This document shows positions 1-64,000 of a stretch of DNA of 64,000 bases, one piece after another. Origin of the DNA: Paenibacillus kribbensis (lineage in GTDB: Bacteria; Bacillota; Bacilli; Paenibacillales; Paenibacillaceae). The stretch covers positions 1,156,001 to 1,220,000 of the forward strand of contig NZ_CP020028.1 of assembly GCF_002240415.1 (NCBI RefSeq), read 5' to 3'. Made by a program: the position numbers and the translations under genes. Each line of letters opens with the position of its first letter. Position 1 is the first letter of the stretch. The notes under the pieces are model-generated. The model saw only the letters and a program-made list of their open reading frames with translations. It was not told the DNA's origin and did no database searches.

Positions 1-1525
1 GATAGCCGGCTTCCGTCGTGCCGTTAATTTCATAGGTTACGGAATAAAGACCGGGCTTGTCCGCTTTGGAAAGCTCGATTTGTCCGGTAGGGTTAACGGT
101 TTTTTGCTGTAACGTCAAACCCTTGGGCGCTAAAGGGGTTCCTTGCTGCGGGTCACCGTAGTATTGAACCTGGTAAGTGACTTGTGTAACGGTGTTTGTG
201 CTGTCTTTAGAATCTTGTGGTTCCAGATTCAGCTTCGGACCGACTGCATTGAACTTGTATTTTAGTTCAGGCACCTGAACGGCATGATAGCGAGCGATCA
301 GGAGATACGCTCCTTGGTCAGCAAGCGTGACGTTCAGTTTATAGGCACCCGGTTTTGGATTTTGAATGACGGCGTTATGATGCCAGGCACCAGCAAAAAT
401 TTCGTCATCATAACCTGCTTTCAGATTAATGATCTCGCGGGTACCGTCAGGCTTGATCAGCTCAAGCTGACTTACACGTTTATCGCTGATCCAGTCCAGA
501 TCAATGGATTTGACACCATTTTCAATGGTGAGGATTTCGGAGGCTTTTCCATTATAGTCTCCGCCGCGGATAAAGTATGAATTGTCGATCTCACTGTAGG
601 AGGATTGTAAAGCAGAAGCAGTCAGGGCAGATGCTGCTGAAAGTGCCTCAGCTTCCTGATTCAATGCTGGAGTGTTCGCTTGGAGGTAGGGTTGGATCAG
701 GGAGAAGACGTAGGAGCCTGTACGAACCTTGGCATGATCCCAGGGTCCGACTTTGACCACACGTCCACCGGGAAGCTTGGCATTGTCGACGGTGACTACT
801 CCATCATTTTTGCCAAAGGTTGAGAGGTAAAGTCCGCCCAGTATGTAGGAAGCGGTGCCGTCGGACCAGCTATCACCAGCAAACGTGAAGAATGGAATTG
901 TAGTCGCGTTGCTGAGTGCATCGGTCTTCGATCGGAAATACTTCATATAAGATGTTTGTAAAGTAGAGGTGCCGGGATTCTGGGAGCCGATGATATCTGC
1001 CAGCCATCCGGCCCAACTGCTGTAGGCGAGGTCTGCAAGTTGTGAGCCATGATGAGGACTGCTGAGGGTGATGACACGTTGTACATAGGGGGCGGCTCCG
1101 TTATATACGAGAGCGGTTTGAGTATCTACTCCACCTTTGCTGTGGGCGATGACGATGAGCTTTTTTCCAAAGTGATTACTAATGACCTTGATTTTGTCGG
1201 CTAGAAGCTTGCCATTGTCCCACATATCCTGTGAGGTGCCGTTGGCATCGTACAGATTAATGGTGGCCGTCTGGTATCCGGCGTCACGTGCGCGCTGAAG
1301 CATATCGTTGTTATTCTTGGTCCAGACTTCAGCGCTGCTGTTCAAACCATGTACAAACAATAGTGCGGGCTTGGCAGGATCAATGCGATTAGGTGGCGGG
1401 CCTTCTGCCCAGCTCCCGGGGGCTTCTTTCGGGGGTTCAGGTGTAGTGGAGCCTGCAAAAGCGTCAACGGGGACAAGGGTGACAGATAATAAAAAAATAA
1501 GCATTAAAACGGTGATCTTTCTCAA
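1..1525 (-). CDS. Secreted alpha/beta-hydrolase (lipase/esterase), C-terminus cut by window edge
   Basis: Predicted secreted lipase or esterase. The TTG start at 1525 follows a GGAGG eight bases upstream and gives a signal peptide (LRKITVLMLIFLLSV, predicted end near VDAFA). Next come a proline-rich linker, an oxyanion-type FVHGLNSS strand-turn and the nucleophile elbow IAHSKGG near residue 129, typical of PGAP1-like/lipase class 2 hydrolases. A downstream SSPHHGS block fits lipases acting on lipid esters. The remaining ~250 residues look like beta-rich C-terminal domains (GLYSVTYEING at the edge). The reading frame stays open to base 1, so the gene is partial. It is divergent from the spore lipoprotein gene. 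Family assignment is firm; substrate is unknown. Confidence 0.8.
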   Translation of the reverse strand, partial: MRKITVLMLIFLLSVTLVPVDAFAGSTTPEPPKEAPGSWAEGPPPNRIDPAKPALLFVHGLNSSAEVWTKNNNDMLQRARDAGYQTATINLYDANGTSQDMWDNGKLLADKIKVISNHFGKKLIVIAHSKGGVDTQTALVYNGAAPYVQRVITLSSPHHGSQLADLAYSSWAGWLADIIGSQNPGTSTLQTSYMKYFRSKTDALSNATTIPFFTFAGDSWSDGTASYILGGLYLSTFGKNDGVVTVDNAKLPGGRVVKVGPWDHAKVRTGSYVFSLIQPYLQANTPALNQEAEALSAASALTASALQSSYSEIDNSYFIRGGDYNGKASEILTIENGVKSIDLDWISDKRVSQLELIKPDGTREIINLKAGYDDEIFAGAWHHNAVIQNPKPGAYKLNVTLADQGAYLLIARYHAVQVPELKYKFNAVGPKLNLEPQDSKDSTNTVTQVTYQVQYYGDPQQGTPLAPKGLTLQQKTVNPTGQIELSKADKPGLYSVTYEINGTTEAGY

Positions 1526-1720
1526 GCTTGAATCCTCCTTTTGTAAAATAAAGTATTTTTCCCAACCTATTATACCTGCCATCTTGTGGTAAACCATCAA
1601 TTCTATTTCATATTTACATTAAAATTTTATTTTTTCAGTCATTTTTTAGTCAGGATATCCCTAGGATTCATGGCGCATGCTATTCTCGTCACACATTTTA
1701 TATGTATGGAGGATGAGTTC

Positions 1721-2692
1721 ATGCCAGGAACTAAGAAGATCATCAGTTTGACGATTTCTGCTGCTTTACTTGCCAGCATGGCTACTTTGACAGGGTGTGG
1801 GACTGCGAAAAACGTCCGTACGAACGCTACCCGCTATAACGTGCAAAGCACACGTCCTTTGGATGGTGTGAACCGTATTGATGGTGTAAATCGTTATGGT
1901 GTGGATGGTGTAAACCGCATTGATGGTGTGAACCGTTATGGGGTTAGGTCCAACGGTGTGGACGGGGTGCCATTGAACCCGAACACCAATGTTCCCGGAC
2001 ATCCAGTTCGTAATTTGAAAGTCGATCGCAATTTGTCCAAGCGTATAGCCGAGTTGCCGGATGTTAAATCTGCGACCGTACTGGTTGGTGATCGCAATGC
2101 TTATGTAGCGGTTTCCCTGAAGGACCATGCCAACGCAACTGGTGTGGGTACTCCAAGCGCCACCAGTACTCAGCATTACAGAAATGCACCGAGCGTGAGT
2201 GGTGTTAATGGTACGCGCGGGGGCTATACAACAGGTACCACTACGCCCGGAGTGACAGATGGGGTTACCGGATACGGAACACCTGCGCGTCGTGGTGACG
2301 GATTATACGGCACAATGGGTACAGGTTCTTATGGTATGATTCGTGGCTTGACCGACGGTACCCGCACAGATGGCACTACAGTTCAGGGTGCACGAACTGC
2401 GTATGAGCCTAGCACGCTGACCGAAGCGGTCAAAAGTAAAATTTCCCACAAGGTTAAGCAATTTGCGCCGTCGATTCAACAGGTGTATGTATCAGCCAAC
2501 CCTGATTTTATCAAGCATAGCACCGACTTTGCACGCAGTGTACAAAGTGGTCATCCGATCAAAGGAATGAGTACCCAATTGGTGGATATCATTCAACGCG
2601 TTTTTCCAACCCCTGCGGCTGGTACGAACCGTCCAATTACATCACCAACACGTCCACAAAATTATACGCCTGCACCTATGAATTATCGCTAA
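1721..2692 (+). CDS. YhcN/YlaJ-family sporulation lipoprotein
   Basis: The ATG at 1721 follows GGAGG and opens a lipoprotein signal ending in lipobox LTGC (Cys about residue 25), so the 323-residue protein should be lipidated and membrane-anchored. The region VDRNLSKRIAELPDVKSATVLVGDRNAYVAVSLK (positions about 2020-2130, given in pieces: LSKRIAELPDVK, then VLVGDRNAYVAV) is the characteristic YhcN/YlaJ domain found in forespore lipoproteins. A C-terminal part with VYVSANPDF completes it. Unusual are the DGVNRI/DGVNRYGV repeats near residues 47-75 and a long Gly/Thr-rich middle. The longer upstream frame from 1586 lacks a ribosome binding site and was not used. A role in the spore envelope or germination is inferred from the family. 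Confidence 0.8.
   Translation: MPGTKKIISLTISAALLASMATLTGCGTAKNVRTNATRYNVQSTRPLDGVNRIDGVNRYGVDGVNRIDGVNRYGVRSNGVDGVPLNPNTNVPGHPVRNLKVDRNLSKRIAELPDVKSATVLVGDRNAYVAVSLKDHANATGVGTPSATSTQHYRNAPSVSGVNGTRGGYTTGTTTPGVTDGVTGYGTPARRGDGLYGTMGTGSYGMIRGLTDGTRTDGTTVQGARTAYEPSTLTEAVKSKISHKVKQFAPSIQQVYVSANPDFIKHSTDFARSVQSGHPIKGMSTQLVDIIQRVFPTPAAGTNRPITSPTRPQNYTPAPMNYR
1862..1945 (+). repeat. Two 42-bp direct repeats coding DGVNRI-DGVNRYGV
   Basis: A 42-base unit starting GATGGTGTGAACCG at 1862 recurs at 1904 with few changes; each contains two copies of a DGVNR-coding element. The repeat lies inside the spore lipoprotein gene just after the lipobox region. Confidence 0.8.
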
Positions 2693-2714
2693 TTTACAAC
2701 ATATGTATAATGCC

Positions 2715-2762
2715 AAAAAAAAGCTATCCATTTCGGCGAATGCGCCGACGGATAGCTTTTTG
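2715..2762. terminator. Bidirectional terminator between spore lipoprotein gene and nagA
   Basis: Arms AAAAAGCTATCC and GGATAGCTTTTT flank an inner CGGCG/CGCCG stem, with A- and T-runs on both sides. It sits between two convergent genes and can serve both. Confidence 0.85.
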
Positions 2763-2782
2763 GTTTGGTGGAATGATATAAA

Positions 2783-4003
2783 TTATTGGCGCATTCCTTT
2801 AATCCATACGCCCTGCAGATTTAGATCGGCATCCAGCAACAGGATGTCTGCTTGCTTGCCTACTTCTAGCGATCCTGTCCGATCGTGAATATTCAGGGAT
2901 TGAGCCGGATTCAGGCTGGCCATTTGTGATGCTTCGGGGATACTCAAGCCCACCTGTTGAACCAGAAAACGAAAGCCTTCAATCATGGTCAGTGTGCTTC
3001 CCGCCAAGGTGACTCCATCCTCCAGTCGTGCCACACCATCCTGTACGATTACTGGCACATCACCAAGCGTGTAGTGTCCATCTTCCAACCCGGTGGCGGA
3101 CATGGCATCGGTAATTAAAATGAGATTATGATTCTGCTTTAACTTGGCGAGTAGAGAAATGGCGGCAGGATGCACGTGAATGCCGTCCGCGATGACCTCT
3201 GCTTCAATGCGCGGATCAGCAAGTACCGCTCCAGCGGCTCCCGGCTTGCGGTGATGCAGCGGAGTCATGGCATTGAACGCATGCACGGCATGGTTCAGGC
3301 CCGCCGCCGCTGCCTGCTCCACCTCTTCATACGTGGCATCCGTATGACCCAGAGCGGCAGTAATATCATGGCTGCGCAGCCATGTAATCAGTTCCAGCGC
3401 GCCTTCCCGTTCGGGTGCAAGCGTCAGCTGGCGAACAAGGCCCGGGTAGCGCTGCTCCCATTCTGCCATCCACGCGAGATTCGGAGGCACGATGTGTTGC
3501 GGGTTTTGTGCTCCCGGCCAGTTCGGACTAATGAATGGGCCTTCCAGATGCACGCCCTCCAACTGCGCATGGGGCATAGGCTGTGCCATATAGGCGTGAA
3601 CCTCACCCAGCACCCGGTCAATTTGCTCCTTGGGTGCGGTCATCGTGGTAGCCAGCATGGCGGTCGTTCCTTGCGAGCCGTGAAAGGAGGTGATCGTATC
3701 CAGTACTCTTGGGCTGGAGTCCATAAAATCCTCGCCGTTACCGCCGTGAACATGAATGTCAATAAAGCCCGGCAGCAGATAGCCGCCTTCCAGACGAACC
3801 ATGCTTGCCGCTTCAGCTGTACCATCTGTATGACTTGCCTTGTCTACGGATGTCCAATCCGCAGGCAAATCCTCCTCTGAACCCGCATATACAATGGATT
3901 GCCCCTGAATAACGACAACCCCTTTTTCAATCATGTCGTTCCCGACGACGACCTGTCCATACAGCAGCTGAGTTATGCTGCCACTCGATTCATCTGAGTT
4001 CAA
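2783..4003 (-). CDS. nagA: N-acetylglucosamine-6-phosphate deacetylase
   Basis: Cytosolic deacetylation of GlcNAc-6-P to glucosamine-6-P and acetate, the first step before NagB. The 406-residue product has amidohydrolase features in order: HVHGGNGEDFMD metal site, HLEGPFIS, LGHTDA, HAFNAM and the catalytic ILITDAMSATG aspartate region; length is normal. The start is TTG, and its first bases overlap the nagB stop as TTGA (4003-4000), indicating translational coupling; GGAGG lies inside the nagB 3' end. It is the last gene of a regulator-nagB-nagA operon and ends at the bidirectional terminator at 2715-2762. Confidence 0.95.
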   Translation of the reverse strand: MNSDESSGSITQLLYGQVVVGNDMIEKGVVVIQGQSIVYAGSEEDLPADWTSVDKASHTDGTAEAASMVRLEGGYLLPGFIDIHVHGGNGEDFMDSSPRVLDTITSFHGSQGTTAMLATTMTAPKEQIDRVLGEVHAYMAQPMPHAQLEGVHLEGPFISPNWPGAQNPQHIVPPNLAWMAEWEQRYPGLVRQLTLAPEREGALELITWLRSHDITAALGHTDATYEEVEQAAAAGLNHAVHAFNAMTPLHHRKPGAAGAVLADPRIEAEVIADGIHVHPAAISLLAKLKQNHNLILITDAMSATGLEDGHYTLGDVPVIVQDGVARLEDGVTLAGSTLTMIEGFRFLVQQVGLSIPEASQMASLNPAQSLNIHDRTGSLEVGKQADILLLDADLNLQGVWIKGMRQ

Positions 4004-4728
4004 TTAAACCAACCTCCTGCTTCCTGATCCAGTAATATAAGCACGTTGGGATGGCATTGCAGCAGGGAAGCCGGACATTCTGTCGTGACGGGTCCAGTTA
4101 AAGCCTGCTTTATAATGTCAGCCTTATCCGCACCAAAAGCCACCAGAACAATTTGCTTTGCCTTTAAAATCGTGCCTACTCCCATCGTAATTGCTTGCTT
4201 GGGTACAGCGTCTATATGGCCAAAAAATCGGGCATTTGCCGTACGCGTTCTTTCTTCCAAATCGACAACATGTGTGGACCCAGTCAAGCTGCGACCGGGT
4301 TCGTTAAAGCCAATATGACCATTATGACCAATGCCGAGCAATTGGAGATCCACGTGCCCATGATCCAGAATGGCTTGCTCGTGTGCTGCACATTCTGCTG
4401 CCAAATCTAATGCATTCCCATCAGGTACGCGCGTATGGGCGATGGGAATGTCGATATGCTGGAACAGGTGTTCATTCATAAATCTGCGATAGCTCTGCGG
4501 GTGATCCTGGGAAAGGCCGACATATTCATCAAGATTGACAGCAAAGGCTCGTGCAAAACTGACCTGTCCCTTGCGGTACATATCTGCAAGATGTTGGTAA
4601 ATACCAATAGGCGTACTACCGGTAGCTAGACCAAGCATGGCCTGCGGTTTGGTTAGCAGCAAGCCGGCGATTACAGCGGCGGCAGTAGCGTTCAGGTCCT
4701 CACGGCTGTTAAAAATGCGTATGTTCAT
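4000..4728 (-). CDS. nagB: Glucosamine-6-phosphate deaminase
   Basis: Converts glucosamine-6-P to fructose-6-P and ammonia. The 242-residue protein matches the NagB family along its length: LGLATGSTPIGIYQHL phosphate loop, NLDEYVGL with the catalytic Asp, and GIGHNGHIGFNEPG. It lies one base downstream of the RpiR-type regulator gene and overlaps nagA, so the three genes are co-transcribed. Size matches the short bacilli-type NagB without the allosteric C-terminal extension of the enterobacterial enzyme. Confidence 0.95.
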   Translation of the reverse strand: MNIRIFNSREDLNATAAAVIAGLLLTKPQAMLGLATGSTPIGIYQHLADMYRKGQVSFARAFAVNLDEYVGLSQDHPQSYRRFMNEHLFQHIDIPIAHTRVPDGNALDLAAECAAHEQAILDHGHVDLQLLGIGHNGHIGFNEPGRSLTGSTHVVDLEERTRTANARFFGHIDAVPKQAITMGVGTILKAKQIVLVAFGADKADIIKQALTGPVTTECPASLLQCHPNVLILLDQEAGGWFN

Positions 4729-4729
4729 C

Positions 4730-5596
4730 TTAGTGGCCCCCTGGTTGTTTTTTGAGCTTGCTCACTTGTTGATATGAACCTTCCAATCTCGGAATATATT
4801 TGTCAAAATCCGTGCTCACCATACCTGTAAACAGGATATCTATGATATGAAGCTGGGCGATACGGGACGCCATATCTCCTCGCCGCATTCCTTCCTCCAG
4901 CGAAGAGGAAAACAGAGCAATATCCGAAATCCCGGCCAGCGTATTGTTGCCGAAGGAGGTCAGAGATAGTGTCTTGGCTCCCTGCTCCTTCGCGCAGCGC
5001 AGAGCTGCGATCGTCTCCTGGGTTTCCCCCGAGTAGGAGACAGCAAAGGCGACATCTCCCGGCCCGAGCGAGGAGGCAGAGGTGATCTGCATATGCGAAT
5101 CGGCGAAGGCGGTGCTATTTTTGCCAATACGAATGAGCTTCTGGTAAAAATCCTGCGCCACAATCGAGGATGTCGCCATCCCGTACAAATCAATGCGGTT
5201 TGTGGCTGACAGCCACGTAATGGCTTGCTCCAGCTTGTCGAAATCCAGCAGCCGAGTCGTGTCCGCAATAGATGCCGTATGGTTCGCCTGAATAGCCTGC
5301 ACAATACGGGAAAGTGAATTCCCGGCAACAATGTCCTGGTAGGATTCTTCACCATTACGGTTTGAATGGGACAACTCGGCGGCCAGCTTCATTTTGAAAT
5401 CAGGATAGCCTTTAAAATGTAGTGATTTGCAAAACCGTGTAACGGTCGCCGCACTCACACCACAACGCTCTGACAGTTCCCGAATACCCAGATGCAGCAC
5501 GTCTTCCGGGGATTGCAGAATGGATTCCGCCAGCCTGCGCTCTTGTATGGGGAGTTGCTCCAGTCTATGGGCTAATGTATGAAGGATAGGGGACAT
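4730..5596 (-). CDS. MurR/RpiR-family transcriptional regulator of the nag operon
   Basis: A 288-residue regulator with an N-terminal RpiR helix-turn-helix (ELSERCGVSAATVTRFCK, residues about 40-57) and a C-terminal sugar isomerase (SIS) phosphosugar-binding domain (VAFAVSYSGETQETI, residues about 180-195). Family knowledge says such proteins sense phosphosugars; its position as first gene of the nagBA operon makes GlcNAc-6-P or GlcN-6-P the likely effector (inference). Many Firmicutes use a GntR-type NagR instead, so an RpiR-type regulator here is a variation. The ATG start at 5596 is followed directly by LHTLAHRLEQLP, typical of the family N-terminus. Confidence 0.85.
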   Translation of the reverse strand: MSPILHTLAHRLEQLPIQERRLAESILQSPEDVLHLGIRELSERCGVSAATVTRFCKSLHFKGYPDFKMKLAAELSHSNRNGEESYQDIVAGNSLSRIVQAIQANHTASIADTTRLLDFDKLEQAITWLSATNRIDLYGMATSSIVAQDFYQKLIRIGKNSTAFADSHMQITSASSLGPGDVAFAVSYSGETQETIAALRCAKEQGAKTLSLTSFGNNTLAGISDIALFSSSLEEGMRRGDMASRIAQLHIIDILFTGMVSTDFDKYIPRLEGSYQQVSKLKKQPGGH

Positions 5597-5948
5597 GAGC
5601 TGCGCTCCTTTGGCTGTAAAATGCTTTGATGAAAAAAAGTATCGTTATATTGAACTAATTAAAGAAAATTATTTTCGTGTATATTGTAAAATAATTATGC
5701 TCTTCATGCAAGAGATGTGAGAAGAATATCCGCTGGATTTTACGAAAAAACGGGCTGCAAAAATTGTAGAAACAAACATACATTAATTCACATATTTCGA
5801 GTTTTATTTACAAAACAACCTATTGACTTGTCTCTTCATCAGAGGAGTATAATTGAATAAAGTTCCAGTGAAGGGATTTCTCAAGGAGCTTGCAGTGGGC
5901 ATTGTTGTGCGGAACGAATAGAATCTCATTCACAAGGAGGAGTTTGCT
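5597..5948. other. Divergent intergenic region between nag operon and biosynthetic cluster
   Basis: About 350 bases without a credible gene. The left part is very AT-rich with repeated AAAATAATT-like runs (5660-5700) that may hold the nag promoter and regulator site. The right part holds the cluster promoter and a roughly 90-base untranslated leader. Confidence 0.6.
5823..5853 (+). promoter_or_regulatory. Sigma-A-type promoter of the biosynthetic cluster
   Basis: TTGACT at 5823-5828 and a perfect TATAAT at 5848-5853, spacer 19 bases (18 if TGACTT is taken as the -35). It is the only strong promoter seen upstream of the twelve-gene run. Confidence 0.65.
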
Positions 5949-6227
5949 ATGCAAAGCCGAGTGATTGAAATGATCAGCGCGGTCAAGGAAGATCCTGAAC
6001 TGGTCGCTAAGCTGGATGGACATTCGGACATTATTCATGATGCTGGACTGGATTCGCTGCAGTTGGTTCATTTCATGCTGCAAGTGGAGGATGCGTTTGA
6101 TGTGGAAATTGATTTTGATTCCTTTGAGCTGGAACATTTGCGTTCGGTAGATGCTTTTTGCAGCTACATACAGGGGATCAGCGAGGCGGAACAAGTGCCA
6201 CACCCGGAGGGAATAAAGACGGTCTAA
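5949..6227 (+). CDS. Acyl carrier protein 1 of the biosynthetic cluster
   Basis: A 92-residue carrier protein with the phosphopantetheine site GLDSLQL (Ser36) followed by the acidic helix QVEDAFDVEIDFDSF. AAGGAGG at 5936-5942 precedes the ATG. As first gene of the cluster, next to a radical SAM enzyme and an ATP-grasp ligase, it probably carries an aminoacyl or acyl intermediate as a thioester, as BtrI does in butirosin synthesis (established for that system; inference here). It is not the fatty-acid ACP, whose gene normally sits with fab genes. A phosphopantetheinyl transferase must come from elsewhere, since none is in the window. Confidence 0.88.
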   Translation: MQSRVIEMISAVKEDPELVAKLDGHSDIIHDAGLDSLQLVHFMLQVEDAFDVEIDFDSFELEHLRSVDAFCSYIQGISEAEQVPHPEGIKTV

Positions 6228-6284
6228 GAGGCGGCTTTGGCTTAGGAACACTTTGCCTGAAAATCCATTAAACGAGGTGTTAGC

Positions 6285-7478
6285 ATGCAGCCCAAAAGCA
6301 ATGTGCTGATTGATGAGAAGGCGTTCAAGCTCATCAAGCGTAACCTGAAAAACGCTTCCGTGTCTTATCGTAACGCAACCCAGGACCCTGCTTTCAAAAC
6401 GGACATGCCCCAGACGATCGGCATTAAGCTGACGAACCGCTGCAACTTGAGATGTACACACTGCTTTGAATGGAACGAGGAAGGCTATCATCATCAAATG
6501 GATAAAGAAGAGCAAAACATGGATCTCGCCCCGGACATGCTTCGGCAAATTTTGAGCGAGACCAAGGAAGCCAAATCCCGGCTATACATGTGGGGCGGTG
6601 AACCGATGTTTCACCGGCGCTTTGACGAAATTTTGGACGTGCTGGCGGAAGATCGGCGCGAAATGACATTTTGTACGAATGGATTACTAATTGACAAATA
6701 TTTGGACCGGATTTTGGATTTATCTGAAAATCTGGAGCTGTTAATAGCGATTGAAGGCTTTGAAAGAGAACATGATCTGATTCGCGGTAAAGGCACCTTT
6801 CAAAAAACGATGCGGCAGATGGATAAGCTGATTGAACTGCGTGACCAGGGATTGTACAAAGGACGGGTAACCGTCCATGCGGTCATTAACGACAACATGA
6901 TCGGACGAATGTACGAATTTCTGCAAATGCTGGAGGACAAAAGGCTGGATCTGGTGCTGCTGACATTCCCCTGGTACATTTCCAAAGAAACCTCCCTCAA
7001 AATGGATGAATATTTTACACGTAACTTCTCTTGGCTCAGGCAGCTTGAAGAAAATAATATCAGTAGCTGGCATGCTTTCAAATATAAAATCAACCCGGAT
7101 AATATCGACCCTCTGATGCAGGAGCTGCAGCGGATCAATGAGCGGGTGTGGAACATCCGTGTGCGCTATCAGCCCGGTTTGGATTATGAGGAGATTGACA
7201 AATTTATACATGGCGAGGAAATGGTCAGCCGCTGCTCCAATCAATGCCTGGCTCTCACCTCCAGAACGGATATTTTGCCGGATGGGAAGGTTATGCCGTG
7301 CAAATTTTTCAGCGAGTTCACGATTGGAAGCTTGCGTGAGCAGAGTCTGGAGGAGATATGGAATTCGGATGCGTATGAGAAGACCCGTCAAAAGATTAAT
7401 CACGAGGGCTTGACGCCCGTATGCTCCAAATGCAGCGTCTTATACCTGCATGGAGCGGGCTCTTTGAAATATATATAG
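6285..7478 (+). CDS. Radical SAM protein with SPASM-type C-terminal cysteines
   Basis: A 397-residue radical SAM enzyme. The CxxxCxxC cluster motif is CNLRCTHC (Cys53, 57, 60), followed by WGGEPMFH (the GGEP SAM-binding motif). The C-terminal third carries Cys residues in RCSNQC, MPCKFF and VCSKCS and the segment IGSLREQSLEEIWNSD, which mark a SPASM/twitch domain holding auxiliary Fe-S clusters. Such enzymes modify peptides or small substrates, for example by epimerisation, C-C or C-S bond formation or alcohol oxidation (BtrN-like). No precursor peptide lies nearby; the flanking carrier gene suggests a carrier-bound or sugar-like substrate (inference). The 57-base gap after ACP1 contains no terminator. 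Confidence 0.85.
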   Translation: MQPKSNVLIDEKAFKLIKRNLKNASVSYRNATQDPAFKTDMPQTIGIKLTNRCNLRCTHCFEWNEEGYHHQMDKEEQNMDLAPDMLRQILSETKEAKSRLYMWGGEPMFHRRFDEILDVLAEDRREMTFCTNGLLIDKYLDRILDLSENLELLIAIEGFEREHDLIRGKGTFQKTMRQMDKLIELRDQGLYKGRVTVHAVINDNMIGRMYEFLQMLEDKRLDLVLLTFPWYISKETSLKMDEYFTRNFSWLRQLEENNISSWHAFKYKINPDNIDPLMQELQRINERVWNIRVRYQPGLDYEEIDKFIHGEEMVSRCSNQCLALTSRTDILPDGKVMPCKFFSEFTIGSLREQSLEEIWNSDAYEKTRQKINHEGLTPVCSKCSVLYLHGAGSLKYI

Positions 7479-7528
7479 TGTCCTGTGAATGTTGTTTGTT
7501 ACGGGATGGAAGAGAGGGATGACAGGAC

Positions 7529-8905
7529 GTGACGACGAAAACGATCAATCTTGTGGAAGCGCTTGCTCATGAACGAGATCATGGTGTACTGATTTGGTTG
7601 TTCAATATCGGCGCAGAGCAGGTATGGCATCCGTCCCCCCGCAAGGGGGGGATGGTGGATCGGGATGAACAGCAGGTTGTAAACCGGATGGAGGAAATGA
7701 ATCTCCTGCTGTGTCGAAGTCAGGATATCATTGTACTTCGCGAAAAGCCGGATGAGGCTTTTCTGGACATGCTTCAGCGGTTGGGCTTTAGCCTGCCGCG
7801 TATTGAGGTGCCGGAGCCTTCTGACCCGCTAACGCCGATTTCAGAGCTGGTGCTGGCGGACAAGGCGCTTTTGGCGCGACTGCGCGCGGTTGCGGACGCA
7901 GGCCACAGCGGGGGTGGAGCCAAAGCGTGGCTCGTTCCGTATGCGGTCACACCGCAGGAGGAAGCGATTGCGGAGTACTGCGGGCTGGAGCTGATTGGGG
8001 CTCCGTCCTCGGTCAGCGCTCAGGTGAATGATAAAATATTCAGTCGCCTGACCGCGCAAAAGCTTGGTTTTGCTGTCAGCGAAGGTGCTGTGTGCGAAGA
8101 CGAAGCGGCGATCCGCAGGGAGTGTGTCAGACTGGCTGAGTTGGCGGACGGGCCTGTGAAGCTGATTATCAAGCAGCCGCATGGTGCCTCGGGACAAGGC
8201 ATGTATATGCTGGACGAGCTGTCCAAGCTGGACACGCTGCTGAGTGTGATGAGACGCTTCGGCGGCTCGTCGCCATCCTCCGGCGGTTGGCTGGTGGAGC
8301 GCTGGCACAACAAACAGATGGATCTGAACTATCAGCTCTGTATCGACGAGAGCGGCGGTGTGACGATGTTTTCGCTAAAAAGGCAAAACGTGGACGGCAC
8401 CGTATATATCGGGTCTCAGGTTCCGGCTGATATTGGCCCTGCACTGGAGGAAGAAGTGAGACGCTGCGCCTATCAACTGGGAACCTATCTGTATTCCATC
8501 GGATATACAGGTATGGCCTCCATTGACGGTTTTGTGGATGAAGGCGGATTGCTGGTTCCGGTGATCGAGATTAATGGCAGATTCACTCTGTCTACTTACA
8601 TCTCGTTCCTGTCCTCTGTCTTGGGAGAGCAGCATAAGACATTGTCCCGTTACTATCGCAATGTTACCGCTTCACCCCTCACCTATAGCCGCTTGTGCGA
8701 GTTACTCGCGGAGGAGGGCTTGCTCTATACACCAGAGCGTCCTCAAGGGGTGTTTGTTTATACGGCGGGCACGCTATCGGATATTTCTGTAAAACGGGGC
8801 TATGTGAACCGAATATTCACACTTATTTTGGCAGACAGCTGGCAGGAAGCAGAAGCTTATGCGCACAAGTTGGAAGGGATCATCGCTGGATTGGGATGCT
8901 TATAA
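7529..8905 (+). CDS. ATP-grasp carboxylate-amine/thiol ligase 1
   Basis: A 458-residue ATP-grasp protein with GTG start. The ATP-binding loop KQPHGASGQGM lies near residue 214 and the Mg-binding VIEINGRFTLSTYISF near residue 345. It resembles the family that includes peptide ligases and BtrJ, the ligase that loads glutamate onto carrier BtrI. Its position directly before ACP2 (17 bases) suggests it loads an amino acid onto a carrier as a thioester or extends a carrier-bound amino acid as an amide (inference). It is distantly related to the second ATP-grasp protein in the cluster (13040-14584). Substrate cannot be read from sequence. Confidence 0.8.
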   Translation: MTTKTINLVEALAHERDHGVLIWLFNIGAEQVWHPSPRKGGMVDRDEQQVVNRMEEMNLLLCRSQDIIVLREKPDEAFLDMLQRLGFSLPRIEVPEPSDPLTPISELVLADKALLARLRAVADAGHSGGGAKAWLVPYAVTPQEEAIAEYCGLELIGAPSSVSAQVNDKIFSRLTAQKLGFAVSEGAVCEDEAAIRRECVRLAELADGPVKLIIKQPHGASGQGMYMLDELSKLDTLLSVMRRFGGSSPSSGGWLVERWHNKQMDLNYQLCIDESGGVTMFSLKRQNVDGTVYIGSQVPADIGPALEEEVRRCAYQLGTYLYSIGYTGMASIDGFVDEGGLLVPVIEINGRFTLSTYISFLSSVLGEQHKTLSRYYRNVTASPLTYSRLCELLAEEGLLYTPERPQGVFVYTAGTLSDISVKRGYVNRIFTLILADSWQEAEAYAHKLEGIIAGLGCL

Positions 8906-8922
8906 TTCGGGAGGAATTCAAG

Positions 8923-9168
8923 ATGAAAACAGATGTATACCATGTAGTACCCTTGCTGGAAAAGGTATTAAAACTGGCTCCGGGCGAGCTTGAACAGTTG
9001 GCTCCTGATCAGGACCTGCGAACCTTGGGGCTGAATTCTCTATCTGCTGTTGAATTGATTGTGGAGCTGGAAAATGAGCTTGATATTACGATGGAGGACG
9101 ACGATCTGGTGCTGGAGCATCTATCTACACTGCAAGGCATTGAACGTCTGCTGGGCAAATATGCATAA
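8923..9168 (+). CDS. Acyl carrier protein 2 of the biosynthetic cluster
   Basis: An 81-residue carrier protein starting at ATG 8923 after GGGAGGAA. The attachment motif is GLNSLSAVEL (Ser39), with Asn in place of the usual Asp before the serine, then ELENELDITMEDDDL. The stop overlaps or lies near the start of the BtrH-like gene, so the two are probably coupled. It is clearly a different carrier from ACP1, implying two loading events or two pools. Confidence 0.88.
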   Translation: MKTDVYHVVPLLEKVLKLAPGELEQLAPDQDLRTLGLNSLSAVELIVELENELDITMEDDDLVLEHLSTLQGIERLLGKYA

Positions 9169-9205
9169 GGGCGCGGAGAAGACCAGACCTGTGCAGGAAT
9201 CTGGC

Positions 9206-10291
9206 ATGGATAGTCGTCATGATTCCATTGTTGATCACGCTGTTGAAGAAGTAGCCAACGCTCTTCCGGGGAAACATTGTGTATATTCATCTCTGCGCAC
9301 GTCATTGCGACGCTATGGGGTGAACATGGCAGAATCCGAGCTGTTCATGCTGTGTGGAAGCATGTGCGCGGAGTATAGCGGAGATTTGAAGCGCTTCGGA
9401 CCTGAGAAATATCCGGAACAGCTGCAAGAAATGGCAGCCAGCGGCGGACCTGTGATTCAGGTGGAGCCGTGGATCGCTGGCGTAAGCGATGAAACCGACC
9501 TGCTGCGAGTGCTCACGTCAGGCTACGGTACGATGCTGCATACGTCAAGCACGGCCTTAACTTATCACGATGTGTATGTGAAAAATTACCCAAGGGGTCA
9601 TGTGATTGAGCTGTGCGGATTGGATCTGGGGGAGCGGACGGCACAGGTAAATGATAGCTTCCTGCTGGATTCCTCGGGACAGGCTATGACTTATGTGGGA
9701 CCGGCCCGTCTCGATGATTTGATGCAGGGGATTATTGAATATGCATGGCTGGTGGAGCAGCCTGTCCGGCTTTCGCCAGGCGAGCTGCATGCTGCGTGTG
9801 CATACCATATTCGTCAGTATGTGACCGGGCACGAAGCGGTCTGGAGAGGCGTGTCTACACCAGATGAGTCGGCAAATCAGACTGGAAAGGCTGCAACAGG
9901 CAAGCAGGTCAAGCGGGGGGATGCGGGGTACCGGGCATTTGTCGACGATTTCCGCTTGTTGGCAGATATGGAGGATCAGGATTTTCGGACGTACTGCCAT
10001 GAAATCTATTACAATCTGCGATTGGGCAGTGCCCTTCATCTGACGGATTACACCGCTGATTATTGCCTACGGCATCAAGCTACGCTGGGATCGCAGGCAC
10101 AGCATGTGATTGAATTGGCCCAATCGTTGTACGCAGATTGGCACAAGCTCAATCTGTATATTTACAAAACAGGCCTCCAGCTGCGCAAGCAGCGGATACC
10201 TGAGATTAGGGAACGCGCTCTGAGCCTGATTGAAAGACAGCGGTATATGCTGGAGAATTTAATGGTTTTAACGGAGCAGGCAGCCGATTAG
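9206..10291 (+). CDS. BtrH-like acyltransferase (C39-fold N-terminal domain)
   Basis: A protein of about 361 residues. The N-terminal half fits the butirosin BtrH_N family, which has a papain/C39-like fold: candidate nucleophile Cys25 in KHCVYSSL, His in RGHVIELCG (about residue 131) and Asp in VNDSFLLD (about residue 149). BtrH is known to transfer the carrier-bound gamma-glutamyl-aminobutyryl group from BtrI to an aminoglycoside amine. The neighbouring carrier genes support the same role here: moving a carrier-bound acyl group to an acceptor. The C-terminal half is helical. Start is uncertain: ATG 9206 has AGGA seven bases before it, while ATG 9161 and GTG 9191 are in frame and would overlap or abut ACP2. 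Confidence 0.75.
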   Translation: MDSRHDSIVDHAVEEVANALPGKHCVYSSLRTSLRRYGVNMAESELFMLCGSMCAEYSGDLKRFGPEKYPEQLQEMAASGGPVIQVEPWIAGVSDETDLLRVLTSGYGTMLHTSSTALTYHDVYVKNYPRGHVIELCGLDLGERTAQVNDSFLLDSSGQAMTYVGPARLDDLMQGIIEYAWLVEQPVRLSPGELHAACAYHIRQYVTGHEAVWRGVSTPDESANQTGKAATGKQVKRGDAGYRAFVDDFRLLADMEDQDFRTYCHEIYYNLRLGSALHLTDYTADYCLRHQATLGSQAQHVIELAQSLYADWHKLNLYIYKTGLQLRKQRIPEIRERALSLIERQRYMLENLMVLTEQAAD

Positions 10292-10384
10292 TTCAGGTTG
10301 AGCGTTCGGCTAAATCGTTTGGGCCAGTCGGATCAGGCACGTTCACCAAGGTGTCACGGACAGAGGAAAGAGGAGGGGAATTCA

Positions 10385-11377
10385 TTGCCGTCCATTACAT
10401 TGAATCAATTGTCGAAAACGTTTACGTACTACAAAAAGGAGCCGGGCGTGCGCAAATCGTTACAAAACCTGTTCAGGCGGGAAAAGCTGACCAAGAAGGC
10501 CGTGCAAAATGTCAGCTTCAGTATTGAGGAAGGGGAAATTGTCGGGTTTCTCGGTCCGAACGGGGCGGGCAAAACAACGACGCTCAAAATGCTGTCCGGT
10601 ATTCTCCATCCCAGTGAGGGGGAAGCATCGGTACTCGGTTTTACCCCGTGGAAGCGACAAAAAGAGTTTAAACGCCAGTTTTCCATCGTGATGGGACAGA
10701 AAAACCAACTCTGGTGGGATTTGCCTGCAAGTGAGTCGTTCGAGCTGAACAAGCTTATTTACGAAATAGATGAAAGACGTTATAAGGAGGCGCTGGACGA
10801 GCTGGTCACCCTGCTAGGTGTGGAGGAGCAGCTTCATGTACAGGTGCGGCGGCTATCTCTAGGCGAGCGTATGAAAATGGAGCTGATCGCCGCGTTGCTG
10901 CATCGTCCACGGGTTATTTTACTGGACGAGCCGACGATCGGACTGGATCTTGTTTCCCAGCGGCGGATTCGTGAGTTTTTCAAAGCCTATAACCGCGCGC
11001 ACCGGACGACCATCCTGCTGACAAGCCATTACATGAAGGATATTGAGGATCTATGCAGCAGATCCATCATTATTAGCGGTGGCCAGTTGGTTTATGACGG
11101 AGATTTGCACAAGGTGAACGAGGTCATCGGTGCTCGAAAACTGCTCAAGGTCCGGCTGGAGACTCCCGTGCCTAACCTGACGCTGGCGGGACTCGGCAAG
11201 CTGCGCTCTGGCTCCGAGCTGGAGGCGGTATTTGAGCTGGATGCAGAAGATACTCTGACCTGGTCCAAAAAGATTTTGGACGCACTGCCTGTCGTTGATT
11301 TTACGATTGAGGATGTCCCGCTGGAAGAGGGGATAGCCAATTTGTACGATGGGGGCAGGCTGGCTGATGCGAACTAA
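10385..11377 (+). CDS. ABC-2 exporter ATP-binding protein
   Basis: A 330-residue ATPase. Walker A is GPNGAGKTT (near residue 57), the signature is LSLGERMKME, Walker B is VILLDEP, followed by the TSHYMKDIEDLC switch region. The TTG start at 10385 follows GAGGAGGGG; the in-frame extension to 10298 lacks a ribosome binding site. It belongs to the DrrA/NodI-like type that pairs with ABC-2 permeases, and the two permease genes follow directly (11-base overlap, then a one-base gap). Role: powering export of the cluster product or its precursor, or self-protection (inference). Confidence 0.92.
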   Translation: MPSITLNQLSKTFTYYKKEPGVRKSLQNLFRREKLTKKAVQNVSFSIEEGEIVGFLGPNGAGKTTTLKMLSGILHPSEGEASVLGFTPWKRQKEFKRQFSIVMGQKNQLWWDLPASESFELNKLIYEIDERRYKEALDELVTLLGVEEQLHVQVRRLSLGERMKMELIAALLHRPRVILLDEPTIGLDLVSQRRIREFFKAYNRAHRTTILLTSHYMKDIEDLCSRSIIISGGQLVYDGDLHKVNEVIGARKLLKVRLETPVPNLTLAGLGKLRSGSELEAVFELDAEDTLTWSKKILDALPVVDFTIEDVPLEEGIANLYDGGRLADAN

Positions 11378-12173
11378 CAAATATGTGAAAGTGCTCCAGC
11401 TTGGCATGCAAAACGAGATGGAATACCGGGCCAATTATTGGCTGCAGATGGCGGGATTTATGCTGCCGATCATGACGCAAATTTTTCTCTGGCTTGCGGT
11501 ATTCGGCTCTTCGGGACAGGCAAGAGTGCTGGGCTATTCTCTGCCGGAAATGCTGGTTTATGTCGTTATGGCGGGCGTGACCGGAAAACTGATTGCCACG
11601 GGCTTTGAATATGAAATTGCTACAGATATCAAGGAAGGCGGATTGGCCAAATTCATGGTGCAGCCTGTGCATTATTTTGCTTACCGTTTTTGCCGATTTA
11701 TCGGTGGCAAAGCGGTACAATCCGCAGTCGTACTGCTGGCGGCTGTTATTTTGCTGCTATGTCTCAGTCTGGACGGACATATCGGCTTCGAGCTGTCGCA
11801 TATTCTGCTTTACATATTGGCGTTGCCGGGAGCGCTTGTGCTCAATTTTGTGGTCTATTACGCGCTGAGCGGCATAGCCTTTTGGGTGACGGAATCGGCG
11901 GGATTATTTTATACGCTGTCGCTTGTCATTTACGTAGCTAGCGGTACCGTGTTCCCGCTGACGATTTTTGGAGATGCTTTGGCCCGTCTGTTCAGCTTGC
12001 TGCCGTTCAGCTACACCGTATTTTTTCCGGTGAACGCGCTAACGGGTAAGCTGACTGTGTTGGAAGCCGCCAAAGGCATTGGCGTACAATGGCTCTGGAT
12101 TGCAGTGCTGGCGGCCGTATCACGCTGGGTGTGGCAAGCCGGGCTCAAACGCTTTGTCTCGGTAGGAGGCTAA
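11367..12173 (+). CDS. ABC-2 type exporter permease 1
   Basis: A 268-residue integral membrane protein with about six hydrophobic segments (for example MLPIMTQIFLWLAVFG and AVVLLAAVILLLCLSL). It is of the ABC-2 class seen in pairs with drug-type exporters. ATG 11367 overlaps the end of the ATPase gene by 11 bases; ATG 11349 is an in-frame alternative. The segment MQNEMEYRANYW near the start is mirrored in the second permease (MSQMEYRINFI), so the two permeases are paralogous and probably form a heterodimer. Confidence 0.88.
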   Translation: MRTNKYVKVLQLGMQNEMEYRANYWLQMAGFMLPIMTQIFLWLAVFGSSGQARVLGYSLPEMLVYVVMAGVTGKLIATGFEYEIATDIKEGGLAKFMVQPVHYFAYRFCRFIGGKAVQSAVVLLAAVILLLCLSLDGHIGFELSHILLYILALPGALVLNFVVYYALSGIAFWVTESAGLFYTLSLVIYVASGTVFPLTIFGDALARLFSLLPFSYTVFFPVNALTGKLTVLEAAKGIGVQWLWIAVLAAVSRWVWQAGLKRFVSVGG

Positions 12174-12174
12174 C

Positions 12175-12987
12175 ATGAAAAATGTTTTCCGAAACGTTGG
12201 GCGTTATTTTAGGCTGTACTGGAAGTTCGTCCAGTTTTCCGTCATGTCGCAGATGGAATACCGCATTAATTTTATTACTGCGTTTCTGGTTGAAACGGCT
12301 TATTTGCTCATCAAGCTGCTGTACGCTTCGGTTCCATACCGGGCCGGGACGGACATTAACGGCTGGACTCCCGATGCGGTGCTGCTATATATCGGCGTAT
12401 TTACGATGATGAGCGGATTTTACAGCGGCTTGTTCTACAGTAATTTTACAAGTCTGCCTGACAAAATCCGGACCGGCTCCCTGGATGTGCTTATCACCAA
12501 GCCGGTGTCGCTGCAATTTATGGTGACCCTGCGTCAATTTGAGCTGGGCTACACCGTGCCGAATGTAGTAGGCGGCGGAATCATGACGGGCATTGGCTGG
12601 GTTCGACTCGGGCTGCCATTTGATTTGGAAACCGTGGGCGGCTTCGCTGTGCTGCTCGGATGCGGGGTGCTTACGGCCTATTCCGTGTTTTTGCTGCCAC
12701 AATTGCTGGCCTTCTGGATTATCCGCACGAATGGCGTAACGGAGCTGTCCAACAGCATTTTCGAGACAAACTATGTGCCGATGGCCGTGTATAGCAACCT
12801 GATTCAGCGTATTGGCTTGTTCGTGCTTCCGGTGTTTGTCATTTGTAACTTTCCACCCATGTTTATTCTCGGCAAAATGGATACCGGTTTGATTGTATGG
12901 GCATTTCTCGCACCTCTCTGGCTGCTGGCGATCATCCGTTTGATATGGCAGTTTGCGCTGCGAGATTATACGAGTGCAAGCCAGTAG
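12175..12987 (+). CDS. ABC-2 type exporter permease 2
   Basis: A 270-residue membrane protein with about six hydrophobic segments, paralogous to the preceding permease. The ATG at 12175 lies one base after the previous stop, with GGAGG inside the previous gene's end. The cytoplasmic SLPDKIRTGSLDVLITKP segment matches the conserved loop of this permease class. Likely partner of permease 1 and the ATPase in one exporter. Confidence 0.88.
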   Translation: MKNVFRNVGRYFRLYWKFVQFSVMSQMEYRINFITAFLVETAYLLIKLLYASVPYRAGTDINGWTPDAVLLYIGVFTMMSGFYSGLFYSNFTSLPDKIRTGSLDVLITKPVSLQFMVTLRQFELGYTVPNVVGGGIMTGIGWVRLGLPFDLETVGGFAVLLGCGVLTAYSVFLLPQLLAFWIIRTNGVTELSNSIFETNYVPMAVYSNLIQRIGLFVLPVFVICNFPPMFILGKMDTGLIVWAFLAPLWLLAIIRLIWQFALRDYTSASQ

Positions 12988-13039
12988 CGTAGGCTAGTCA
13001 TAGTAGGCTAATAACGAAGCAAGAAAGGAAGCGAATGAC

Positions 13040-14584
13040 ATGAATGCGATACCGAGCCAGCGTCATTTGTATATGGGAACGTTCGAAGCGGAGGCATACT
13101 GGCGGGACACCAAGTTGGCTTCCCTGCCCGCTCTGCCTGACCGGGCATCTTCAGCGATTGTAGCAGCGATGGATGAACTACTGTTCAGCTTTTGTCAGCC
13201 GGGAGATGCATTATTGACCCGTTATGCGATTTCGCCCGTGCATCGTCAGTATATCGCAGAGCTGGGCTTTCATCCGGCTGTCAATGAACGGGATTTGACG
13301 AATGGAATGGAGCAAGCTGGCGGCAACGTATCAGCGGCTTCTGTTTTTGAGCTGCTGGGCAGCCGTAAGGCCGATACCGGAGAGGGCTTCCCTCAGCTGG
13401 AGGGCTGTGTGCTCAGCCCGTTTGCGGGCTTGCCATATGTGGAAGAGGCCGCTCAGGCTTGGGGAATCACATTGCACCAGCCGCCGCTGGAGACGATTCG
13501 CAAAGTCAATGCCAAAACCTATTCCTCTGATCTCAAACGCAGTCTCGGCCTGCGCAATCCGGGCCATATCGTGACTTCGTTTGCGGATGTAGCTGAGGCG
13601 GGGCGCAAGCTGCTGCGGGATGGAAGCTTTTTAATCAAGGATGATTTTGGCGTATCGGGCAAAGGAAACCTGCACATTACTTCGACACAAATGCTGGACC
13701 GGATCGTATCGTATTTGCGTGGACAGGAGCGCAAAGGCAAACAGGTGCTATTCATTCTGGAGCCTTTTTTGGAAAAAGAGCAGGATTTTTCATGCCAATT
13801 TTTGATTGGTGATGATGGGAGGGTGGATATCCTATCCGTGCAATGGCTGGCCAACACTCAATTTGCCTATCGGGAATCTTTGTCGCCGGACGAGGCTTTT
13901 ATGGAACGGCTGGAGCGCGAGGGTTATTTTAGCTTAATGCAGGACGTGGGACGGCAGCTGTATCAGGATGGATATTACGGTGATGTTTGCATTGACTCCA
14001 TGACACTCCGTGGCGGAAAGCTGGAGCCGATTATCGAAATTAACGCCCGCAAGTCGATGAGTTTGATCAAGCATCAGCTCGATAATTTTCTCGCCACGAA
14101 AAACATGCGTGGCACGCTGACGAATTATTCACTGTCCCATGACGGCAGTCTGTCTTATGAGGAACTGCTGGAAGGGCTGAAATGTGAAGGACTGCTGTTC
14201 ACAGGAGAACGTGAGGAAGGCATAATGCCGCTGGGCGCCAATACGTTATATGTGAACACAGGTGGACGGGATGGAGAAAACAGGATTGAAGGCCATACAA
14301 GCATATCAAGCACAACAAGCAGCAATGCAACCGTGCGCGAGGGCAGATCATCTGCCAAGCAGGTTCGCGTGAGTGGGATGAGCAGCGGTGATCGCGGATC
14401 AGAAGGGAATGGCATGGCCAAGCCGGACTTAAGTGGTAAAAAAGAAGCTGCCGGAAGCGAACAGACCCGAGGAAAGGGGCGTCTTTATTTGGAACTGGTT
14501 GCTGCGGGGGACGAAGACAAAATGCGTTTGACTACAAAGCTGGAGCGTTTTTTGGCGGAGCATCATTTTACAGTGCTGAATTAA
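13040..14584 (+). CDS. ATP-grasp ligase 2, with low-complexity insert
   Basis: A 514-residue ATP-grasp protein. The ATP loop IKDDFGVSGKGN lies near residue 200 and the metal-binding IIEINARKSMSLIKHQ near residue 335. It is a distant relative of ligase 1, with the same C-terminal ending type (GEREEGIMPLG compared with PERPQGVFVYT). Between about 14250 and 14480 is a Ser/Gly/Arg-rich stretch (SISSTTSSNATVREGRS and following) that looks disordered and is absent from ligase 1. It starts 52 bases after the permease gene with AAAGGAAG upstream. Likely couples an amine or thiol to a carboxylate on or toward a carrier protein (inference). Confidence 0.78.
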   Translation: MNAIPSQRHLYMGTFEAEAYWRDTKLASLPALPDRASSAIVAAMDELLFSFCQPGDALLTRYAISPVHRQYIAELGFHPAVNERDLTNGMEQAGGNVSAASVFELLGSRKADTGEGFPQLEGCVLSPFAGLPYVEEAAQAWGITLHQPPLETIRKVNAKTYSSDLKRSLGLRNPGHIVTSFADVAEAGRKLLRDGSFLIKDDFGVSGKGNLHITSTQMLDRIVSYLRGQERKGKQVLFILEPFLEKEQDFSCQFLIGDDGRVDILSVQWLANTQFAYRESLSPDEAFMERLEREGYFSLMQDVGRQLYQDGYYGDVCIDSMTLRGGKLEPIIEINARKSMSLIKHQLDNFLATKNMRGTLTNYSLSHDGSLSYEELLEGLKCEGLLFTGEREEGIMPLGANTLYVNTGGRDGENRIEGHTSISSTTSSNATVREGRSSAKQVRVSGMSSGDRGSEGNGMAKPDLSGKKEAAGSEQTRGKGRLYLELVAAGDEDKMRLTTKLERFLAEHHFTVLN

Positions 14585-14595
14585 ACGGGAGGCGT

Positions 14596-15762
14596 ATGAG
14601 CATGCGTACAAGTATAGAACAGCAGACGAAGATAACGATTTTGTGTTCCGGTTTCGGACTGGGCTTTTATACCCCTGGCTTGTTGCTGCAAGCGGGTTTT
14701 CGCAGACTTGGCTTCGATACGGCAATTCATGTGTTTGAAAATGTGCTGCCGGAATCGGCCCGTCTCCAGGTCGACAAAAGCCGCAAAGCTTATCACGACA
14801 ATTTTGCCGTAGCCTTAATGTCACAGAAGGTGCCGCAGGATATGCGCAATTCATTGGACCCTGCTGCAATGGAAGTACTGCTGAACCAATGGATGGCAGA
14901 GGATCGGCGGTATTTTATATGCTTATCCGGTCATTGGATGTATGTGCTGGAGGAGTATCGCAAACGAAGAAATCCGGAGTCGGTGCAGGTGGACATCGTG
15001 TATATGGATTCGACACCTTCCCCTTCCTGGAAAAATCTAGCCAAGCATAACCCGCATTTTGCTGATGGTTGTGTAGAAACGACTTTATTTGAAAATGAGA
15101 AGAATAGAGTCAGCCATTATATTGATATTCCGGCTGTTGAGTATGTTTCGTTTGAAGAGCGGCAATCCCGCTTATTCGTACATGGCGGCGGCTGGGGCAT
15201 GGGCACATACCGTGACAAGGTTGGACAGCTGGAAGAGGCGGGCTGGGAGCTGGATTTGCTGTTGTATGATCAGGATCAACCGGATGAACAACGGGACCGT
15301 ATACGCTATTTTCGGATGGACCCGCAGTGGAGAACATGGCAGCGAAATGAAGCTGGAAAGCATACGTTTCCACCTTTCGGAGAGGTAAAACCGGGCGAGG
15401 AGACAGTGTATCGGGTTGGGCCGGATTACCATAGCTTGCTGGACCGAACATGCCATGTCCAAGCCATTGTCAGTAAACCCGGTGGAGGCAGCATGACCGA
15501 TTCTTTCGCTACAGCTACTCCGCTTATTATGCTGGAGCCGTTTGGTGTGCATGAGAAGCATAATGCGGATCTGTGGGAACGTCTGGGACTAGGTATGCGC
15601 TATGAGACGTGGATGGAAACCTATGGCGGCAGTGCTGAGGTATTGGAAAATATGCATCGGAGGATCGTGGAGCTGCGCAGTCAGACGCCGCGCTATGTGG
15701 AGTCGTATGTGAATAGCATTCGAATGCAGGCGAGTACATCGGGAATGGAGAAAGGGTCATGA
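14596..15762 (+). CDS. GT-B-fold glycosyltransferase-like protein
   Basis: A 388-residue protein with the look of a UDP-glycosyltransferase/MurG-type GT-B enzyme. The N-terminal ILCSGFGLGFYTPGLLL resembles a glycine-rich acceptor loop. The C-terminal part has AIVSKPGGGSMTD (about residue 293) and LIMLEPFGVHEKHNA, corresponding to the nucleotide-sugar-binding motif of GT1/GT28 proteins. GGGAGGCG precedes ATG 14596 (MRTS at 14602 is an alternative). Its stop overlaps the next gene's start as ATGA. In the cluster it may attach a sugar to the scaffold. Family placement is by motif only. Confidence 0.6.
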   Translation: MSMRTSIEQQTKITILCSGFGLGFYTPGLLLQAGFRRLGFDTAIHVFENVLPESARLQVDKSRKAYHDNFAVALMSQKVPQDMRNSLDPAAMEVLLNQWMAEDRRYFICLSGHWMYVLEEYRKRRNPESVQVDIVYMDSTPSPSWKNLAKHNPHFADGCVETTLFENEKNRVSHYIDIPAVEYVSFEERQSRLFVHGGGWGMGTYRDKVGQLEEAGWELDLLLYDQDQPDEQRDRIRYFRMDPQWRTWQRNEAGKHTFPPFGEVKPGEETVYRVGPDYHSLLDRTCHVQAIVSKPGGGSMTDSFATATPLIMLEPFGVHEKHNADLWERLGLGMRYETWMETYGGSAEVLENMHRRIVELRSQTPRYVESYVNSIRMQASTSGMEKGS

Positions 15763-16898
15763 ACCTCGCCGCTGCTGCACATGAACCTGCGGTAGGAGAT
15801 ATCCGCTTTGGAATCATCGGCTGTTCTGCCATTGCGCCACGTGCATTGCTGGAGCCGACCCAGCACGTTGCGGGGGCTCGTGTGACCGCGCTCGCGAATC
15901 GTACGGTTGCCAAGGCGGAAGAAATGGCAGAGCGTTTTGGGGTCAGTGTCGTTTATCGGCATGCCGAGGATCTGCTGAAGGACCCGGAGATCGACGCTGT
16001 ATATATTGCACTTAGCAACGACCTGCATGCCGAGTGGATTGGCAAAGCACTGCAGGCTCACAAGCACGTGCTGGTGGAAAAGCCGTTGTGCCTGAATACG
16101 GCGGATCTGATTCCCTTGGCCGCGACTGTTGAGCAGAGCAGTGCTTACCTGCTGGAGGGAGTCATGGTGATGCATCATCCCTGGCAGCGTGAGCTGCGAA
16201 GGATCGTGGAATCTGGTTGCTATGGTCGTTTACGCTCCATAGCAACGAGTCTGTGCATTCCCGCCAGAGACGGGCATGCGAACAATTACAGATCCCGGCC
16301 GGAGCAGGGCGGGGGATGCTTTTGGGATTTGGGCGTGTACTGGCTTCAGCTGCTTCAGGCCGTCGTTGGATTAGAGCAGGCGGAATTCCGCAGCCAATCG
16401 GATTTCGACGGACCCCATGGCTGTGACTGGACATTTCACGCACAGGCCCGTTATCCGGGCGGCTTGGAGGCGTCAGCTCTCTTTTCATTCGAGCGGCCTT
16501 ATCGCTGCGCTCATGTACTGACCTTTGATTCGGCGGTTGTCACCTTGCAGGACTGTTTTCGGGCAAATCTGGGTTTTTATAAAATGACACTCAAGACGGA
16601 AATGACGGAAATAGTACAGGACATCACGCCGAATATAACGGCTACGGCTGTATTGACGGAGGGATCATCGCATCAGTTGGCATCCCATTTTCACTCACAA
16701 TTTCAGCCACAGCCACAATCCAAAATGAAAACTGTTTTCGAGCCTATGAACTATTATGTCAATCAGCTGGAAGCCTTCTGCAGCATCATCCGGGGGGAAG
16801 CGGAGCCGATTCCGTTCCGTGAGGCCGCTGAGCGAGTCAGACTGCTGGCAGCCATTCATGAGGCAGCACGTTCGGGCGAGACGATCTATGCAGTATGA
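15759..16898 (+). CDS. Gfo/Idh/MocA-family oxidoreductase
   Basis: A 379-residue NAD(P)-dependent dehydrogenase. The N-terminal Rossmann fold begins FGIIGCSAIAPRALL, and the family signature EKPLCLN lies near residue 107, followed by GGGCFWDLGVYW, typical of the C-terminal alpha/beta domain with its active-site residues. Such enzymes oxidise or reduce sugar and inositol hydroxyls. It overlaps the glycosyltransferase-like gene by four bases. In this cluster it is the best candidate for making a keto- or amino-sugar acceptor (inference), although no aminotransferase is present in the window. Confidence 0.88.
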   Translation: MNLAAAAHEPAVGDIRFGIIGCSAIAPRALLEPTQHVAGARVTALANRTVAKAEEMAERFGVSVVYRHAEDLLKDPEIDAVYIALSNDLHAEWIGKALQAHKHVLVEKPLCLNTADLIPLAATVEQSSAYLLEGVMVMHHPWQRELRRIVESGCYGRLRSIATSLCIPARDGHANNYRSRPEQGGGCFWDLGVYWLQLLQAVVGLEQAEFRSQSDFDGPHGCDWTFHAQARYPGGLEASALFSFERPYRCAHVLTFDSAVVTLQDCFRANLGFYKMTLKTEMTEIVQDITPNITATAVLTEGSSHQLASHFHSQFQPQPQSKMKTVFEPMNYYVNQLEAFCSIIRGEAEPIPFREAAERVRLLAAIHEAARSGETIYAV

Positions 16899-16950
16899 GT
16901 ATGTGCAACATGCTGAGGATAGAAAAGCGAAAAGAGGGGGATTTCAGCAG

Positions 16951-18351
16951 ATGGTTGAAAAGGACGAGTCCTTGCTGGAGCGTTTTGGTAATCATCCGAC
17001 ACCATTTTACTATTATGACGGAGACGCAATGTCAGCTCATGTCAGCTCGCTGTTGGCCCGGTTGCACCCGGCTGTGCGTATACATTACGCGCTTAAGGCT
17101 AACGGCAACGTAGCCTTGGCGGGATTGCTGCGCTCGTTGGGCTGCGGCGTTGAGATCGCTTCGGCCGGGGAATTGTTCGTCGCCATGGAGGCAGGATATG
17201 CCGCGGAAGACGTGCTGTACGCCGGACCGGGAAAAACAGCAGCCGAGCTGAGCGAGGCGGTAGCCTGCGGAATCGGTTGCATTCATGTCGAATCGGTGCG
17301 GGAGCTGCGTCTACTGGAGGACATTGCTGCGCGAGCGGGCTTATTTGTCAGGGCTGCGGTTCGTATCAATCCCGATAACGATCTGTCGGGGGCGACGATT
17401 AAAATGGGCGGTGTTCCCCGTCCCTTTGGTGTCGATGAAGGGCAGCTGGATCACTTTTTTGAGACGCTGGAAGAATGCCCACATGTTTATTTTCAAGGCA
17501 TCCAGGTATATACAGGCACGCAAATGCTAAAAGCGGATCAGATTCTGGCTTCGTTTGCAAACACGCTGCAGTTGGCGGAACGGGTACAGGCCCGGTATGG
17601 TGTTGCCATGCATACGGTAAATTTGGGCGGAGGGTTTGGTGTCCCTTATTTTGCTCATGAGCAGCCATTGGATATGGAGCAAGTCATCGACGGACTGAAC
17701 GCGCTCGCCGAGCAGACCCGATCCCGTATGCCGGGAGTTACGCTAATTATCGAAAGCGGCAGGTATCTGGTCGCTCAAGCAGGTAGGTATGTTTGCCGGG
17801 CATTGTATACCAAGGAGTCCAAGGGAGAGAAGTTTGTGGTGGCTGATGGCGGCATGAATCATTATGTCTCGGCTACCTTTCGGGGCCGCCGTCTTCGGGA
17901 CAACTACCCGGTGCGAATTATGCGCAGGCAGGTGACGGAACAGGAAGTACGGGAAATGGGAGCTAATATGCGCATGGGGCAGCAAAATGCTCCTATTCAG
18001 GAGGACATTGCTGTTGAACTGCCAGGAGAGGTTGCAAACCGGATAGAGGAGCATTCGACAGAAGCATCGCTGGAGCTGGAAACCGTAAGCATTGTTGGCC
18101 CGCTCTGTACACCCGAGGATTGTATGGTGAAAAAAGCACAGCTTCCCCCGATTCAGGAGGGCGACTATATCGTCTTTCCAAACGCGGGGGCTTATGGACT
18201 AAGCTATAGTCCAGTGCATTTTCTGGGACATGCTACCCCGGCAGAGCTGCTCGATTTTCGCGGGGAGGTGCATGTGATTCGTGAACACGGTGACCGCACG
18301 GATTTGCTGCATCATCAGCGCATGATTCCGTTGCCCGAGGATGCGCTGTAA
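16951..18351 (+). CDS. BtrK-like PLP-dependent decarboxylase (fold-type III)
   Basis: A 466-residue alanine-racemase-fold decarboxylase. The PLP lysine is in HYALKAN (Lys49), with VNLGGGFGVPYF near residue 225, ESGRYLVAQAG, and the active-site cysteine motif GPLCTPEDC near residue 383. From memory, the pattern matches BtrK, which decarboxylates gamma-glutamyl bound to carrier BtrI, better than diaminopimelate decarboxylase LysA, and no lysine genes are nearby. A segment of about 45 residues before GPLCTPEDC (17930-18080) looks inserted. AGAGGGGG precedes ATG 16951; upstream in-frame starts lie inside the Gfo/Idh gene. Probable role: decarboxylation of a carrier-bound amino acid (inference). 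Confidence 0.85.
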   Translation: MVEKDESLLERFGNHPTPFYYYDGDAMSAHVSSLLARLHPAVRIHYALKANGNVALAGLLRSLGCGVEIASAGELFVAMEAGYAAEDVLYAGPGKTAAELSEAVACGIGCIHVESVRELRLLEDIAARAGLFVRAAVRINPDNDLSGATIKMGGVPRPFGVDEGQLDHFFETLEECPHVYFQGIQVYTGTQMLKADQILASFANTLQLAERVQARYGVAMHTVNLGGGFGVPYFAHEQPLDMEQVIDGLNALAEQTRSRMPGVTLIIESGRYLVAQAGRYVCRALYTKESKGEKFVVADGGMNHYVSATFRGRRLRDNYPVRIMRRQVTEQEVREMGANMRMGQQNAPIQEDIAVELPGEVANRIEEHSTEASLELETVSIVGPLCTPEDCMVKKAQLPPIQEGDYIVFPNAGAYGLSYSPVHFLGHATPAELLDFRGEVHVIREHGDRTDLLHHQRMIPLPEDAL

Positions 18352-18391
18352 CCAAAGATGAACTGTAACCAAAGTTGTGCTGTAAATATGC

Positions 18392-18447
18392 AAAAACGCC
18401 AAAATCATCGGAGTCGATACACACTGACCCCGTGTTTTGGCGTTTTA
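18392..18447. terminator. Terminator closing the biosynthetic cluster, shared with efeU
   Basis: Arms AAAACGCCAAAA and TTTTGGCGTTTT about 30 bases apart, with T-rich tails on both strands, between the convergent decarboxylase and efeU genes. Confidence 0.75.
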
Positions 18448-18470
18448 TATTATGAACAATGTGGATTGGA

Positions 18471-20300
18471 TTAGTGTTGCTTGGAGCTGCGTATTTCCTG
18501 ACGCACAAGCTGCCACACCATGAAGATCAGCACAGCCACTTGTGGGACAAACGTTTCCCAAGTCGGATACATTCCCAGCCAGCTAATGGAAGGGAGTGTG
18601 GAGGCAGTATGCCCCGGAAGCTTGCCAGCCACCTGAAGTGAATGAATACTTTCGCCCAGAAATCGGAATACGAGATAGTAAATCAGTACAGTGGCAGTCA
18701 GGAAAAAGGCGCGAATCGGCAACCTTACGCTAAATTTGATGATTGCAAATGCCAGGACGACCAGTATAGCCATCGCTGAGCCAATGCCGAGCAGCAATTG
18801 CGAGGTTTCGATGGCTGGAGCCATACCGATATAAAATATGGCTGTCTCGGCTCCTTCACGCAAAATCGCAAGTGCAGACACGGCGAATAGCGACCACAGG
18901 CTGCCGCGCGCCAGCGCATTGCCGACACTGCTTTCAACAAAGCGGTTCCACGCGGCGGCGCTGGATTTGCTGTGCAGCCAGCTGCCCACAGTCAGCATGA
19001 GCACAACCGCCACCAGCCCGGTGACGCCTTCCAGCAGCTCACGCATGCTGCCTGAGGCGGCAGCCGCCACCAGCGTGGTGAACAGCACCGCCAAGGCTCC
19101 GCTCAGCACCAGTCCCGTACCGGCGCCTGCCCATATCCAGCGGCCAGCTACGGCTTCGCCGCTTTTTTGGGCATACGCCAGCAGGGCTGCGAGCACGAGA
19201 ATGGCCTCCAGGCCCTCGCGCAGCAAAATCAGAGCGGCATCCCAGGCGGTGTAGGAACGATTTTCCGTCAACGGGCGGAGTCTGTCCAGCATTTGATCGA
19301 GCGTCTGGATCGCTTTGGCCGTGTTTGGTGGAGAAGACAGGAGATGACCGGAAGTCTCGGTCATTTCATTTTCAATCGCAGTATACGAAGCTGGATCGGA
19401 AATTTGCACATGCCCCTCCACAGAAGGCCACAGAGCGATAAACTGACCTATTTTGTCAGCTGCTTGCTCTGGCTGATTGGCTGCCGCATCCTGGCGTGCG
19501 GATTCAAGCAATCGGACTGCATCGCTCAGGGATGCAGTCTTACCATTCGCCGTTCCAGGCGCCGCATTGCCTGCACTTGCTCCCTGTCCTGTGTTCACGG
19601 ACTTGCCCTGACTATAATCAGATAGCAGGGTCGTCAGCTCCTGCGTTTCCTTAAGAGCCTGTTCTTGACGAATCGGCTCGGCTTGCATGGAAATGCGAAT
19701 GAGACTGATTTTGGTTTCCAGCGCACTATATACCGAAAAATTGTCCAAACGAATCGGGGTTTCCACCTGATACCAGGCCTTTACGATTCGGTCGTAATCC
19801 ACCCGGGCAGCGGTCCAGTCGCCTTTTTGCATGGCAGCCAGACTGCCCTTCGCCATAGGAAGCAGTTTTTCTGCTGCTGTGGCTCCAGCCGGGGCTGGTT
19901 GATCTCCTTCGGCAGCAGTCACATACTCATTGACCGAGCGGGCCAGCACGGATAGCGCAGCTTTCGCTGACTCCCCGCCGCCACTGGCCAGCGCCTGCTC
20001 CGCGTCGGTGAGCGCCTGATCTACAGCCGCGATGTGGGCTGAATCCCCGCCATTCGTTCTGGCAGTCTCCCACAGGGCACGGAATTGTTTGAGATCCCCG
20101 GAGGCTTCGACCCATTGGGCCTGTCCCGCTTCCACCAGCGCTCCGCCTACCACAGGCATTAGCTGATCGTTGGAGACAGCTTTGGCATCTGTTTGTGCAA
20201 AAGCGACCGCTCCGGAATCGGATATGAACGGAGTCGCTGTCAGTAGCAGAGCTGCCAGCAGCAACACCCATCCCAAGCTTTTATTGCGCCGCTTCATCAT
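18471..20300 (-). CDS. efeU: FTR1-family ferrous/ferric iron permease EfeU with extracytoplasmic N-terminal domain
   Basis: A 609-residue protein. It starts at MMKRRNKS (ATG 20300 after AAGGAAGGGG), has a signal peptide and about 330 residues of helical extracytoplasmic sequence. The FTR1 membrane domain follows, with both iron-site motifs: LLREGLEAILVL (about residue 360) and ILREGAETAIFY (about residue 480). About seven transmembrane segments are visible. It imports iron together with EfeO and EfeB. The long N-terminal domain exceeds the size of the compact permease of B. subtilis (YwbL-type) and may present iron to the channel (inference). It is the third gene of an efeO-efeB-efeU operon, 22 bases after efeB. 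Confidence 0.9.
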   Translation of the reverse strand: MMKRRNKSLGWVLLLAALLLTATPFISDSGAVAFAQTDAKAVSNDQLMPVVGGALVEAGQAQWVEASGDLKQFRALWETARTNGGDSAHIAAVDQALTDAEQALASGGGESAKAALSVLARSVNEYVTAAEGDQPAPAGATAAEKLLPMAKGSLAAMQKGDWTAARVDYDRIVKAWYQVETPIRLDNFSVYSALETKISLIRISMQAEPIRQEQALKETQELTTLLSDYSQGKSVNTGQGASAGNAAPGTANGKTASLSDAVRLLESARQDAAANQPEQAADKIGQFIALWPSVEGHVQISDPASYTAIENEMTETSGHLLSSPPNTAKAIQTLDQMLDRLRPLTENRSYTAWDAALILLREGLEAILVLAALLAYAQKSGEAVAGRWIWAGAGTGLVLSGALAVLFTTLVAAAASGSMRELLEGVTGLVAVVLMLTVGSWLHSKSSAAAWNRFVESSVGNALARGSLWSLFAVSALAILREGAETAIFYIGMAPAIETSQLLLGIGSAMAILVVLAFAIIKFSVRLPIRAFFLTATVLIYYLVFRFLGESIHSLQVAGKLPGHTASTLPSISWLGMYPTWETFVPQVAVLIFMVWQLVRQEIRSSKQH

Positions 20301-20322
20301 AAATCCCCTTCCTTGCCTGCTA

Positions 20323-21687
20323 TTAAAATAACGTATCCCCGATGTAGCCGCCTTGCGATACACCCGGAAAGCAGGCGAACACCGCACTGCCTTTGTGTAC
20401 AATATATTCATTCAGCTTGTCATTGCGCGCAAGCTTCTCCTGAATATGAACGAACTGCTTGAACAGATCACGCTGGTAGCTGATGAACAGCAGTCCGGCA
20501 TCCAGCTGTCCTGTTTGCTTGTCCAATCCGCTTGAATATGAATAAGAGCGCCGCAAAATATTCATGCTCCCGTCTCCATGAGCCAATGCAACATGAGAGG
20601 TAGGGGGCGTAACTGACTTGCCTTCCGGACTTGTAGCCGCCAGATCGAGCTTGTCAAACTCCTTGGCCTTCCCTAGTGGGGCACCGCTGCTGCGATGGCG
20701 TCCAAAGGTATCCTCTTGATCGCCCAGTGTGGAGCGATCCCACACCTCTATCCGCATGCGTACACGGCGTACAGCCATATAGCTGCCGTTGCCCATCCAT
20801 GCTGGCCCATCACTGGCTTGTGTCCACACCAGCCGCTTCATCTCGTCTGCCTTGGACGTGTCCGGGTTCCCCGTACCGTCCTTGAAGCCGAGCAAATTGC
20901 GAGGTGTGCTGCCTGCCGGGTCGGCCTGTGCTGTCCGCTGAAAGCCCTCCTGCGTCCAGCGAAGCACTGCCGTTCCTCGGGCGATACGCGCCAAATTACG
21001 CAGGGCATGGAAAGCGACCTGCAAGTCATTGGCGCATACCTGCACCCCGATATCGCCGCCGCACCATTGCTCATCCAGCGCATCCCCCTGGAAGCGCGGC
21101 AGCTCGCGGAAGCCGGCAGGTTTAAGCCCTGCCAGACCATAGCGGCCATCAAAAAAGGATGGCCCTACCCCAAAGGTGATCGTCGTCCGGGACGGCGACA
21201 ACCCCGCTGCCTCGCCCGTATCGGAAGGAGGCAGGTTGAGGTTTTCATTATCCGTGCCGATCAGCGTACCAGAAGTCATCGTAGCACTTGCTTCCGTCCA
21301 GGCTTTGAACAGGCTGCGCACCTGTGCCTTGTCGCTTGTCGTCAGGTCAAAGGCTGCGAAGCAGATGAAATCCTGTGCCGGAGTCACAATACCGGCCTGA
21401 TGTTTGCCGTAAAAAGGGACCATATCCAGGGTATCTGCCTCTGTCATCATGCTTTCGAGGCGTTGACCGGCTGACAGCACAGCTCCCACGCCACCGCCGC
21501 CGAGCAGGAGACCCAGTCCACCTACCCCGGCCAGCTTCAAGAGCTCCCGGCGTGATACGGTCTTGCTCTTTCCTGACAGCTCATCATCCGCTGGCAGCGC
21601 ATCCTTTTTTTCCAGCTCAGCCTGTTCTTTGTGGGATTCCGCATGCTGCGACGCTCCCTGATCCTTTTGCCGCTTAAAACCCTTCAT
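20323..21687 (-). CDS. efeB: Dye-decolorizing-type heme peroxidase EfeB (deferrochelatase)
   Basis: A 454-residue DyP peroxidase exported by the Tat system: SRRELLKLAGVGG at residues 45-57 precedes a glycine-rich hydrophobic segment. The DyP hallmark GFKDGTGNP (GxxDG) is near residue 264, and the heme-ligand region LFISYQRDLFKQFV lies near the C-terminus. EfeB oxidises ferrous iron or removes iron from heme outside the membrane before uptake by EfeU. The gene starts four bases after the efeO stop, so translation is probably coupled. The 40-residue charged leader ahead of the twin-arginine motif is long for a Tat signal. Confidence 0.93.
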   Translation of the reverse strand: MKGFKRQKDQGASQHAESHKEQAELEKKDALPADDELSGKSKTVSRRELLKLAGVGGLGLLLGGGGVGAVLSAGQRLESMMTEADTLDMVPFYGKHQAGIVTPAQDFICFAAFDLTTSDKAQVRSLFKAWTEASATMTSGTLIGTDNENLNLPPSDTGEAAGLSPSRTTITFGVGPSFFDGRYGLAGLKPAGFRELPRFQGDALDEQWCGGDIGVQVCANDLQVAFHALRNLARIARGTAVLRWTQEGFQRTAQADPAGSTPRNLLGFKDGTGNPDTSKADEMKRLVWTQASDGPAWMGNGSYMAVRRVRMRIEVWDRSTLGDQEDTFGRHRSSGAPLGKAKEFDKLDLAATSPEGKSVTPPTSHVALAHGDGSMNILRRSYSYSSGLDKQTGQLDAGLLFISYQRDLFKQFVHIQEKLARNDKLNEYIVHKGSAVFACFPGVSQGGYIGDTLF

Positions 21688-21691
21688 ATCA

Positions 21692-22570
21692 TTACACTCC
21701 TAACAATTTACCCATTTGGGACAGCGGTTCTGCCAAGGCATCAAGGTTCTGGCTCAGCTTTTTAATTTCTTCCGGCTTCAGCTTTGTATACGACACGTAG
21801 CCTTCACCTTCCTTGAAAGGAGCCAACTCCTGCTGCAAGGCCGCAAAGCGCTCACCAATTTGTTTTTCCAACGCCGCATCTTTTTGGTTCAGGTCTGTTT
21901 TCAGAATGTCATAGATCTTTTGGGCGCCCTCCACATTGGCTGCGAAGTCGTACAGATCCGTATGGGAATATCGTTCCTCTTCACCCGTCACCTTGGAGGT
22001 AGATACTTCATTTAACAGCTCGACCGCACCCGTTACCATCAGACTGGCGTCAATGTTGACCGTTTCTACCTTGGCACGCAGCAGCTTGGCATCACTCAAC
22101 AGGCGGTCGGCAAACTCGTCCAATCCTTTGGTCGAGTTCTCTTCCCACAATGTTTTTTCAATACGGTGGAAGCCGCGCCAATCCGCTGCATCCACATCAC
22201 CGTCGCGAGCATCGATATTCGGGTCCAGATCGCCCAGCGCTTCCGCAATCGGTTCAATCCGTTCATAGTACATGCGCGCGGGAGCATACAGCGCCTTGGC
22301 CTTGTCGAGATCGCCTGCTTTGACCGCATTCGTGAATTCTTCCGTCTTCTTCACAAACGTATCGCATTGCTGGGTGGCATAGGTGCGGTAAGCTGCTACC
22401 GCTTGATCAAAATTGGGGGCAGAAGCCGCAGGAGTCGTTGTCTGTGTTGCTGCTCCCGCATCTTTGGTTGCTGCAGCGGGCTGCTGAGTAGCAGTTCCGG
22501 TTTGTCCGCAGCCAGCAAACAGAATAGAAGAGACCAGCACACCGGCCGGTACGGCATAACGTAGTTTCAT
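21692..22570 (-). CDS. efeO: Iron-uptake lipoprotein EfeO (M75 imelysin-like domain)
   Basis: A 292-residue lipoprotein: MKLRYAVPAGVLVSSILFAGC ends in lipobox LFAGC. The alpha-helical M75/EfeO domain includes YYERIEPIAEALGDLDP and the GFHRIEKTLWE motif (the HxxE iron-binding site of the family). It lacks the N-terminal cupredoxin domain of E. coli EfeO, as is usual for the Gram-positive form. It is the first gene of the operon, and the Fur box lies 76 bases upstream of its start. Confidence 0.92.
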   Translation of the reverse strand: MKLRYAVPAGVLVSSILFAGCGQTGTATQQPAAATKDAGAATQTTTPAASAPNFDQAVAAYRTYATQQCDTFVKKTEEFTNAVKAGDLDKAKALYAPARMYYERIEPIAEALGDLDPNIDARDGDVDAADWRGFHRIEKTLWEENSTKGLDEFADRLLSDAKLLRAKVETVNIDASLMVTGAVELLNEVSTSKVTGEEERYSHTDLYDFAANVEGAQKIYDILKTDLNQKDAALEKQIGERFAALQQELAPFKEGEGYVSYTKLKPEEIKKLSQNLDALAEPLSQMGKLLGV

Positions 22571-22645
22571 AATCAATGACACCCTTTCTGGCCACACTGG
22601 GCCTGAACCATAGTCTGTTGCGCGATATCTATATCGAATTTTATT

Positions 22646-22660
22646 TGATAATGATTATCA
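22646..22660. promoter_or_regulatory. Fur box upstream of efeOBU
   Basis: TGATAATGATTATCA is a perfect 7-1-7 palindrome, identical to the Bacillus Fur consensus. Its place just upstream of efeO predicts iron-starvation induction of the operon. A second partial match (TTATCATAAGG) lies at 22674-22684. Confidence 0.93.
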
Positions 22661-22872
22661 GTCGCGGTTTTTCTTATCATAAGGCTGGCCCATATGCCTG
22701 TCAATACATAATTTAGACACAAAGTCCAACCCATCATTAATGCAGTAAGCAAGGTGCCTATGCCCATTTTTATCCGCATATTGAACCATACCTGAGCACA
22801 TGACATAAAATGTGTTGACTGTATCCCTTAACCTTGTTACACCACACAAAACCCGAGCAAGGAGGGGTGAAA

Positions 22873-23100
22873 TTGACGAAGGGTAACGACCACAAAAACA
22901 AGTTTTTGTTAACTCACCGTGAACGTGAAGTATTTGAACTGCTGGTGCAGGACAAAACGACGCGTGACATCGCCGGACAGCTATTTATTAGCGAAAAAAC
23001 GGTCCGAAACCATATTTCTAATGTGATGCAAAAATTGAACGTAAAAGGTCGTTCACAGGCGGTCGTGGAATTAATCAGGCTTGGCGAATTAAAAATCTGA
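22873..23100 (+). CDS. gerE: GerE-like late spore-coat transcription regulator
   Basis: A 75-residue LuxR-type helix-turn-helix protein consisting only of the DNA-binding domain: LTHREREVFELLVQDKTT, then LFISEKTVRNHISNVMQKL and KGRSQAVVELIR. Length and sequence fit B. subtilis GerE (74 residues), which works with sigma-K in the mother cell to switch late coat genes. The TTG start at 22873 follows AAGGAGGGG; GTG 22867 would overlap that site. A CATAAAATG element at 22804 could be a sigma-K -10, consistent with known gerE control, but the -35 is weak. Confidence 0.93.
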   Translation: MTKGNDHKNKFLLTHREREVFELLVQDKTTRDIAGQLFISEKTVRNHISNVMQKLNVKGRSQAVVELIRLGELKI

Positions 23101-23192
23101 CCTCTTGTTCCTTGCGGGGTACAAAGTCTTCTCGATGGTCCTTCAACCGTGAGGGAGGGTCGGGAAGGCTTTTGTTTTGTAGTGAACATAAA

Positions 23193-23234
23193 AAAAACAA
23201 GCGAGTGTCTCAGAATTAGACATTCGCTTGTTTA
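23193..23234. terminator. Bidirectional terminator after gerE
   Basis: Arms ACAAGCGAGTGTC and GACATTCGCTTGT with flanking A- and T-runs, between gerE and the small convergent gene at 23248-23424. Confidence 0.8.
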
Positions 23235-23247
23235 GATCATTTGTGGT

Positions 23248-23424
23248 TTAAAAATCATAATCGAGTAGCTGTGAACAATGGATTTTTCCCTTGGAGAATG
23301 CACCGTCGAATTTGATGACCCATCCCCATTGTGCTGAAAGACGTTTTTTACGCTGGATAACCCGCTTTCTGTGGTGTCTAAAATAAGCTTGATTACGATT
23401 TTTTGGATTAGGTTTCATTACCAT
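23248..23424 (-). CDS. Small basic protein, function unknown
   Basis: A 58-residue protein rich in Arg and Lys (YFRHHRKRVIQRKKRL) with an aromatic C-terminal half (GWVIKFDGAF). The ATG at 23424 follows AAGGGAG; ATG 23418 is an in-frame alternative. The ribosome binding site and start lie in one arm of an inverted repeat (see 23417-23502). Convergent with gerE. I do not recognise the family; a nucleic-acid-binding role is only suggested by charge. Confidence 0.55.
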   Translation of the reverse strand: MVMKPNPKNRNQAYFRHHRKRVIQRKKRLSAQWGWVIKFDGAFSKGKIHCSQLLDYDF

Positions 23425-23502
23425 CACGCTCCCTTGGGATAGGCTCAGCCCGCAGGAATTTTCAAGGGTCAAAGGTTTCTACGGGCAGAGCGTGATGGTA
23501 AT
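23417..23502. repeat. Inverted repeat across the start of the small basic gene
   Basis: ATTACCATCACGCT (23417-23430) and AGCGTGATGGTAAT (23489-23502) are perfect 14-base inverted copies 58 bases apart. In minus-strand RNA the left arm covers the start codon and part of the ribosome binding site of the gene at 23248-23424. Confidence 0.75.
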
Positions 23503-23540
23503 CCAATTTATATGATTAGGCATGAGTCACCTGCTTGGGG

Positions 23541-23822
23541 TTATTTTAAAGGTGAAAGTGGAATGTGAATCTTCGAAGAGAATTCTTCAACGAATTCCAC
23601 ATCGATTCGGCTAGTATGAAAGACATACAACTCACGTGCAGGGTACAGCTTATGAAAATGTTTATACCCTTCCCATGCTTGATGAGGGATGTCGTAATCC
23701 TGAATTACCACCATATCTTCAAGGTTTCGTATATGGTTGTTAGAACTGACTTTGATAGCTTCAATTAAAACAAAACGGTCTGGGAGCGTTTTAGTAATCT
23801 CTTCCCATTTAATTAGAGTCAC
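23541..23822 (-). CDS. Conserved hypothetical 93-residue protein
   Basis: A small protein (TLIKWEEITKTLPDRFVLIE ... YPARELYVFHTSRIDVEF) beginning at GTG 23822 behind AGGTGA. The pattern of an N-terminal W-(x)n-P-(x)-WVLIEA-like strand and a C-terminal E(L/F)Y-F-HTSR segment recalls a widespread small hypothetical family of bacteria and cyanobacteria with no known function. It stands alone between two terminators, downstream of the RHH gene on the same strand. Confidence 0.6.
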   Translation of the reverse strand: MTLIKWEEITKTLPDRFVLIEAIKVSSNNHIRNLEDMVVIQDYDIPHQAWEGYKHFHKLYPARELYVFHTSRIDVEFVEEFSSKIHIPLSPLK

Positions 23823-23921
23823 CTCACCTTTTTATACTGATGGTCCATTATATCATAGTGATGTGTAATGAGGATTCAGTGAAAAGCATTCACGGCCATT
23901 CGTTTCAATAGTTTAGTTCAA

Positions 23922-23958
23922 AAAATCCTTGAGTACTTATACACTCAAGGATTTTTTT
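23922..23958. terminator. Terminator after the RHH gene
   Basis: AATCCTTGAGT and ACTCAAGGATT arms around a short loop with T-runs on both strands, seven bases beyond the stop of the RHH gene. Confidence 0.88.
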
Positions 23959-23964
23959 GTATCT

Positions 23965-24141
23965 TTATTTTATAAGTTTGATAAGTTGAATTTGAGATTG
24001 TTTGGGCAGAGAATCGGAGTGTTCGTATACACTGATCAAATAACTGACAACATCATTTTCATTACTCAAACCTAACTCTGTTTTTATGGATTGTAGTTTT
24101 TCTTTTATATCTTCATACACCATAACACTTTTTCTTTCCAA
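23965..24141 (-). CDS. Small ribbon-helix-helix-like protein (possible antitoxin or repressor)
   Basis: A 58-residue frame from TTG 24141 after GGGAGGCG (ATG MVYEDIK at 24123 is an alternative). The sequence KSVMVYEDIKEKLQSI, then ELGLSNENDVVSYLISV matches a ribbon-helix-helix pattern: a short strand, then two helices separated by G-x-S. Such proteins are usually dimeric repressors or antitoxins. It is divergent from the gene at 24356, and the shared upstream region is full of GAATTCAAAA-like repeats that could be its operators. Not previously marked because of its size and TTG start. Confidence 0.6.
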   Translation of the reverse strand: MERKSVMVYEDIKEKLQSIKTELGLSNENDVVSYLISVYEHSDSLPKQSQIQLIKLIK

Positions 24142-24175
24142 AATGGATTCGCCTCCCTAAGAGAAAATATATCAC

Positions 24176-24300
24176 ACGAATGAATTCAAAAAAAACGAAA
24201 ATGAATTAAAAAAGAGTAATTTTGTATTCAAAAACATTTGACTATGTATTCTAAAACGGTTATTATGAATGCATAAGGGGCCTAAATGAATTCAAAATAT
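24176..24300. repeat. Array of GAATTCAAAA-like operator candidates
   Basis: Degenerate copies TGAATTCAAAA, TGAATTAAAAA, TGTATTCAAAAAC, TGTATTCTAAAAC and TGAATTCAAAATA occur at about 24180, 24203, 24221, 24245 and 24289, all in the same orientation, between two divergent genes. Direct arrays of this kind are typical targets of ribbon-helix-helix proteins. Confidence 0.55.
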
Positions 24301-24355
24301 GTAGAAATGGTCTCTGGAAATTATTTTTCATAAATTAAAATGAAGGATGATACAT

Positions 24356-24997
24356 ATGACAAACAAAGCAAAGATCAACATAATAGCCATCAAAGACATC
24401 GTGCGCATGGAGCAGGTTTGGGAACAAGAAGAAAAAGATGAGACAGGCTTATACTACTTCCACATTACAGATGTCCTTAACCGCAAATGGCAGACGATCG
24501 GATTAAACGTATCAGACGCTATTCAAGTGTTTGAAAACGGAAATGATGACGTGTGGACACGTATTATTAAGCCAGCTCCATTTAACTTTAATCTTACTGC
24601 CAACGATTTAATCAACATGCTCGATATCGGACCTGATGATTGGCGTATTCGTAATGCTATCCAAATCATACTGAATACTGTTGAAAGACGCAATGAATTC
24701 GTTAACAAAATTAAAAATATAAACTTACATGATATTGCTAATTTACTCTATAAAATGAAAAGCCAGTATCTACGGTACGCTCAACTCCCTAATGAAGAGT
24801 TTATTAAAATGTATGTCGCGAATCCAGTGGAGGCATTGTCTGTTTATTTCCTTGAGACTGTTGATGTACATACTTTTTGGGAGTGGCGTGACGCTGACGG
24901 TACTTATGAAAAAGCTATTGAGTATAAACGGGAGCAACCAGACATGACTCTAATTCAAGCCGTTGAAAGAGCAGAAGATGAAGCTTGTGGAGGTTAA
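24356..24997 (+). CDS. Hypothetical 213-residue protein
   Basis: A soluble, mixed alpha/beta protein starting at ATG 24356 after GAAGGATG. No family is recognised. Visible features are a VWEQEEKDETGLYYFHITD segment, an acidic C-terminal helix (MTLIQAVERAEDEACGG) and no membrane segment or signal. It is divergent from the RHH gene and shares the repeat-filled control region with it. Its 3' end overlaps the holin-like toxin start by 20 bases, which suggests a functional pairing. Confidence 0.65.
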   Translation: MTNKAKINIIAIKDIVRMEQVWEQEEKDETGLYYFHITDVLNRKWQTIGLNVSDAIQVFENGNDDVWTRIIKPAPFNFNLTANDLINMLDIGPDDWRIRNAIQIILNTVERRNEFVNKIKNINLHDIANLLYKMKSQYLRYAQLPNEEFIKMYVANPVEALSVYFLETVDVHTFWEWRDADGTYEKAIEYKREQPDMTLIQAVERAEDEACGG

Positions 24998-25100
24998 AGA
25001 TGCTCTGACATTAATGATGATGTTCGGTACGTTATTAGTTACACTAATCGGATTAATCGTGACCATTGTTATTGCATTGAACCAAAATAAAAAGAAATAA
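24978..25100 (+). CDS. Putative holin-like toxin (type I TA-like small membrane peptide)
   Basis: A 40-residue peptide: short charged start (MKLVEVKDALTLMMMFG), one transmembrane segment (TLLVTLIGLIVTIVIAL) and a lysine tail (NQNKKK). This is the layout of the holin-like toxin/TxpA-type peptides of Firmicutes, where an antisense RNA normally controls the toxin. It starts within the preceding gene; a GGAGG lies just inside the frame at 24988, so the exact start is uncertain. Too short to be found by length-based calling. Confidence 0.65.
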   Translation: MKLVEVKDALTLMMMFGTLLVTLIGLIVTIVIALNQNKKK

Positions 25101-25161
25101 ACGCTTTATTCTGACAAGGTGAAAAAAAATAAAATATTAAACCGCTGAAAGATGTAGGAAT

Positions 25162-25190
25162 TTGTGTGTAAATGTTGTATTATATATAGA
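25162..25190 (+). promoter_or_regulatory. Promoter for the 25.2 kb RNA leader
   Basis: TTGTGT at 25162 and TATAGA at 25185 with a 17-base spacer; initiation would fall near 25197, at the foot of the predicted structured RNA. Confidence 0.5.
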
Positions 25191-25196
25191 AGGAAG

Positions 25197-25300
25197 AAAC
25201 TACCATTCGATCATGTGGCAACTCACATGAATAATCAATACAGAAGGCTGTACCACAAAGTTATACAAGGATAGAAATGCATTCGGTGGTAGTCTAAGAA
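25197..25300 (+). ncRNA. Candidate structured RNA (leader or small RNA)
   Basis: A closing stem ACTACCA (25199-25205) with TGGTAGT (25287-25293) encloses hairpins TCATGTG/CACATGA (loop 25218-25223) and TACAG/CTGTA (loop AAGG, 25244-25247). Promoter-like boxes sit just upstream. It lies in a 356-base gap between the holin-like toxin and the first zinc-ribbon gene. It could be a cis-regulatory leader or an independent RNA; I cannot match it to a known riboswitch class. Confidence 0.4.
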
Positions 25301-25384
25301 TGCAAATGCCAATATTTCGGGTTTTAAGTTATACTTATATAAAGGTGTTGAAGAAGAATCACAAGGAAGAAAAGCTCGTTGCTT

Positions 25385-25422
25385 CAGGTAGCAGGAAGTA
25401 GCTTTTCCATAGAGCTACCTGT
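25385..25422 (+). other. Hairpin in the leader of the first zinc-ribbon gene
   Basis: CAGGTAG and CTACCTG arms (near 25385 and 25416) with an inner AGTAGCTTTT segment. No T-run follows directly, so it is more likely a leader structure than a terminator; GGAGGTG follows at 25439. Confidence 0.45.
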
Positions 25423-25456
25423 GGTATATTCTTGATTGGAGGTGAACAGGCGACAT

Positions 25457-25939
25457 ATGACACCCAACCAACACTTGATGACTTATACGCTAAACAGCGG
25501 CATAAAGGGAACTGTCGACCTATCCAGTAAGCAGGTTCAGGAATGGATCAAAGCATATCGAATTGGCAGCAAGTTTGTAACGGTAGTAGGCAAACAGTAT
25601 TTTGGTTTAAACCCTGAGCTGGTAGCAGATTTTAAGGTACATAATGAATACTCGGAGCAGAGAGAGCACATATCCATGATACAGCCTGTGATAGAACGCA
25701 AGGCTATAGATGTGGATCCGCTGGCAGATGCATATAATCAGCATAAAACGTTAATTCAGGTTGAATGTAAATGTGGAGCTTCCTATATAGAGGAGTCCCC
25801 GCACAAAAGAACAAAGTGGTCCTGCAAGGAATGCAATAATATTGTATTTCTGGATCGTAAAAAGGGCATGGTGGATACGGAAAAAGGCAAGGCGTGGTAT
25901 ATGACAAACAGGTACTATGTGGAAAGACAAAGCAACTGA
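25457..25939 (+). CDS. Zinc-ribbon protein, first of a tandem pair
   Basis: A 160-residue protein of unknown function. The N-terminal half (MTYTLNSGIKGTVDLS ... GKQYFGLNPELVADFKVHN) is shared with its neighbour. The C-terminal half has a CKCG(x)nCKEC zinc ribbon (SYIEESPHKRTKW between the cysteine pairs) ending FLDRKKGMVDTEKGKAWYMTN. ATG 25457 lies 12 bases after GGAGGTG; TTG 25436 and GTG 25442 are in-frame alternatives. The gene ends inside its own terminator. The tandem copy at 26076 argues for recent duplication. A nucleic-acid or RNA-polymerase-related role is possible from the ribbon but not shown. Confidence 0.72.
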   Translation: MTPNQHLMTYTLNSGIKGTVDLSSKQVQEWIKAYRIGSKFVTVVGKQYFGLNPELVADFKVHNEYSEQREHISMIQPVIERKAIDVDPLADAYNQHKTLIQVECKCGASYIEESPHKRTKWSCKECNNIVFLDRKKGMVDTEKGKAWYMTNRYYVERQSN

Positions 25940-25958
25940 CAATAGTCAGTTGCTTTTA
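25929..25958 (+). terminator. Terminator overlapping the stop codon of zinc-ribbon gene 1
   Basis: AAAGCAACTGAC-AATA-GTCAGTTGCTTTT; the stop TGA lies inside the left arm. Confidence 0.9.
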
Positions 25959-26075
25959 TTCTAAATGCTCTATTCTCTGAGCTTTTTAGGCTGTTATAGC
26001 CTTTTGCCAAATAATAAAATTGATGTTTTTTGCGCTTTGTAGTACATTATCAAGTGTATTATAAGGAGGCTTCTC

Positions 26076-26567
26076 ATGTACGGACATAGACAAGATGATA
26101 CTTTATACATCATGACTTACACACTAAATAGCGGTATCAAGGGCACAGTACCTTTGTCTAATCAGCAGATACAGGAATGGCTTGAGTGTTACAGAATCGG
26201 CAAAAAATTTGTAACCGAGATTGGCAAAGAGTACTTTGGATTGCATGCGGAACTGGTGGCAGATTTTAAAGTGCATAATCAGTATTCAAGCTATCAGGAG
26301 GTCATTATCCCGATTCAACAGCCGGATACTGGCTTAAAAGAGTTGTCCCAGGCTTACAAATCAACAGAAACCTTGATTAAAGTAGATTGTAAATGTGGTA
26401 CATCGTATGTGACGGAATCCCCCATTAAGCGGACCAAGTGGTACTGCACCAAATGCCGGGAGATTGTCTTTCTTGACAGTAAAAAGGGAATGGTTGACAC
26501 ATCCAGAGGCAAGGCTCATTATATGACTAATAAGTATTTTGTGGAACGGGAAACAACTGGCGTGTAA
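26076..26567 (+). CDS. Zinc-ribbon protein, second of a tandem pair
   Basis: A 163-residue paralog of the preceding gene, more than half identical by eye: MTYTLNSGIKGTVPLS, GKEYFGLHAELVADFKVHN, CKCG(x)nCTKC ribbon and VFLDSKKGMVDTSRGKAHYM. ATG 26076 follows AAGGAGGC. It has its own promoter (TTGATG at 26021, 17-base spacer, TACATT at 26044) and its own terminator overlapping the stop, so the two paralogs are separate transcription units, not an operon. The linker between the two halves differs most, suggesting the conserved halves carry function. Confidence 0.75.
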   Translation: MYGHRQDDTLYIMTYTLNSGIKGTVPLSNQQIQEWLECYRIGKKFVTEIGKEYFGLHAELVADFKVHNQYSSYQEVIIPIQQPDTGLKELSQAYKSTETLIKVDCKCGTSYVTESPIKRTKWYCTKCREIVFLDSKKGMVDTSRGKAHYMTNKYFVERETTGV

Positions 26568-26582
26568 GCTGGTTGTTTTTTT
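26551..26582 (+). terminator. Terminator overlapping the stop codon of zinc-ribbon gene 2
   Basis: AACAACTGGC and GCTGGTTGTT arms followed by a run of eight T; the TAA stop lies in the loop. Confidence 0.85.
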
Positions 26583-26587
26583 TATGA

Positions 26588-26986
26588 TTGGGGGTGAATT
26601 TCATTATAAACCGTGTGCACATCAACGAAACGCTTCAGTTGGAGCAAATCATCAGTGACCTGCGGGTGATGGGCTACGTGGCTTTTCATCATCATCTGCA
26701 AATCGCAGGCGAGTCTGATGAACTGGAGGAGTTGAAACAGCAACTGCTGTCATTTTTCCAACAGTATCATGTATTGTGGATCGAGGTAGATCCCTTAACG
26801 CAATATGCGGTAATCAATAATATGGGTAAGGCGACGGTGCTAAAGCTGATTGGTCGCAGGATGAACCCGCTGCGTGATCTGAGAGCGAATGCTGCTTTGG
26901 CCGGGCAGCCGCTTCACGAATGGGATCGGGAAATAGAGCGGCTGGACCAACTCGTGCGTCTGCTGCGCTATACCCGTTTTACATAA
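26588..26986 (+). CDS. Hypothetical protein of about 130 residues
   Basis: Small soluble protein (RVHINETLQLEQIISDLRV ... WDREIERLDQLVRLLRYTR) with alternating strands and helices and a charged C-terminal helix; family not recognised. The start is unclear: TTG 26588 and GTG 26594 lie within the GGGGGTG that looks like the ribosome binding site, so initiation may be slightly downstream. Directly follows the terminator of the zinc-ribbon pair. Confidence 0.6.
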   Translation: MGVNFIINRVHINETLQLEQIISDLRVMGYVAFHHHLQIAGESDELEELKQQLLSFFQQYHVLWIEVDPLTQYAVINNMGKATVLKLIGRRMNPLRDLRANAALAGQPLHEWDREIERLDQLVRLLRYTRFT

Positions 26987-27013
26987 GTCGCTGTGATTGA
27001 AAACAAGAATAAC

Positions 27014-27068
27014 CAAAAACAAGCATTCACGAAGCGTGTGGAATCACATGTCGTGAATGCTTGTTTGC
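27014..27068. terminator. Bidirectional terminator
   Basis: AAACAAGCATTCACGA (27017-27032) and TCGTGAATGCTTGTTT (27051-27066), a perfect 16-base stem between convergent genes. Confidence 0.85.
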
Positions 27069-27071
27069 ATC

Positions 27072-27965
27072 TTATTTTTTACCACATAAGATGAGCAAAT
27101 CTATTGTAATATGCGTTAAATTCATTTCCTTTACTCGATGCCAATCTGCTTCCGTCGCTCCCCACGATAAGGGAGTCATATGGATTAAAGGCTCAATGAG
27201 GTCTGCGTTTAACGCAAAGCGATAGGTTACCCGTTCGGCGTTCAGAAGTTTAAAATGCTCTTTAAATCGGCTTACCGTATTGTCGTTCGAATATACAGGC
27301 ATATTCTTGTTCTGTTTATACAAGTATCTCAATTCCTCAAGATAACATTGTTCTGGAATGACCTTCAGGATGCAGCCCTCCTCTGAAAGAACTCTTGTAA
27401 ATTCAGCATAATTGGAGGGGGATAAAATATTGAGTATACCGTCAAATTGTTGATTTGCAAAAGGACAATGAGCCAGATCGGCAACGCACCAGAGAGGATG
27501 CGGATATGTTTTGGAGGCAGCAGCAATGCCTTCTTTGGACACATCCATGCCTACACCAGTAAGCTCACTGATTCCTCTCCGGGTTAGCTTTTCCTGAATG
27601 TGGCTCAGATGAGAGCCTTCCCCGCAACCGGCATCCAACAAATAATGATGTATTGTGCGGCCGGGCAGGGGCTTCATAAATTCCATCAGATGGTTGGTCA
27701 TGGCTTCATTTAAGGGATCGAAAAATCCGCTGTTGCACATCCTTCTTCTGGAGGCAAACAGCTGTTTATCATATTTGGTTTTGTAGGCCCGGGAGGATAA
27801 ATGTACATACCCGTGTTTGGACAGGTCATAGCAATGCTGGTTCGTACATAGGAGGCTTTTACATTCCACCATACGCATCGGTTGAGAGCATAGGGGACAC
27901 CTAAAGAGGTGTTGATGTTTTGCAAACTGATTGGCCTTTATCGCGTGTTTATTCCATTTGGACAT
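27072..27965 (-). CDS. 23S rRNA (guanine-N1) methyltransferase, RlmA/TlrB type
   Basis: A 297-residue SAM-dependent methyltransferase. An N-terminal zinc finger (CPLC, then C(x)nC in KSLLCTNQHCYDL) is followed by HGYVHLSS and the SAM-binding LLDAGCGEGSHL. This architecture is that of RlmA(I/II), which methylate G745/G748 in hairpin 35 of 23S rRNA; the II subgroup (TlrB) gives resistance to some macrolides. ATG 27965 follows GGGGT; upstream starts lack a binding site. It stands alone, flanked by terminators. The subgroup (G745 or G748) cannot be settled by eye. Confidence 0.87.
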   Translation of the reverse strand: MSKWNKHAIKANQFAKHQHLFRCPLCSQPMRMVECKSLLCTNQHCYDLSKHGYVHLSSRAYKTKYDKQLFASRRRMCNSGFFDPLNEAMTNHLMEFMKPLPGRTIHHYLLDAGCGEGSHLSHIQEKLTRRGISELTGVGMDVSKEGIAAASKTYPHPLWCVADLAHCPFANQQFDGILNILSPSNYAEFTRVLSEEGCILKVIPEQCYLEELRYLYKQNKNMPVYSNDNTVSRFKEHFKLLNAERVTYRFALNADLIEPLIHMTPLSWGATEADWHRVKEMNLTHITIDLLILCGKK

Positions 27966-28125
27966 GAAGAATACCCCATTCATTCGTATTTTGGTGAATG
28001 AAAAAGGCACAGTCAAATAAGCCCAACCCATTTTTTTGAAAAATGATTGAGCTTTACATAACTGTACCTCACATTACCGTAAACGAATGAATTGGATAAT
28101 CATATGGTGCAGCACTCCTCTACAA

Positions 28126-28154
28126 AAATAGAAAGGGCTTTCGCCCTTTCTATT
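28126..28154. terminator. Terminator after the dipeptidase gene
   Basis: ATAGAAAGGGC-TTT-GCCCTTTCTAT palindrome just beyond the minus-strand dipeptidase stop. Confidence 0.85.
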
Positions 28155-28182
28155 GTAACATATTTATAGGAAGCTGGTGAGC

Positions 28183-29538
28183 TTACACCGACTTCAAGAA
28201 CTCTACAATGGTTAACAGACCTTTGTCGAAATTCTCCAAATTAAAATGCTCGTTTGGCGCATGCAGGTTCTCATCCGGCAAGCCAAAGCCCATCAATACA
28301 ACCGGAGCAGTCAGCACACGGGAGAAGGTTTCCACGATCGGAATGGAGCCGCCATCTTTAGTAAACAGAGCACGCACACCGTACACTTTTTCAAAAGCAT
28401 CCGCTGCGGCTTGCAAAAACGCATGTGACGGGTCAATGTTAAAGGCGTTTGCTTTCTCACCCTGTTGGATTTCCAGAGTAGCTCCTGGCTGAACATGAGC
28501 ACGCAAATGACGCTCGATTTTATTCAGAATGTCCTGCGGATTCTGGTTCGCTACCAAACGGCACGTAATTTTCGCATGAGCTTCCTTCGGAATGACCGTT
28601 TTGGTGCCCTCACCCTGGAATCCGCCGTACACGCCGTTCAGCTCCAGTGTAGGACGCGCTCCAACACGCTCAACGAAGCTGAAACCTTCTTCGCCATACA
28701 GAGAATCAAGCGCAAGTTCCTGCTGCAGCTTGCTCTCATTGAAGCCTTGCTTCACAAATTCTTCTCTCATCTCTGCCGATAACGGCGCAACATCATCGTA
28801 GAACCCTTCGACGCTAACACCGCCCTTGTCGTCATGCAGGGTTGCCAGCAAGGACACCATAGCATGCAGAGCATTCGGTACGCCGCCGCCAAAGGAGCCG
28901 GAATGCAGATCCGTATTTGCGGTGTGAATGGCCACTTCCAGTGAGCACAATCCGCGTAGACCTGTGCAAATCGCAGGCTTGCCTTTTTCGATCAGGGAGG
29001 TGTCGGACACCAGTACAGCGTCGGCAGCCAGACGTTCAGCTCCGGTCTGCAAAAACTCAAGCAGGTTCGGGCTGGACACTTCTTCCTCGCCTTCAATGCA
29101 GAATTTGATGTTCAGCGGCAGCTTGCCCTCTTGCTTCAAAATGGCCTCAACCGCCTTAATGTGCAAAAATACCTGCCCTTTGTCGTCTGTCGCTCCGCGT
29201 GCATACAATTTTCCATCGCGGATAGATGGCTCGAACGGCGGGGTTTCCCACAGGTGAAGCGGATCAACGGGCTGTACATCATAGTGGCCGTATACAAGGA
29301 TGGTCGGTTTACCAGGCGCATGCAAATGATCAGCGTACACCAGTGGATGACCTTTGGTTGGAATAATCTCAACGTTTTCCAGACCGGCAGCAGTCAGTTT
29401 GGCAGCGAGCCATTCGGCTGCCTGGTTGATGTCCTTTTTGTGCTCCGATAATGCGGAGATACTCGGAATGGACAACCATTCCTTCAGCTCATTCAGTTGT
29501 TGCTCTTTGGCTTGTTCAAAATAAGCGGAATAACTCAT
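28183..29538 (-). CDS. M20-family dipeptidase
   Basis: A 451-residue zinc metallopeptidase of the M20 family, which hydrolyses dipeptides or small amides in the cytosol. Motifs: VYGHYDVQPVDP (first metal His and Asp), the bridging GATDDKGQ Asp, the catalytic IEGEEEVSS glutamate pair and a C-terminal GFGLPDENLHAPNE with the metal His. Full length for the family. AAAGGAGG precedes ATG 29538. It is a single-gene unit bounded by terminators. Confidence 0.92.
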   Translation of the reverse strand: MSYSAYFEQAKEQQLNELKEWLSIPSISALSEHKKDINQAAEWLAAKLTAAGLENVEIIPTKGHPLVYADHLHAPGKPTILVYGHYDVQPVDPLHLWETPPFEPSIRDGKLYARGATDDKGQVFLHIKAVEAILKQEGKLPLNIKFCIEGEEEVSSPNLLEFLQTGAERLAADAVLVSDTSLIEKGKPAICTGLRGLCSLEVAIHTANTDLHSGSFGGGVPNALHAMVSLLATLHDDKGGVSVEGFYDDVAPLSAEMREEFVKQGFNESKLQQELALDSLYGEEGFSFVERVGARPTLELNGVYGGFQGEGTKTVIPKEAHAKITCRLVANQNPQDILNKIERHLRAHVQPGATLEIQQGEKANAFNIDPSHAFLQAAADAFEKVYGVRALFTKDGGSIPIVETFSRVLTAPVVLMGFGLPDENLHAPNEHFNLENFDKGLLTIVEFLKSV

Positions 29539-29659
29539 AAAGTATGTATCCTCCTTTGTACTTGTAATTGTACGAATTTTGCTTTATCCCCCGAACCGAG
29601 GTCGTGGACGATATGTCTAGTTTACTACGTTTTGCGCTGAACGAAAAATAACAGATCAA

Positions 29660-29703
29660 AAAAGCGATTCTACTCGGGTCTGTCCAGACCTGAGCAGAAT
29701 CGC
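29660..29703 (-). terminator. Terminator after yjfB-like gene
   Basis: GCGATTCT(x)CTC-GGGTCTG and CAGACC-TGAG(x)AGAATCGC form a long stem; on the minus strand it ends in TTTTTT. Confidence 0.85.
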
Positions 29704-29727
29704 CCTTCAGCATGAATTTAGATACAC

Positions 29728-29904
29728 TTACACCCGGATGTCCAGTTGACCCCCGAGATGAGGCTGTACGCTTTTTTCCATCATCTGTATCAGCGCCTGC
29801 CCTTGCTCATTGGCTTGATCCTTGGCCAGAGCAGCAACCTTTATACTTGCGGCTTGGGCCAGGCTGGCCTGGCTCATACCTGTCGATAATGCTGCGATAT
29901 CCAT
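29728..29904 (-). CDS. YjfB-family small protein (putative motility-associated)
   Basis: A 58-residue protein starting MDIAALSTGMSQASL after GAAGGAGG; the pattern MDI-AALS-M-Q through QALIQMMEKSVQPHLGGQLD matches the YjfB family, annotated as putative motility protein and often near chemotaxis or flagellar genes. Here it directly follows (56 bases) the chemotaxis receptor gene on the same strand, which supports the link. Confidence 0.8.
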   Translation of the reverse strand: MDIAALSTGMSQASLAQAASIKVAALAKDQANEQGQALIQMMEKSVQPHLGGQLDIRV

Positions 29905-29960
29905 ATTCCAATCCTCCTTCATGATCAAGATTCTTTCTCTATATTTATCGGTTGGAACGA

Positions 29961-31940
29961 TTATTTTGTTTCATCCAATTGGAATTGGTGCAGCAAATCT
30001 TGAAGCTGTTCGGCCAGACGGGTCAAATCGGCAGCGGAAGAACCGATCTCTTCCATCGAGGCGAGCTGTTCCTCGGCGGCGGCGGATACGGTCTCTGTAT
30101 GGGATGCCGCTTCCTCAGCGATGCGCGTAATTTCCTCCATGCTGCTAACGACTGTGCCTGTTCCCTCTGCAACCCCGGCGGTAGAAGCAGCAACGTTATC
30201 GAGCTGCTTCGCCGATTTGGCTACCGCTCTACGGATGCGAGAGAAGGAACGACCGGACAGGTCAATGGAATTGATACCTTCGCTTACACGTTCTTTGGCA
30301 GATTCCATTGCGATCAGGGCCTCAGATACACCGCTCTGTATTCCTTGAATTTGTTCACGAATTTGCTGTGCTGAATGAGCCGAATTTTCAGCCAGCTTGC
30401 GGACCTCCGTCGCTACAACAGCAAAACCCTTGCCGTGCTCGCCTGCGCGTGCTGCTTCAATAGAAGCGTTCAGTGCGAGCAGGTTAGTCTGACTGGCGAT
30501 TTCGGTTATGACGGTGACAATCGTTCCGATTCGTCCGGATCGGTCACTCAAAGCGCTGACAATCGTATCGAGCTCTTCCACCGTCGTGCGAATGCCGTCA
30601 ATGGAAACGACACTATTGCCGATATGCTCACTGCCTACATCCGACGCCTCAATGGCCTGAGCAGAATAAGTGGTCATTTCAGCCATGGTGGCAGTCATGG
30701 CTGTAATGTCAGCGGACATGCTGCTGACCCGTTCCTGATTATCTTTTGCGCTGTGTACTTGACGTTCACTGCCTGCGGCTACATCTTGAATAGCTACGGT
30801 CACATGCTCAATCGCACGGGTTGTTTGTTCTGCCCCTGCGGCAAGCTCTTGCGAGGAGGCTGACAAATTGCCTGTCATCGCTTGAATTTCTCGAATCATG
30901 TTACGCAGGTTATCCACCATTTGTTGAAAATATCTGGATAAATCGCCAATTTCATCGGAACTTGAAGTTGCCACATCGATGGAAAGATTACCTTGGCTGA
31001 TTGCATCCATGGAATTACGCAATCTTTGAATCGGCTTGAGTATGCCGTTGATCATCAACATGGCCAGTACACCGATGATGATGGCTGAAATCACCAGGAC
31101 AACGATTGTCGTAACGAGTATCGGTTTGGCGGAGGCACTGGTTTCCGCTTGGTCCATCGTTCCGGCAATTTTCCAGCCTGTCAGCGCGTTGGTTTTGAAA
31201 ATCAGGTTTTTGGCTATGCCATTCAGATCATAACCAAAGCTGCCTTCCTTGGAGGCAAACAGTTGTGGCAGCATTTCACCCATTTTCGTACTTCCGCTGA
31301 CTTCTGTCGGGTGGGTAACGACACGTTTGGTACCATCCAATATCATGATATAACCATTTTGCCCGATTTTTAAATTTGTGATTTCTTTCAAATTATTCAA
31401 ATTCAGAGAAAGACCGAGAACACCACTGTTGTCGGGAAGTGTACGTGAAATATACACAACGGGAACCTTGCTCGAATTGAGTTCGACAGAGCTGACTACG
31501 GTTTGCCCAGGTTTTTCAATGGCTTGTTTGTACCACGGACGCTCACGAGGATCAGTTGTACGTCCTGTGGGTTTGCCAATGATGAGCTTTCCTTCAGGAG
31601 TTCCTACAAACATATCGGTGACTTCTGCATGCATTTTCAAATACACTTGTAACCTATTCAGAATGTCTTCATCTGCTTCTGTACTGCTATCACTAACGGT
31701 TATCGTAGTAGAATAATATTCGATATCCGCGATTTTGGCTTGAATGGTTTGGGTAATTGCGCGATCAGATGCGGTGACGCTAGTAGTCGCACTGTCGAGT
31801 AATTGACGGTCCGTTTGGTCATATGCTGCCTTATAGGAAAACGAACTAACAATAATACTAGGTACGAGCATGACCAGCAGGAATGCTACTGTCAATTTTT
31901 TGCGCAATGTTAAATTCTTCAGTCGTTTCAGTTGTTTCAT
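29961..31940 (-). CDS. Methyl-accepting chemotaxis protein (dCache receptor)
   Basis: A 659-residue chemoreceptor. Order: transmembrane segment 1 (about 12-34), extracellular dCache-type sensor ([15 protein letters not shown], then [16 protein letters not shown]), transmembrane segment 2 ([17 protein letters not shown], about 282-300), HAMP ([17 protein letters not shown]) and the signalling domain with hairpin tip [22 protein letters not shown] (near 30470, partly given: [16 protein letters not shown]). The dCache domain type often binds amino acids; the ligand is unknown. The ATG at 31940 follows a purine-rich AGGGGG; TTG 31943 is an alternative. Confidence 0.93.
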
Positions 31941-32074
31941 CAAACCCCCTGCTTTCTATGTGCGTATTCAATTTCTAATATTTATCTCATATGTATTTAC
32001 TATCGGTTATTTTAAACCGAATTGATAGATTGATTGCTAATTTGTCCAATACGCTGAACAATTTCTTGTATAGC

Positions 32075-32227
32075 ATGGAGTATCTTGCAATCTGGAGGGA
32101 TGAGGTATGGTTTTTTTTCTGGATAGGTGATACGTATGCGGTTGAAATCGTACGTGGCGCCGACTATGATCCGAGCGAGGTCGTCTACCGGGCCGAGAGG
32201 GGGTATTGGGAGCTGAGTATTTCCTAA
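32075..32227 (+). CDS. Small hypothetical protein
   Basis: A 50-residue frame (MEYLAIWRDEVWFFFWIG ... DPSEVVYRAERGYWELSIS) with a plausible amino-acid pattern (aromatic strand, then YDPSEVVYRA). It ends just before a strong hairpin at 32231. No clear ribosome binding site precedes ATG 32075, and the frame is open upstream to 31991, so both start and reality are uncertain. Confidence 0.4.
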   Translation: MEYLAIWRDEVWFFFWIGDTYAVEIVRGADYDPSEVVYRAERGYWELSIS

Positions 32228-32230
32228 ATG

Positions 32231-32274
32231 TAGAATGCGGATATACGATCGTTTGTCGTATATCTCGCATTCTA
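32231..32274. terminator. Bidirectional terminator
   Basis: TAGAATGCG-ATATACGA and TCGTATAT-CGCATTCTA arms, between the small frame at 32075 and the convergent esterase gene. Confidence 0.75.
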
Positions 32275-32302
32275 TGCCAGAGCTAATCCTGCTTCCCGGA
32301 TT

Positions 32303-33430
32303 CTAATTCTTTAAAATCTCTCGCAAATACACTATCAGTTCATTTGCTGCTTTGGTATGGGCGGGGAGCCCGGGATGGCTGCGAGATCCTATCGTTTCTT
32401 CCGTCGTGTTAGGCAGCTGGAACACGGATACATTCCGATCCCTCGTTCTTTTCTTATATGCGTCTACCGCCCGGTAGATGGCTGGCATCATCGGAGTACC
32501 CAGCATCCCATAGGCCCACACAATATGGGCGGCGGGATTACAGGTACGAAGCTTGATAAGAAATTTTTTGACAGCGTTTTCAAAAGCTTGTAGATCTTCT
32601 TCATTGAATGTGCCGTCCTCGTTCAAGCGCTGCTTGTACACTTTCCCGCTTGTGGGGTCCGTCCATGCAGGAGAATAAAAGGCTCCCCCGTCATTAGTCC
32701 CCAAATTCACCACGACCACATCCGGCTGCCATGAGGTGAAATCATGATCGGAAAATGCCCCTAATGTTTCATTTCTCTCTCCGGTGAGCACACCACATAC
32801 CTGCTCATAATATGCCGGTATGTTCGTATGCGGATTATTATCCCAGCCCGTCAGCACACCCCATCCGCTTTGTGACAGCACTCGGTAATCCGCATTCAGT
32901 GCTTCAGCAGTGATGGCTGTATAATTATGTAGTGCCGTGAACAACATGGGAACCCAGTCCACCTCTTCCTTTGCTCCAATCGTTCCTTCTCCCGAGGTAA
33001 TGCTGTCACCGATAAATTCCACCTTGTGGGGCTTATCTGCAACCGGCAGCAATTCTCCATCAATCCTCAGGGCATGAATTTGCAGCAAGCAGCGCGAGTC
33101 CGAACTCATAGGCTGGACATCCTTGACCACACGGACATTTTTGGCTGTTTCAGGGTCCATACCTCTCAAAATACAAATCCAATGCCGTCCTTCGGTCGCC
33201 ATCAAGCGACTCACTGGGACACCATTGATGACAATACTGATCCATTGCTCGTACACCTGATAATCGACTTCCATTTCAATCCACAACTCCGAGCCTTTGA
33301 TATTTAATTCAATGCCGCTGCCTGTCCAAAACAGAGTTAGTGGTGCAAGTGTGTGCGTAGTTCGACCATGAACCTTTACATGCTTTGCTTTTGTAAGTGG
33401 ATATGTCTTCAATCTCTTGTTAGGTGTCAT
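32303..33430 (-). CDS. SGNH esterase, carbohydrate esterase family 2-like
   Basis: A 375-residue hydrolase without signal peptide. The N-terminal jelly-roll-like part (TLFWTGSGIELNIKGSELW) is followed by an SGNH catalytic domain: nucleophile Ser in EFIGDSITSGEG, GWGVLTGWDNN, VVVNLGTNDGG and the C-terminal SHPGLPAHTKAANEL carrying the catalytic His. This arrangement is typical of CE2 acetyl esterases acting on plant polysaccharides, although CE2 enzymes are often secreted; this one appears intracellular and may act on imported oligosaccharides (inference). AAGGAGG precedes ATG 33430. Confidence 0.85.
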   Translation of the reverse strand: MTPNKRLKTYPLTKAKHVKVHGRTTHTLAPLTLFWTGSGIELNIKGSELWIEMEVDYQVYEQWISIVINGVPVSRLMATEGRHWICILRGMDPETAKNVRVVKDVQPMSSDSRCLLQIHALRIDGELLPVADKPHKVEFIGDSITSGEGTIGAKEEVDWVPMLFTALHNYTAITAEALNADYRVLSQSGWGVLTGWDNNPHTNIPAYYEQVCGVLTGERNETLGAFSDHDFTSWQPDVVVVNLGTNDGGAFYSPAWTDPTSGKVYKQRLNEDGTFNEEDLQAFENAVKKFLIKLRTCNPAAHIVWAYGMLGTPMMPAIYRAVDAYKKRTRDRNVSVFQLPNTTEETIGSRSHPGLPAHTKAANELIVYLREILKN

Positions 33431-33620
33431 TTCCAATATCCTCCTTATAATCTCCAAATTTAACACCAGTTTCTATAATATTGTAAAATAAGTGACAGGA
33501 AATCTCAAAGTCTATTTTTAGGCAAGGAACCATTAATTCGCTTTGCCGAACATAACGATGTTAATCGCCTTGCCGAAGTCTATACCTACTTTTCCCGAAC
33601 CATCTTACACAGTTCCTCCT

Positions 33621-34499
33621 TTAAAATAATTCAAGCTGTTCTGGTCCCTCGTTCTCCTGAGGTGGTTTGCGGGGTGGAAAAGGCTTGGGGTCCATGCCGA
33701 GCAGCGTCATCAGCTGCTTGGCGTTAGCGGCGGCATCTCCTCCCGAATTATTGTTGAAAATAACGCAAATCTCACGGCTCTGCTGCTCCAGCTCCAGCAA
33801 TCTGTCTCTCCATTCGGTCAGTTCCTGTTCATTGTACCGATACAGATAACGAACCTCCCGCCAGTTAGGCGCGGAGCTTTGATTCCAGCCGGATGCATTT
33901 CGTCCGTGGAGACGCACGACCGTCAGGCTGCTGTCTGTAGCCTGCGGCACAATGGGAACAGAGCCCGGTCCGGCCTGCGGCTCGTCACATACGCTGTGTA
34001 TCCAGCCTTCCTCGTGCATGAATGCCAGCGTTCGTTTCCGAAAATCGGGTGTAAACCAGCTTTGATGCCTGAATTCAAGTACGGATGGGACCTTTCCCAT
34101 CCTTTTTTTCGTGTCTCGCAATACGGCTACATTCTCGCGTGTACAGTCGAACCAGGGTGGGTACTGAAACAGTACCGCCTTGAGCTTGCCCGCTTCGCGG
34201 AGAGGCTGTATGGATGCATGCAAGGCTTCATACATTTCATCGGTTGTTTTAAAATAAGGCTGCTTGCCGCGTGTATGTCCGGTCATGCCTTGATAGGCCT
34301 TGACGAGAAATGAAAAGGAGTCAGGGGTTTCGGCCGCCCAGCGCGCCATGCGATCCGTGGGCTGCACCGCATAAAAAGAACTATCCATCTCCACCACCGG
34401 AAAATGGCTGCCATAGACGCTTAATTTTTGATTAGCTTTGGTGCCGATCGGATACAGATCATCGTGATCGCCCCAACCCGTCAGTCCAATTTGAATCAT
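33621..34499 (-). CDS. DUF72-family protein
   Basis: A 292-residue TIM-barrel-like protein of the DUF72/YecE family: IQIGLTGWGDHDDLYP at the start, VEMDSSFYAVQP, VLEFRHQSWF, VRLHGRN and ICVIFNNNSGGDAAANA. Function is not known for the family. Ordinary length, single gene, divergent from the methyltransferase gene. ATG 34499. Confidence 0.9.
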   Translation of the reverse strand: MIQIGLTGWGDHDDLYPIGTKANQKLSVYGSHFPVVEMDSSFYAVQPTDRMARWAAETPDSFSFLVKAYQGMTGHTRGKQPYFKTTDEMYEALHASIQPLREAGKLKAVLFQYPPWFDCTRENVAVLRDTKKRMGKVPSVLEFRHQSWFTPDFRKRTLAFMHEEGWIHSVCDEPQAGPGSVPIVPQATDSSLTVVRLHGRNASGWNQSSAPNWREVRYLYRYNEQELTEWRDRLLELEQQSREICVIFNNNSGGDAAANAKQLMTLLGMDPKPFPPRKPPQENEGPEQLELF

Positions 34500-34752
34500 A
34501 GCTTTGCCGCTCCTTCTTCATGAATACGCTCAAAAGGCGTTCCCATGATACATTTTAATGATAAAATGGAGTGAATCGCATGAAGCTGTTATGAAGTTCC
34601 TATGAAAATTTTAGCTTAAGTATGATTATTGTAACATGTTCCTTATTCAGGATTTTTACAAAATCCTTATTCGTAATGCTTTGGAGTTTCCAGTTTGAGA
34701 AAGCTAATATAATATGTAATAGAGTGAAATGAGCTCATGGAGGAGAAACGAT

Positions 34753-35535
34753 ATGGCAGAATGGTACGAACAAAGCTTTGGGGAAGATTATTTATTGGTA
34801 TATAAGCATCGCGACTTTCAGGGTGCCTATCAGGAAGTGCAGAAAATGATCTCTTGGCTCAAATTACCGCAAGGCTCCAGCGTATTGGATTTATGCTGCG
34901 GTATGGGACGCCATTCGCTGGCACTCGCCGATGCGGGCTATCAGGTGACAGGTGTGGATCTGTCCGGTGTGTTGTTGAGAGAGGCGCATGCTGCTGATCC
35001 CGAAGGACGGGTAAGCTGGCATCAAGGGGATATGAGAGCGGTGCCGCTGGATGAGAGCTTTGACGCGGTGGTGAATTTGTTCACTTCCTTCGGCTATTTT
35101 GAGCAGGATGAAGAGCAGCTTAAAGTATTAAAGGAAATTTATCGATTGTTGAAGCCGGGAGGACGCTTTATCATAGATTATTTGAACCCTGCCTACGTGG
35201 CCCTTCATCTGGTACCGCACTCGTCACGCGAGGATGAAGGGAATTGGATTGAGGAGCATCGGGTGATTGAAGATGGATTTGTGAAAAAACAGATCGCGAT
35301 TCGTTCATCCGCATCGGCTGCGACTGCTGAAACCGCTGCTGGTTTGCATACCGCCGCAGGAGAGGAATCAACTCGTGTGTATCACGAGCGTGTAAAGCTG
35401 TATCCATATGAAAAGTTCCGCGCCTTGCTGGAGCAAGCCGGGCTGTCTGTAGAACAGGTGCACGGAAGCTATAATGAAGATCAATATATCGAGGATGCTT
35501 CGCCCCGAATGATTTTTGTCGGCATGCGGGCTTGA
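34753..35535 (+). CDS. Class I SAM-dependent methyltransferase
   Basis: A 260-residue methyltransferase: VLDLCCGMGRHSLALADAGY (motif I), GVDLSG, DMRAVPLDESFDAVVNLFTSFGYF and LLKPGGRFIIDYLNP. GGAGGAG precedes ATG 34753. Target unknown; the family acts on small molecules. Its stop is 23 bases before the chosen start of the MBL-fold gene, so the two are co-transcribed. Confidence 0.88.
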   Translation: MAEWYEQSFGEDYLLVYKHRDFQGAYQEVQKMISWLKLPQGSSVLDLCCGMGRHSLALADAGYQVTGVDLSGVLLREAHAADPEGRVSWHQGDMRAVPLDESFDAVVNLFTSFGYFEQDEEQLKVLKEIYRLLKPGGRFIIDYLNPAYVALHLVPHSSREDEGNWIEEHRVIEDGFVKKQIAIRSSASAATAETAAGLHTAAGEESTRVYHERVKLYPYEKFRALLEQAGLSVEQVHGSYNEDQYIEDASPRMIFVGMRA

Positions 35536-35558
35536 AACGGAAAGGCGGGTGGAAAGCC

Positions 35559-36569
35559 ATGAAATGGCCAGAGCTTACACCGTGTGAAGGGATAGATGGA
35601 GGCTTTCAGGTCAAAATATCCATGTCCTTTCCGCTGCGTTGGGTGAATAGCTATGTGCTCAAGGGACAGCACGGCTTTACGATTGTAGACCCTGGTCCGC
35701 GCAATCTGTACACAGAGGCAGAATGGGCGCATGTCTTCCAGCAGCTAGGGATGTCCTTGGCGGATATTTCGGACATTGTGGTGACCCATCATCACCCGGA
35801 TCATTACGGATTGGCTGGCTGGATGCAGCAGCAAAGTCAGGCACGTGTACATATGTCAGCTCGAAGCCATCAGGAAGCGATGATGATGTGGGGTGGGCAG
35901 GCATCAACTGCTGCTATGGAGCATACGCTTCCCGCTTTTTTTGTCCGGCATGGCTTTCCTTTGAAGCAGGTGCCCGACTTGGTAGCCCATATGCTGCAGG
36001 CGTATGCGCAAGTGAATCCACAGCCTGTGATTACGATCATTCCTGTTAGGGAGAATGCCTGTTTGGAGCTGGGCGGACGCGGCTGGCTGCCTATTGAGAC
36101 AGGAGGACATGCAGCTGGGCATGTATCCTTGTATGAGCCGAATAGCGGCGTGATCCTGTGCGGCGATGCGGTCTTGCCGCAAATTTCGCCCAATATCAGC
36201 CTGCTGCCGGGAAGTGATGCCCAGCCCTTGCAGTCTTATATAGACGGTTTGCAGCGTCTGGGCGAGCTGGAGGTCGCATGGGCGTATCCGGGGCACCGCA
36301 ATCCGTTTGATTACTTTCATGAACGGACGCAAGCGTTGCTGGCGCATCATGAAGAACGGCTGGAGAAGTTCCAGCAGTTGATTCAGCCAGAGGGGAGCAC
36401 CGCCTACGAGCTATGTATAGCCGTGTTCGGAGGCAAGCTGGGGATTCACCAACTGCGATTTGCTATGTCGGAGACATTGGCTCATCTGGTGGAGCTGGTG
36501 CGCCGTGAGCGGGTTTGGATGAGCGAGACGGAGCAGATTATGCGCTTCTATGCCCTTGGCCGGGACTAG
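35559..36569 (+). CDS. MBL-fold metallohydrolase
   Basis: A 336-residue metallo-beta-lactamase-fold hydrolase: VTHHHPDHYGLAG (HxHxDH metal motif), ETGGHAAGHVSLYEP and LCGDAVLPQ. The C-terminal helical region (HHEERLEKFQQLIQ and on) resembles the winged C-terminus of RNase Z-like hydrolases that act on thioesters or phosphodiesters. TTG 35532 overlaps the upstream stop and is an alternative start; ATG 35559 follows GGGTGGA. Substrate unknown. Confidence 0.88.
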   Translation: MKWPELTPCEGIDGGFQVKISMSFPLRWVNSYVLKGQHGFTIVDPGPRNLYTEAEWAHVFQQLGMSLADISDIVVTHHHPDHYGLAGWMQQQSQARVHMSARSHQEAMMMWGGQASTAAMEHTLPAFFVRHGFPLKQVPDLVAHMLQAYAQVNPQPVITIIPVRENACLELGGRGWLPIETGGHAAGHVSLYEPNSGVILCGDAVLPQISPNISLLPGSDAQPLQSYIDGLQRLGELEVAWAYPGHRNPFDYFHERTQALLAHHEERLEKFQQLIQPEGSTAYELCIAVFGGKLGIHQLRFAMSETLAHLVELVRRERVWMSETEQIMRFYALGRD

Positions 36570-36637
36570 TTACCGAATATAGCCAACAAGACAAAGCAAC
36601 ATGACAAAGCGGCATGCATGCCGGGAAAGAGGCTTCT

Positions 36638-37273
36638 ATGAATCTGCTGCTGCTGGGAGCTACCGGACGCGTAGGGCGGTATATATTGGAGTATGCATTG
36701 GCGGACGGTCATACTGTTACGGTCCTTGTCCGATCACCAGGCAAACTGGAGGAATACGTATTAAAATACGGGACGCAGCTCCGAATGGTACAAGGGGATG
36801 CTACCCGTGCCGAGGATGTAGCGCGAGTGCTGGCGGGTGGGGTGTCGGCTGTCATCAGCGCACTGAATACGGATGGAACCACTACCTTATCCGTGAATAT
36901 CGACCTGCTGATCCGGCACATGCAAAAGCAATCTGTGGCCCGTCTTATTACGGTAGGGACAGCAGGGATTTTGCAAAGCCGTACCGAACCGGGCTTGTAT
37001 CGGTATGAGTCCTCTGACACCCGGCGACGCAGTACCCGTGCGGCAGAGGAACATCGGCGGGTGTACGAATTGCTGCGTGATTCGGCGCTGGACTGGACCA
37101 TTGTCTGTCCAACCTATCTGCCAGACGGTGCGCGGACAGGCATTTATCGTGTGGAAAAAGACTTTTTGCCCGAAGGCGGCTCACAGATTTCCACCGCTGA
37201 TACAGCTGATTTTACCTATCGTCAATGGAAGAGTCACGAATTTATACATGCACGTGTAGGCGTTGCCTATTGA
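36638..37273 (+). CDS. NAD(P)-binding SDR-type oxidoreductase (YwnB-like)
   Basis: A 211-residue atypical short-chain dehydrogenase: MNLLLLGATGRVGRYILEYAL (nucleotide-binding GATGRVG), VLVRSPGK and TIVCPTYLPDGARTGIYRV. Such proteins bind NAD(P) but often lack a clear catalytic Tyr-Lys pair. GAAAGAGG precedes ATG 36638. It follows the MBL gene by 68 bases and probably belongs to the same transcript. Confidence 0.83.
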   Translation: MNLLLLGATGRVGRYILEYALADGHTVTVLVRSPGKLEEYVLKYGTQLRMVQGDATRAEDVARVLAGGVSAVISALNTDGTTTLSVNIDLLIRHMQKQSVARLITVGTAGILQSRTEPGLYRYESSDTRRRSTRAAEEHRRVYELLRDSALDWTIVCPTYLPDGARTGIYRVEKDFLPEGGSQISTADTADFTYRQWKSHEFIHARVGVAY

Positions 37274-37498
37274 TCGTAAAACGCCAAACATAGCTTCATT
37301 TTTAACATTCAGTCAGAGCGCGGTAAGTGTACCTACTTATTTGCGTTCTTTTTTATTTGACAAACCATCAGGGTTAGAATACTATGATTCTTAAAGGAAA
37401 CACTGTTTCTGAAAAATGAGTAAGATCTTACATTGAGTACGGCATGATCTTCAAAGTAGTAATCGTCTTTTAATAAGCAAAAGGAAGTGTATTGAATC

Positions 37499-38131
37499 AT
37501 GGCCGAGTCATCGCAGCCCTATAAAACCTATTCGGAAGTGAAGCTTCAGCAGCAGCAATTGCTCCGTAAAAACGTTATTGATGCCGCATGCATCCTTCTT
37601 GTAGAGGAAGGGCCTGAGTCCGTGACCGTGCGACGGATTGCGCAGAAATTAAGCTGTTCAACCAAAATTATTTACAGTATCTTCGGCAGCAAAGATGGTC
37701 TGGCCAATGAAATGTACCTGGATGGATGTCGGCTGCTGGCGGAAACCTTTCAGCACGTACCTGTTACCGAAGACGTACTCGCTGACCTGGAAGCTTTAAG
37801 CTGGGCGTACTGGGAATTTGCACAGCTTCATTCAGCCTATTACAAAATGATGTTTGGCGGGGCATTATCTGATTTCAAACCGGATGAACAGAGCCTGGAA
37901 GGTACGACAACAGCTCTGTCCCGAATCCTGCAAACTGTCGTACACGCTATGGAGCAGGGCCAATTGGCAGAGCAAGATCCGTTGCTGGTCGTCCGAATGC
38001 TGTGGTCTTCCTTACATGGGGTTATCCATCTGCAATTTGCAGGTCATTTTTCGGATGCAGCTGTGGCCCATGAGATTTATGCATTTACGATGAAGCAGAC
38101 GCTGGCTGCATGTAAGGCCCCTTCATTGTAA
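37499..38131 (+). CDS. TetR-family regulator with WHG-type effector domain
   Basis: A 210-residue repressor: helix-turn-helix VTVRRIAQKLSCSTKIIYSIFGSKDGL at residues about 40-66 (given in part: RRIAQKLSCSTKIIYSIF) and an all-helical C-terminal domain ending WSSLHGVIHLQ. It probably controls the SDR gene 112 bases downstream, the usual arrangement for TetR-SDR pairs (inference). Confidence 0.88.
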   Translation: MAESSQPYKTYSEVKLQQQQLLRKNVIDAACILLVEEGPESVTVRRIAQKLSCSTKIIYSIFGSKDGLANEMYLDGCRLLAETFQHVPVTEDVLADLEALSWAYWEFAQLHSAYYKMMFGGALSDFKPDEQSLEGTTTALSRILQTVVHAMEQGQLAEQDPLLVVRMLWSSLHGVIHLQFAGHFSDAAVAHEIYAFTMKQTLAACKAPSL

Positions 38132-38243
38132 TTATAGGATTTGAAATGTACTGAGGTCGTCATCGTGGATGACTTCAGTTCATTATAGAGCAATGGTAAC
38201 AATGTTTCTAAAATAAAACAAAGATACTATGGAGGTCTTTATC

Positions 38244-39029
38244 ATGTTTATGTATGCAAACAAAACGGCTCTGATCACGGGGGCTTCATCCGGTATTGGC
38301 GAGGCGTTCGCCTATTCGCTCGCAGCTAAGAAATGTAATCTTATTTTGGTGGCGCGCAATGAAACAAAATTAAAGGCGCTGGCCGAAGAGCTTTCTGCGA
38401 AATATAACGTAAAGGCAACCGTGATCGCGCTTGATCTTTCAGCAGCAGGTGCGCCACAAACATTGTATCAGGAGGTCCAAAAGCATCAATTGAAGGTGGA
38501 TCTTTTGATCAACAATGCAGGCTTTGCTACCTATGGTTACTTTGAACAGGTTTCAGGGGAACGTCAGCATGAGGAAATCATGCTTAATGTCGCTGCTTTA
38601 GTAGATATTACACATGCATTTATGCCTGATTTATTACGTAACCGGGATGGAGGTATCATCAACGTCTCTTCCACAGCCGCATTTCAGCCTGATCCGTATA
38701 TGGCCGTGTATGGAGCAACCAAAGCATTTGTGCTTTCCTTTAGTGAAGCGCTTTGGGCCGAAAATCAGAAACGGGGGCTAAAAGTGCTCGCCCTCTGTCC
38801 GGGTGCCACTGAAACCGCATTTTTTGATGTGGTAGGTTCCAATGAAGCTTCTGTGGGTTCCAGAGAAACCCCGCAAAAAGTAGTTCAGAACGCGCTGAAA
38901 GCATTTGAAAAGGGAAGGAGTCACCTGATATCCGGTCGCCAAAACTATTGGGTCGCCCAGGTTTCCAGATTTTTCTCTCGTCAAGCCACATTGGGAATTG
39001 TAGAACGTACGCTTCGACCGCAAAAATAA
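38244..39029 (+). CDS. Short-chain dehydrogenase/reductase (DltE-like)
   Basis: A 261-residue classical SDR: TALITGASSGIGEAFA, LINNAGFATYG, NVSSTAAFQPDPYMAVYGATKAF with the catalytic Ser-Tyr-Lys set, and LCPGATETAFF. GGAGG precedes ATG 38244. Substrate unknown; the sequence is of the general YqjQ/DltE-like oxidoreductase type. Likely regulated by the adjacent TetR protein. Confidence 0.88.
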   Translation: MFMYANKTALITGASSGIGEAFAYSLAAKKCNLILVARNETKLKALAEELSAKYNVKATVIALDLSAAGAPQTLYQEVQKHQLKVDLLINNAGFATYGYFEQVSGERQHEEIMLNVAALVDITHAFMPDLLRNRDGGIINVSSTAAFQPDPYMAVYGATKAFVLSFSEALWAENQKRGLKVLALCPGATETAFFDVVGSNEASVGSRETPQKVVQNALKAFEKGRSHLISGRQNYWVAQVSRFFSRQATLGIVERTLRPQK

Positions 39030-39072
39030 TAGGACTGTAAGTAATAGCAATGCTATCAGACACACTTCATGT

Positions 39073-39110
39073 GCCAGGTCTGATCGGTTCCAAACTATAT
39101 CAGACCTGGT
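39073..39110. terminator. Hairpin between SDR and acetyltransferase genes
   Basis: CCAGGTCTGAT and ATCAGACCTGG arms between two convergent genes; the T-run is short (TATTCCTGTTT). Confidence 0.6.
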
Positions 39111-39137
39111 ATTCCTGTTTACATGAATAATCGCTTG

Positions 39138-39590
39138 CTACTCCAGCCCTCTGGACTCCAGTCCTCGGGAATATAGTAAAATTCCATCCCGTTTCTCCCA
39201 GCCGTTGGCCGACCAAAAGCGTTGCCCTGCCTCATTATGCTCCATCACAAAAAGATGGCATTTATCTATGCCCTCTCGCAGCAAAGCAGATAATGCTTCA
39301 TTCACCAGCAACGGGGCGATTCCTTGACCACGATGCGCTGTGGCAACGCCCAGATGATACAGAAATCCTCTACGACTATCATGTCCTGCCATAATCGTGC
39401 CTATGAGGCTGCCTTCATACTCACAGACAAAGCTAAGTCCTTCATTCCGCTGCAAAAAGCGTGCAATTCGCTCCGGCGAGTCGGCTTCGCTTAATCCCAA
39501 TCCTTCCAGACCGTTCCACAGTACAAAAGCCTGCTCATAATCATCGGCCTTCATCATACGGATTGCATATTTGTCATTTACGTTTGCCAT
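39138..39590 (-). CDS. GNAT-family N-acetyltransferase
   Basis: A 150-residue acetyltransferase. The acetyl-CoA loop is HRGQGIAPLL (motif A Q/RxxGxG/A) after LGVATA, and GTIMAGHDSRRGFLYHL precedes it. AAGAGGAG precedes ATG 39590. Acceptor unknown. Confidence 0.87.
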   Translation of the reverse strand: MANVNDKYAIRMMKADDYEQAFVLWNGLEGLGLSEADSPERIARFLQRNEGLSFVCEYEGSLIGTIMAGHDSRRGFLYHLGVATAHRGQGIAPLLVNEALSALLREGIDKCHLFVMEHNEAGQRFWSANGWEKRDGILLYSRGLESRGLE

Positions 39591-39629
39591 GTCCAGTTCT
39601 CCTCTTACCCTGCATCTATCTGCTGTTTT

Positions 39630-40187
39630 CTAGCGTGTAGTATTCGGTGCGCTTTCTTCCCCAAGCTCCTGTTCACGCTCTGCCTGTTTGCGATGGGCGA
39701 TACGGCTGCTGGCCGAAGCTGCGATAGCGCCTACAATATCGTCCAAAAACGTATGGATTGGCCCGAGGCTTTTATCATTCAGGCGTTCCAGCACGCCCGG
39801 TTTGAGTTTATCAACATAACCGTAATTGGTAAATCCAATGCTGCCGTACACATTCACGATGGAGAAGGCCAGAATTTCATCCACCCCGTATAGTCCCTCA
39901 TCATTCTCAATCATATCCTGCAATGGGGGAAGCAGGGCACCCTGTTCGGCAAGGATATCCAATTGGATGCCGGTGAGCACTGCATTTTGAACCTCGCGCT
40001 TCATCAGGACTTTGTCTACATTTTCAATGCATTCTTCCATTGTCAGGTTTGGGTAATATTTATTCTGTAGCAGCATGACCAGCTCTGCGATTTCAGTCAT
40101 GCTTACACCACGCTTGTGCAGCAATTCACGGGTGGCATCAGCCACCTTTTTACTATTCAGGCTGTAAGGTGCTTTTTTCTTATCCAT
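39630..40187 (-). CDS. Phosphatidylglycerophosphatase A-like protein (YutG type)
   Basis: A 185-residue protein of the PgpA family: KYYPNLTMEECIENVDKVL, YGVDEILAFSIVNVYGSIG, then HTFLDDIVGAIAASASSRIA. Family members dephosphorylate phosphatidylglycerol phosphate in E. coli; the soluble-looking Gram-positive YutG branch has an N-terminal helical part, as here, and its reaction is less certain. Followed by the GNAT gene 39 bases downstream on the same strand. Confidence 0.82.
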   Translation of the reverse strand: MDKKKAPYSLNSKKVADATRELLHKRGVSMTEIAELVMLLQNKYYPNLTMEECIENVDKVLMKREVQNAVLTGIQLDILAEQGALLPPLQDMIENDEGLYGVDEILAFSIVNVYGSIGFTNYGYVDKLKPGVLERLNDKSLGPIHTFLDDIVGAIAASASSRIAHRKQAEREQELGEESAPNTTR

Positions 40188-40338
40188 AAAGCTGTAGTCC
40201 CCTCCTTGTATAGATTCTGATTTTTGTTGCGATTATGACCAGTGTGTCCAGTCTGCTGAAAAAGTAGTTATTTTTTACGCGGGGCTCGTATACATATTAG
40301 TACAATCTGTACAAAATTGTTAGGGAGGAACTTCACTT

Positions 40339-41397
40339 ATGAACCTAAAACACCCATGGCGTATGACTTCTGTAGCAGGGCTGCTGTCGCTGCCCCTGTT
40401 GTTGTCCGGATGCAGTCTTTTCGGCAATGAGTCAGCATCTATTGATCCCCCGCCGTCCACGTTAGAGCAGTCCATGATCAAGGCCGTAAGCGGAAAAGCA
40501 CCTGTGAGCACCGGGCAGCTGAGGGCTGTCTTTCTGCAAGATCATAACGGTTTGCTGGCTCCGGTATCTTTGCCGATTGCTACAGGTGATGTACAGGCAG
40601 ATGCCAAGTCGGCGCTGGAAACACTGGTTGAGGGTGGGCCATATGCCGGATTATTGCCAGAGGGCTTCAAAGGCGTACTGCCTCAAGGTACAGAAGTGAA
40701 GAGTGTGACAGTGGACAAGAACAACAAGCTGGCTGTCGTTGAATTCAATAAATCTTTTGCCAACTATAAGCCGCAGGAAGAACGCAAATTAATGGAAAGC
40801 TTGACCTGGACCCTGACCGACCGCCCCGATATTAAAAACGTGCAGATTTGGATGGATGGCAAAAGACTGAACGAAATGCCCGTTGACGGTACGCCGCTGG
40901 ATCATCCGTTGACACGCGCAGTGGGCATTAATCTGGAGGTCGGTCAGGGTGCGACACCGCTGGATTCCAGTCCGGTCACGGTATATTTTTCATCGTCATC
41001 TCCTGCCGGAGTTCAATATTATGTGCCCGTCACACGGCTGGTCAACCCGGAAAAAGATCGTATCCAGTCCGCGCTGCATCAATTGATTCAAGGGCCGCAA
41101 ACGAAGGACGGATTACAGGAAGTGATGACAGGGGAGACGGCGCTAAAATCAATAGAACGTTCCAAAGACAACGTAATTACGGTGTCACTCTCGGATGATA
41201 TGTTCGCCAAGGGAGAGGCTGTACCTGCGGAATTTCTGGAATCGGTCGTACTGACAGCAGCAGACAATTCGGGGGATGCGGCCAAAACGAAAATTCGGAT
41301 TGAACTGAATGGTGAGAAAAGTGTGATTGGACAAAATAATCAGAACTATGGAGAACCTGTAGCCAAGCCGCAGCACATTAACGAAATTCCTCTTTAA
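40339..41397 (+). CDS. gerM: GerM-family spore lipoprotein with two GerMN domains
   Basis: A 352-residue lipoprotein (LPLLLSGCSLFG lipobox). Two GerMN domains lie in tandem: one around FLQDHNGLLAPVSLP to WMDGKRLNEMP, the second around VYFSSSSPAGVQYYVPVTR to the C-terminus. GerM acts in sporulation and germination in B. subtilis, in joining the engulfment complex components. It sits upstream of rph and the XTP pyrophosphatase gene, the same order as in Bacillus (gerM-rph-ysnA), which supports the name. GGGAGG precedes the ATG. Confidence 0.9.
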   Translation: MNLKHPWRMTSVAGLLSLPLLLSGCSLFGNESASIDPPPSTLEQSMIKAVSGKAPVSTGQLRAVFLQDHNGLLAPVSLPIATGDVQADAKSALETLVEGGPYAGLLPEGFKGVLPQGTEVKSVTVDKNNKLAVVEFNKSFANYKPQEERKLMESLTWTLTDRPDIKNVQIWMDGKRLNEMPVDGTPLDHPLTRAVGINLEVGQGATPLDSSPVTVYFSSSSPAGVQYYVPVTRLVNPEKDRIQSALHQLIQGPQTKDGLQEVMTGETALKSIERSKDNVITVSLSDDMFAKGEAVPAEFLESVVLTAADNSGDAAKTKIRIELNGEKSVIGQNNQNYGEPVAKPQHINEIPL

Positions 41398-41491
41398 GGG
41401 CGGGGAATCGTCCTTGGGGTGCTTTTGCCTGCACACTTTGGTAAAATAAACAATATAAGAACAGGTTGCATACGACGTAGGAGGAAAAAGC

Positions 41492-42253
41492 ATGAGTAGA
41501 TCTAACGGACGAAACGGTGATGAGCTGCGCCCGATAAAATTGACAGCAGGAGTAAATAAATACGCGGAGGGCTCTGTTTTTATAGAGGTTGGCGAGACGA
41601 AAGTCATTTGCACGGCTAGTGTGGAAGAACGCGTTCCACCCTTCATGAAGGGACAAGGAAAGGGCTGGGTGACTGCAGAGTACTCCATGCTTCCGCGGGC
41701 AACTCATAGCCGTAATCAGCGCGAAGCCGCGCGTGGCAAGCTGACGGGCCGTACGATGGAAATTCAGCGTCTGATTGGAAGAGCGTTGCGTTCGGTTGTC
41801 AATTTGCAGGCGCTTGGTGAACGGACCATTACGCTGGACTGTGACGTTATTCAGGCGGACGGCGGAACGCGCACAACCTCAATCACCGGTTCATTCGTAG
41901 CGTTAGCGATTGCGGTCAATAAAATTGCCACCCAGCACAAGCTGCCTGTTTTTCCCATTACGGATTTTCTGGCATCTGTCAGCGTAGGGGTTGTTGGTGA
42001 GAAAGCATTGCTGGATCTGAACTATGAAGAGGATTCCAAGGCCAAAGTCGACATGAATCTGGTAATGACTGGAAGTGGCAAATATGTCGAGCTGCAAGGC
42101 ACCGGAGAAGAAAGTCCATTCGACCGCAACGAATTGGATCAGCTGCTTAGTTTGGGCGAACAAGGAATCTTACAAATGATCGAGCGTCAAAAGGAAGTGC
42201 TCGGACCGATTGCTGATAAGATCGGAGCCGGACGCACAGGGGCTGGAGTCTGA
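41492..42253 (+). CDS. rph: Ribonuclease PH
   Basis: A 253-residue phosphorolytic 3'-5' exoribonuclease that trims tRNA 3' ends. Motifs: [47 protein letters not shown] and [22 protein letters not shown] precedes the ATG. The last base of its TGA stop is the first base of the next ATG. Confidence 0.96.
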
Positions 42254-42885
42254 TGCGACTGGATGGCCCGATTGTCATTGTCGCTACCAAGAATAAAGGG
42301 AAGATACGTGAATTTGCACATGCCTTTGCTCCGCTGGGCAAGGAAGTCAAAAGCATGTACGATTACCCCGACATTCCTGATGTCGTTGAGGATGGCAAAA
42401 CCTTTGCCGAGAATGCGCTGAAAAAGGCCAAGGCGGTCGGTGATGCGCTAGGACTGCCCGTGCTGGCCGATGATTCCGGCCTGTGCGTGGACTTGCTGGA
42501 CGGCGCACCGGGCGTATACTCGGCCCGTTATGCTGGAGAAGGTGCCAGCGATCACGAAAACAATATTAAGCTGCTCGATGTTTTAGAATCGAAGCAGCTT
42601 GGTGATGATACAGGACAGCCTTTGCTAAGTCCGGCTCAATTCGTTTGTACCTTGATTCTGTATAATCCTCAGACCGGGGAGACATTGGAATCGACCGGCT
42701 CGGTGGATGGCTGGATTACCACGGAAACTGCAGGCGGCGGCGGATTTGGTTATGATCCGTTGTTTTATTTGCCTGAGTTCGAGAAGACGATGGCCGAGCT
42801 GACGTTGGAACAAAAGCAGGCTATCAGCCATCGAGGGATAGCCCTGCGTAATTTGGCGACCAAGCTGGGGCATTCGCAGGCTTAA
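42253..42885 (+). CDS. rdgB: XTP/dITP diphosphatase (RdgB/YsnA)
   Basis: A 210-residue nucleotide pyrophosphatase that removes non-canonical purine NTPs: VATKNKGKIREFAHAF, ADDSGLCVDLLDGAPGVYSA and GGGGFGYDPLFYLPE. The start overlaps the rph stop by one base (TGATG). Standard length. Confidence 0.96.
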   Translation: MRLDGPIVIVATKNKGKIREFAHAFAPLGKEVKSMYDYPDIPDVVEDGKTFAENALKKAKAVGDALGLPVLADDSGLCVDLLDGAPGVYSARYAGEGASDHENNIKLLDVLESKQLGDDTGQPLLSPAQFVCTLILYNPQTGETLESTGSVDGWITTETAGGGGFGYDPLFYLPEFEKTMAELTLEQKQAISHRGIALRNLATKLGHSQA

Positions 42886-42924
42886 ATTCGTATCATGTTC
42901 AACTATCAGATTAGGCCTATAACA

Positions 42925-42970
42925 ATAAAAGTCTATCCGCAGCTCATCACTTGCGGGTAGACTTTTTCTG
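42925..42970. terminator. Bidirectional terminator after rdgB
   Basis: AAAAGTCTA(T)CCGCA and TGCGG(G)TAGACTTTTT arms, between rdgB and the convergent asparagine synthetase gene. Confidence 0.85.
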
Positions 42971-43033
42971 TTACTCATTCACTCCCAATTACCCGTCGTT
43001 CCTGTTGTGAACTGCTGTAGTTGTTAGCTAATC

Positions 43034-44878
43034 CTATCGAATTGCTACTTTGTAGGTGCGCAGCCAGTTATCTACCTGGGTCAGGTATGCAAACAATTGG
43101 GGACCTGACATCAGCTGACCAAACCAGGGCAGATTGCTGGAAGCCTCTGGCGAGGCCGCGATATCACGCACCTTTTGCGCATCAATCAGCTTAAGCAGCG
43201 GGGAAGAGGAATCATCCAGTAGCTCCAGCGCCTGCTTTTTCACAACGGCAAGATAGGAAGGGTTATGTGTTTTGGGGTATGGGCTTTTTTTACGGTACAG
43301 CACATCATCCGGCAATACACCCTCCAGCGCCTTTCGCAAGATACCTTTTTCACGTCCGCCTGTCGTCTTAATGCTCCACGGGATGTTCCATACATATTGC
43401 ACCAGCCGATGATCGCAATACGGCACCCGTACTTCGAGTCCGACCCCCATACTCATCCGATCCTTGCGATCCAGCAGCGTAGGCATAAAGCGAGTGATGT
43501 TCAAATAGGACATAACACGCATTTGCGCAGCTTTACCTGTTTCCCCCGACAGCTTGGGTACTTCTCCTATGGCCTCTGAGTAGCGGTCATTCAAATACTC
43601 CAGCGGCTTGATCCAGTCCCGCACCTCGGGAGACAGCAGGCTGGCTCTCATATCGGGAGCGACCGCCCACGGGAACGTGCCTGAGTTCAGCATATCCTCA
43701 CGATGGAACCACGGATATCCGCCAAACACTTCATCCGCCGCCTCGCCGGAAATGGCAACGGTTGCTCCTTTTTTAATCTCCCGGCAGAAGAGATACAGCG
43801 ACGAATCTACATCCGCCATCCCCGGTAAATCCCGTGTTAGCGTGGAGTTGTTCAGAGCTTCTACGACCTCGGGTGTATCGAATTCGATCCAGTGATGGTG
43901 GGTGCCCAGTTCATCCACCATGCGCTGAATCCAGGGGGCATCGGCTCCGGGCTGGAACGCATGGGCTTTAAAATGCTTGTCGTTATCCACGTAATCAACC
44001 GAATACGTATCAACTTGTCCCTGCCCGGTACGCTTGTAATAATCGACAGCTAATGCGGACAGTGCGCTTGAATCCAGACCGCCAGACAGCAAGGTGCACA
44101 CCGGAACGTCCGAAATGAGCTGCCGCTCCACCGTATCCAGCAACAGCTCACGTACCTTGAGCGCTGTTTGTTCCGTGTCATCCTCATGCGCAATGCTTTC
44201 CAGCTTCCAGTAGGTCTGAATATGCATGCCATCGCGGTCGTAGGTCAGTGTATGCCCGGGGCGCAGCTCCTTCATGGACGAGTAGACGCCGTGTCCGGGG
44301 GTACGTGCCGGTCCGATGATAAAAATTTCGGCCAATCCCTCGGCGTCTACGGCCGCTTCGACAGCAGGGTGCTGAAGCAGCGCTTTGGGCTCTGAGCCGA
44401 ATACGAACACATCCTCATTGTGGCTATAAAATAGCGGCTTTACGCCCAGACGATCCCGCGCCAGAAAGACCTGCTGCCGCCCGCTATCCCAGACAGCAAA
44501 CGCGAAAATGCCGTTTAATCGGTCCACGCATTCGGGGCCCCATTCGATATAGGCTTCGAGCAGCACCTCCGTGTCGCATTGTGTACGGAAAAAATGCCCG
44601 CGCTGCTGCAGTTCTTTTTTTAGCTCAGGCGCGTTATATATTTCTCCGTTATATACAATCGTATAGGTGATATCCTCAAGCTGCCGGATCATAGGCTGGG
44701 CGCCATTTTCCGGGTCCATTACGCTCAGTCTTCGGTGTCCGAAGGCACACGGGTTGGATATCCAGGTGCCAGCAGCATCAGGTCCGCGATTGGAGAGTGT
44801 TTGCGTCATATTTAGCAGCAGCTCCGACTGATGCATTAAGTCTCCGTTCCACTGTATGAAACCTGTAATTCCGCACAT
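43034..44878 (-). CDS. asnO: Glutamine-hydrolyzing asparagine synthetase (AsnO-like)
   Basis: A 614-residue enzyme that makes asparagine from aspartate, glutamine and ATP. The N-terminal glutaminase domain has the Cys2 nucleophile (MCGITGFIQW), RGPDAAGTW and VYNGEIYNAPEL; the synthetase domain has LLSGGLDSSALSAL. The length equals the sporulation-associated AsnO of B. subtilis, hence the suggested symbol; AsnB- or AsnH-type identity cannot be excluded by eye. Single gene with its own terminator. Confidence 0.9.
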   Translation of the reverse strand: MCGITGFIQWNGDLMHQSELLLNMTQTLSNRGPDAAGTWISNPCAFGHRRLSVMDPENGAQPMIRQLEDITYTIVYNGEIYNAPELKKELQQRGHFFRTQCDTEVLLEAYIEWGPECVDRLNGIFAFAVWDSGRQQVFLARDRLGVKPLFYSHNEDVFVFGSEPKALLQHPAVEAAVDAEGLAEIFIIGPARTPGHGVYSSMKELRPGHTLTYDRDGMHIQTYWKLESIAHEDDTEQTALKVRELLLDTVERQLISDVPVCTLLSGGLDSSALSALAVDYYKRTGQGQVDTYSVDYVDNDKHFKAHAFQPGADAPWIQRMVDELGTHHHWIEFDTPEVVEALNNSTLTRDLPGMADVDSSLYLFCREIKKGATVAISGEAADEVFGGYPWFHREDMLNSGTFPWAVAPDMRASLLSPEVRDWIKPLEYLNDRYSEAIGEVPKLSGETGKAAQMRVMSYLNITRFMPTLLDRKDRMSMGVGLEVRVPYCDHRLVQYVWNIPWSIKTTGGREKGILRKALEGVLPDDVLYRKKSPYPKTHNPSYLAVVKKQALELLDDSSSPLLKLIDAQKVRDIAASPEASSNLPWFGQLMSGPQLFAYLTQVDNWLRTYKVAIR

Positions 44879-45042
44879 GTCTGTTCATCCTCTCTTTGTC
44901 GTGTTCATCCAGTGTTGGAATGAATTAAAAACTAAATCCCCAGTTCATCAGTATATATGCCGAAAAGAAGCATAAAATGTCTGTCCGTTCCGAAAACTAC
45001 AGATGGGGCAACCCGTCTACTCGCAAGGAAGGAGGGAGACCA

Positions 45043-45402
45043 ATGTACTACATCAAGGACGCCAAAATCCGTCGCTTCACTGAAATTGACGGCGTGCGCT
45101 GCGCAGAGGTAGAGGTGCGGCCCGGCGCGGCAGATGACCCGGAATTGCTGGTATATATCACGGCGAACAACCAGCAGGACGGTCAGAATGACTATGACAT
45201 GGTACGGATCATTCGCAATGACGCCGATTTGGAATTGGATTGGTACGACAATAATCTGCACTCCGCATTTGAAGAAGTGACAGACAAGGCTTTTACCGAT
45301 TCCACACACATTACCGCTGGGGAGGAACGGAACAAGTTTAAACGGGAATTGCTCTCCTACGGGCAGCTCAGCACGGAGTTTGCCAAGGAGTTCGGGGGAT
45401 GA
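45043..45402 (+). CDS. Hypothetical 119-residue protein
   Basis: MYYIKDAKIRRFTEIDGVR opens a small acidic soluble protein with a beta-rich first half and a helical C-terminus (EERNKFKRELLSYGQLSTEF). AAGGAAGGAGGGA precedes ATG 45043, so translation is well supported. Family not recognised. The small basic frame at 45485 follows on the same strand. Confidence 0.7.
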   Translation: MYYIKDAKIRRFTEIDGVRCAEVEVRPGAADDPELLVYITANNQQDGQNDYDMVRIIRNDADLELDWYDNNLHSAFEEVTDKAFTDSTHITAGEERNKFKRELLSYGQLSTEFAKEFGG

Positions 45403-45484
45403 GAATTTGGTGTGCTATGCCTCGGCTTCTGTTGATCTGGACTCCGGCATCATCGCAGAATCAGCGTGAAAGGAGGGGGAAATC

Positions 45485-45619
45485 ATAGACGGCAAACCGA
45501 AATACAAGAAGAATAAAAGCAGCAGTTATATTCATAACAATGAGTTTGCGGAAGAAGTGCTGGAGAAAAACGTAAGACATGAAGTACGTAGAAGTCCTAG
45601 ACGCTTCGGCAATAAATAA
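45485..45619 (+). CDS. Small basic protein lacking a standard start codon
   Basis: A 44-residue frame DGKPKYKKNKSSSYIHNN, then EFAEEVLEKNVRHEVRR, ending FGNK-stop. AAAGGAGGGGG at 45470-45480 is a strong binding site at correct spacing, but the codon there is ATA (45485-45487); no ATG, GTG or TTG occurs in frame between the preceding stop (45467) and the conserved-looking sequence. Either ATA (or ATC) is used, or an ancestral ATG has been lost. A terminator follows. Function unknown. Confidence 0.45.
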   Translation: MDGKPKYKKNKSSSYIHNNEFAEEVLEKNVRHEVRRSPRRFGNK

Positions 45620-45655
45620 ACGAGAAGAATAAGGTTTGATGATCCAGTAATCCGA

Positions 45656-45703
45656 AAAAGCCTCCACTTCCGGTTTAACCAGCGGAATGCAGGAGGCTTT
45701 TTT
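45656..45703. terminator. Bidirectional terminator
   Basis: AAAAAGCCTCC and GGAGGCTTTTT arms with a CCGG(x)nCAGCGG inner element. Confidence 0.85.
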
Positions 45704-45707
45704 GGAG

Positions 45708-46001
45708 CTACGCAGCTTCACGCAGTGTCATAATCCCTTTGTAAATGTTATAGACAAACACCCCGAGATAAACCACTACGAACAGCAGTACAAACCCGAC
45801 AACAGAACCCGCATGATTGGCTGTTACAATAAAATAAAACAGCGGAATCGCCGCAATAATGGGGAAAATGTGCGATAAAATGGCTTTTTTGGCATGTCCC
45901 CGTACATATTCGTCTCGTACTGCAATCCACACGATGATAGGCAGCAGAAAAGGTGCAAAGAAAATGCTGAAATAACAAAGCGACGACAATAGACCCTTCA
46001 C
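45708..46001 (-). CDS. DUF4870-type small membrane protein
   Basis: A 97-residue protein with three hydrophobic segments (LCYFSIFFAPFLLPIIVWIA, then AIPLFYFIV and GFVLLFVVVYLGVFVY). The AKKAILSHI box after the first segment is typical of the DUF4870 family. GTG start at 46001 behind AAGGAGGGG. Function unknown. Confidence 0.8.
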   Translation of the reverse strand: MKGLLSSLCYFSIFFAPFLLPIIVWIAVRDEYVRGHAKKAILSHIFPIIAAIPLFYFIVTANHAGSVVGFVLLFVVVYLGVFVYNIYKGIMTLREAA

Positions 46002-46106
46002 GGATCAACCCCTCCTTGTAATAGCATGCCCTTTTGTACATAATACCCCGTTAGCGTCCAAATGATTCCTTTCTCAGTGGTTTCCATGCAGGATGAAAAA
46101 ATGCTT

Positions 46107-46134
46107 TTGACAGTTACCCGAAATGTGATATAAT
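46107..46134 (+). promoter_or_regulatory. Promoter of the tRNA-Arg gene
   Basis: TTGACA (46107-46112) and TATAAT (46129-46134), both perfect, spacer 16 bases, 44 bases upstream of the tRNA. Confidence 0.88.
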
Positions 46135-46177
46135 AATTAATACACTGAATACATAAGCTTTAATTGAATACCATTTT

Positions 46178-46251
<74 letters not shown>

Positions 46252-46257
46252 TACTGC

Positions 46258-46293
46258 AGAAGCTTCCTAATTCATATTAGGAAGCTTTTTTTG
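46258..46293 (+). terminator. Terminator of the tRNA-Arg gene
   Basis: AGAAGCTTCCTAA-TTCATA-TTAGGAAGCTT followed by seven T. Confidence 0.9.
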
Positions 46294-46720
46294 TGTTCCA
46301 GTGGGATGAGAATCCCCCTTGGGGGACGTCGGAGCATAAGCATCGCTAGCATAAACTTCGCAGTCTCGACCGTAAGGAGAGTATCCCTCCCATACTTGCT
46401 CGTAGATCCGTTCATACCGTTCATACTCGGCCGGAATCGCCTCGTTATGCATACGCTGTACGGAACTGGACGGTGCTTGCTGCATGCGGGCGCTATGCAC
46501 TGCTGTAGAACCGAGCGCTTGTTCAACAATAGGGAGCGAAAGAGCTTGCTGTAGCGCTGTTTGGGACCAACAAAATCGTATACCCACACAAATGTTTTTC
46601 CATTCTTAATCTTGATGGTTTCGTCAAGCGCTGATTTTGGTTTTGAGCCTAAAATAAAAGATTTCTTATCCGATAATGATAAAGAGATTATTTTGTCGAA
46701 TTTTCCGTTCAGAAGGAATA
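46267..46720 (-). pseudogene. Frameshifted fragment of an unrecognised gene
   Basis: On the minus strand a coding-like frame runs FLLNGKFDKIISLSLS, then ILGSKPKSALDETIKI and KTFVWVYDFVGP, and near 46565 continues only in another frame as QTALQQALSLPIVEQALGS through EYERYERIYEQVWEGYSPYG to a stop in the tRNA terminator. There is no intact start. A second fragment of the same gene, in the same orientation, lies at 50774-50833. Family not recognised. Confidence 0.45.
46593..46651. repeat. Copy 1 of a ~60-bp gene-fragment repeat
   Basis: Begins ATGTTTTTCCATTC and ends CTGATTTTGGTTTTGAGCCT; about 85 percent identical to 50774-50833. It encodes (minus strand) the GSKPKSALDETIK segment of the decayed gene. 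Confidence 0.8.
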
Positions 46721-46910
46721 TCTGAAATTAATATTTACAAAACGGGAAGAGAGAGGGGAATTTCTGTGTAAAATTGTTCCAATCTATCAGGGTTTTTGGC
46801 AGTTCGATAATGCTTCTCTAGGTTGAGATACGAAAGGGTGATGGAGGGCTTTATCTTTTTGAAAGAGTTGGATGCCAAAACAATTCTTTTATTTGTTTAA
46901 AATATGCAAC

Positions 46911-47075
46911 ATAAAAAAACGGTCTTATGGTTTCGGCGGGATCGTTTCCCTTCTCAGCCCCTCTCATCGGGGGACTGAAACGTCAGGGGATTGAAACATG
47001 CTTGACTGCAAGCGACCATCAACTTTTATGATAAACGACGAGTTGTTTTTGCAGAAAATGTTAGACGGAACAGGG
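46911..47075 (+). other. Structured leader upstream of the FN3 gene
   Basis: A non-coding stretch with a GTTTC(46944)/GAAAC(46977) hairpin containing AGCCCC/GGGGACT, two copies of GGGGAYTGAAAC 16 bases apart (46971, 46987), and a GCTTG-ACTG-CAAGC hairpin (47000-47013). Together with the pseudogene region this fills the gap from 46252 to 47085. It resembles no riboswitch I know. Confidence 0.35.
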
Positions 47076-47085
47076 GAAGGAAAAT

Positions 47086-50000
47086 ATGAAATGCAATAAA
47101 ATAGCAAACGCCTTTTTAGCCTTAATTATGTTTTTGGGGATCATACTGCCTATTTTTATTCCAACAAGTTTGGTACGTGCTGCAGATGGAGTGCTTGACC
47201 CTGCAACAACTAATACGTTTACTCCTGTGGAACCTATAAACTTCATTACTACTGATGGGTCAGATGACACCATCAAAATAATCAATCTTCCTGTTAATAC
47301 GACACCGGGAGCCAAGACTACCGTAGAGTTCTGGACGTATTGGAATGGGACGAATTTTGTCAAGCCGTTTGGTTGGTACATCTATAATCTTTATTTTGCT
47401 AATGGATACTTTGGATTTAATCAAGCTGATGGAAGTGTCTTAGGAATACCTTCTGCTGAATTGAAGAACAAATGGGTTCATGTAGCAGCAGTCTTTACGA
47501 ATGGTGTTCCAACGGCTGATACAAATGAGCTTTACATCAACGGAGAGAAACAATCCATTAGTTTATTTCTCACGCAACAGACTGAATCTAAATCTGTTAC
47601 TCCAATGGCCGTCATATCCGGATGGGGGCACGACTCAAAGTATAAATTCGCGGGTAAGTTAGCGGAAGTGCGTATCTGGAACTATGCCCGGACTGCTGAA
47701 GATATTCAGTCTGATATGAACCGATCTCTCAGTGGAGATGAAGCTGGTTTAATTGGGGCATGGAACCCAGATTCGTTGACAACGGGAATTGTTTATGATG
47801 TTACCAAGAGAAATAATGGAGTTGCTACAGGTTTTGCTGCTCCGCTCTTTAACTTGCAGATCACAGAAAAAACAGATCAGAAAATGGTACTAACCTGGGA
47901 TAAAATTGCAAATGCAGAAACCTATGTACTCAAACGAAATAATTCAATCCTTTACCAAGGAGCGGATTCTACTTTTACAGATACAGGGTTGTCTCCATTT
48001 ACCGATTATACGTACACGCTTATTGCACGGAATAGTAATGGGGAGACCAATGAGGCTAAAATAATAGACAAAACGAATAAATCGGTATTACCAACTCCGG
48101 CAAATATCGCAACCACCGCTACAAATTCGTCTATCACGCTGGATTGGGATGATGTTGCCGGGGCTACGACTTATGAGTTGAAGCGTGACGGTGTTAGTAT
48201 ATACAGCGGAAGCGAATCCCAACTTACCGACAATACAGGCTTGGCGGCAGCAACAACCTACACGTACACATTGGTAGCTAAGAGCAGTGTCGGAGAAAGT
48301 AGTCCAGCATCGGTGCAAGTAAAAACAGCTGATCCAGCGCCAGCAACTCCAGCGAATCTGACTGGTACAGCCACTACAACGGGCATTAAGCTCAGCTGGA
48401 ATGCAGCAGACAACGCCGAGAGCTACGAGTTGAAACGCGATGGCCAAGAGGTGTACACGGGGAGCGACCTGACCTATACGGATACAGGCTTGACGTCGTC
48501 CACGAACTATACGTACACATTGGTAGCCAAGAACGGAAGCGGAGAAAGCAGTCCGGCATCTGTGCAAGTAAAGACAGCCGATCCGATGCCAGCTGATCCG
48601 ACGCCGACTGATCCAACGCCGACCACTCCAGCCCCGGCGACTCCAGCGACTCCGACGAATCTGACAGGCACAGCCACTGCAACGAGCATCATGCTCAGCT
48701 GGAATGCAGCAGACAGTGCTGAGAGCTACGAGTTGCAAAGAGATGGACAAGTGGTGTACACGGGAAGCGAACTGACCTATACGGATAGCGGATTAACGGC
48801 GTCCACGAGCTACACGTACACATTGGTAGCCAAGAACGGAACCGGAGAAAGCAGTCCGGCATCGTTGCAAGTAAAGACAGCCGATCCGATGCCAGCTGAT
48901 CCGACGCCGACTGATCCGATGCCGACTGATCCAACGCCGACCACTCCAGCCCCGGCGACTCCAGCGACTCCGACAGGCACAGCCACTACAACGAGCATTA
49001 AGCTCAGCTGGAATGCAGCAGACAACGCCGAGAGCTACGAGTTGAAACGAGACGGCCAAGTGGTCTATAGCGGAAACGACCTGACCTATACGGATACAGG
49101 CTTGACGGCGTCCACGAGCTACACGTACACATTGGTAGCCAAGAACGGAACAGGGGAAAGCAGTCCGGTATCGGTGCAAGTAAAGACAGCCGATCCGGCG
49201 CCGCAGTCCCGGCGGCACCCCTCTCCAGCGACTCCGACGAATCTGACAGGCACAGCCACTACAACGAGCATCAAGCTCAGCTGGAATGCAGCAGACAACG
49301 CCGAGAACTACGAGTTGAAGCGAGACGGTCAACTGGTCTACAGCGGAAACGAACTAACCTATACGGATACAGGCTTGACGTCGTCCACGAGCTATACGTA
49401 CACATTGGTAGCCAAGAATGGAACAAGAGAAAGCAGCCCGGCCTCGGTGCAAGTAAAGACAGCCGATCCGGCGCCAACCACACCGTCGACCACGCCATCA
49501 CCATCGATTCCAGTAAGGCCGCTGCCAACGGCCCCAATCAACTTTGTTGGCACAAGCAATGAGAGAAGTATTCTTCTCATTTGGGCTCCGGTTGTGCAAG
49601 CGATGAGCTATGAACTGAAGCGTGACGGCGTAATCATCTACAGCGGTGTGGACACCAGCTTTAACGATATTGGATTGGAGCGGTCAACCACCTACGTTTA
49701 CTCATTGGTGGCTAAAAATAATGCGGGAGAAAGTGCCCCACAAGTTATTCAGATAGCAACGAAGAGTCATAATTTAGAATCACCCAAATTCGTGAGAAAA
49801 CTGGTAAAATCAACAAATGTTACACTCACATGGAAAAAGGTTGTAAATGCTGACACCTATGAATTGTTACGAGACGGAAAAAGCATTTATAAAGGGAAGC
49901 TTACATGGTTCACAGATAAGCGATTAACCCCTTCAAAGACGTACACGTATACATTGGTGGCTAAAAATAATGCGGGAGAAAGCGTCCCACAAGTTATTCA

Positions 50001-50523
50001 GATAGCAACGAAGAGTCACAATTTAGAATCACCCAAATTCGTGAGAAAACTGGTAAAATCAACGAGTACTACACTCACATGGAAAAAGGTTGTAAATGCT
50101 GACACCTATGAATTGTTACGAGACGGAAAAAGCATTTATAAAGGGAAACTTACATGGTTCACAGATAAGCGATTAACCCCTTCAAAGACGTACACGTATA
50201 CATTGGTAGCTTGGAGCCGAAATGACAGCAGTCAGTCATCTGTTATTCTCGTAACAAATCCGAACAGTCCGGATAAAATAAAAACCAAAGACATCACTGC
50301 TTCAAAGATTAAGGTAGTTTGGACAGCGAATGGAAACTCAAATGAAACCGAGTACCGTGTTACAACGAACAATGGTTATGACAGTGGATGGATAACCGAT
50401 TTGGAACATACGCTAACCAATCTATCTGCAAACAAGCGCTATAAGATTTCTATTACTGCAAGAAACAAGGCAGGCGTAGTATCAAACAGCGGAACCATTA
50501 AAACGAAGACAAAGAAGAAATGA
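47086..50523 (+). CDS. Large secreted protein: LamG-like domain plus ten fibronectin type III modules
   Basis: An 1145-residue exported protein. The signal peptide (NAFLALIMFLGIILPIFIPT) ends near LVRAA. Residues about 50-245 form a LamG/concanavalin-like domain (TVEFWTYWNGTNFV, WVHVAAVF, LAEVRIWNYARTAEDI). About ten FN3 modules follow, each with a YELKRDG(x)nY(S/T)G core and TYTLVAKN strand; four are separated by PT-rich linkers (PADPTPTDP). The last ends in lysines, with no LPXTG or S-layer anchor visible. AAGGAAAA precedes the ATG. Likely surface adhesion or polysaccharide binding (inference). The linker near 49200 reads QSRRHPSP where others read TTPAPATP, a local frame slip that is restored. 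Confidence 0.85.
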   Translation: MKCNKIANAFLALIMFLGIILPIFIPTSLVRAADGVLDPATTNTFTPVEPINFITTDGSDDTIKIINLPVNTTPGAKTTVEFWTYWNGTNFVKPFGWYIYNLYFANGYFGFNQADGSVLGIPSAELKNKWVHVAAVFTNGVPTADTNELYINGEKQSISLFLTQQTESKSVTPMAVISGWGHDSKYKFAGKLAEVRIWNYARTAEDIQSDMNRSLSGDEAGLIGAWNPDSLTTGIVYDVTKRNNGVATGFAAPLFNLQITEKTDQKMVLTWDKIANAETYVLKRNNSILYQGADSTFTDTGLSPFTDYTYTLIARNSNGETNEAKIIDKTNKSVLPTPANIATTATNSSITLDWDDVAGATTYELKRDGVSIYSGSESQLTDNTGLAAATTYTYTLVAKSSVGESSPASVQVKTADPAPATPANLTGTATTTGIKLSWNAADNAESYELKRDGQEVYTGSDLTYTDTGLTSSTNYTYTLVAKNGSGESSPASVQVKTADPMPADPTPTDPTPTTPAPATPATPTNLTGTATATSIMLSWNAADSAESYELQRDGQVVYTGSELTYTDSGLTASTSYTYTLVAKNGTGESSPASLQVKTADPMPADPTPTDPMPTDPTPTTPAPATPATPTGTATTTSIKLSWNAADNAESYELKRDGQVVYSGNDLTYTDTGLTASTSYTYTLVAKNGTGESSPVSVQVKTADPAPQSRRHPSPATPTNLTGTATTTSIKLSWNAADNAENYELKRDGQLVYSGNELTYTDTGLTSSTSYTYTLVAKNGTRESSPASVQVKTADPAPTTPSTTPSPSIPVRPLPTAPINFVGTSNERSILLIWAPVVQAMSYELKRDGVIIYSGVDTSFNDIGLERSTTYVYSLVAKNNAGESAPQVIQIATKSHNLESPKFVRKLVKSTNVTLTWKKVVNADTYELLRDGKSIYKGKLTWFTDKRLTPSKTYTYTLVAKNNAGESVPQVIQIATKSHNLESPKFVRKLVKSTSTTLTWKKVVNADTYELLRDGKSIYKGKLTWFTDKRLTPSKTYTYTLVAWSRNDSSQSSVILVTNPNSPDKIKTKDITASKIKVVWTANGNSNETEYRVTTNNGYDSGWITDLEHTLTNLSANKRYKISITARNKAGVVSNSGTIKTKTKKK
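48325..49480 (+). repeat. Near-identical FN3-coding DNA repeats
   Basis: Four modules share long runs such as CTCAGCTGGAATGCAGCAGA and ACGTACACATTGGTAGCC, recurring about every 300 bases at roughly 48370, 48670, 48975 and 49255. The high DNA identity points to recent duplication and ongoing recombination. Confidence 0.85.
49762..50259 (+). repeat. 249-bp tandem duplication at the FN3 gene 3' part
   Basis: The unit beginning AAGAGTCAYAATTTAGAATC at 49762 repeats at 50011, nearly identical over one full 83-residue module (SPKFVRKLVKST, then NADTYELLRDGKSIYKGKL). Composition is more AT-rich than the middle modules, so the protein is a mosaic of two repeat types. Confidence 0.9.
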
Positions 50524-50615
50524 TCATCTAAAGAGGTTGGTATTTTCCCCTTACGGTAGACAGTGAAAAAAGAGTCTATGATGGACTCAACACTGTTGGC
50601 CGGAGGGTTTTTTTT

Positions 50616-50735
50616 ATGCCACAAAGTTTAATAAATATGACGAGGAAACAGAGAAAGAGGCTGTTCGTTTACGTATTCAAGAACAGTAGAGCTATACACA
50701 GATTCGAGAAAGACTTGGGATTAAAAGCCTCTAAT
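50616..50735 (+). pseudogene. Remnant of an IS3-type transposase OrfA
   Basis: ATGCCACAAAG followed, after a one-base shift, by KFNKYDEETEKEAVRLRIQEQ-stop-SYTQIRERLGIKSL (given here in reading order; 50626-50735) matches the start of IS3-family OrfA helix-turn-helix proteins. Stop codons and a frameshift kill it, and the rest is missing. Confidence 0.7.
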
Positions 50736-50773
50736 ATGGGAGCTATGTAATCGAAATAATCTACAGCTTGCAG

Positions 50774-50833
50774 ATGATTTTCCATTTTTAACCTTTAATG
50801 ATTCCGTCAAGCACTGATTTTGGTTTTGAGCCT
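50774..50833. repeat. Copy 2 of the ~60-bp gene-fragment repeat
   Basis: Begins ATGATTTTCCATTT and ends CTGATTTTGGTTTTGAGCCT; same orientation as 46593-46651. With the IS remnant it explains the gap 50524-50953; nothing else is seen there. Confidence 0.8.
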
Positions 50834-50953
50834 TTTTAATTCATAATTATTTAATCCGACATGGATAACAAAAAAGCGGCCGTGACCCCATCAAAATCGC
50901 AGGGAGACGACCGTTTTTCCGTACGTCCAGCATAGTCAGCTTCTTTTATAGAT

Positions 50954-52297
50954 TTACACCGTAGCCTTCGCCTTATCGGCAAAGAACTGCGGCAAATGCT
51001 CTTTATGTGCTTCCAGCAATTCATCCAGCACGGTTTGGGCAATGTCACCGCTTGGAACGAGCGGATTCAGGGTAAAGGCTTGCAATGCGGTTGCGTAGTC
51101 GCCAGTGACGGCTGCTTCAATCGTCAGCTCTTCCATCGCCTTCATCACTTGCAGCAAGCCGCGTTGTGCTGGCGGGAATTTGCCAAAGTTTACAGGCTCC
51201 GCACCATGTGCGCGAATCACGCTGGTAATTTCGATTGCGCTATCATAAGGGACATCATCAATCGCTCCGTTATTCCGTGTGCTCACCACCATCAGCGTGC
51301 CTTTGTTATTATAGATCGAATTAATAATTTCACAGGCTGCATCGCTGTAATGCGCACCGCCACGTTTGGATAGTTCCTCTGGTTTGTAATCCAGATTCGG
51401 ATCTTTATACAGTTCAAACAGACTCTCTTCGAGACGTTTGACGACTTGTCCCCGAGTTCCTTCGTTTTTGGCTTCCTCTAATTCTTCCTTGAGCATGTTA
51501 TCCGTCATGTAGTAATACCGATGGTAAGGACAAGGCAGCATTTTCAATTGACGAACCTGATCATACAGGAAGCGCATGTTTCTGATATTTTCAACGACCT
51601 TCTCCGGTTTTGCGCCGGGCGCGTACAGTCCTTCGATGACTTGCTCCGTTAATTCGGCCCCTGTTTTGTCAAAAATTCTGTGCCAGTGAAGGTGGTTAAT
51701 GCCTGCAAATTTGAAGAACAGCTCTTCTTCCGATTTGTCCAGCACGGCTGCTGCACTCTTGATTGCGCCAATTGGAACATTACATAATCCGATGACTTTG
51801 TCCCATTGACCATAACGAAGCACCGCTTCGGTGACCATACCAGCAGGATTGGTGAAATTAATCAGCCACGCATTTGGACACAGCTCCTTCATATCTTCGA
51901 CGATACTAAGGATAACGGGAATGGTACGAAAGGCTTTGAACATCCCGCCGGCGCCATTGGTTTCCTGACCGATCATACCGTGTTTTAACGGAATACTTTC
52001 ATCTTTAATCCGGGCTTCGAGCAGGCCTACCCGAAACTGTGTCGTTACAAAATCGGCATCCTTCAAGGCTTCCCGACGATCCAGCGTCAAATGTACTTCG
52101 CAATCAATGCCTGCGGCCTTCACCATCCGTTTGGCCATTGCCCCTACGATCTCCAGCTTTTCGCGTCCTGCTTCAATGTCTACCAGCCACAATTCCCGAA
52201 TGGGAAGCTCTGCATAGCGTTTGATGAAGCCTTCTACTAATTCTGGTGTATAGCTGGAGCCTCCGCCAATGGTTGCAATCTTTATGCCTTTTTTCAT
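50954..52297 (-). CDS. licH: 6-phospho-beta-glucosidase, glycoside hydrolase family 4 (LicH-like)
   Basis: A 447-residue GH4 enzyme that hydrolyses phosphorylated beta-glucosides using NAD and a divalent metal. Motifs: KIATIGGGSSYTPELVEG (NAD site), LINFTNPAGMVTEA, the CN(x)P metal motif in GLCNVPIG and FAGINHLHW. CAGGAGG precedes ATG 52297. It is divergent from a LacI regulator gene, and no PTS genes are adjacent, so the phosphorylated substrate is made elsewhere. The symbol follows B. subtilis usage and is tentative. Confidence 0.88.
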   Translation of the reverse strand: MKKGIKIATIGGGSSYTPELVEGFIKRYAELPIRELWLVDIEAGREKLEIVGAMAKRMVKAAGIDCEVHLTLDRREALKDADFVTTQFRVGLLEARIKDESIPLKHGMIGQETNGAGGMFKAFRTIPVILSIVEDMKELCPNAWLINFTNPAGMVTEAVLRYGQWDKVIGLCNVPIGAIKSAAAVLDKSEEELFFKFAGINHLHWHRIFDKTGAELTEQVIEGLYAPGAKPEKVVENIRNMRFLYDQVRQLKMLPCPYHRYYYMTDNMLKEELEEAKNEGTRGQVVKRLEESLFELYKDPNLDYKPEELSKRGGAHYSDAACEIINSIYNNKGTLMVVSTRNNGAIDDVPYDSAIEITSVIRAHGAEPVNFGKFPPAQRGLLQVMKAMEELTIEAAVTGDYATALQAFTLNPLVPSGDIAQTVLDELLEAHKEHLPQFFADKAKATV

Positions 52298-52323
52298 GGT
52301 TAGTGCCTCCTGAGTATGTTTTT

Positions 52324-52337
52324 TTAAACCGCTTTCT
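52324..52337. promoter_or_regulatory. Possible cre (CcpA) site upstream of licH-like gene
   Basis: TTAAACCGCTTTCT matches the cre consensus TGWAANCGNTNWCA except at positions 2 and 14. Catabolite repression would fit the gene. Confidence 0.35.
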
Positions 52338-52359
52338 TAAGCTCAATTTCACTGTAATC

Positions 52360-52377
52360 CCTGTAATGCATTACAGG
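52360..52377. promoter_or_regulatory. Palindromic operator for the LacI-type regulator
   Basis: CCTGTAATGCATTACAGG is a perfect 18-base palindrome midway between the divergent glucosidase and regulator genes, the usual place and form for a LacI-family operator. A half-site CTGTAATCC lies just upstream. Confidence 0.75.
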
Positions 52378-52483
52378 TCAAGCGTTTTTAAAAAACTTAT
52401 TTGGGGAAGGTGATAATTATAGGGCAGGACCACGAACATGCTCAACACGAACATGCTAAAATAGAAAGAACGAGGTGAGAAAT

Positions 52484-53452
52484 GTGGCGAATATTCATGA
52501 AATTGCAAAGCTCGCGGGTGTATCCTCGGCTACGGTGTCCCGTGTCATTAATAACCATCCGTACGTAAGTGAACCGACAAGACAGCGTGTGCAGGAGGTC
52601 ATCGACCGACTGGATTATGTTCCTAATTTAAATGCGGTTTCATTAAAAAAGGGCATGACCAAGCTCATCGGGATTATTTCAATTTCTTTTAATGATTCTT
52701 TGAGTGTATTTGTGCGTGGCTTTACAACGTATGCTCAGGAGCATGGCTTTAATATAGCGCTGTTTATTACGAATGGAGAGAAGGAACGGGAGCTTGAGGC
52801 ACTGGAAATGCTGCGGAGAAAGCAACTGGATGCTTTGGTTTGCATGATTCGTGTCAATGAGTGGAGTGTGATTGAGCACTACACCAAGTATGGCCCGATT
52901 GTGACATGGCAGCGTGTGAATATTGAGACGATTCCGTCCGTATTTATGGATCAGTATCAGGGGTACATGCTTGCGCTGGAGCATCTATATGCCAGAGGAT
53001 ATCGCAGTATTGTGAATGTATATGGGAATATGAGGGGACTGAATACGAAGGAGCGCATCCGGGCCTATCATGATTTTTGCAAAAAATATGATCTGGACGC
53101 TGATGCCTTCTCGCATTTTTATGACTTGAATTCCATAGAAGCGGGTGAACAAATTGCTCACTGGTGGGGAGAACAACCCAACAAACCGGATGCCTTTGCT
53201 TGCTCTACCGATTACTTGGCTGCAGGGCTTTTGACCGAAGCACGCAGGCTTGGTGTTTCTGTCCCGAGTGATGTTGCTGTGATGGGCTTTGATAATACCG
53301 AAATTTCGCATTTGCTTGATTTAACAACCATTCATTACCCGATTGACAAACAGGCAGAAAATGCGTTCATCATGATTTGGAATGCCCTTGAGGGACTGAA
53401 TGAAGCACTACATCCTTTGGAGTTCAAATTAGTTGAGCGAGCGACCACTTAA
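52484..53452 (+). CDS. LacI-family transcriptional regulator
   Basis: A 322-residue repressor: N-terminal helix-turn-helix IHEIAKLAGVSSATVSRVINN, then a periplasmic-binding-protein-like effector domain (DAFACSTDYLAAGLL, VAVMGFDNTEISHLL). GTG 52484 lies at good spacing from GAGGTG; GTG 52475 is an alternative. It probably controls the divergent glucosidase gene through the palindrome at 52360-52377, with a beta-glucoside or its phosphate as effector (inference). Confidence 0.9.
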   Translation: MANIHEIAKLAGVSSATVSRVINNHPYVSEPTRQRVQEVIDRLDYVPNLNAVSLKKGMTKLIGIISISFNDSLSVFVRGFTTYAQEHGFNIALFITNGEKERELEALEMLRRKQLDALVCMIRVNEWSVIEHYTKYGPIVTWQRVNIETIPSVFMDQYQGYMLALEHLYARGYRSIVNVYGNMRGLNTKERIRAYHDFCKKYDLDADAFSHFYDLNSIEAGEQIAHWWGEQPNKPDAFACSTDYLAAGLLTEARRLGVSVPSDVAVMGFDNTEISHLLDLTTIHYPIDKQAENAFIMIWNALEGLNEALHPLEFKLVERATT

Positions 53453-53461
53453 GTGAACCGC

Positions 53462-53504
53462 CCCCGAATTTTAGACGCATGATATATTCCTCCAAGATTC
53501 GGGG
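53462..53504. terminator. Weak hairpin between convergent lacI-type and arginase-family genes
   Basis: CCCCGAAT (53462-53469) and ATTCGGGG (53497-53504) with a TTTTAC run after it; the loop is long. Confidence 0.5.
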
Positions 53505-53528
53505 TGTGGATTTTACTTTATAGCCAAT

Positions 53529-54443
53529 TTACTTATTTAAAATAGGTATCTCTCCAAGCAGCTTCTTCAAGTTAATAGAATCCCATGGCATATGCTCTGT
53601 TATACCTAATCCAACTACATCTGTTTCTTCAGATAGTTCTTTAATCAGATTAAGTAGTTGAGGCATTTGCATGGTTCCCGCAGGAGAGTAATGATAAGGT
53701 GCTTCAGGGTTGGCGAATAATAAAGAACGAAATGCTTTTGGGTCAAGTACATCTAAATCAAGGTGAATCGCCAGGTGCTTAATGCCACTTTCTTTAATCC
53801 ACTCTTTTATAGATTCAGTACTGTTCGTTAGCTCTTGGGTTCCTGCAGTTCTAATCCCTAGTCTTTGAATCACTTCTGTATCTGGTTCTGCAGGAGCTAT
53901 ACCTAGTCTTTGAAACGCTTCTGAAATCACTTCTATTTCTTGCTCTGTAGGAGTAGCTAATCCTGCGATAAAGACATTTTCAGGTTTTAGAGGGATCTTC
54001 ACATGTTTTGCGAACTCCTCATCACCTTCTCCCAACAGATTTCCGAGCGGTAATGTATGTCCGTTATCATAGCCCACATATCTAACTAAATCACTGTGAG
54101 CATCGATCCAAATTAAACCTAATTCCCCACCGTATCGTTCGTTTAAATAGGCAAAAGGGGCTTGCTCGACCAAGCAGTCACCACCAAACATTACAATGCG
54201 ATCTGGCTTATGAGCATCAATGATATGCTGAGCAGCCTCTAATTGTTCAAGCAGCTGTTTTCTCCCATTCATACCGTTCTCGTTTTCCAGCGGAGTTCCA
54301 TCATAAGCTTGCACTGGAACATGAATAAGGGGTTGATCATTGTCCGGAGCTAGCCAAGCAAGTAGTTCAGCTCCAAAAGAGTAGTTAGGATTGTATCCCC
54401 CTTGCCATTGTGGCATTAACAGGCGTATCGTTTTTTTAGTCAT
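53529..54443 (-). CDS. Arginase/agmatinase-family protein with altered metal motif
   Basis: A 304-residue ureohydrolase-fold protein: RIVMFGGDCLVEQAPF, LGLIWIDAHSDLVRY and LDLDVLDPKAF. The usual first motif GGDHS reads GGDC here, so one metal-ligand His is replaced by Cys, which also occurs in a subset of the family; activity on arginine is therefore uncertain. The N-terminus MPQWQGGYNPNYSFGAELLAW is unlike classical arginases. It is divergent from an HxlR regulator that may control it. Confidence 0.8.
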   Translation of the reverse strand: MTKKTIRLLMPQWQGGYNPNYSFGAELLAWLAPDNDQPLIHVPVQAYDGTPLENENGMNGRKQLLEQLEAAQHIIDAHKPDRIVMFGGDCLVEQAPFAYLNERYGGELGLIWIDAHSDLVRYVGYDNGHTLPLGNLLGEGDEEFAKHVKIPLKPENVFIAGLATPTEQEIEVISEAFQRLGIAPAEPDTEVIQRLGIRTAGTQELTNSTESIKEWIKESGIKHLAIHLDLDVLDPKAFRSLLFANPEAPYHYSPAGTMQMPQLLNLIKELSEETDVVGLGITEHMPWDSINLKKLLGEIPILNK

Positions 54444-54549
54444 GTTATTCTCTCCTTTACTTCAAAAGTAAGGCTAGTATAAACTGAACACAAATAAAAA
54501 CGTAGTACGCACTTTATTGAAAGGTACTACCCGAAAGGATAGTGTAAAT

Positions 54550-54891
54550 ATGAGTATGGCTGAATTTAAAGGTAAAGTTAAAAATATTCAAGATACACCT
54601 TTTGGTTATACCGTATCAGTTATTGGTGGTAAATGGAAAATGGTTATTATTTACCTCCTGGCAGAAAACCAAACGGTTCGCTTTAATGATCTGAAAAGGC
54701 AGATAGGAGCTATTACTTATAAAACATTGAGTTCACAGCTAAAAGAATTGGAAGCGGATGGTCTGGTGAATCGGAAAGAGTATCCTCAAATTCCTCCTAA
54801 AGTCGAGTACAGTCTCACACATAAAGCGGAGACACTATTACCTGTTTTGGAAGGGCTATGTGAGTGGGGAACCAAAAACCAAAATAATTAA
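54550..54891 (+). CDS. HxlR-family winged-helix regulator
   Basis: A 113-residue MarR-like regulator: VSVIGGKWKMVIIYLL, VRFNDLKRQIGAITYKTLSSQLKELE (core helix-turn-helix, given in part: FNDLKRQIGAITYKTLS) and VEYSLTHKAETLLPVL. ATG 54550 follows GAAAGGAT. Divergent from the arginase-family gene (about 106 bases), its likely target. Confidence 0.88.
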   Translation: MSMAEFKGKVKNIQDTPFGYTVSVIGGKWKMVIIYLLAENQTVRFNDLKRQIGAITYKTLSSQLKELEADGLVNRKEYPQIPPKVEYSLTHKAETLLPVLEGLCEWGTKNQNN

Positions 54892-55290
54892 ATCCAGTAG
54901 TGCTTAGATTAGGACAATGCTCTTTTCAAAGCAATACATGCTACTCGCGGATGTATTTCAATTAATAATTGGAAATGGAATATAATGAGGAGGATGTAGT
55001 CCAAGCCAAGGCGCGGGAGCGTCTTTTTTATTGAACTAACGGGAGTTACTTCGCGGTGGTTTGTTTAAACAGTCCACAATCCGGGTCAGTGTTCAGCACT
55101 GCCGGGGGTAACAATAAAAAAATAAATTGAACACAAATTAACGCTATGATATAATCGATAGCGCCATTGACAAATTAAAGTGAAAATTGTATCCATTTTT
55201 ATTCCTACTTTAATTGTACATCTGGAACTTTGATTTGTCAATGCTCTTTTTCATCCCAGAAAACGGAAAAAGGAGTGTGTTCAAGGAGAG
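54892..55290. other. Intergenic region upstream of helD
   Basis: About 400 bases with no gene. GATATAATCG flanked by CGCTAT/ATAGCG lies at about 55143-55164 and includes a TATAAT promoter element. Inverted repeats follow (see 55166-55245), then AAGGAGAG before the helD start. Confidence 0.55.
55166..55245. repeat. Nested inverted repeats in the helD leader
   Basis: CATTGACAAATTAAAG and CTTTGATTTGTCAATG form an outer 16-base stem with one mismatch; inside it, AATTAAAGT and ACTTTAATT form an alternative stem. The pair resembles an attenuator-like switch before helD. Confidence 0.6.
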
Positions 55291-57708
55291 ATGGAAACGA
55301 AGGATTGGCAGCAGGAACAGGAGCGGCTGGAACGAGTCAGGAACAAGCTGCAGGCGAGAATCGCTGAACTGGAGCCGGAGGTTGCCGGACTGCGTGATCA
55401 GGCTGCGGACATCCGCAAGCGGTTTTGGGAAGATGTTACGATCAACACAAGCACGCATGAAGATTTCGAAGAGACCTTCTACACGATTAATCAGCAGTCG
55501 GCGGTCTTGGCCGAACGGGAGCGCGGCCACAAGCTGTTGACGCAGCAACTGAAAAGCATGAACCGTCTCCTCCCGTCTCCTTATTTCGGACGCATCGACT
55601 TTCAGGAGGATGGGCTGGACCTCAGCGAGCAGATCTATATCGGCGTATCTTCCTTCGTCGACGAAGACGGATTGAGCTTTCTGATCTATGACTGGCGTAC
55701 GCCAATCGCAAGCCTGTACTACGACTATTCCCCCGGCCGAGCGTCTTATGTCACGCCGGGCGGACGAATCGAAGGGACGATGGAGCTCAAACGGCAATTT
55801 CAGATTCAAAACGGGCAAATCCGCAACATGTTTGACGCGAGTGAAACGATCGGAGACGAATTGCTGCAGCAAGTGCTCGGCAAAGGTGCAGACTCGCAAA
55901 TGAAGAGTATCGTAGCAACTATTCAGAAGGAACAAAACGCCATCATCCGCAATGACAAAAGCCGGATGCTTATCGTACAGGGGGCGGCCGGCAGCGGTAA
56001 GACTTCCGCGGCATTGCAGCGGGTGGCGTACTTGCTCTACAAACACCGTCAGACGATCAGAGCTGATCAGATCGTTCTTTTCTCACCGAATCCGATGTTT
56101 GCCAGTTATATCTCCACCGTCCTTCCGGAGCTCGGTGAAGAGAATATGCAGCAGACGACTTTTCAAGAATATCTCGACTATTGGTTAGGTTCCTCGTTAC
56201 GGCCGGAGGATCCCTTTGATCAGATCGAATACGTACTGACCGCACAAGGAGCGCCGGGATATGAGGCTCGTCTTCAGGGGATCGAGTATAAAGCTTCCGA
56301 GGCTTTCCTGCAAGCCCTGCAGAACTATGGAATGTGGTTGGGACGGGAAGGCATGCAATTCAACGATATTCGGTTCCGGGACCGCGGTTTGATTACCGCG
56401 GAGCAAATGAGAGCGAAATTTTACAGTTATGACCGTTCACTGCCGTTGTACAATCGTGTCGTTCTCTTGCAAGAATGGCTGCTGAATGAATTGGCCTCGC
56501 TGGAACGTATGGAACGGGACGCGCTTTGGGTAGAGGAAGAGCTGAATTATCTCGACACCGAGCAGTACGCGGAAGTCTTCGGAATGCTGCACAAAGAGAA
56601 GGAAGTATTCGACGTTGCGGAACAATACGCCGTAGTTCGCGAGAAAATGAACAACAAGCGACGGGAAGATGAAGGCGACTTTGATTTTGCACGGAGGGAG
56701 GAAGATCTGCTCCGCCGCAGGATTGTGAAAGAAAGCTTTAAACCGCTAAGGAAAATCGTGAAGAAGCTCTTGTTTGTAGATATCAAAGGCATATATGGCC
56801 AATTGTTTGTTGACGAAGCCGCTTATCGGGAGAAAACGAATGGGGCCGTCATCCCCCTGCTGTGGCCTGAAATATGCAGGCAAACCAAGGAAGCGCTGCT
56901 CCGGAACGAGTTATTCTACGAGGATGCGACTCCGTATTTGTATGTAAAAGAACTGATCGAAGGCGTCCGGACGAACACAGAAATCCGGTATGTTTTCGTT
57001 GATGAGGGTCAGGATTATTCGCCGTTTCAATATGAATATCTAAAAAAGCTGTTCCCCCGTGCCCGGATGACGGTGCTCGGCGATTTCGGGCAAGCAATCT
57101 TCATGCAGGCCACAAGTCTGGACGCATCCGATTCGCCGCTTGTCCGCCTTTTCGGGGAAGACGAAACAAGTCTTGTTCGCCTGGTACGCAGTTATCGTTC
57201 AACCAGGGAGATTGTTGAATTTACGAAATCGATGCTTCCAGGCGGGGAAGAAATCGTACCGTTTGAAAGAGGAGGCCCAAAACCACTTCTCACGAGACTG
57301 GACGGCGGGGAGAAGCGTGATGCGCAAATTCTGGCAGACATTGCGGCGCTCAGGGCCGAGGGCTTCGATTCCATTGCCGTCATTACGAAGACCGCAGCAG
57401 AAAGCCGTGAGGCCTATGAATCGTTACGGACTCATGGAGGCGAAGCTCTGCAGCTCATTACGAAAGAGACGTCAGGCTTTGAAAAAGGAGTGATGGTCAT
57501 TCCCGTGTATCTCGCCAAAGGTGTCGAGTTCGATGCAGTCTTGGTCTATGATGCTTCGTCTGAATCTTACGGCCGGGACAATGAACGCAAGCTTCTTTAT
57601 ACGGCGTGTACGAGGGCTATGCACCGGCTCCATCTTTACACGACGGGCGATTGGTCGTCGTTCGTGCAGGCATTGCCTGCGAATTTGTACGAGAAAGCGT
57701 CATATTGA
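55291..57708 (+). CDS. helD: RNA polymerase recycling helicase-like ATPase HelD
   Basis: An 805-residue UvrD-like ATPase. An N-terminal coiled-coil arm (QEQERLERVRNKLQARI) precedes Walker A VQGAAGSGKTSAALQR (about residue 230), FSPNPMFASYIS, Walker B VFVDEGQDYSPFQ (about residue 570) and motif VRSYRSTREI. HelD binds RNA polymerase and frees stalled or inactive complexes by opening the DNA and RNA channels; some homologs give rifamycin resistance. AAGGAGAG precedes the ATG. The inverted-repeat leader suggests regulated expression. Confidence 0.92.
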   Translation: METKDWQQEQERLERVRNKLQARIAELEPEVAGLRDQAADIRKRFWEDVTINTSTHEDFEETFYTINQQSAVLAERERGHKLLTQQLKSMNRLLPSPYFGRIDFQEDGLDLSEQIYIGVSSFVDEDGLSFLIYDWRTPIASLYYDYSPGRASYVTPGGRIEGTMELKRQFQIQNGQIRNMFDASETIGDELLQQVLGKGADSQMKSIVATIQKEQNAIIRNDKSRMLIVQGAAGSGKTSAALQRVAYLLYKHRQTIRADQIVLFSPNPMFASYISTVLPELGEENMQQTTFQEYLDYWLGSSLRPEDPFDQIEYVLTAQGAPGYEARLQGIEYKASEAFLQALQNYGMWLGREGMQFNDIRFRDRGLITAEQMRAKFYSYDRSLPLYNRVVLLQEWLLNELASLERMERDALWVEEELNYLDTEQYAEVFGMLHKEKEVFDVAEQYAVVREKMNNKRREDEGDFDFARREEDLLRRRIVKESFKPLRKIVKKLLFVDIKGIYGQLFVDEAAYREKTNGAVIPLLWPEICRQTKEALLRNELFYEDATPYLYVKELIEGVRTNTEIRYVFVDEGQDYSPFQYEYLKKLFPRARMTVLGDFGQAIFMQATSLDASDSPLVRLFGEDETSLVRLVRSYRSTREIVEFTKSMLPGGEEIVPFERGGPKPLLTRLDGGEKRDAQILADIAALRAEGFDSIAVITKTAAESREAYESLRTHGGEALQLITKETSGFEKGVMVIPVYLAKGVEFDAVLVYDASSESYGRDNERKLLYTACTRAMHRLHLYTTGDWSSFVQALPANLYEKASY

Positions 57709-57735
57709 CGGATCGTGGCGTCGCAAATCACTTCC

Positions 57736-57904
57736 CACGCCGCAAGCGCGGGAGCGGACGCGAATCCACTGAGTGCCGTCGTCGCGGGTTATGGCGACAC
57801 GTTCTTCCTGTCCGTATGCCATCGTGACCGCAGGTATCGCACTGTCGCTCCTTCTGCGTAAAACCGAAGCAGCAGGAAGAAGACGGAACCGCTGGCGAGG
57901 ATAA
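57736..57904 (+). pseudogene. C-terminal remnant of an MFS transporter gene
   Basis: ASAGADANPLSAVVAGYGDTFFLS, split here as GADANPLSAVVAGYGD and TFFLSV, then after a frameshift AIVTAGIALSLLLRKTEAAG and a stop. This looks like the last transmembrane helix and tail of a DHA2-type drug exporter. No start or rest of the gene is present. Confidence 0.5.
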
Positions 57905-57966
57905 TACGGACCCCGCGATGATGATAGGTCACTAATCACGAATCGGCTCCGATTCGCTCGTATGCA

Positions 57967-58003
57967 AATAGCCTTGGCCGTTAGTCGGCCAAGGCTATTT
58001 TTT
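57967..58003 (+). terminator. Terminator after helD region
   Basis: AATAGCCTTGGCC-GTTAGTC-GGCCAAGGCTATT followed by six T. Confidence 0.92.
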
Positions 58004-58109
58004 ACTGTACGCCCACCTCAAAACTTGGAAACATACGATATATAATCCGAGTGGGAAGGGGCGTTCTTTGAATGTCCCAGTAAGTGTTCTGGCATGTTAT
58101 GCACATATT

Positions 58110-58150
58110 GTTAATATTTTTGGGGGGATTGAGCTTGGATTACAAATCGA
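58110..58150 (+). repeat. Fragment duplicating the 5' end of the HTH-TPR gene
   Basis: GTTAATATTT(TT)GGGGGG followed by ATTGAGCTTGGATTACAAAT repeats 60174-60216, including the binding site and first codons of the regulator gene at 60193. The copy is cut after about seven codons. With the MFS remnant and two terminators it fills the gap 57709-58241. Confidence 0.75.
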
Positions 58151-58156
58151 TTGACA

Positions 58157-58214
58157 GATAAGAGAAGAGCCTGAGAGGGACGAAGAAATCTCGTACCCTC
58201 AGGCTCTTCTCTTA
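58157..58214. terminator. Long terminator after the yjdJ-like gene
   Basis: ATAAGAGAAGAGCCTGA and TCAGGCTCTTCTCTTAT form a 17-base perfect outer stem with an inner GAGGG/ACCCT part. Confidence 0.9.
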
Positions 58215-58241
58215 TTATTGTTATAATTATATTATTAGTGA

Positions 58242-58529
58242 TTATTTATGGAGAACATCCGCGTATTCGGGGAGACGTTCGAATCGTCCCTTGGCAAACG
58301 GGCATAAGGGTAAAATCTTAATACCGTTTTCCCGCGCGTATTCTACCATAGCTTTGACCAGCTTATCGCCAAGCCCTTGTCCTCGGTAAGCATTTTCGAC
58401 CAAAGTGTGATCAATAATGTAAAGCTCCGGATTTGAGATTACATACGTCATCAATGCAGCAATGCCGTCGTTATCTCGAATAAGAAATCTTTTATTAGCG
58501 GTATCATGATCTACAATATGCATGTTCAT
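58242..58529 (-). CDS. yjdJ: Small GNAT acetyltransferase (YjdJ-like)
   Basis: A 95-residue minimal GNAT protein: YRGQGLGDKLVKAMVEYAREN (acetyl-CoA loop) and ILPLCPFAKGRFER, matching the YjdJ/GNAT short family with its conserved CPF motif. The ATG overlaps the stop of the ferredoxin-like gene as ATGA. The yjdI-yjdJ pair is known from E. coli, which supports the name; function unknown. Confidence 0.85.
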   Translation of the reverse strand: MNMHIVDHDTANKRFLIRDNDGIAALMTYVISNPELYIIDHTLVENAYRGQGLGDKLVKAMVEYARENGIKILPLCPFAKGRFERLPEYADVLHK

Positions 58530-58768
58530 CCCTCTTTCTTTGTTGAATATTCACCGTCCAGACGTCTATACGTCAGTGCTCCGCTTGGACAGGTGTCAAT
58601 ATGTCGGGCAATTGCCTCCATAGTGTCAGCATCGGGATTAACCCAAGGACGCTTGCTTAAATCAAAAACACCAGGGAGGCCTTTTACGCAAATACCGGAA
58701 TGAATGCATACCTCCGAATTAAACATGACCTCGATATCTTTACCGTAGTATACTTTCTGATTAGTCAT
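58526..58768 (-). CDS. yjdI: Divergent 4Fe-4S mono-cluster protein (YjdI-like)
   Basis: An 80-residue iron-sulfur protein: VCIHSGICVKGLPGVFDL, then VNPDADT and IDTCPSGALTYRR; four cysteines (Cys in VCIHSGIC, one pair, plus TCPSGAL) fit the divergent ferredoxin family Fer4_19. First gene of a two-gene operon with yjdJ. Confidence 0.85.
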   Translation of the reverse strand: MTNQKVYYGKDIEVMFNSEVCIHSGICVKGLPGVFDLSKRPWVNPDADTMEAIARHIDTCPSGALTYRRLDGEYSTKKEG

Positions 58769-58814
58769 AATTCCTTCACATCTTTCATTTATGAGTTTGT
58801 TTAAAGACCAAGAT

Positions 58815-59132
58815 TCATTCTTCGAAAGCTGTCAGAAATCTTTCCAAATGGCGAAGCGTTGATTCGTCGTCCAATTCTCCGGTGGTTTCATTCGGTTTTT
58901 CGTGATTGCTGCCGATGAGAACCTTCGGACCCGACATCGGTATAGGCATTCATGGCAAGCAGTGTCTGTCTCACCTGGTCTTGTGACTGCGCAGGGTGAC
59001 AATCAGTACACCGTCCGCTTTTCGAATGCTTTCTTTAAATTTGACAACCGACTGGGGATCGCCTTGGCTCTCGATGTCAGAATTATAAAGAGGAATCGTT
59101 AATAAGTCAACGTGATCAGCTGATGTTTTCAA
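58815..59132 (-). pseudogene. Decayed NADPH-dependent FMN reductase gene
   Basis: Minus strand reads ADHVDLLTIPLYNSDIE, then VVKFKESIRKADGVLIVT, which is the middle of an NADPH-dependent FMN/azo reductase. It then jumps, with a stop and frameshift, to MSGPKVLIGSNHEKPNET-like and LRHLERFLTAFEE, the typical C-terminus. The flavin-site block between them is deleted and the N-terminus is missing. With the hairpin at 59254 it explains the gap 58769-59345. Confidence 0.7.
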
Positions 59133-59253
59133 CTAGCGGACTGACAATATGGACCGTTGCAAAAATGCTGACGATCCTTTTTTGTATACCTTTACAAACT
59201 TCGTAAGTATGCCCGCACTTGTCCCAGGTTACCTTTACTGTATATTAAAATAA

Positions 59254-59293
59254 ATAAAGGTGCATCGTTTCTGTTTCAGAAGCGGCACACCTT
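59254..59293 (-). terminator. Terminator after the 59.3 kb gene
   Basis: AAAGGTG(x)CGTTTCTG-TTT-CAGAAGCG(x)CACCTTT; on the minus strand it is followed by a T-rich stretch. Confidence 0.65.
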
Positions 59294-59345
59294 TCGTCTT
59301 TGCTTAATCCCTTTTTAGTTAAAATACCCATTCAGAGTACCCACA

Positions 59346-60137
59346 TCAATTGCATATAATAAGCATCACGGTTTGGAAACCCTTCTTCCCTGATAAAAAG
59401 AAAATATTTTGAAAATACTTAGCTAGTTTTTTCATTGTTCTGCTTTCAAATACTTCTTCTTCACTCCACCCCGCACAATAACATACAAAATAAGGGGACA
59501 GCATGAGCTGATTTTGAATAAATTCAATAAAAATGCGTTCCTCCTGATTGGTTTCCAACTCATGGAGTTCTGAAATATCCGGTCGATATTGAAATGTATC
59601 ATGGAGCGTGTTTTGTAAAGAGTTTTTTTGCCCTTTGCCCAAAAAGAATTTAATAAACGGGTTTAAACGATCTTCCTTATGCAATTCTTGATAGACATTA
59701 TAGATTTTCCCCATTGTACTCGCACTTGATAAAGTAATTTGAACATGGGCCTTTCCTTTTTTATAAGCGACCCGCAAGGAATCGAAGATAGAAAGCAGTC
59801 TAAATATGATCTTATCACTTAGTTGAACTGCTTCATTATTGAAATAGTGTAGCTCTCCAATATACTTTGGCTGGTTACTCGCATCTGTATCATACATTGT
59901 ATAAAACTGACACAATGCAAATTGTACTTCCACGTTGGATAAAATAACTTCTTCGACATCCTGACTTTCAAACGGAAATTCGTTTAAAGTCACTCCGCTT
60001 TCCAAAATTCTTCTAACCAATACGTTATTGTTTTCGATGAAATAAACTTCTTGTTGCAATACTTCTTCCTGATCCGGATTTACTTGAGGAATATGGAGTG
60101 AATTGCTATTCACTTTAAAAAGAGGTTTTTCAATCAT
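59346..60137 (-). CDS. Hypothetical 263-residue protein
   Basis: A soluble protein (MIEKPLFKVNSNSLHIPQVN) with no signal peptide and no family I recognise. Mixed strands and helices, one FLGKGQKNSLQNTLHDTFQ basic patch and a cysteine-containing YFVCYCAGWSEEEVF segment. AAAGGAG precedes ATG 60137. It is divergent from the HTH-TPR regulator gene, whose product might control it (inference). Confidence 0.65.
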   Translation of the reverse strand: MIEKPLFKVNSNSLHIPQVNPDQEEVLQQEVYFIENNNVLVRRILESGVTLNEFPFESQDVEEVILSNVEVQFALCQFYTMYDTDASNQPKYIGELHYFNNEAVQLSDKIIFRLLSIFDSLRVAYKKGKAHVQITLSSASTMGKIYNVYQELHKEDRLNPFIKFFLGKGQKNSLQNTLHDTFQYRPDISELHELETNQEERIFIEFIQNQLMLSPYFVCYCAGWSEEEVFESRTMKKLAKYFQNIFFLSGKKGFQTVMLIICN

Positions 60138-60192
60138 ACAGTAGGCTCCTTTGAAAAAAGACTATTGACGCATGTTAATATTTGGAGGAAAA

Positions 60193-60858
60193 TTGAGCTT
60201 GGATTACAAATTTCGAATTATTTGTATGAAGGGTGGTTATGCCTTGGAACATACACCTACGATTTTAGCGGAACTGGAGGATTATTTGCAGCGAAATGAT
60301 ATAACGCTGGCACAATTTGCAGAACATTCTGGTGTTCATCAAAGAACACTCAATAATTGGATTCTTAAGCATCGTCCAGTCGCTATACATCAGTTGGATC
60401 GAATCACACGGGCAATGGAATTACCAGAGGGCTATTTTTACGACCGATACATAGAACATTACATCATCGAACGTTCCTCGGATTGGCGGCGAATTGAACC
60501 GGTATTGTTTCGCTGTGTGGAACTGGACAAGCTGGAAGCGATTCAGCGTATAGTAGGGAATATTATGGATAACCTGCTCTATTCCCCGAAGCTGTTTGAT
60601 ACGGCAGAAACATTATTCGCACAAGGTCGACATGCTGCCGCGTTGTTGCTCTATGAGGGGGTTGCGGAAGCAGAGAAGTACCAGCACTCTGAACGTTTGG
60701 CCATTTGTCAATATCGCATATTCACGATTCAGGTTGGGGACGATCAGAATCGAAATCTCAAGGCAGCTACCCGATTTGAACCTTTTTTCGAACGTCTGGA
60801 TGAGATAGAACAGCTAGATGCGTTAAAAGATTTGGCAAACGTATATCGTTCTTTGTAA
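60193..60858 (+). CDS. XRE-type HTH-TPR regulator, N-terminal part before an in-frame stop
   Basis: A 221-residue frame from TTG 60193 after GGAGG (TTG 60244, with AAGGGTGG, is a strong alternative). Residues after ALEHTPTILAELEDYLQ hold an XRE helix-turn-helix (ITLAQFAEHSGVHQRTLNNW) and then helical TPR-like repeats. TAA at 60856-60858 interrupts it, while the same frame continues EWDMLYETARKMRDKAKIQ without a break. Single-base reversal TAA to CAA or GAA would restore one ~480-residue regulator. The truncated protein keeps the DNA-binding part and may still act as a repressor. Confidence 0.65.
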   Translation: MSLDYKFRIICMKGGYALEHTPTILAELEDYLQRNDITLAQFAEHSGVHQRTLNNWILKHRPVAIHQLDRITRAMELPEGYFYDRYIEHYIIERSSDWRRIEPVLFRCVELDKLEAIQRIVGNIMDNLLYSPKLFDTAETLFAQGRHAAALLLYEGVAEAEKYQHSERLAICQYRIFTIQVGDDQNRNLKAATRFEPFFERLDEIEQLDALKDLANVYRSL

Positions 60859-60867
60859 GAATGGGAC

Positions 60868-61641
60868 ATGCTTTATGAAACGGCTCGAAAAATGAGAGAT
60901 AAAGCGAAAATACAATACTCTATAAAACATCAGCAGAGGAAGCAAAAGCGCGAGGAGCCTAATAAGAGGTTGAGTCGTCCTATGTTTGTGTACATCACCT
61001 ATGCCGATCTACTGTGTGCGAGTGTCTGTGAAGCCCGAGGCGATTATGAGCAGGCATTACAATTCACATACGCCTACGCCGATTTAGATTGGGTCATAGA
61101 GACGGACGAGGATACTCAATATTGGGTTAGCCTGTACCAACATTGGGCAGAAGGTAATACCTATGTGAATAAGCTTCATTCTGGAGATACAAGTGTGCTC
61201 CCAAATTATGTTGAATATATAACAGCAACACCAATCACTGACGAAAACGAAAAGTTCTCAAAGCTGTTGAACGTTATAATAGCGGCCAATAAATATCAGC
61301 TAGATATCGATGATGTCTTATCACGTTTTGAACCGGATATTAATTCTTTTTATGAACAGTCTCCAACTGCTGATATGTACACTTATCAAGTAGTACCAGG
61401 ACATACAACACTTTTTGAATATGAATTAGCTAAATATTACTTAAATGGGGGTAGGTATTTACTTGGCTTTAATTACCTGCTTGACGTTTTAGCAAAATCA
61501 TTAGTCATTAATAAAGAAACCTTCTTTATTAGGTGCGTAAGATTATTTGAGCAATTTAAAGAATTTGCAGATGTTCAAGCTCATGCAAAATATGAAATTT
61601 TAGTTAAAAAAGGGAAGAAATATAAACTTTTCTATTATTGA
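60868..61641 (+). pseudogene. C-terminal TPR part of the interrupted regulator
   Basis: A 257-residue in-frame continuation: LSRPMFVYITYADLLCASV, GDYEQALQFTYAYADLDW and FEYELAKYYLNGGRYLLGF are TPR-like helices of the kind found in peptide- or metabolite-sensing XRE regulators. ATG 60868 has no good binding site, so separate translation is doubtful. Best read as the stranded sensor half of the gene at 60193. Confidence 0.6.
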
Positions 61642-61996
61642 TCGTCTCAACTGTATAACCTGGATAGTCTATAGAAATTGAAAATCAACAGAGTGCTTCT
61701 GGAGAGATCAGAAGCACTTTGTTTGTCATACAATCTAAACTCGAAAAATGATACACAAAAACGGAGTAGTCGGAATGGTGCTGTACAAGCGAAGCGGTCG
61801 CTTTTGTCCCCGGATTTTTACCCTAATCATGGGTCTAATTCAAGAAATCCGGGGGCGGTGGCGATGGGAAGCATCATCCGGCTGCGTAGTGGCACGATAA
61901 GAAACTTTTTAGTTCAGCTTATATAGGAACATCATTCTACAATCCAAAAATCGTCTTTTTATTCTAAATTATGACATAGAGGAGGGGATCACGCTG
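61642..61996. other. Intergenic region with two hairpins
   Basis: About 355 bases. Besides the terminator at 61692, an inverted repeat CCCGGATTT/AAATCCGGG spans about 61817-61853. The open frame across it (61678-61926) has no coding character and was not accepted. Confidence 0.5.
61692..61725 (+). terminator. Terminator after the HTH-TPR gene
   Basis: GTGCTTCT (61693-61700) and AGAAGCAC (61710-61717) followed by TTTGTTTG. Confidence 0.75.
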
Positions 61997-62158
61997 ATGA
62001 ATCAAGGTGTGACTTTACTTCGTGTCGAGCGAGCTAGGAGGAAACTGTACCAAGTCCAGAAAAAGTATGGATTTTTAACACATCCTAAAGTGATTGAACA
62101 ATCCAAGAAGTTAGATGAACTGTTAAATCATTACCAAACATGCAAATCAGAATCTTAA
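61997..62158 (+). CDS. Spo0E-like aspartyl-phosphate phosphatase
   Basis: A 53-residue protein: LLRVERARRKLYQVQKKYG, then VIEQSKKLDELLNHY. The second part carries the SxxLD signature (SKKLD) of Spo0E-family phosphatases, which remove phosphate from Spo0A-P and so delay sporulation. GGAGGGG lies about ten bases before ATG 61997. Missed by length-based calling. Adjacent to a small HTH gene and downstream of an interrupted sensor-type regulator. Confidence 0.85.
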   Translation: MNQGVTLLRVERARRKLYQVQKKYGFLTHPKVIEQSKKLDELLNHYQTCKSES

Positions 62159-62224
62159 GCTTATGAATGTATTACATACTGCAACATCCTACGATTATAA
62201 AAACCAGGTGTGGAGGTCATGAGG

Positions 62225-62419
62225 TTGAATCATCGAAATCCTGTAACCCCTTTTGGATGGGAGATCAAACAAAAACTGATCGAGAAAAGAATGGATCAGA
62301 AAACGTTTTGCACTACATATCAAATTCCGGCTTCGAGATTGTCCAATCTCATTCATGGGACACGCAAGGCCAAAAGATATAGAAAAAAAGTATCCGAATT
62401 ACTCGGAATTGAAGAATAA
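62225..62419 (+). CDS. Small XRE-like helix-turn-helix protein
   Basis: A 64-residue protein: FGWEIKQKLIEKRMDQKTF, then YQIPASRLSNLIHGTRKAK and YRKKVSELLGIEE; this is a single XRE/Cro-type helix-turn-helix. The TTG at 62225 is eight bases after GGAGG; ATG 62219 is too close. Such proteins are common in phages and in sporulation or competence control. It follows the spo0E-like gene by 66 bases. Confidence 0.75.
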   Translation: MNHRNPVTPFGWEIKQKLIEKRMDQKTFCTTYQIPASRLSNLIHGTRKAKRYRKKVSELLGIEE

Positions 62420-62530
62420 TATATTTAGCTATTTTTGAAACGGCTTTGTCTGAACGTTTCTTTAATAGAAAATGAAAACTCCCCACTCATCTGTGTTCTT
62501 CCATCTATTGAATTTTGTACATTTTGTACG

Positions 62531-62594
62531 ACTTGGAGTCAGCTCCAAGTCGAGTGGACCTTGCAAGTAAAACAGTACAGTTTTACTTGCAAGG
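62531..62594. terminator. Two adjacent perfect hairpins
   Basis: GACTTGGAG-TCAG-CTCCAAGTC (62531-62551) and CCTTGCAAGTAAAAC-AGTACA-GTTTTACTTGCAAGG (62559-62594). They lie between convergent transcription units; the second has a 15-base stem but no long T-run, so it may be more than a terminator. Confidence 0.6.
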
Positions 62595-62597
62595 AGT

Positions 62598-63428
62598 TTA
62601 TGGTTTTAGCGTTCTGCCCTTAAAGAGAATATACGCCAGCTCATGTTTAATAATTTTATTATTCTCTATTGTTTTCACATAATCTATGTCATCTTCGCGA
62701 GTTACAATTTCATCCTTATCTATACTGGGTCTTTTACGATTTCTATTTTCCCCGGCCGTGCTATTGTCAGAAAAAATAAATGTAGTATTTAAGTCTTCAA
62801 TACCCTCACTAATCTTTTTCCCTGTCACGTTCTTAGCTGTGATTGAGAGATGAATCTTTTCTCCTAGAATCAATTTGTACGATAACAAATGGAATGCATT
62901 TTCATTATCAACCTGTTCTTTAAAATGATCCAAATCTTCTACATTCTCCATCATAGGTGTCTTCAATAATTCCTTCCCAGAGAGGGAATACAGTTTATTT
63001 TGCTGATCCCATTCCTGATGTATATTTAACTGCTTAGTTAGTACCCCTAAAGGAACAAACATCGAATTTTTATACAGTACCGGGACGGTATCCATTACGG
63101 ACGGGATTGAGTCAGTAACAATCTCGGTAGAGTTCATCTTAAACTCAACCTTGTGTGTTTTAAACTTAATCGTGGCTGTATTAGAAGTAGGGTCAAAAGT
63201 AGTTTGTCCTCCCAACAAATCATTAATGGATCTCAAAGGCACCATATAGCGATTGTTCTTATCAATATAAGGGGCTTTGGGAGTTGTGAACAAGATATAG
63301 TAATTGTTAATCTTCAAAAATTGAGTGCTTGGAGCTATACTCTGAGCTGACATTTTTCCTGTATAGGGTTGAGAAAAGCAAAAAAACAATACGCCTATAA
63401 GTATAATCCTAAACAACATCTTTCCCAC
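62598..63428 (-). CDS. Secreted protein with copper-amine-oxidase-N-type (stalk) domain
   Basis: A 276-residue exported protein. GTG 63428 follows AAGGAGGAG; the signal peptide is ILIGVLFFCFSQPYT. The region from APYIDKNNRYMVPLRSIND to LYKNSMFVPLGVL is the Cu_amine_oxidN1/stalk domain common in Paenibacillus surface proteins. The C-terminal 120 residues are acidic and unassigned. It follows the partial gene at the window end by 47 bases and is probably in the same operon. Confidence 0.82.
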   Translation of the reverse strand: MGKMLFRIILIGVLFFCFSQPYTGKMSAQSIAPSTQFLKINNYYILFTTPKAPYIDKNNRYMVPLRSINDLLGGQTTFDPTSNTATIKFKTHKVEFKMNSTEIVTDSIPSVMDTVPVLYKNSMFVPLGVLTKQLNIHQEWDQQNKLYSLSGKELLKTPMMENVEDLDHFKEQVDNENAFHLLSYKLILGEKIHLSITAKNVTGKKISEGIEDLNTTFIFSDNSTAGENRNRKRPSIDKDEIVTREDDIDYVKTIENNKIIKHELAYILFKGRTLKP

Positions 63429-63475
63429 AAAATCTCCTCCTTAAAAGAGAGGGGCGAAGCAGCCCCTCACAAAAT

Positions 63476-64000
63476 TCAATCTAAAAATATACTATCTGTT
63501 TCCTCTCCTCCATGTACGTAATTAACTACGACTTTACTCCGTGGCATAGAACAATAATCATAGGTTTGACTGTTTCGCCAAGGGATATTATCTTCAGAAT
63601 CTTTACCAATATAGGATGTAGCCCAACGAACTTTTCTGATATAAGAACCATCGTTATAGTCTTGTCGATCTTGTATCTGGCCTATACTTGTCGTTCTTTT
63701 GATAAGGTTACCATTACCAGTAGCCGTCCAACCTGGGGCCGGCTCAACATAGCTTCTACTTATCTTTTCACCGTCTGCATAACCTGTTACAGTCAAGGCA
63801 ATGTTACCGTCAGAAGGAACATAAAATTTCATTTGTACTTCCTGATCAGGCTCAAAGCGTGGCTTAAAAGTATAAGGTTTCTTTACACCTTCAATGAGCA
63901 TAAAAGGAGCCCAGTCATTATAAATTGTACTATGCTGCAAACCAACATCAACCGCCATATTGGTGTTACTCCAACCACCCATATAGATAAATCCTGTGCT
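63476..64000 (-). CDS. Partial gene for a secreted-type protein, N-terminus outside window
   Basis: The frame is open to the window edge and encodes at least 174 residues ending EETDSIFLD. It includes GFIYMGGWSNTNMAVDVGL and HSTIYNDWAPFMLIEG, then beta-rich sequence (MKFYVPSDGNIALTVTGYA) that looks like an extracytoplasmic carbohydrate-binding or YrpD-like domain; this family guess is weak. The start lies beyond 64000. Confidence 0.6.
   Translation of the reverse strand, partial: STGFIYMGGWSNTNMAVDVGLQHSTIYNDWAPFMLIEGVKKPYTFKPRFEPDQEVQMKFYVPSDGNIALTVTGYADGEKISRSYVEPAPGWTATGNGNLIKRTTSIGQIQDRQDYNDGSYIRKVRWATSYIGKDSEDNIPWRNSQTYDYCSMPRSKVVVNYVHGGEETDSIFLD

Follow-up and report, generated by a model that had tools for sequence, protein, structure and literature searches.

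A two-module operon in Paenibacillus kribbensis: a carrier-protein core joined to a butirosin-like BtrI/J/K/H cassette

The window, i.e., the whole 64,000-nt stretch of Paenibacillus kribbensis DNA that was analysed, contains in its list of open reading frames (ORFs) one run of twelve ORFs, all on the forward strand, between positions 5949 and 18351. Recomputed intergenic gaps upstream of the ABC transporter genes amount to 57, 50 and 17 bases followed by an overlap, in agreement with an earlier sequence-only reading that had reported a single strand and gaps of at most 57 bases. The following features were assigned:

5949..6227, + strand: ACP1, core carrier protein (Ser36; PP-binding 33.8 bits; Ser36 in 46/46 sequences; present in 40/40 neighbourhoods)
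6285..7478, + strand: radical SAM enzyme, twitch-type with one auxiliary cluster, core (Radical_SAM, SPASM, conserved cysteines)
7529..8905, + strand: ATP-grasp 1, BtrJ counterpart, cassette (PreAtp-grasp, PGM1_C; groups with BtrJ of L213)
8923..9168, + strand: ACP2, BtrI counterpart, cassette (Ser39; PP-binding 48 bits)
9161..10291, + strand: BtrH_N-like predicted papain-fold acyltransferase (Cys39, His146, Asp164; BtrH_N 22.3 bits)
10385..11377, + strand: DrrA-like ABC exporter ATPase (ABC_tran 96.3 bits)
11349..12173, + strand: putative ABC-2 type permease 1 (ORF; adjoins ATPase in 31/40 neighbourhoods)
12175..12987, + strand: putative ABC-2 type permease 2 (ORF; adjoins ATPase in 31/40 neighbourhoods)
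13040..14584, + strand: ATP-grasp 2, core, predicted to charge ACP1 (profile match to PDB 8ynd)
14596..15762, + strand: putative glycosyltransferase, C-terminal half MurG/UgtP-like, core (profile match to 9wde)
15759..16898, + strand: Gfo/Idh/MocA-type NAD(P)-dependent dehydrogenase, core (GFO_IDH_MocA 90 bits)
16951..18351, + strand: BtrK-type PLP decarboxylase by family, cassette (PDB BtrK 408 bits; clade with BtrK)
18384..18452, + strand: terminator-like hairpin at the 3' end of the operon (-24.9 kcal/mol, z -5.65)

That this cluster exceeds chance follows from the co-location of the same twelve families in other genomes, where the sequence-only reading had advised to search for them, from dN/dS values of only 0.01-0.21 across all twelve genes (measured against four relatives), and from the hairpin after the last gene, whose folding energy was reached by 0/200 shuffled sequences. 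The twelve-gene operon is under purifying selection and syntenic in related genomes. In one genome of the same genus (L054) the copy is decayed or misassembled, and the cluster is therefore dispensable. As stated earlier, neither NRPS nor PKS genes occur among the twelve; no description of the cluster was found in the open-licence literature.

The cluster comprises two modules, a core and a cassette equivalent to BtrI/J/K/H. ACP1, ATP-grasp 2, the glycosyltransferase and the twitch radical SAM enzyme are found in all 40 core neighbourhoods (in one of them as fragments), the ABC exporter in 31, the Gfo/Idh dehydrogenase in 30 and the cassette in 20. Additionally, the five core enzymes are co-located in two Streptomyces replicons. 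Decarboxylase, ATP-grasp 1, ACP2 and BtrH_N-like genes follow the core contiguously in L198, L071/L197, L219 and L220, and the same four-gene order recurs in L221 without a core and in L119 beside another core. Cassette presence on the ATP-grasp 2 tree needs at least four changes, as expected of a part that the core has gained or lost more than once. The tailoring genes near cores vary, too, and include PIG-L, KASIII-like, nucleotide-sugar, luciferase-type and APH-type genes.

Among the cassette proteins, the decarboxylase matches BtrK in the PDB with 408 bits and 49.2% identity, compared to 159 bits for the best LysA and 32.0% identity to LysA. It forms a clade with BtrK in a tree containing LysA and proteobacterial rows (support 92/96, not starred) as well as in a second tree from which LysA, the proteobacterial rows and L146 were left out (99/98). 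An AU test, run once the first tree had been inspected, rejected a grouping of the decarboxylase with the other cassettes (p 0.0148). Lys49 and Cys386, which we take to be the PLP lysine and the catalytic cysteine, are present in 43/43 aligned sequences (those of less than 380 residues left out), and a CTPED motif is common to the enzyme and BtrK. By family, the protein is thus assigned as a BtrK-type carrier-protein decarboxylase, as the sequence-only reading had suggested, and action on an aminoacyl-S-carrier substrate is predicted. A LysA/NspC identity is ruled out by bit scores, NCBIfam models and both trees, in which no such placement appeared. The exosortase-A-associated PLP decarboxylases (TIGR03099) belong to the same superfamily and provide the best NCBIfam model, yet its 390.6 bits lie below the cut-off of 478.45 and the proteobacterial members form their own clade, which rules out this identity as well. 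As the trees of decarboxylase and ATP-grasp 1 are discordant, the substrate of these enzymes need not match that of either relative.

For comparison with butirosin, BtrK from the PDB was used together with a butirosin-type cluster from another genome of the family (L213). ATP-grasp 1, which matches the Pfam families PreAtp-grasp and PGM1_C, aligns by profile with BtrJ-type proteins (E 4.3e-54) and clusters with BtrJ of L213 (99/97; clade L213-L216) in a tree whose rows were pre-labelled by best BLAST match, the placement of L213 being the only independent one. The alignment used for residue conservation covered ATP-grasp sequences of at least 330 residues. Across neighbourhoods, its gene is linked to decarboxylase and carrier genes. 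ACP2 exceeds the PP-binding cut-off of 20.8 with its 48 bits, carries a Ser39 that is invariant in 35/35 aligned sequences (the one from the window included) and is 40% identical to BtrI of L213, in which ACP1 finds no match. The two proteins are the counterparts of BtrJ and BtrI, respectively, and their previously proposed kinship hence stands.

The fourth cassette gene has two possible starts, ATG 9161 or ATG 9206, the latter having been chosen in the sequence-only reading. Its earlier description as BtrH_N-like with a Cys/His/Asp set holds for the triad and the family, while the window protein itself, at 22.3 bits, misses the Pfam cut-off for BtrH_N (PF14399) of 29.7. Two scanned relatives pass this threshold (L119, 45.8 bits; L197, 37.3 bits), Cys39, His146 and Asp164 are invariant in 30/30 aligned members (sequences of less than 280 residues left out) and align with Cys32, His143 and Asp161 of L213 BtrH, and the family profile aligns with BtrH-type proteins, among them butirosin-type BtrH, at E 8.4e-06. 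No match was obtained against the PDB or, by BLAST, against L213 BtrH, and the tree has long branches. The protein is, to judge from profile and triad, a counterpart of BtrH_N that is only remotely related to BtrH. The gene persists in four genomes that lack ATP-grasp 1, ACP2 and the decarboxylase, and the protein may therefore work with ACP1, either in place of ACP2 or in addition to it.

Turning to the core, ACP1 also surpasses the PP-binding cut-off of 20.8 (33.8 bits), with Ser36 invariant in 46/46 aligned sequences including that of the window (carriers of less than 70 residues left out), so that both carriers reported earlier are retained with their serine sites. The same applies to the two ATP-grasp proteins, the first by Pfam and the second by family profile only: ATP-grasp 2 has no ATP-grasp match in Pfam, but its profile finds the ATP-grasp peptide ligase 8ynd in the PDB (3.2e-09), and its alignment with BtrJ-type proteins reaches 2.1e-23. 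In the tree, it forms a clade apart from ATP-grasp 1 (100/100) and outside the BtrJ clade, and in 20/40 core neighbourhoods ATP-grasp 2 and ACP1 occur without ATP-grasp 1 and decarboxylase. This rules out the pair as a second Btr set; the supposed doubling of butirosin chemistry has to be given up, as the pair belongs to a separate core, and a carrier-bound dipeptide, likewise put forward in the sequence-only reading, is consequently not required. In L119, the place expected for ATP-grasp 2, next to an ACP, is taken by a SerRS-like protein with kinship to amino acid:[ACP] ligases, which fits a charging role of ATP-grasp 2.

The radical SAM enzyme scores 68.8 bits for Radical_SAM and 57.4 bits for SPASM in Pfam. 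Twitch domains are characterised by a CX3CX2C motif plus CX9-15GX4C and CX2C auxiliary cysteines, and all seven corresponding residues (C53, C57, C60, C321, C339, C380, C383) are found in 45/45 aligned sequences (L119 and sequences of less than 330 residues left out). The NCBIfam twitch model gave 96.2 bits where 170 are required, and the C-terminus matches BtrN in the PDB. A search for defence systems with PADLOC was unproductive: this protein gave nothing beyond generic radical SAM (viperin) matches, and the other three proteins submitted gave none. For the glycosyltransferase, no Pfam match was obtained; its putative identity derives from one weak C-terminal match, in which the family profile (L073, because of a stop codon, and sequences of less than 330 residues left out) finds the diacylglycerol glucosyltransferase 9wde at 6e-07. 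The dehydrogenase is recognised as GFO_IDH_MocA with 90 bits (alignment without L073 and sequences of less than 280 residues). Regarding the exporter, the ATPase probably starts at TTG 10385, and its best NCBIfam model is DrrA, below the cut-off of that model.

Outside the operon, the genome encodes two phosphopantetheinyl transferases, so the carriers can be armed. It contains a single DHQ_synthase gene, taken to be aroB, and thus no spare inosose synthase, which rules out such an enzyme elsewhere in the genome; the 2-deoxy-scyllo-inosose synthase candidate expected of a 2-deoxystreptamine cluster was not found in the genome, and the earlier statement that an inosamine synthase is missing extends to the genome as a whole. 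The GGACT family, representing BtrG, had 0 matches in the genome, while the control matched in 9/14 genomes, and no BtrO-type luciferase-type monooxygenase is present among the twelve genes, which fits an unprotected and unhydroxylated side chain. Hence, the operon shares with butirosin the counterparts of btrI, btrJ, btrK and btrH (ACP2, ATP-grasp 1, decarboxylase and BtrH_N-like protein) and differs from it in lacking those of btrO and btrG. Other core clusters of Paenibacillaceae and Streptomyces display the same five families side by side (ACP, ATP-grasp, glycosyltransferase, radical SAM, Gfo/Idh), and most of them, unlike the operon described here, are devoid of the decarboxylating cassette. 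To our knowledge, no product of these clusters has been reported.

Observed here are the genes present and their linkage, the families to which they belong, the conservation of catalytic residues and the history of the two modules. On this basis, we lean, with modest confidence, towards a secondary-metabolite operon whose exported product bears both a sugar and an aminoacyl group, the latter derived from an acidic amino acid by decarboxylation. All substrates, the acceptor, the order of the steps and the product are what we infer. ATP-grasp 2 would load an amino acid on ACP1, the glycosyltransferase would attach a sugar, and the twitch radical SAM enzyme together with the Gfo/Idh dehydrogenase would oxidise or rearrange the attached sugar. 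In the cassette, ATP-grasp 1 would load ACP2 with Glu or, less probably, Asp, the acidic amino acid being bound through the carboxyl of its side chain. Removal of the alpha-carboxyl by the BtrK-type decarboxylase would then give GABA-S-ACP2 (or beta-alanyl-S-ACP2), from which the BtrH_N-like cysteine acyltransferase would acylate the core product on an amine or hydroxyl before export by the DrrA-like ABC transporter. An acceptor other than that of butirosin, shaped by Gfo/Idh enzyme, radical SAM enzyme and glycosyltransferase, had been proposed before and is judged reasonable.

In an unlikely alternative, glycosylation takes place on the carrier as proposed for pactamycin, so that the sugar is placed directly on the ACP1-bound amino acid, rebuilt on the carrier by the radical SAM and Gfo/Idh enzymes and set free with its amino acid by the acyltransferase or a cyclisation. 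The pactamycin (ptm) genes, as far as an excerpt of the source describes them, include a discrete ACP, a glycosyltransferase, a radical SAM enzyme and sugar-modifying enzymes (PMC13402214), a likeness to the core in the kinds of enzyme described; unlike here, pactamycin also involves a polyketide starter and a ketosynthase. The compact core in Streptomyces NZ_CP108509 (radical SAM, ACP, ATP-grasp, Gfo/Idh, APH-like kinase, glycosyltransferase) argues for this route, as the ORFs read around it revealed no obvious acyltransferase and the glycosyltransferase is the sole group-transfer enzyme seen, and so does the PIG-L deacetylase family gene adjoining the core in L082, L085 and L086. However, a stand-alone condensation domain in the second Streptomyces record could transfer the acyl group, and BtrH_N-like or KASIII-like genes lie near most Paenibacillaceae cores. 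Quite improbable is a role in envelope decoration, with DltC-like carriers, a UgtP-like glycosyltransferase and an aminoacylated glycolipid or wall glycan flipped by the ABC transporter. Although the glycosyltransferase has its best match in a diacylglycerol glucosyltransferase, both carriers weakly match DltC models and ATP-grasp 2 is widespread (matches at or below 1e-50 in 132/394 family genomes, counted from listed rows), the BtrH_N-like protein is patchy within the genus (18/75), the tailoring genes beside the core are variable, and a Streptomyces core is accompanied by an APH-family kinase and an MFS exporter.

Butirosin biosynthesis follows a dipeptide strategy, in which BtrJ adds a protecting amino acid. 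With both ATP-grasp proteins encoded in one operon, they might by analogy act one after the other on a single carrier, so that the second puts on a protecting amino acid, to be taken off later. This is considered very improbable in view of the 20 neighbourhoods in which ATP-grasp 2 and ACP1 are paired without the other ATP-grasp protein and the decarboxylase, and of a genome lacking a gamma-glutamyl cyclotransferase to take off the protecting group. A RiPP cluster built around a radical SAM maturase of the SPASM type is hardly to be expected at all. The top NCBIfam matches do include several RiPP maturases, but all of these fall far under their cut-offs, and the auxiliary cysteines agree with a twitch domain holding a single cluster. 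The ORFs of at least 60 residues between the twelve genes included no recognisable precursor gene, and carriers and ATP-grasp enzymes are conserved together with the radical SAM enzyme.

If the favoured two-module reading is true, the carrier-protein aminoacylation kit of butirosin is a portable cassette decorating other cores, and these cores, present in Streptomyces and in roughly one in three of the Paenibacillaceae genomes covered, make up a pathway family. As the core families include no NRPS or PKS gene, genome mining starting from such genes would presumably miss them. According to an excerpt of one paper, the amino-acid side chain of butirosin shields the antibiotic from resistance enzymes (PMC10318531), and new carriers of such chains are therefore of interest. 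A further-reaching and doubtful suggestion is that the core may represent an ancient assembly line of Bacillota and Actinomycetota, in which an amino acid loaded on a free-standing carrier would be glycosylated in place and a radical SAM enzyme and a dehydrogenase would turn the sugar into an aminocyclitol or some other uncommon ring, giving a product class independent of NRPS, PKS and inosose synthase that BtrI-J-K-H-like cassettes decorate. Beyond the family, a class search returned seven genomes matching ATP-grasp 2 at 1e-20; six of them were read, in which the core was absent and pairs of ATP-grasp and decarboxylase were found, L115 alone having a glycosyltransferase as well. A scan of named genomes gave, among the matches listed, mostly proteobacterial decarboxylases, and 5/80 loci featured an ATP-grasp protein or another relative of the cluster.

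The twelve-gene set in the window is laid out as a single transcriptional block:

5949-18351, + strand: operon coding in its first half for ACP1, a radical SAM enzyme, ATP-grasp 1, ACP2, a BtrH_N-like protein and an ABC ATPase, and in its second half for two permeases (named by position and conservation), ATP-grasp 2, a glycosyltransferase, a Gfo/Idh enzyme and a BtrK-type decarboxylase

Spacing between the genes includes gaps of 57, 50 and 17 bases as well as overlaps; a 353-base region bounded by a divergent gene lies upstream, and a strong terminator-like hairpin stands 3' of the last gene. All twelve genes are under purifying selection (dN/dS 0.01-0.21 versus four relatives). The operon is composed of two modules, namely a core (ACP1, ATP-grasp 2, glycosyltransferase, radical SAM, usually with Gfo/Idh and the ABC exporter) and a cassette (ACP2, ATP-grasp 1, decarboxylase, BtrH_N-like protein).

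Relatives of ATP-grasp 2 occur in 160 of 394 Paenibacillaceae genomes, 132 of them reaching 1e-50 by our count of rows. In all 40 neighbourhoods read besides that of the window (17 within the genus and 23 others), ATP-grasp 2 is adjoined by ACP1, radical SAM enzyme and glycosyltransferase, present as fragments in locus L054, while Gfo/Idh accompanies 30 (plus one doubtful case) and the ABC trio 31. ATP-grasp 1 and the decarboxylase are found in 20 of the 40, one decarboxylase being cut by a contig end, and the BtrH_N-like protein in 24. All twelve genes recur, reordered, in L198 and L071/L197, where the core is followed by decarboxylase, ATP-grasp 1, ACP2 and BtrH_N-like protein; the same cassette follows the core in L219 and L220, whose sequence as far as read contains no full ABC trio, and L221 carries the cassette without the core. 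Loci L067-L070 hold ACP1, radical SAM, BtrH_N-like protein, ATP-grasp 2, glycosyltransferase and Gfo/Idh and nothing more; BtrK matches at 1e-60, which 61 genomes have, are absent from all four of theirs. At least four changes are needed to explain where the cassette is present when it is traced over the tree of ATP-grasp 2. L054 itself (G008:C41:155500-174500) is a cluster copy that lacks several internal stretches between still colinear flanks, through decay or misassembly.

A search of the 394 family genomes with PDB BtrK as query gave a reference cluster, with a relative of 63% in another Paenibacillaceae genome (L213, G371:C1:5530500-5550000). This decarboxylase has an ATP-grasp protein, a carrier and a BtrH_N protein that passes the cut-off in its surroundings, together with a GGACT protein, a luciferase-type monooxygenase and a relative of AroB that scores under the aroB cut-off; a PIG-L deacetylase and an aminotransferase were spotted by eye only. 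L213 is treated here as a butirosin-type cluster. Comparison with its proteins gives 130 bits for ATP-grasp 1 and 58 for ATP-grasp 2; ACP2 matches its carrier with 54 bits, and ACP1 gave no match to L213. In a tree of 55 ATP-grasp rows, ATP-grasp 1 groups with the L213 BtrJ (support 99/97), its nearest neighbours within that group being the ATP-grasps of other cassettes, and ATP-grasp 2 forms a clade of its own. The G371 genome also holds an ATP-grasp 2 core match, elsewhere than L213.

The sequence-only reading had called the decarboxylase BtrK-like, and this is borne out by 408 bits to PDB BtrK versus 159 to the best LysA, by identities over aligned columns of 49.2% and 32.0%, respectively, and by a clade with BtrK supported at 92/96 in one tree and 99/98 in another. 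Its nearest relative in the tree is BtrK and not the decarboxylases of other cassettes; forcing it together with the latter was rejected (p 0.0148, in a test picked once the first tree had been seen). Most simply, this lineage's decarboxylase would have been swapped for a butirosin-type one, which would explain why it stands last in the operon. As for the proposed BtrH_N assignment, the window protein itself, at 22.3 bits, stays below the Pfam cut-off of 29.7, but the two relatives scanned exceed it (45.8 and 37.3), all 30 aligned BtrH_N-like sequences share Cys39, His146 and Asp164, and the family profile aligns triad on triad with four BtrH-type proteins (probability 83%, E 8.4e-06).

By analogy with BtrJ and with BtrK, whose reaction is stated in PMC7857480, ATP-grasp 1, decarboxylase and ACP2 would yield GABA-S-ACP2 or beta-alanyl-S-ACP2. 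The genome has two phosphopantetheinyl transferase genes outside the operon, and the product of one of them presumably arms the carriers. ATP-grasp 2 would charge ACP1, and glycosyltransferase, radical SAM and Gfo/Idh enzymes would make a sugar part, the glycosyltransferase acceptor possibly being the carrier-bound amino acid. BtrH is named an ACP:aminoglycoside acyltransferase in PMC10318531; the BtrH_N-like enzyme may likewise perform the transfer step, serving either carrier. All substrates in this scheme are putative. The genome codes for no GGACT gene and the operon for no BtrO-type gene, which suggests that butirosin-like protection or hydroxylation is absent.

Outside the family, the core occurs in two Streptomyces replicons (L225, NZ_CP108509.1; L226, NZ_CP134205.1) in the common order radical SAM (34-35%), ACP, ATP-grasp 2 (31-33%), Gfo/Idh (30-34%), glycosyltransferase (36-37%). 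Both carry an MFS gene in front and, between Gfo/Idh and glycosyltransferase, an APH-family kinase, possibly for self-resistance or tailoring; one has a stand-alone condensation domain. In L119 the places of ATP-grasp 2 and ACP1 are taken by a SerRS-like relative of the amino acid:[ACP] ligases, scoring under their cut-offs, and an ACP. Neighbours of other cores include the PIG-L deacetylase of L085, the KASIII-like enzyme of L086, the nucleotide-sugar and luciferase-type genes of L081 and, in L075 (14330-15235), a nucleotidyltransferase-domain protein over the NTP_transf_2 cut-off with relatives in L077 and L084, which could be an aminoglycoside-nucleotidyltransferase-like resistance gene. 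These neighbours point to a sugar-containing product with varied decoration. The cassette is of a kind already known, its occurrence and arrangement here being new; we know of no system that the core matches, and no description of it was found in the open-licence literature searched.

Elsewhere in the window, further features were observed:

25436-25939 and 26076-26567: adjacent small paralogous ORFs with the common start MTYTLNSGIKGTV
47086-50523: ORF of 1145 residues with repeats of ~250-310 bases, Pro/Thr/Asp-rich linkers and strong AT skew
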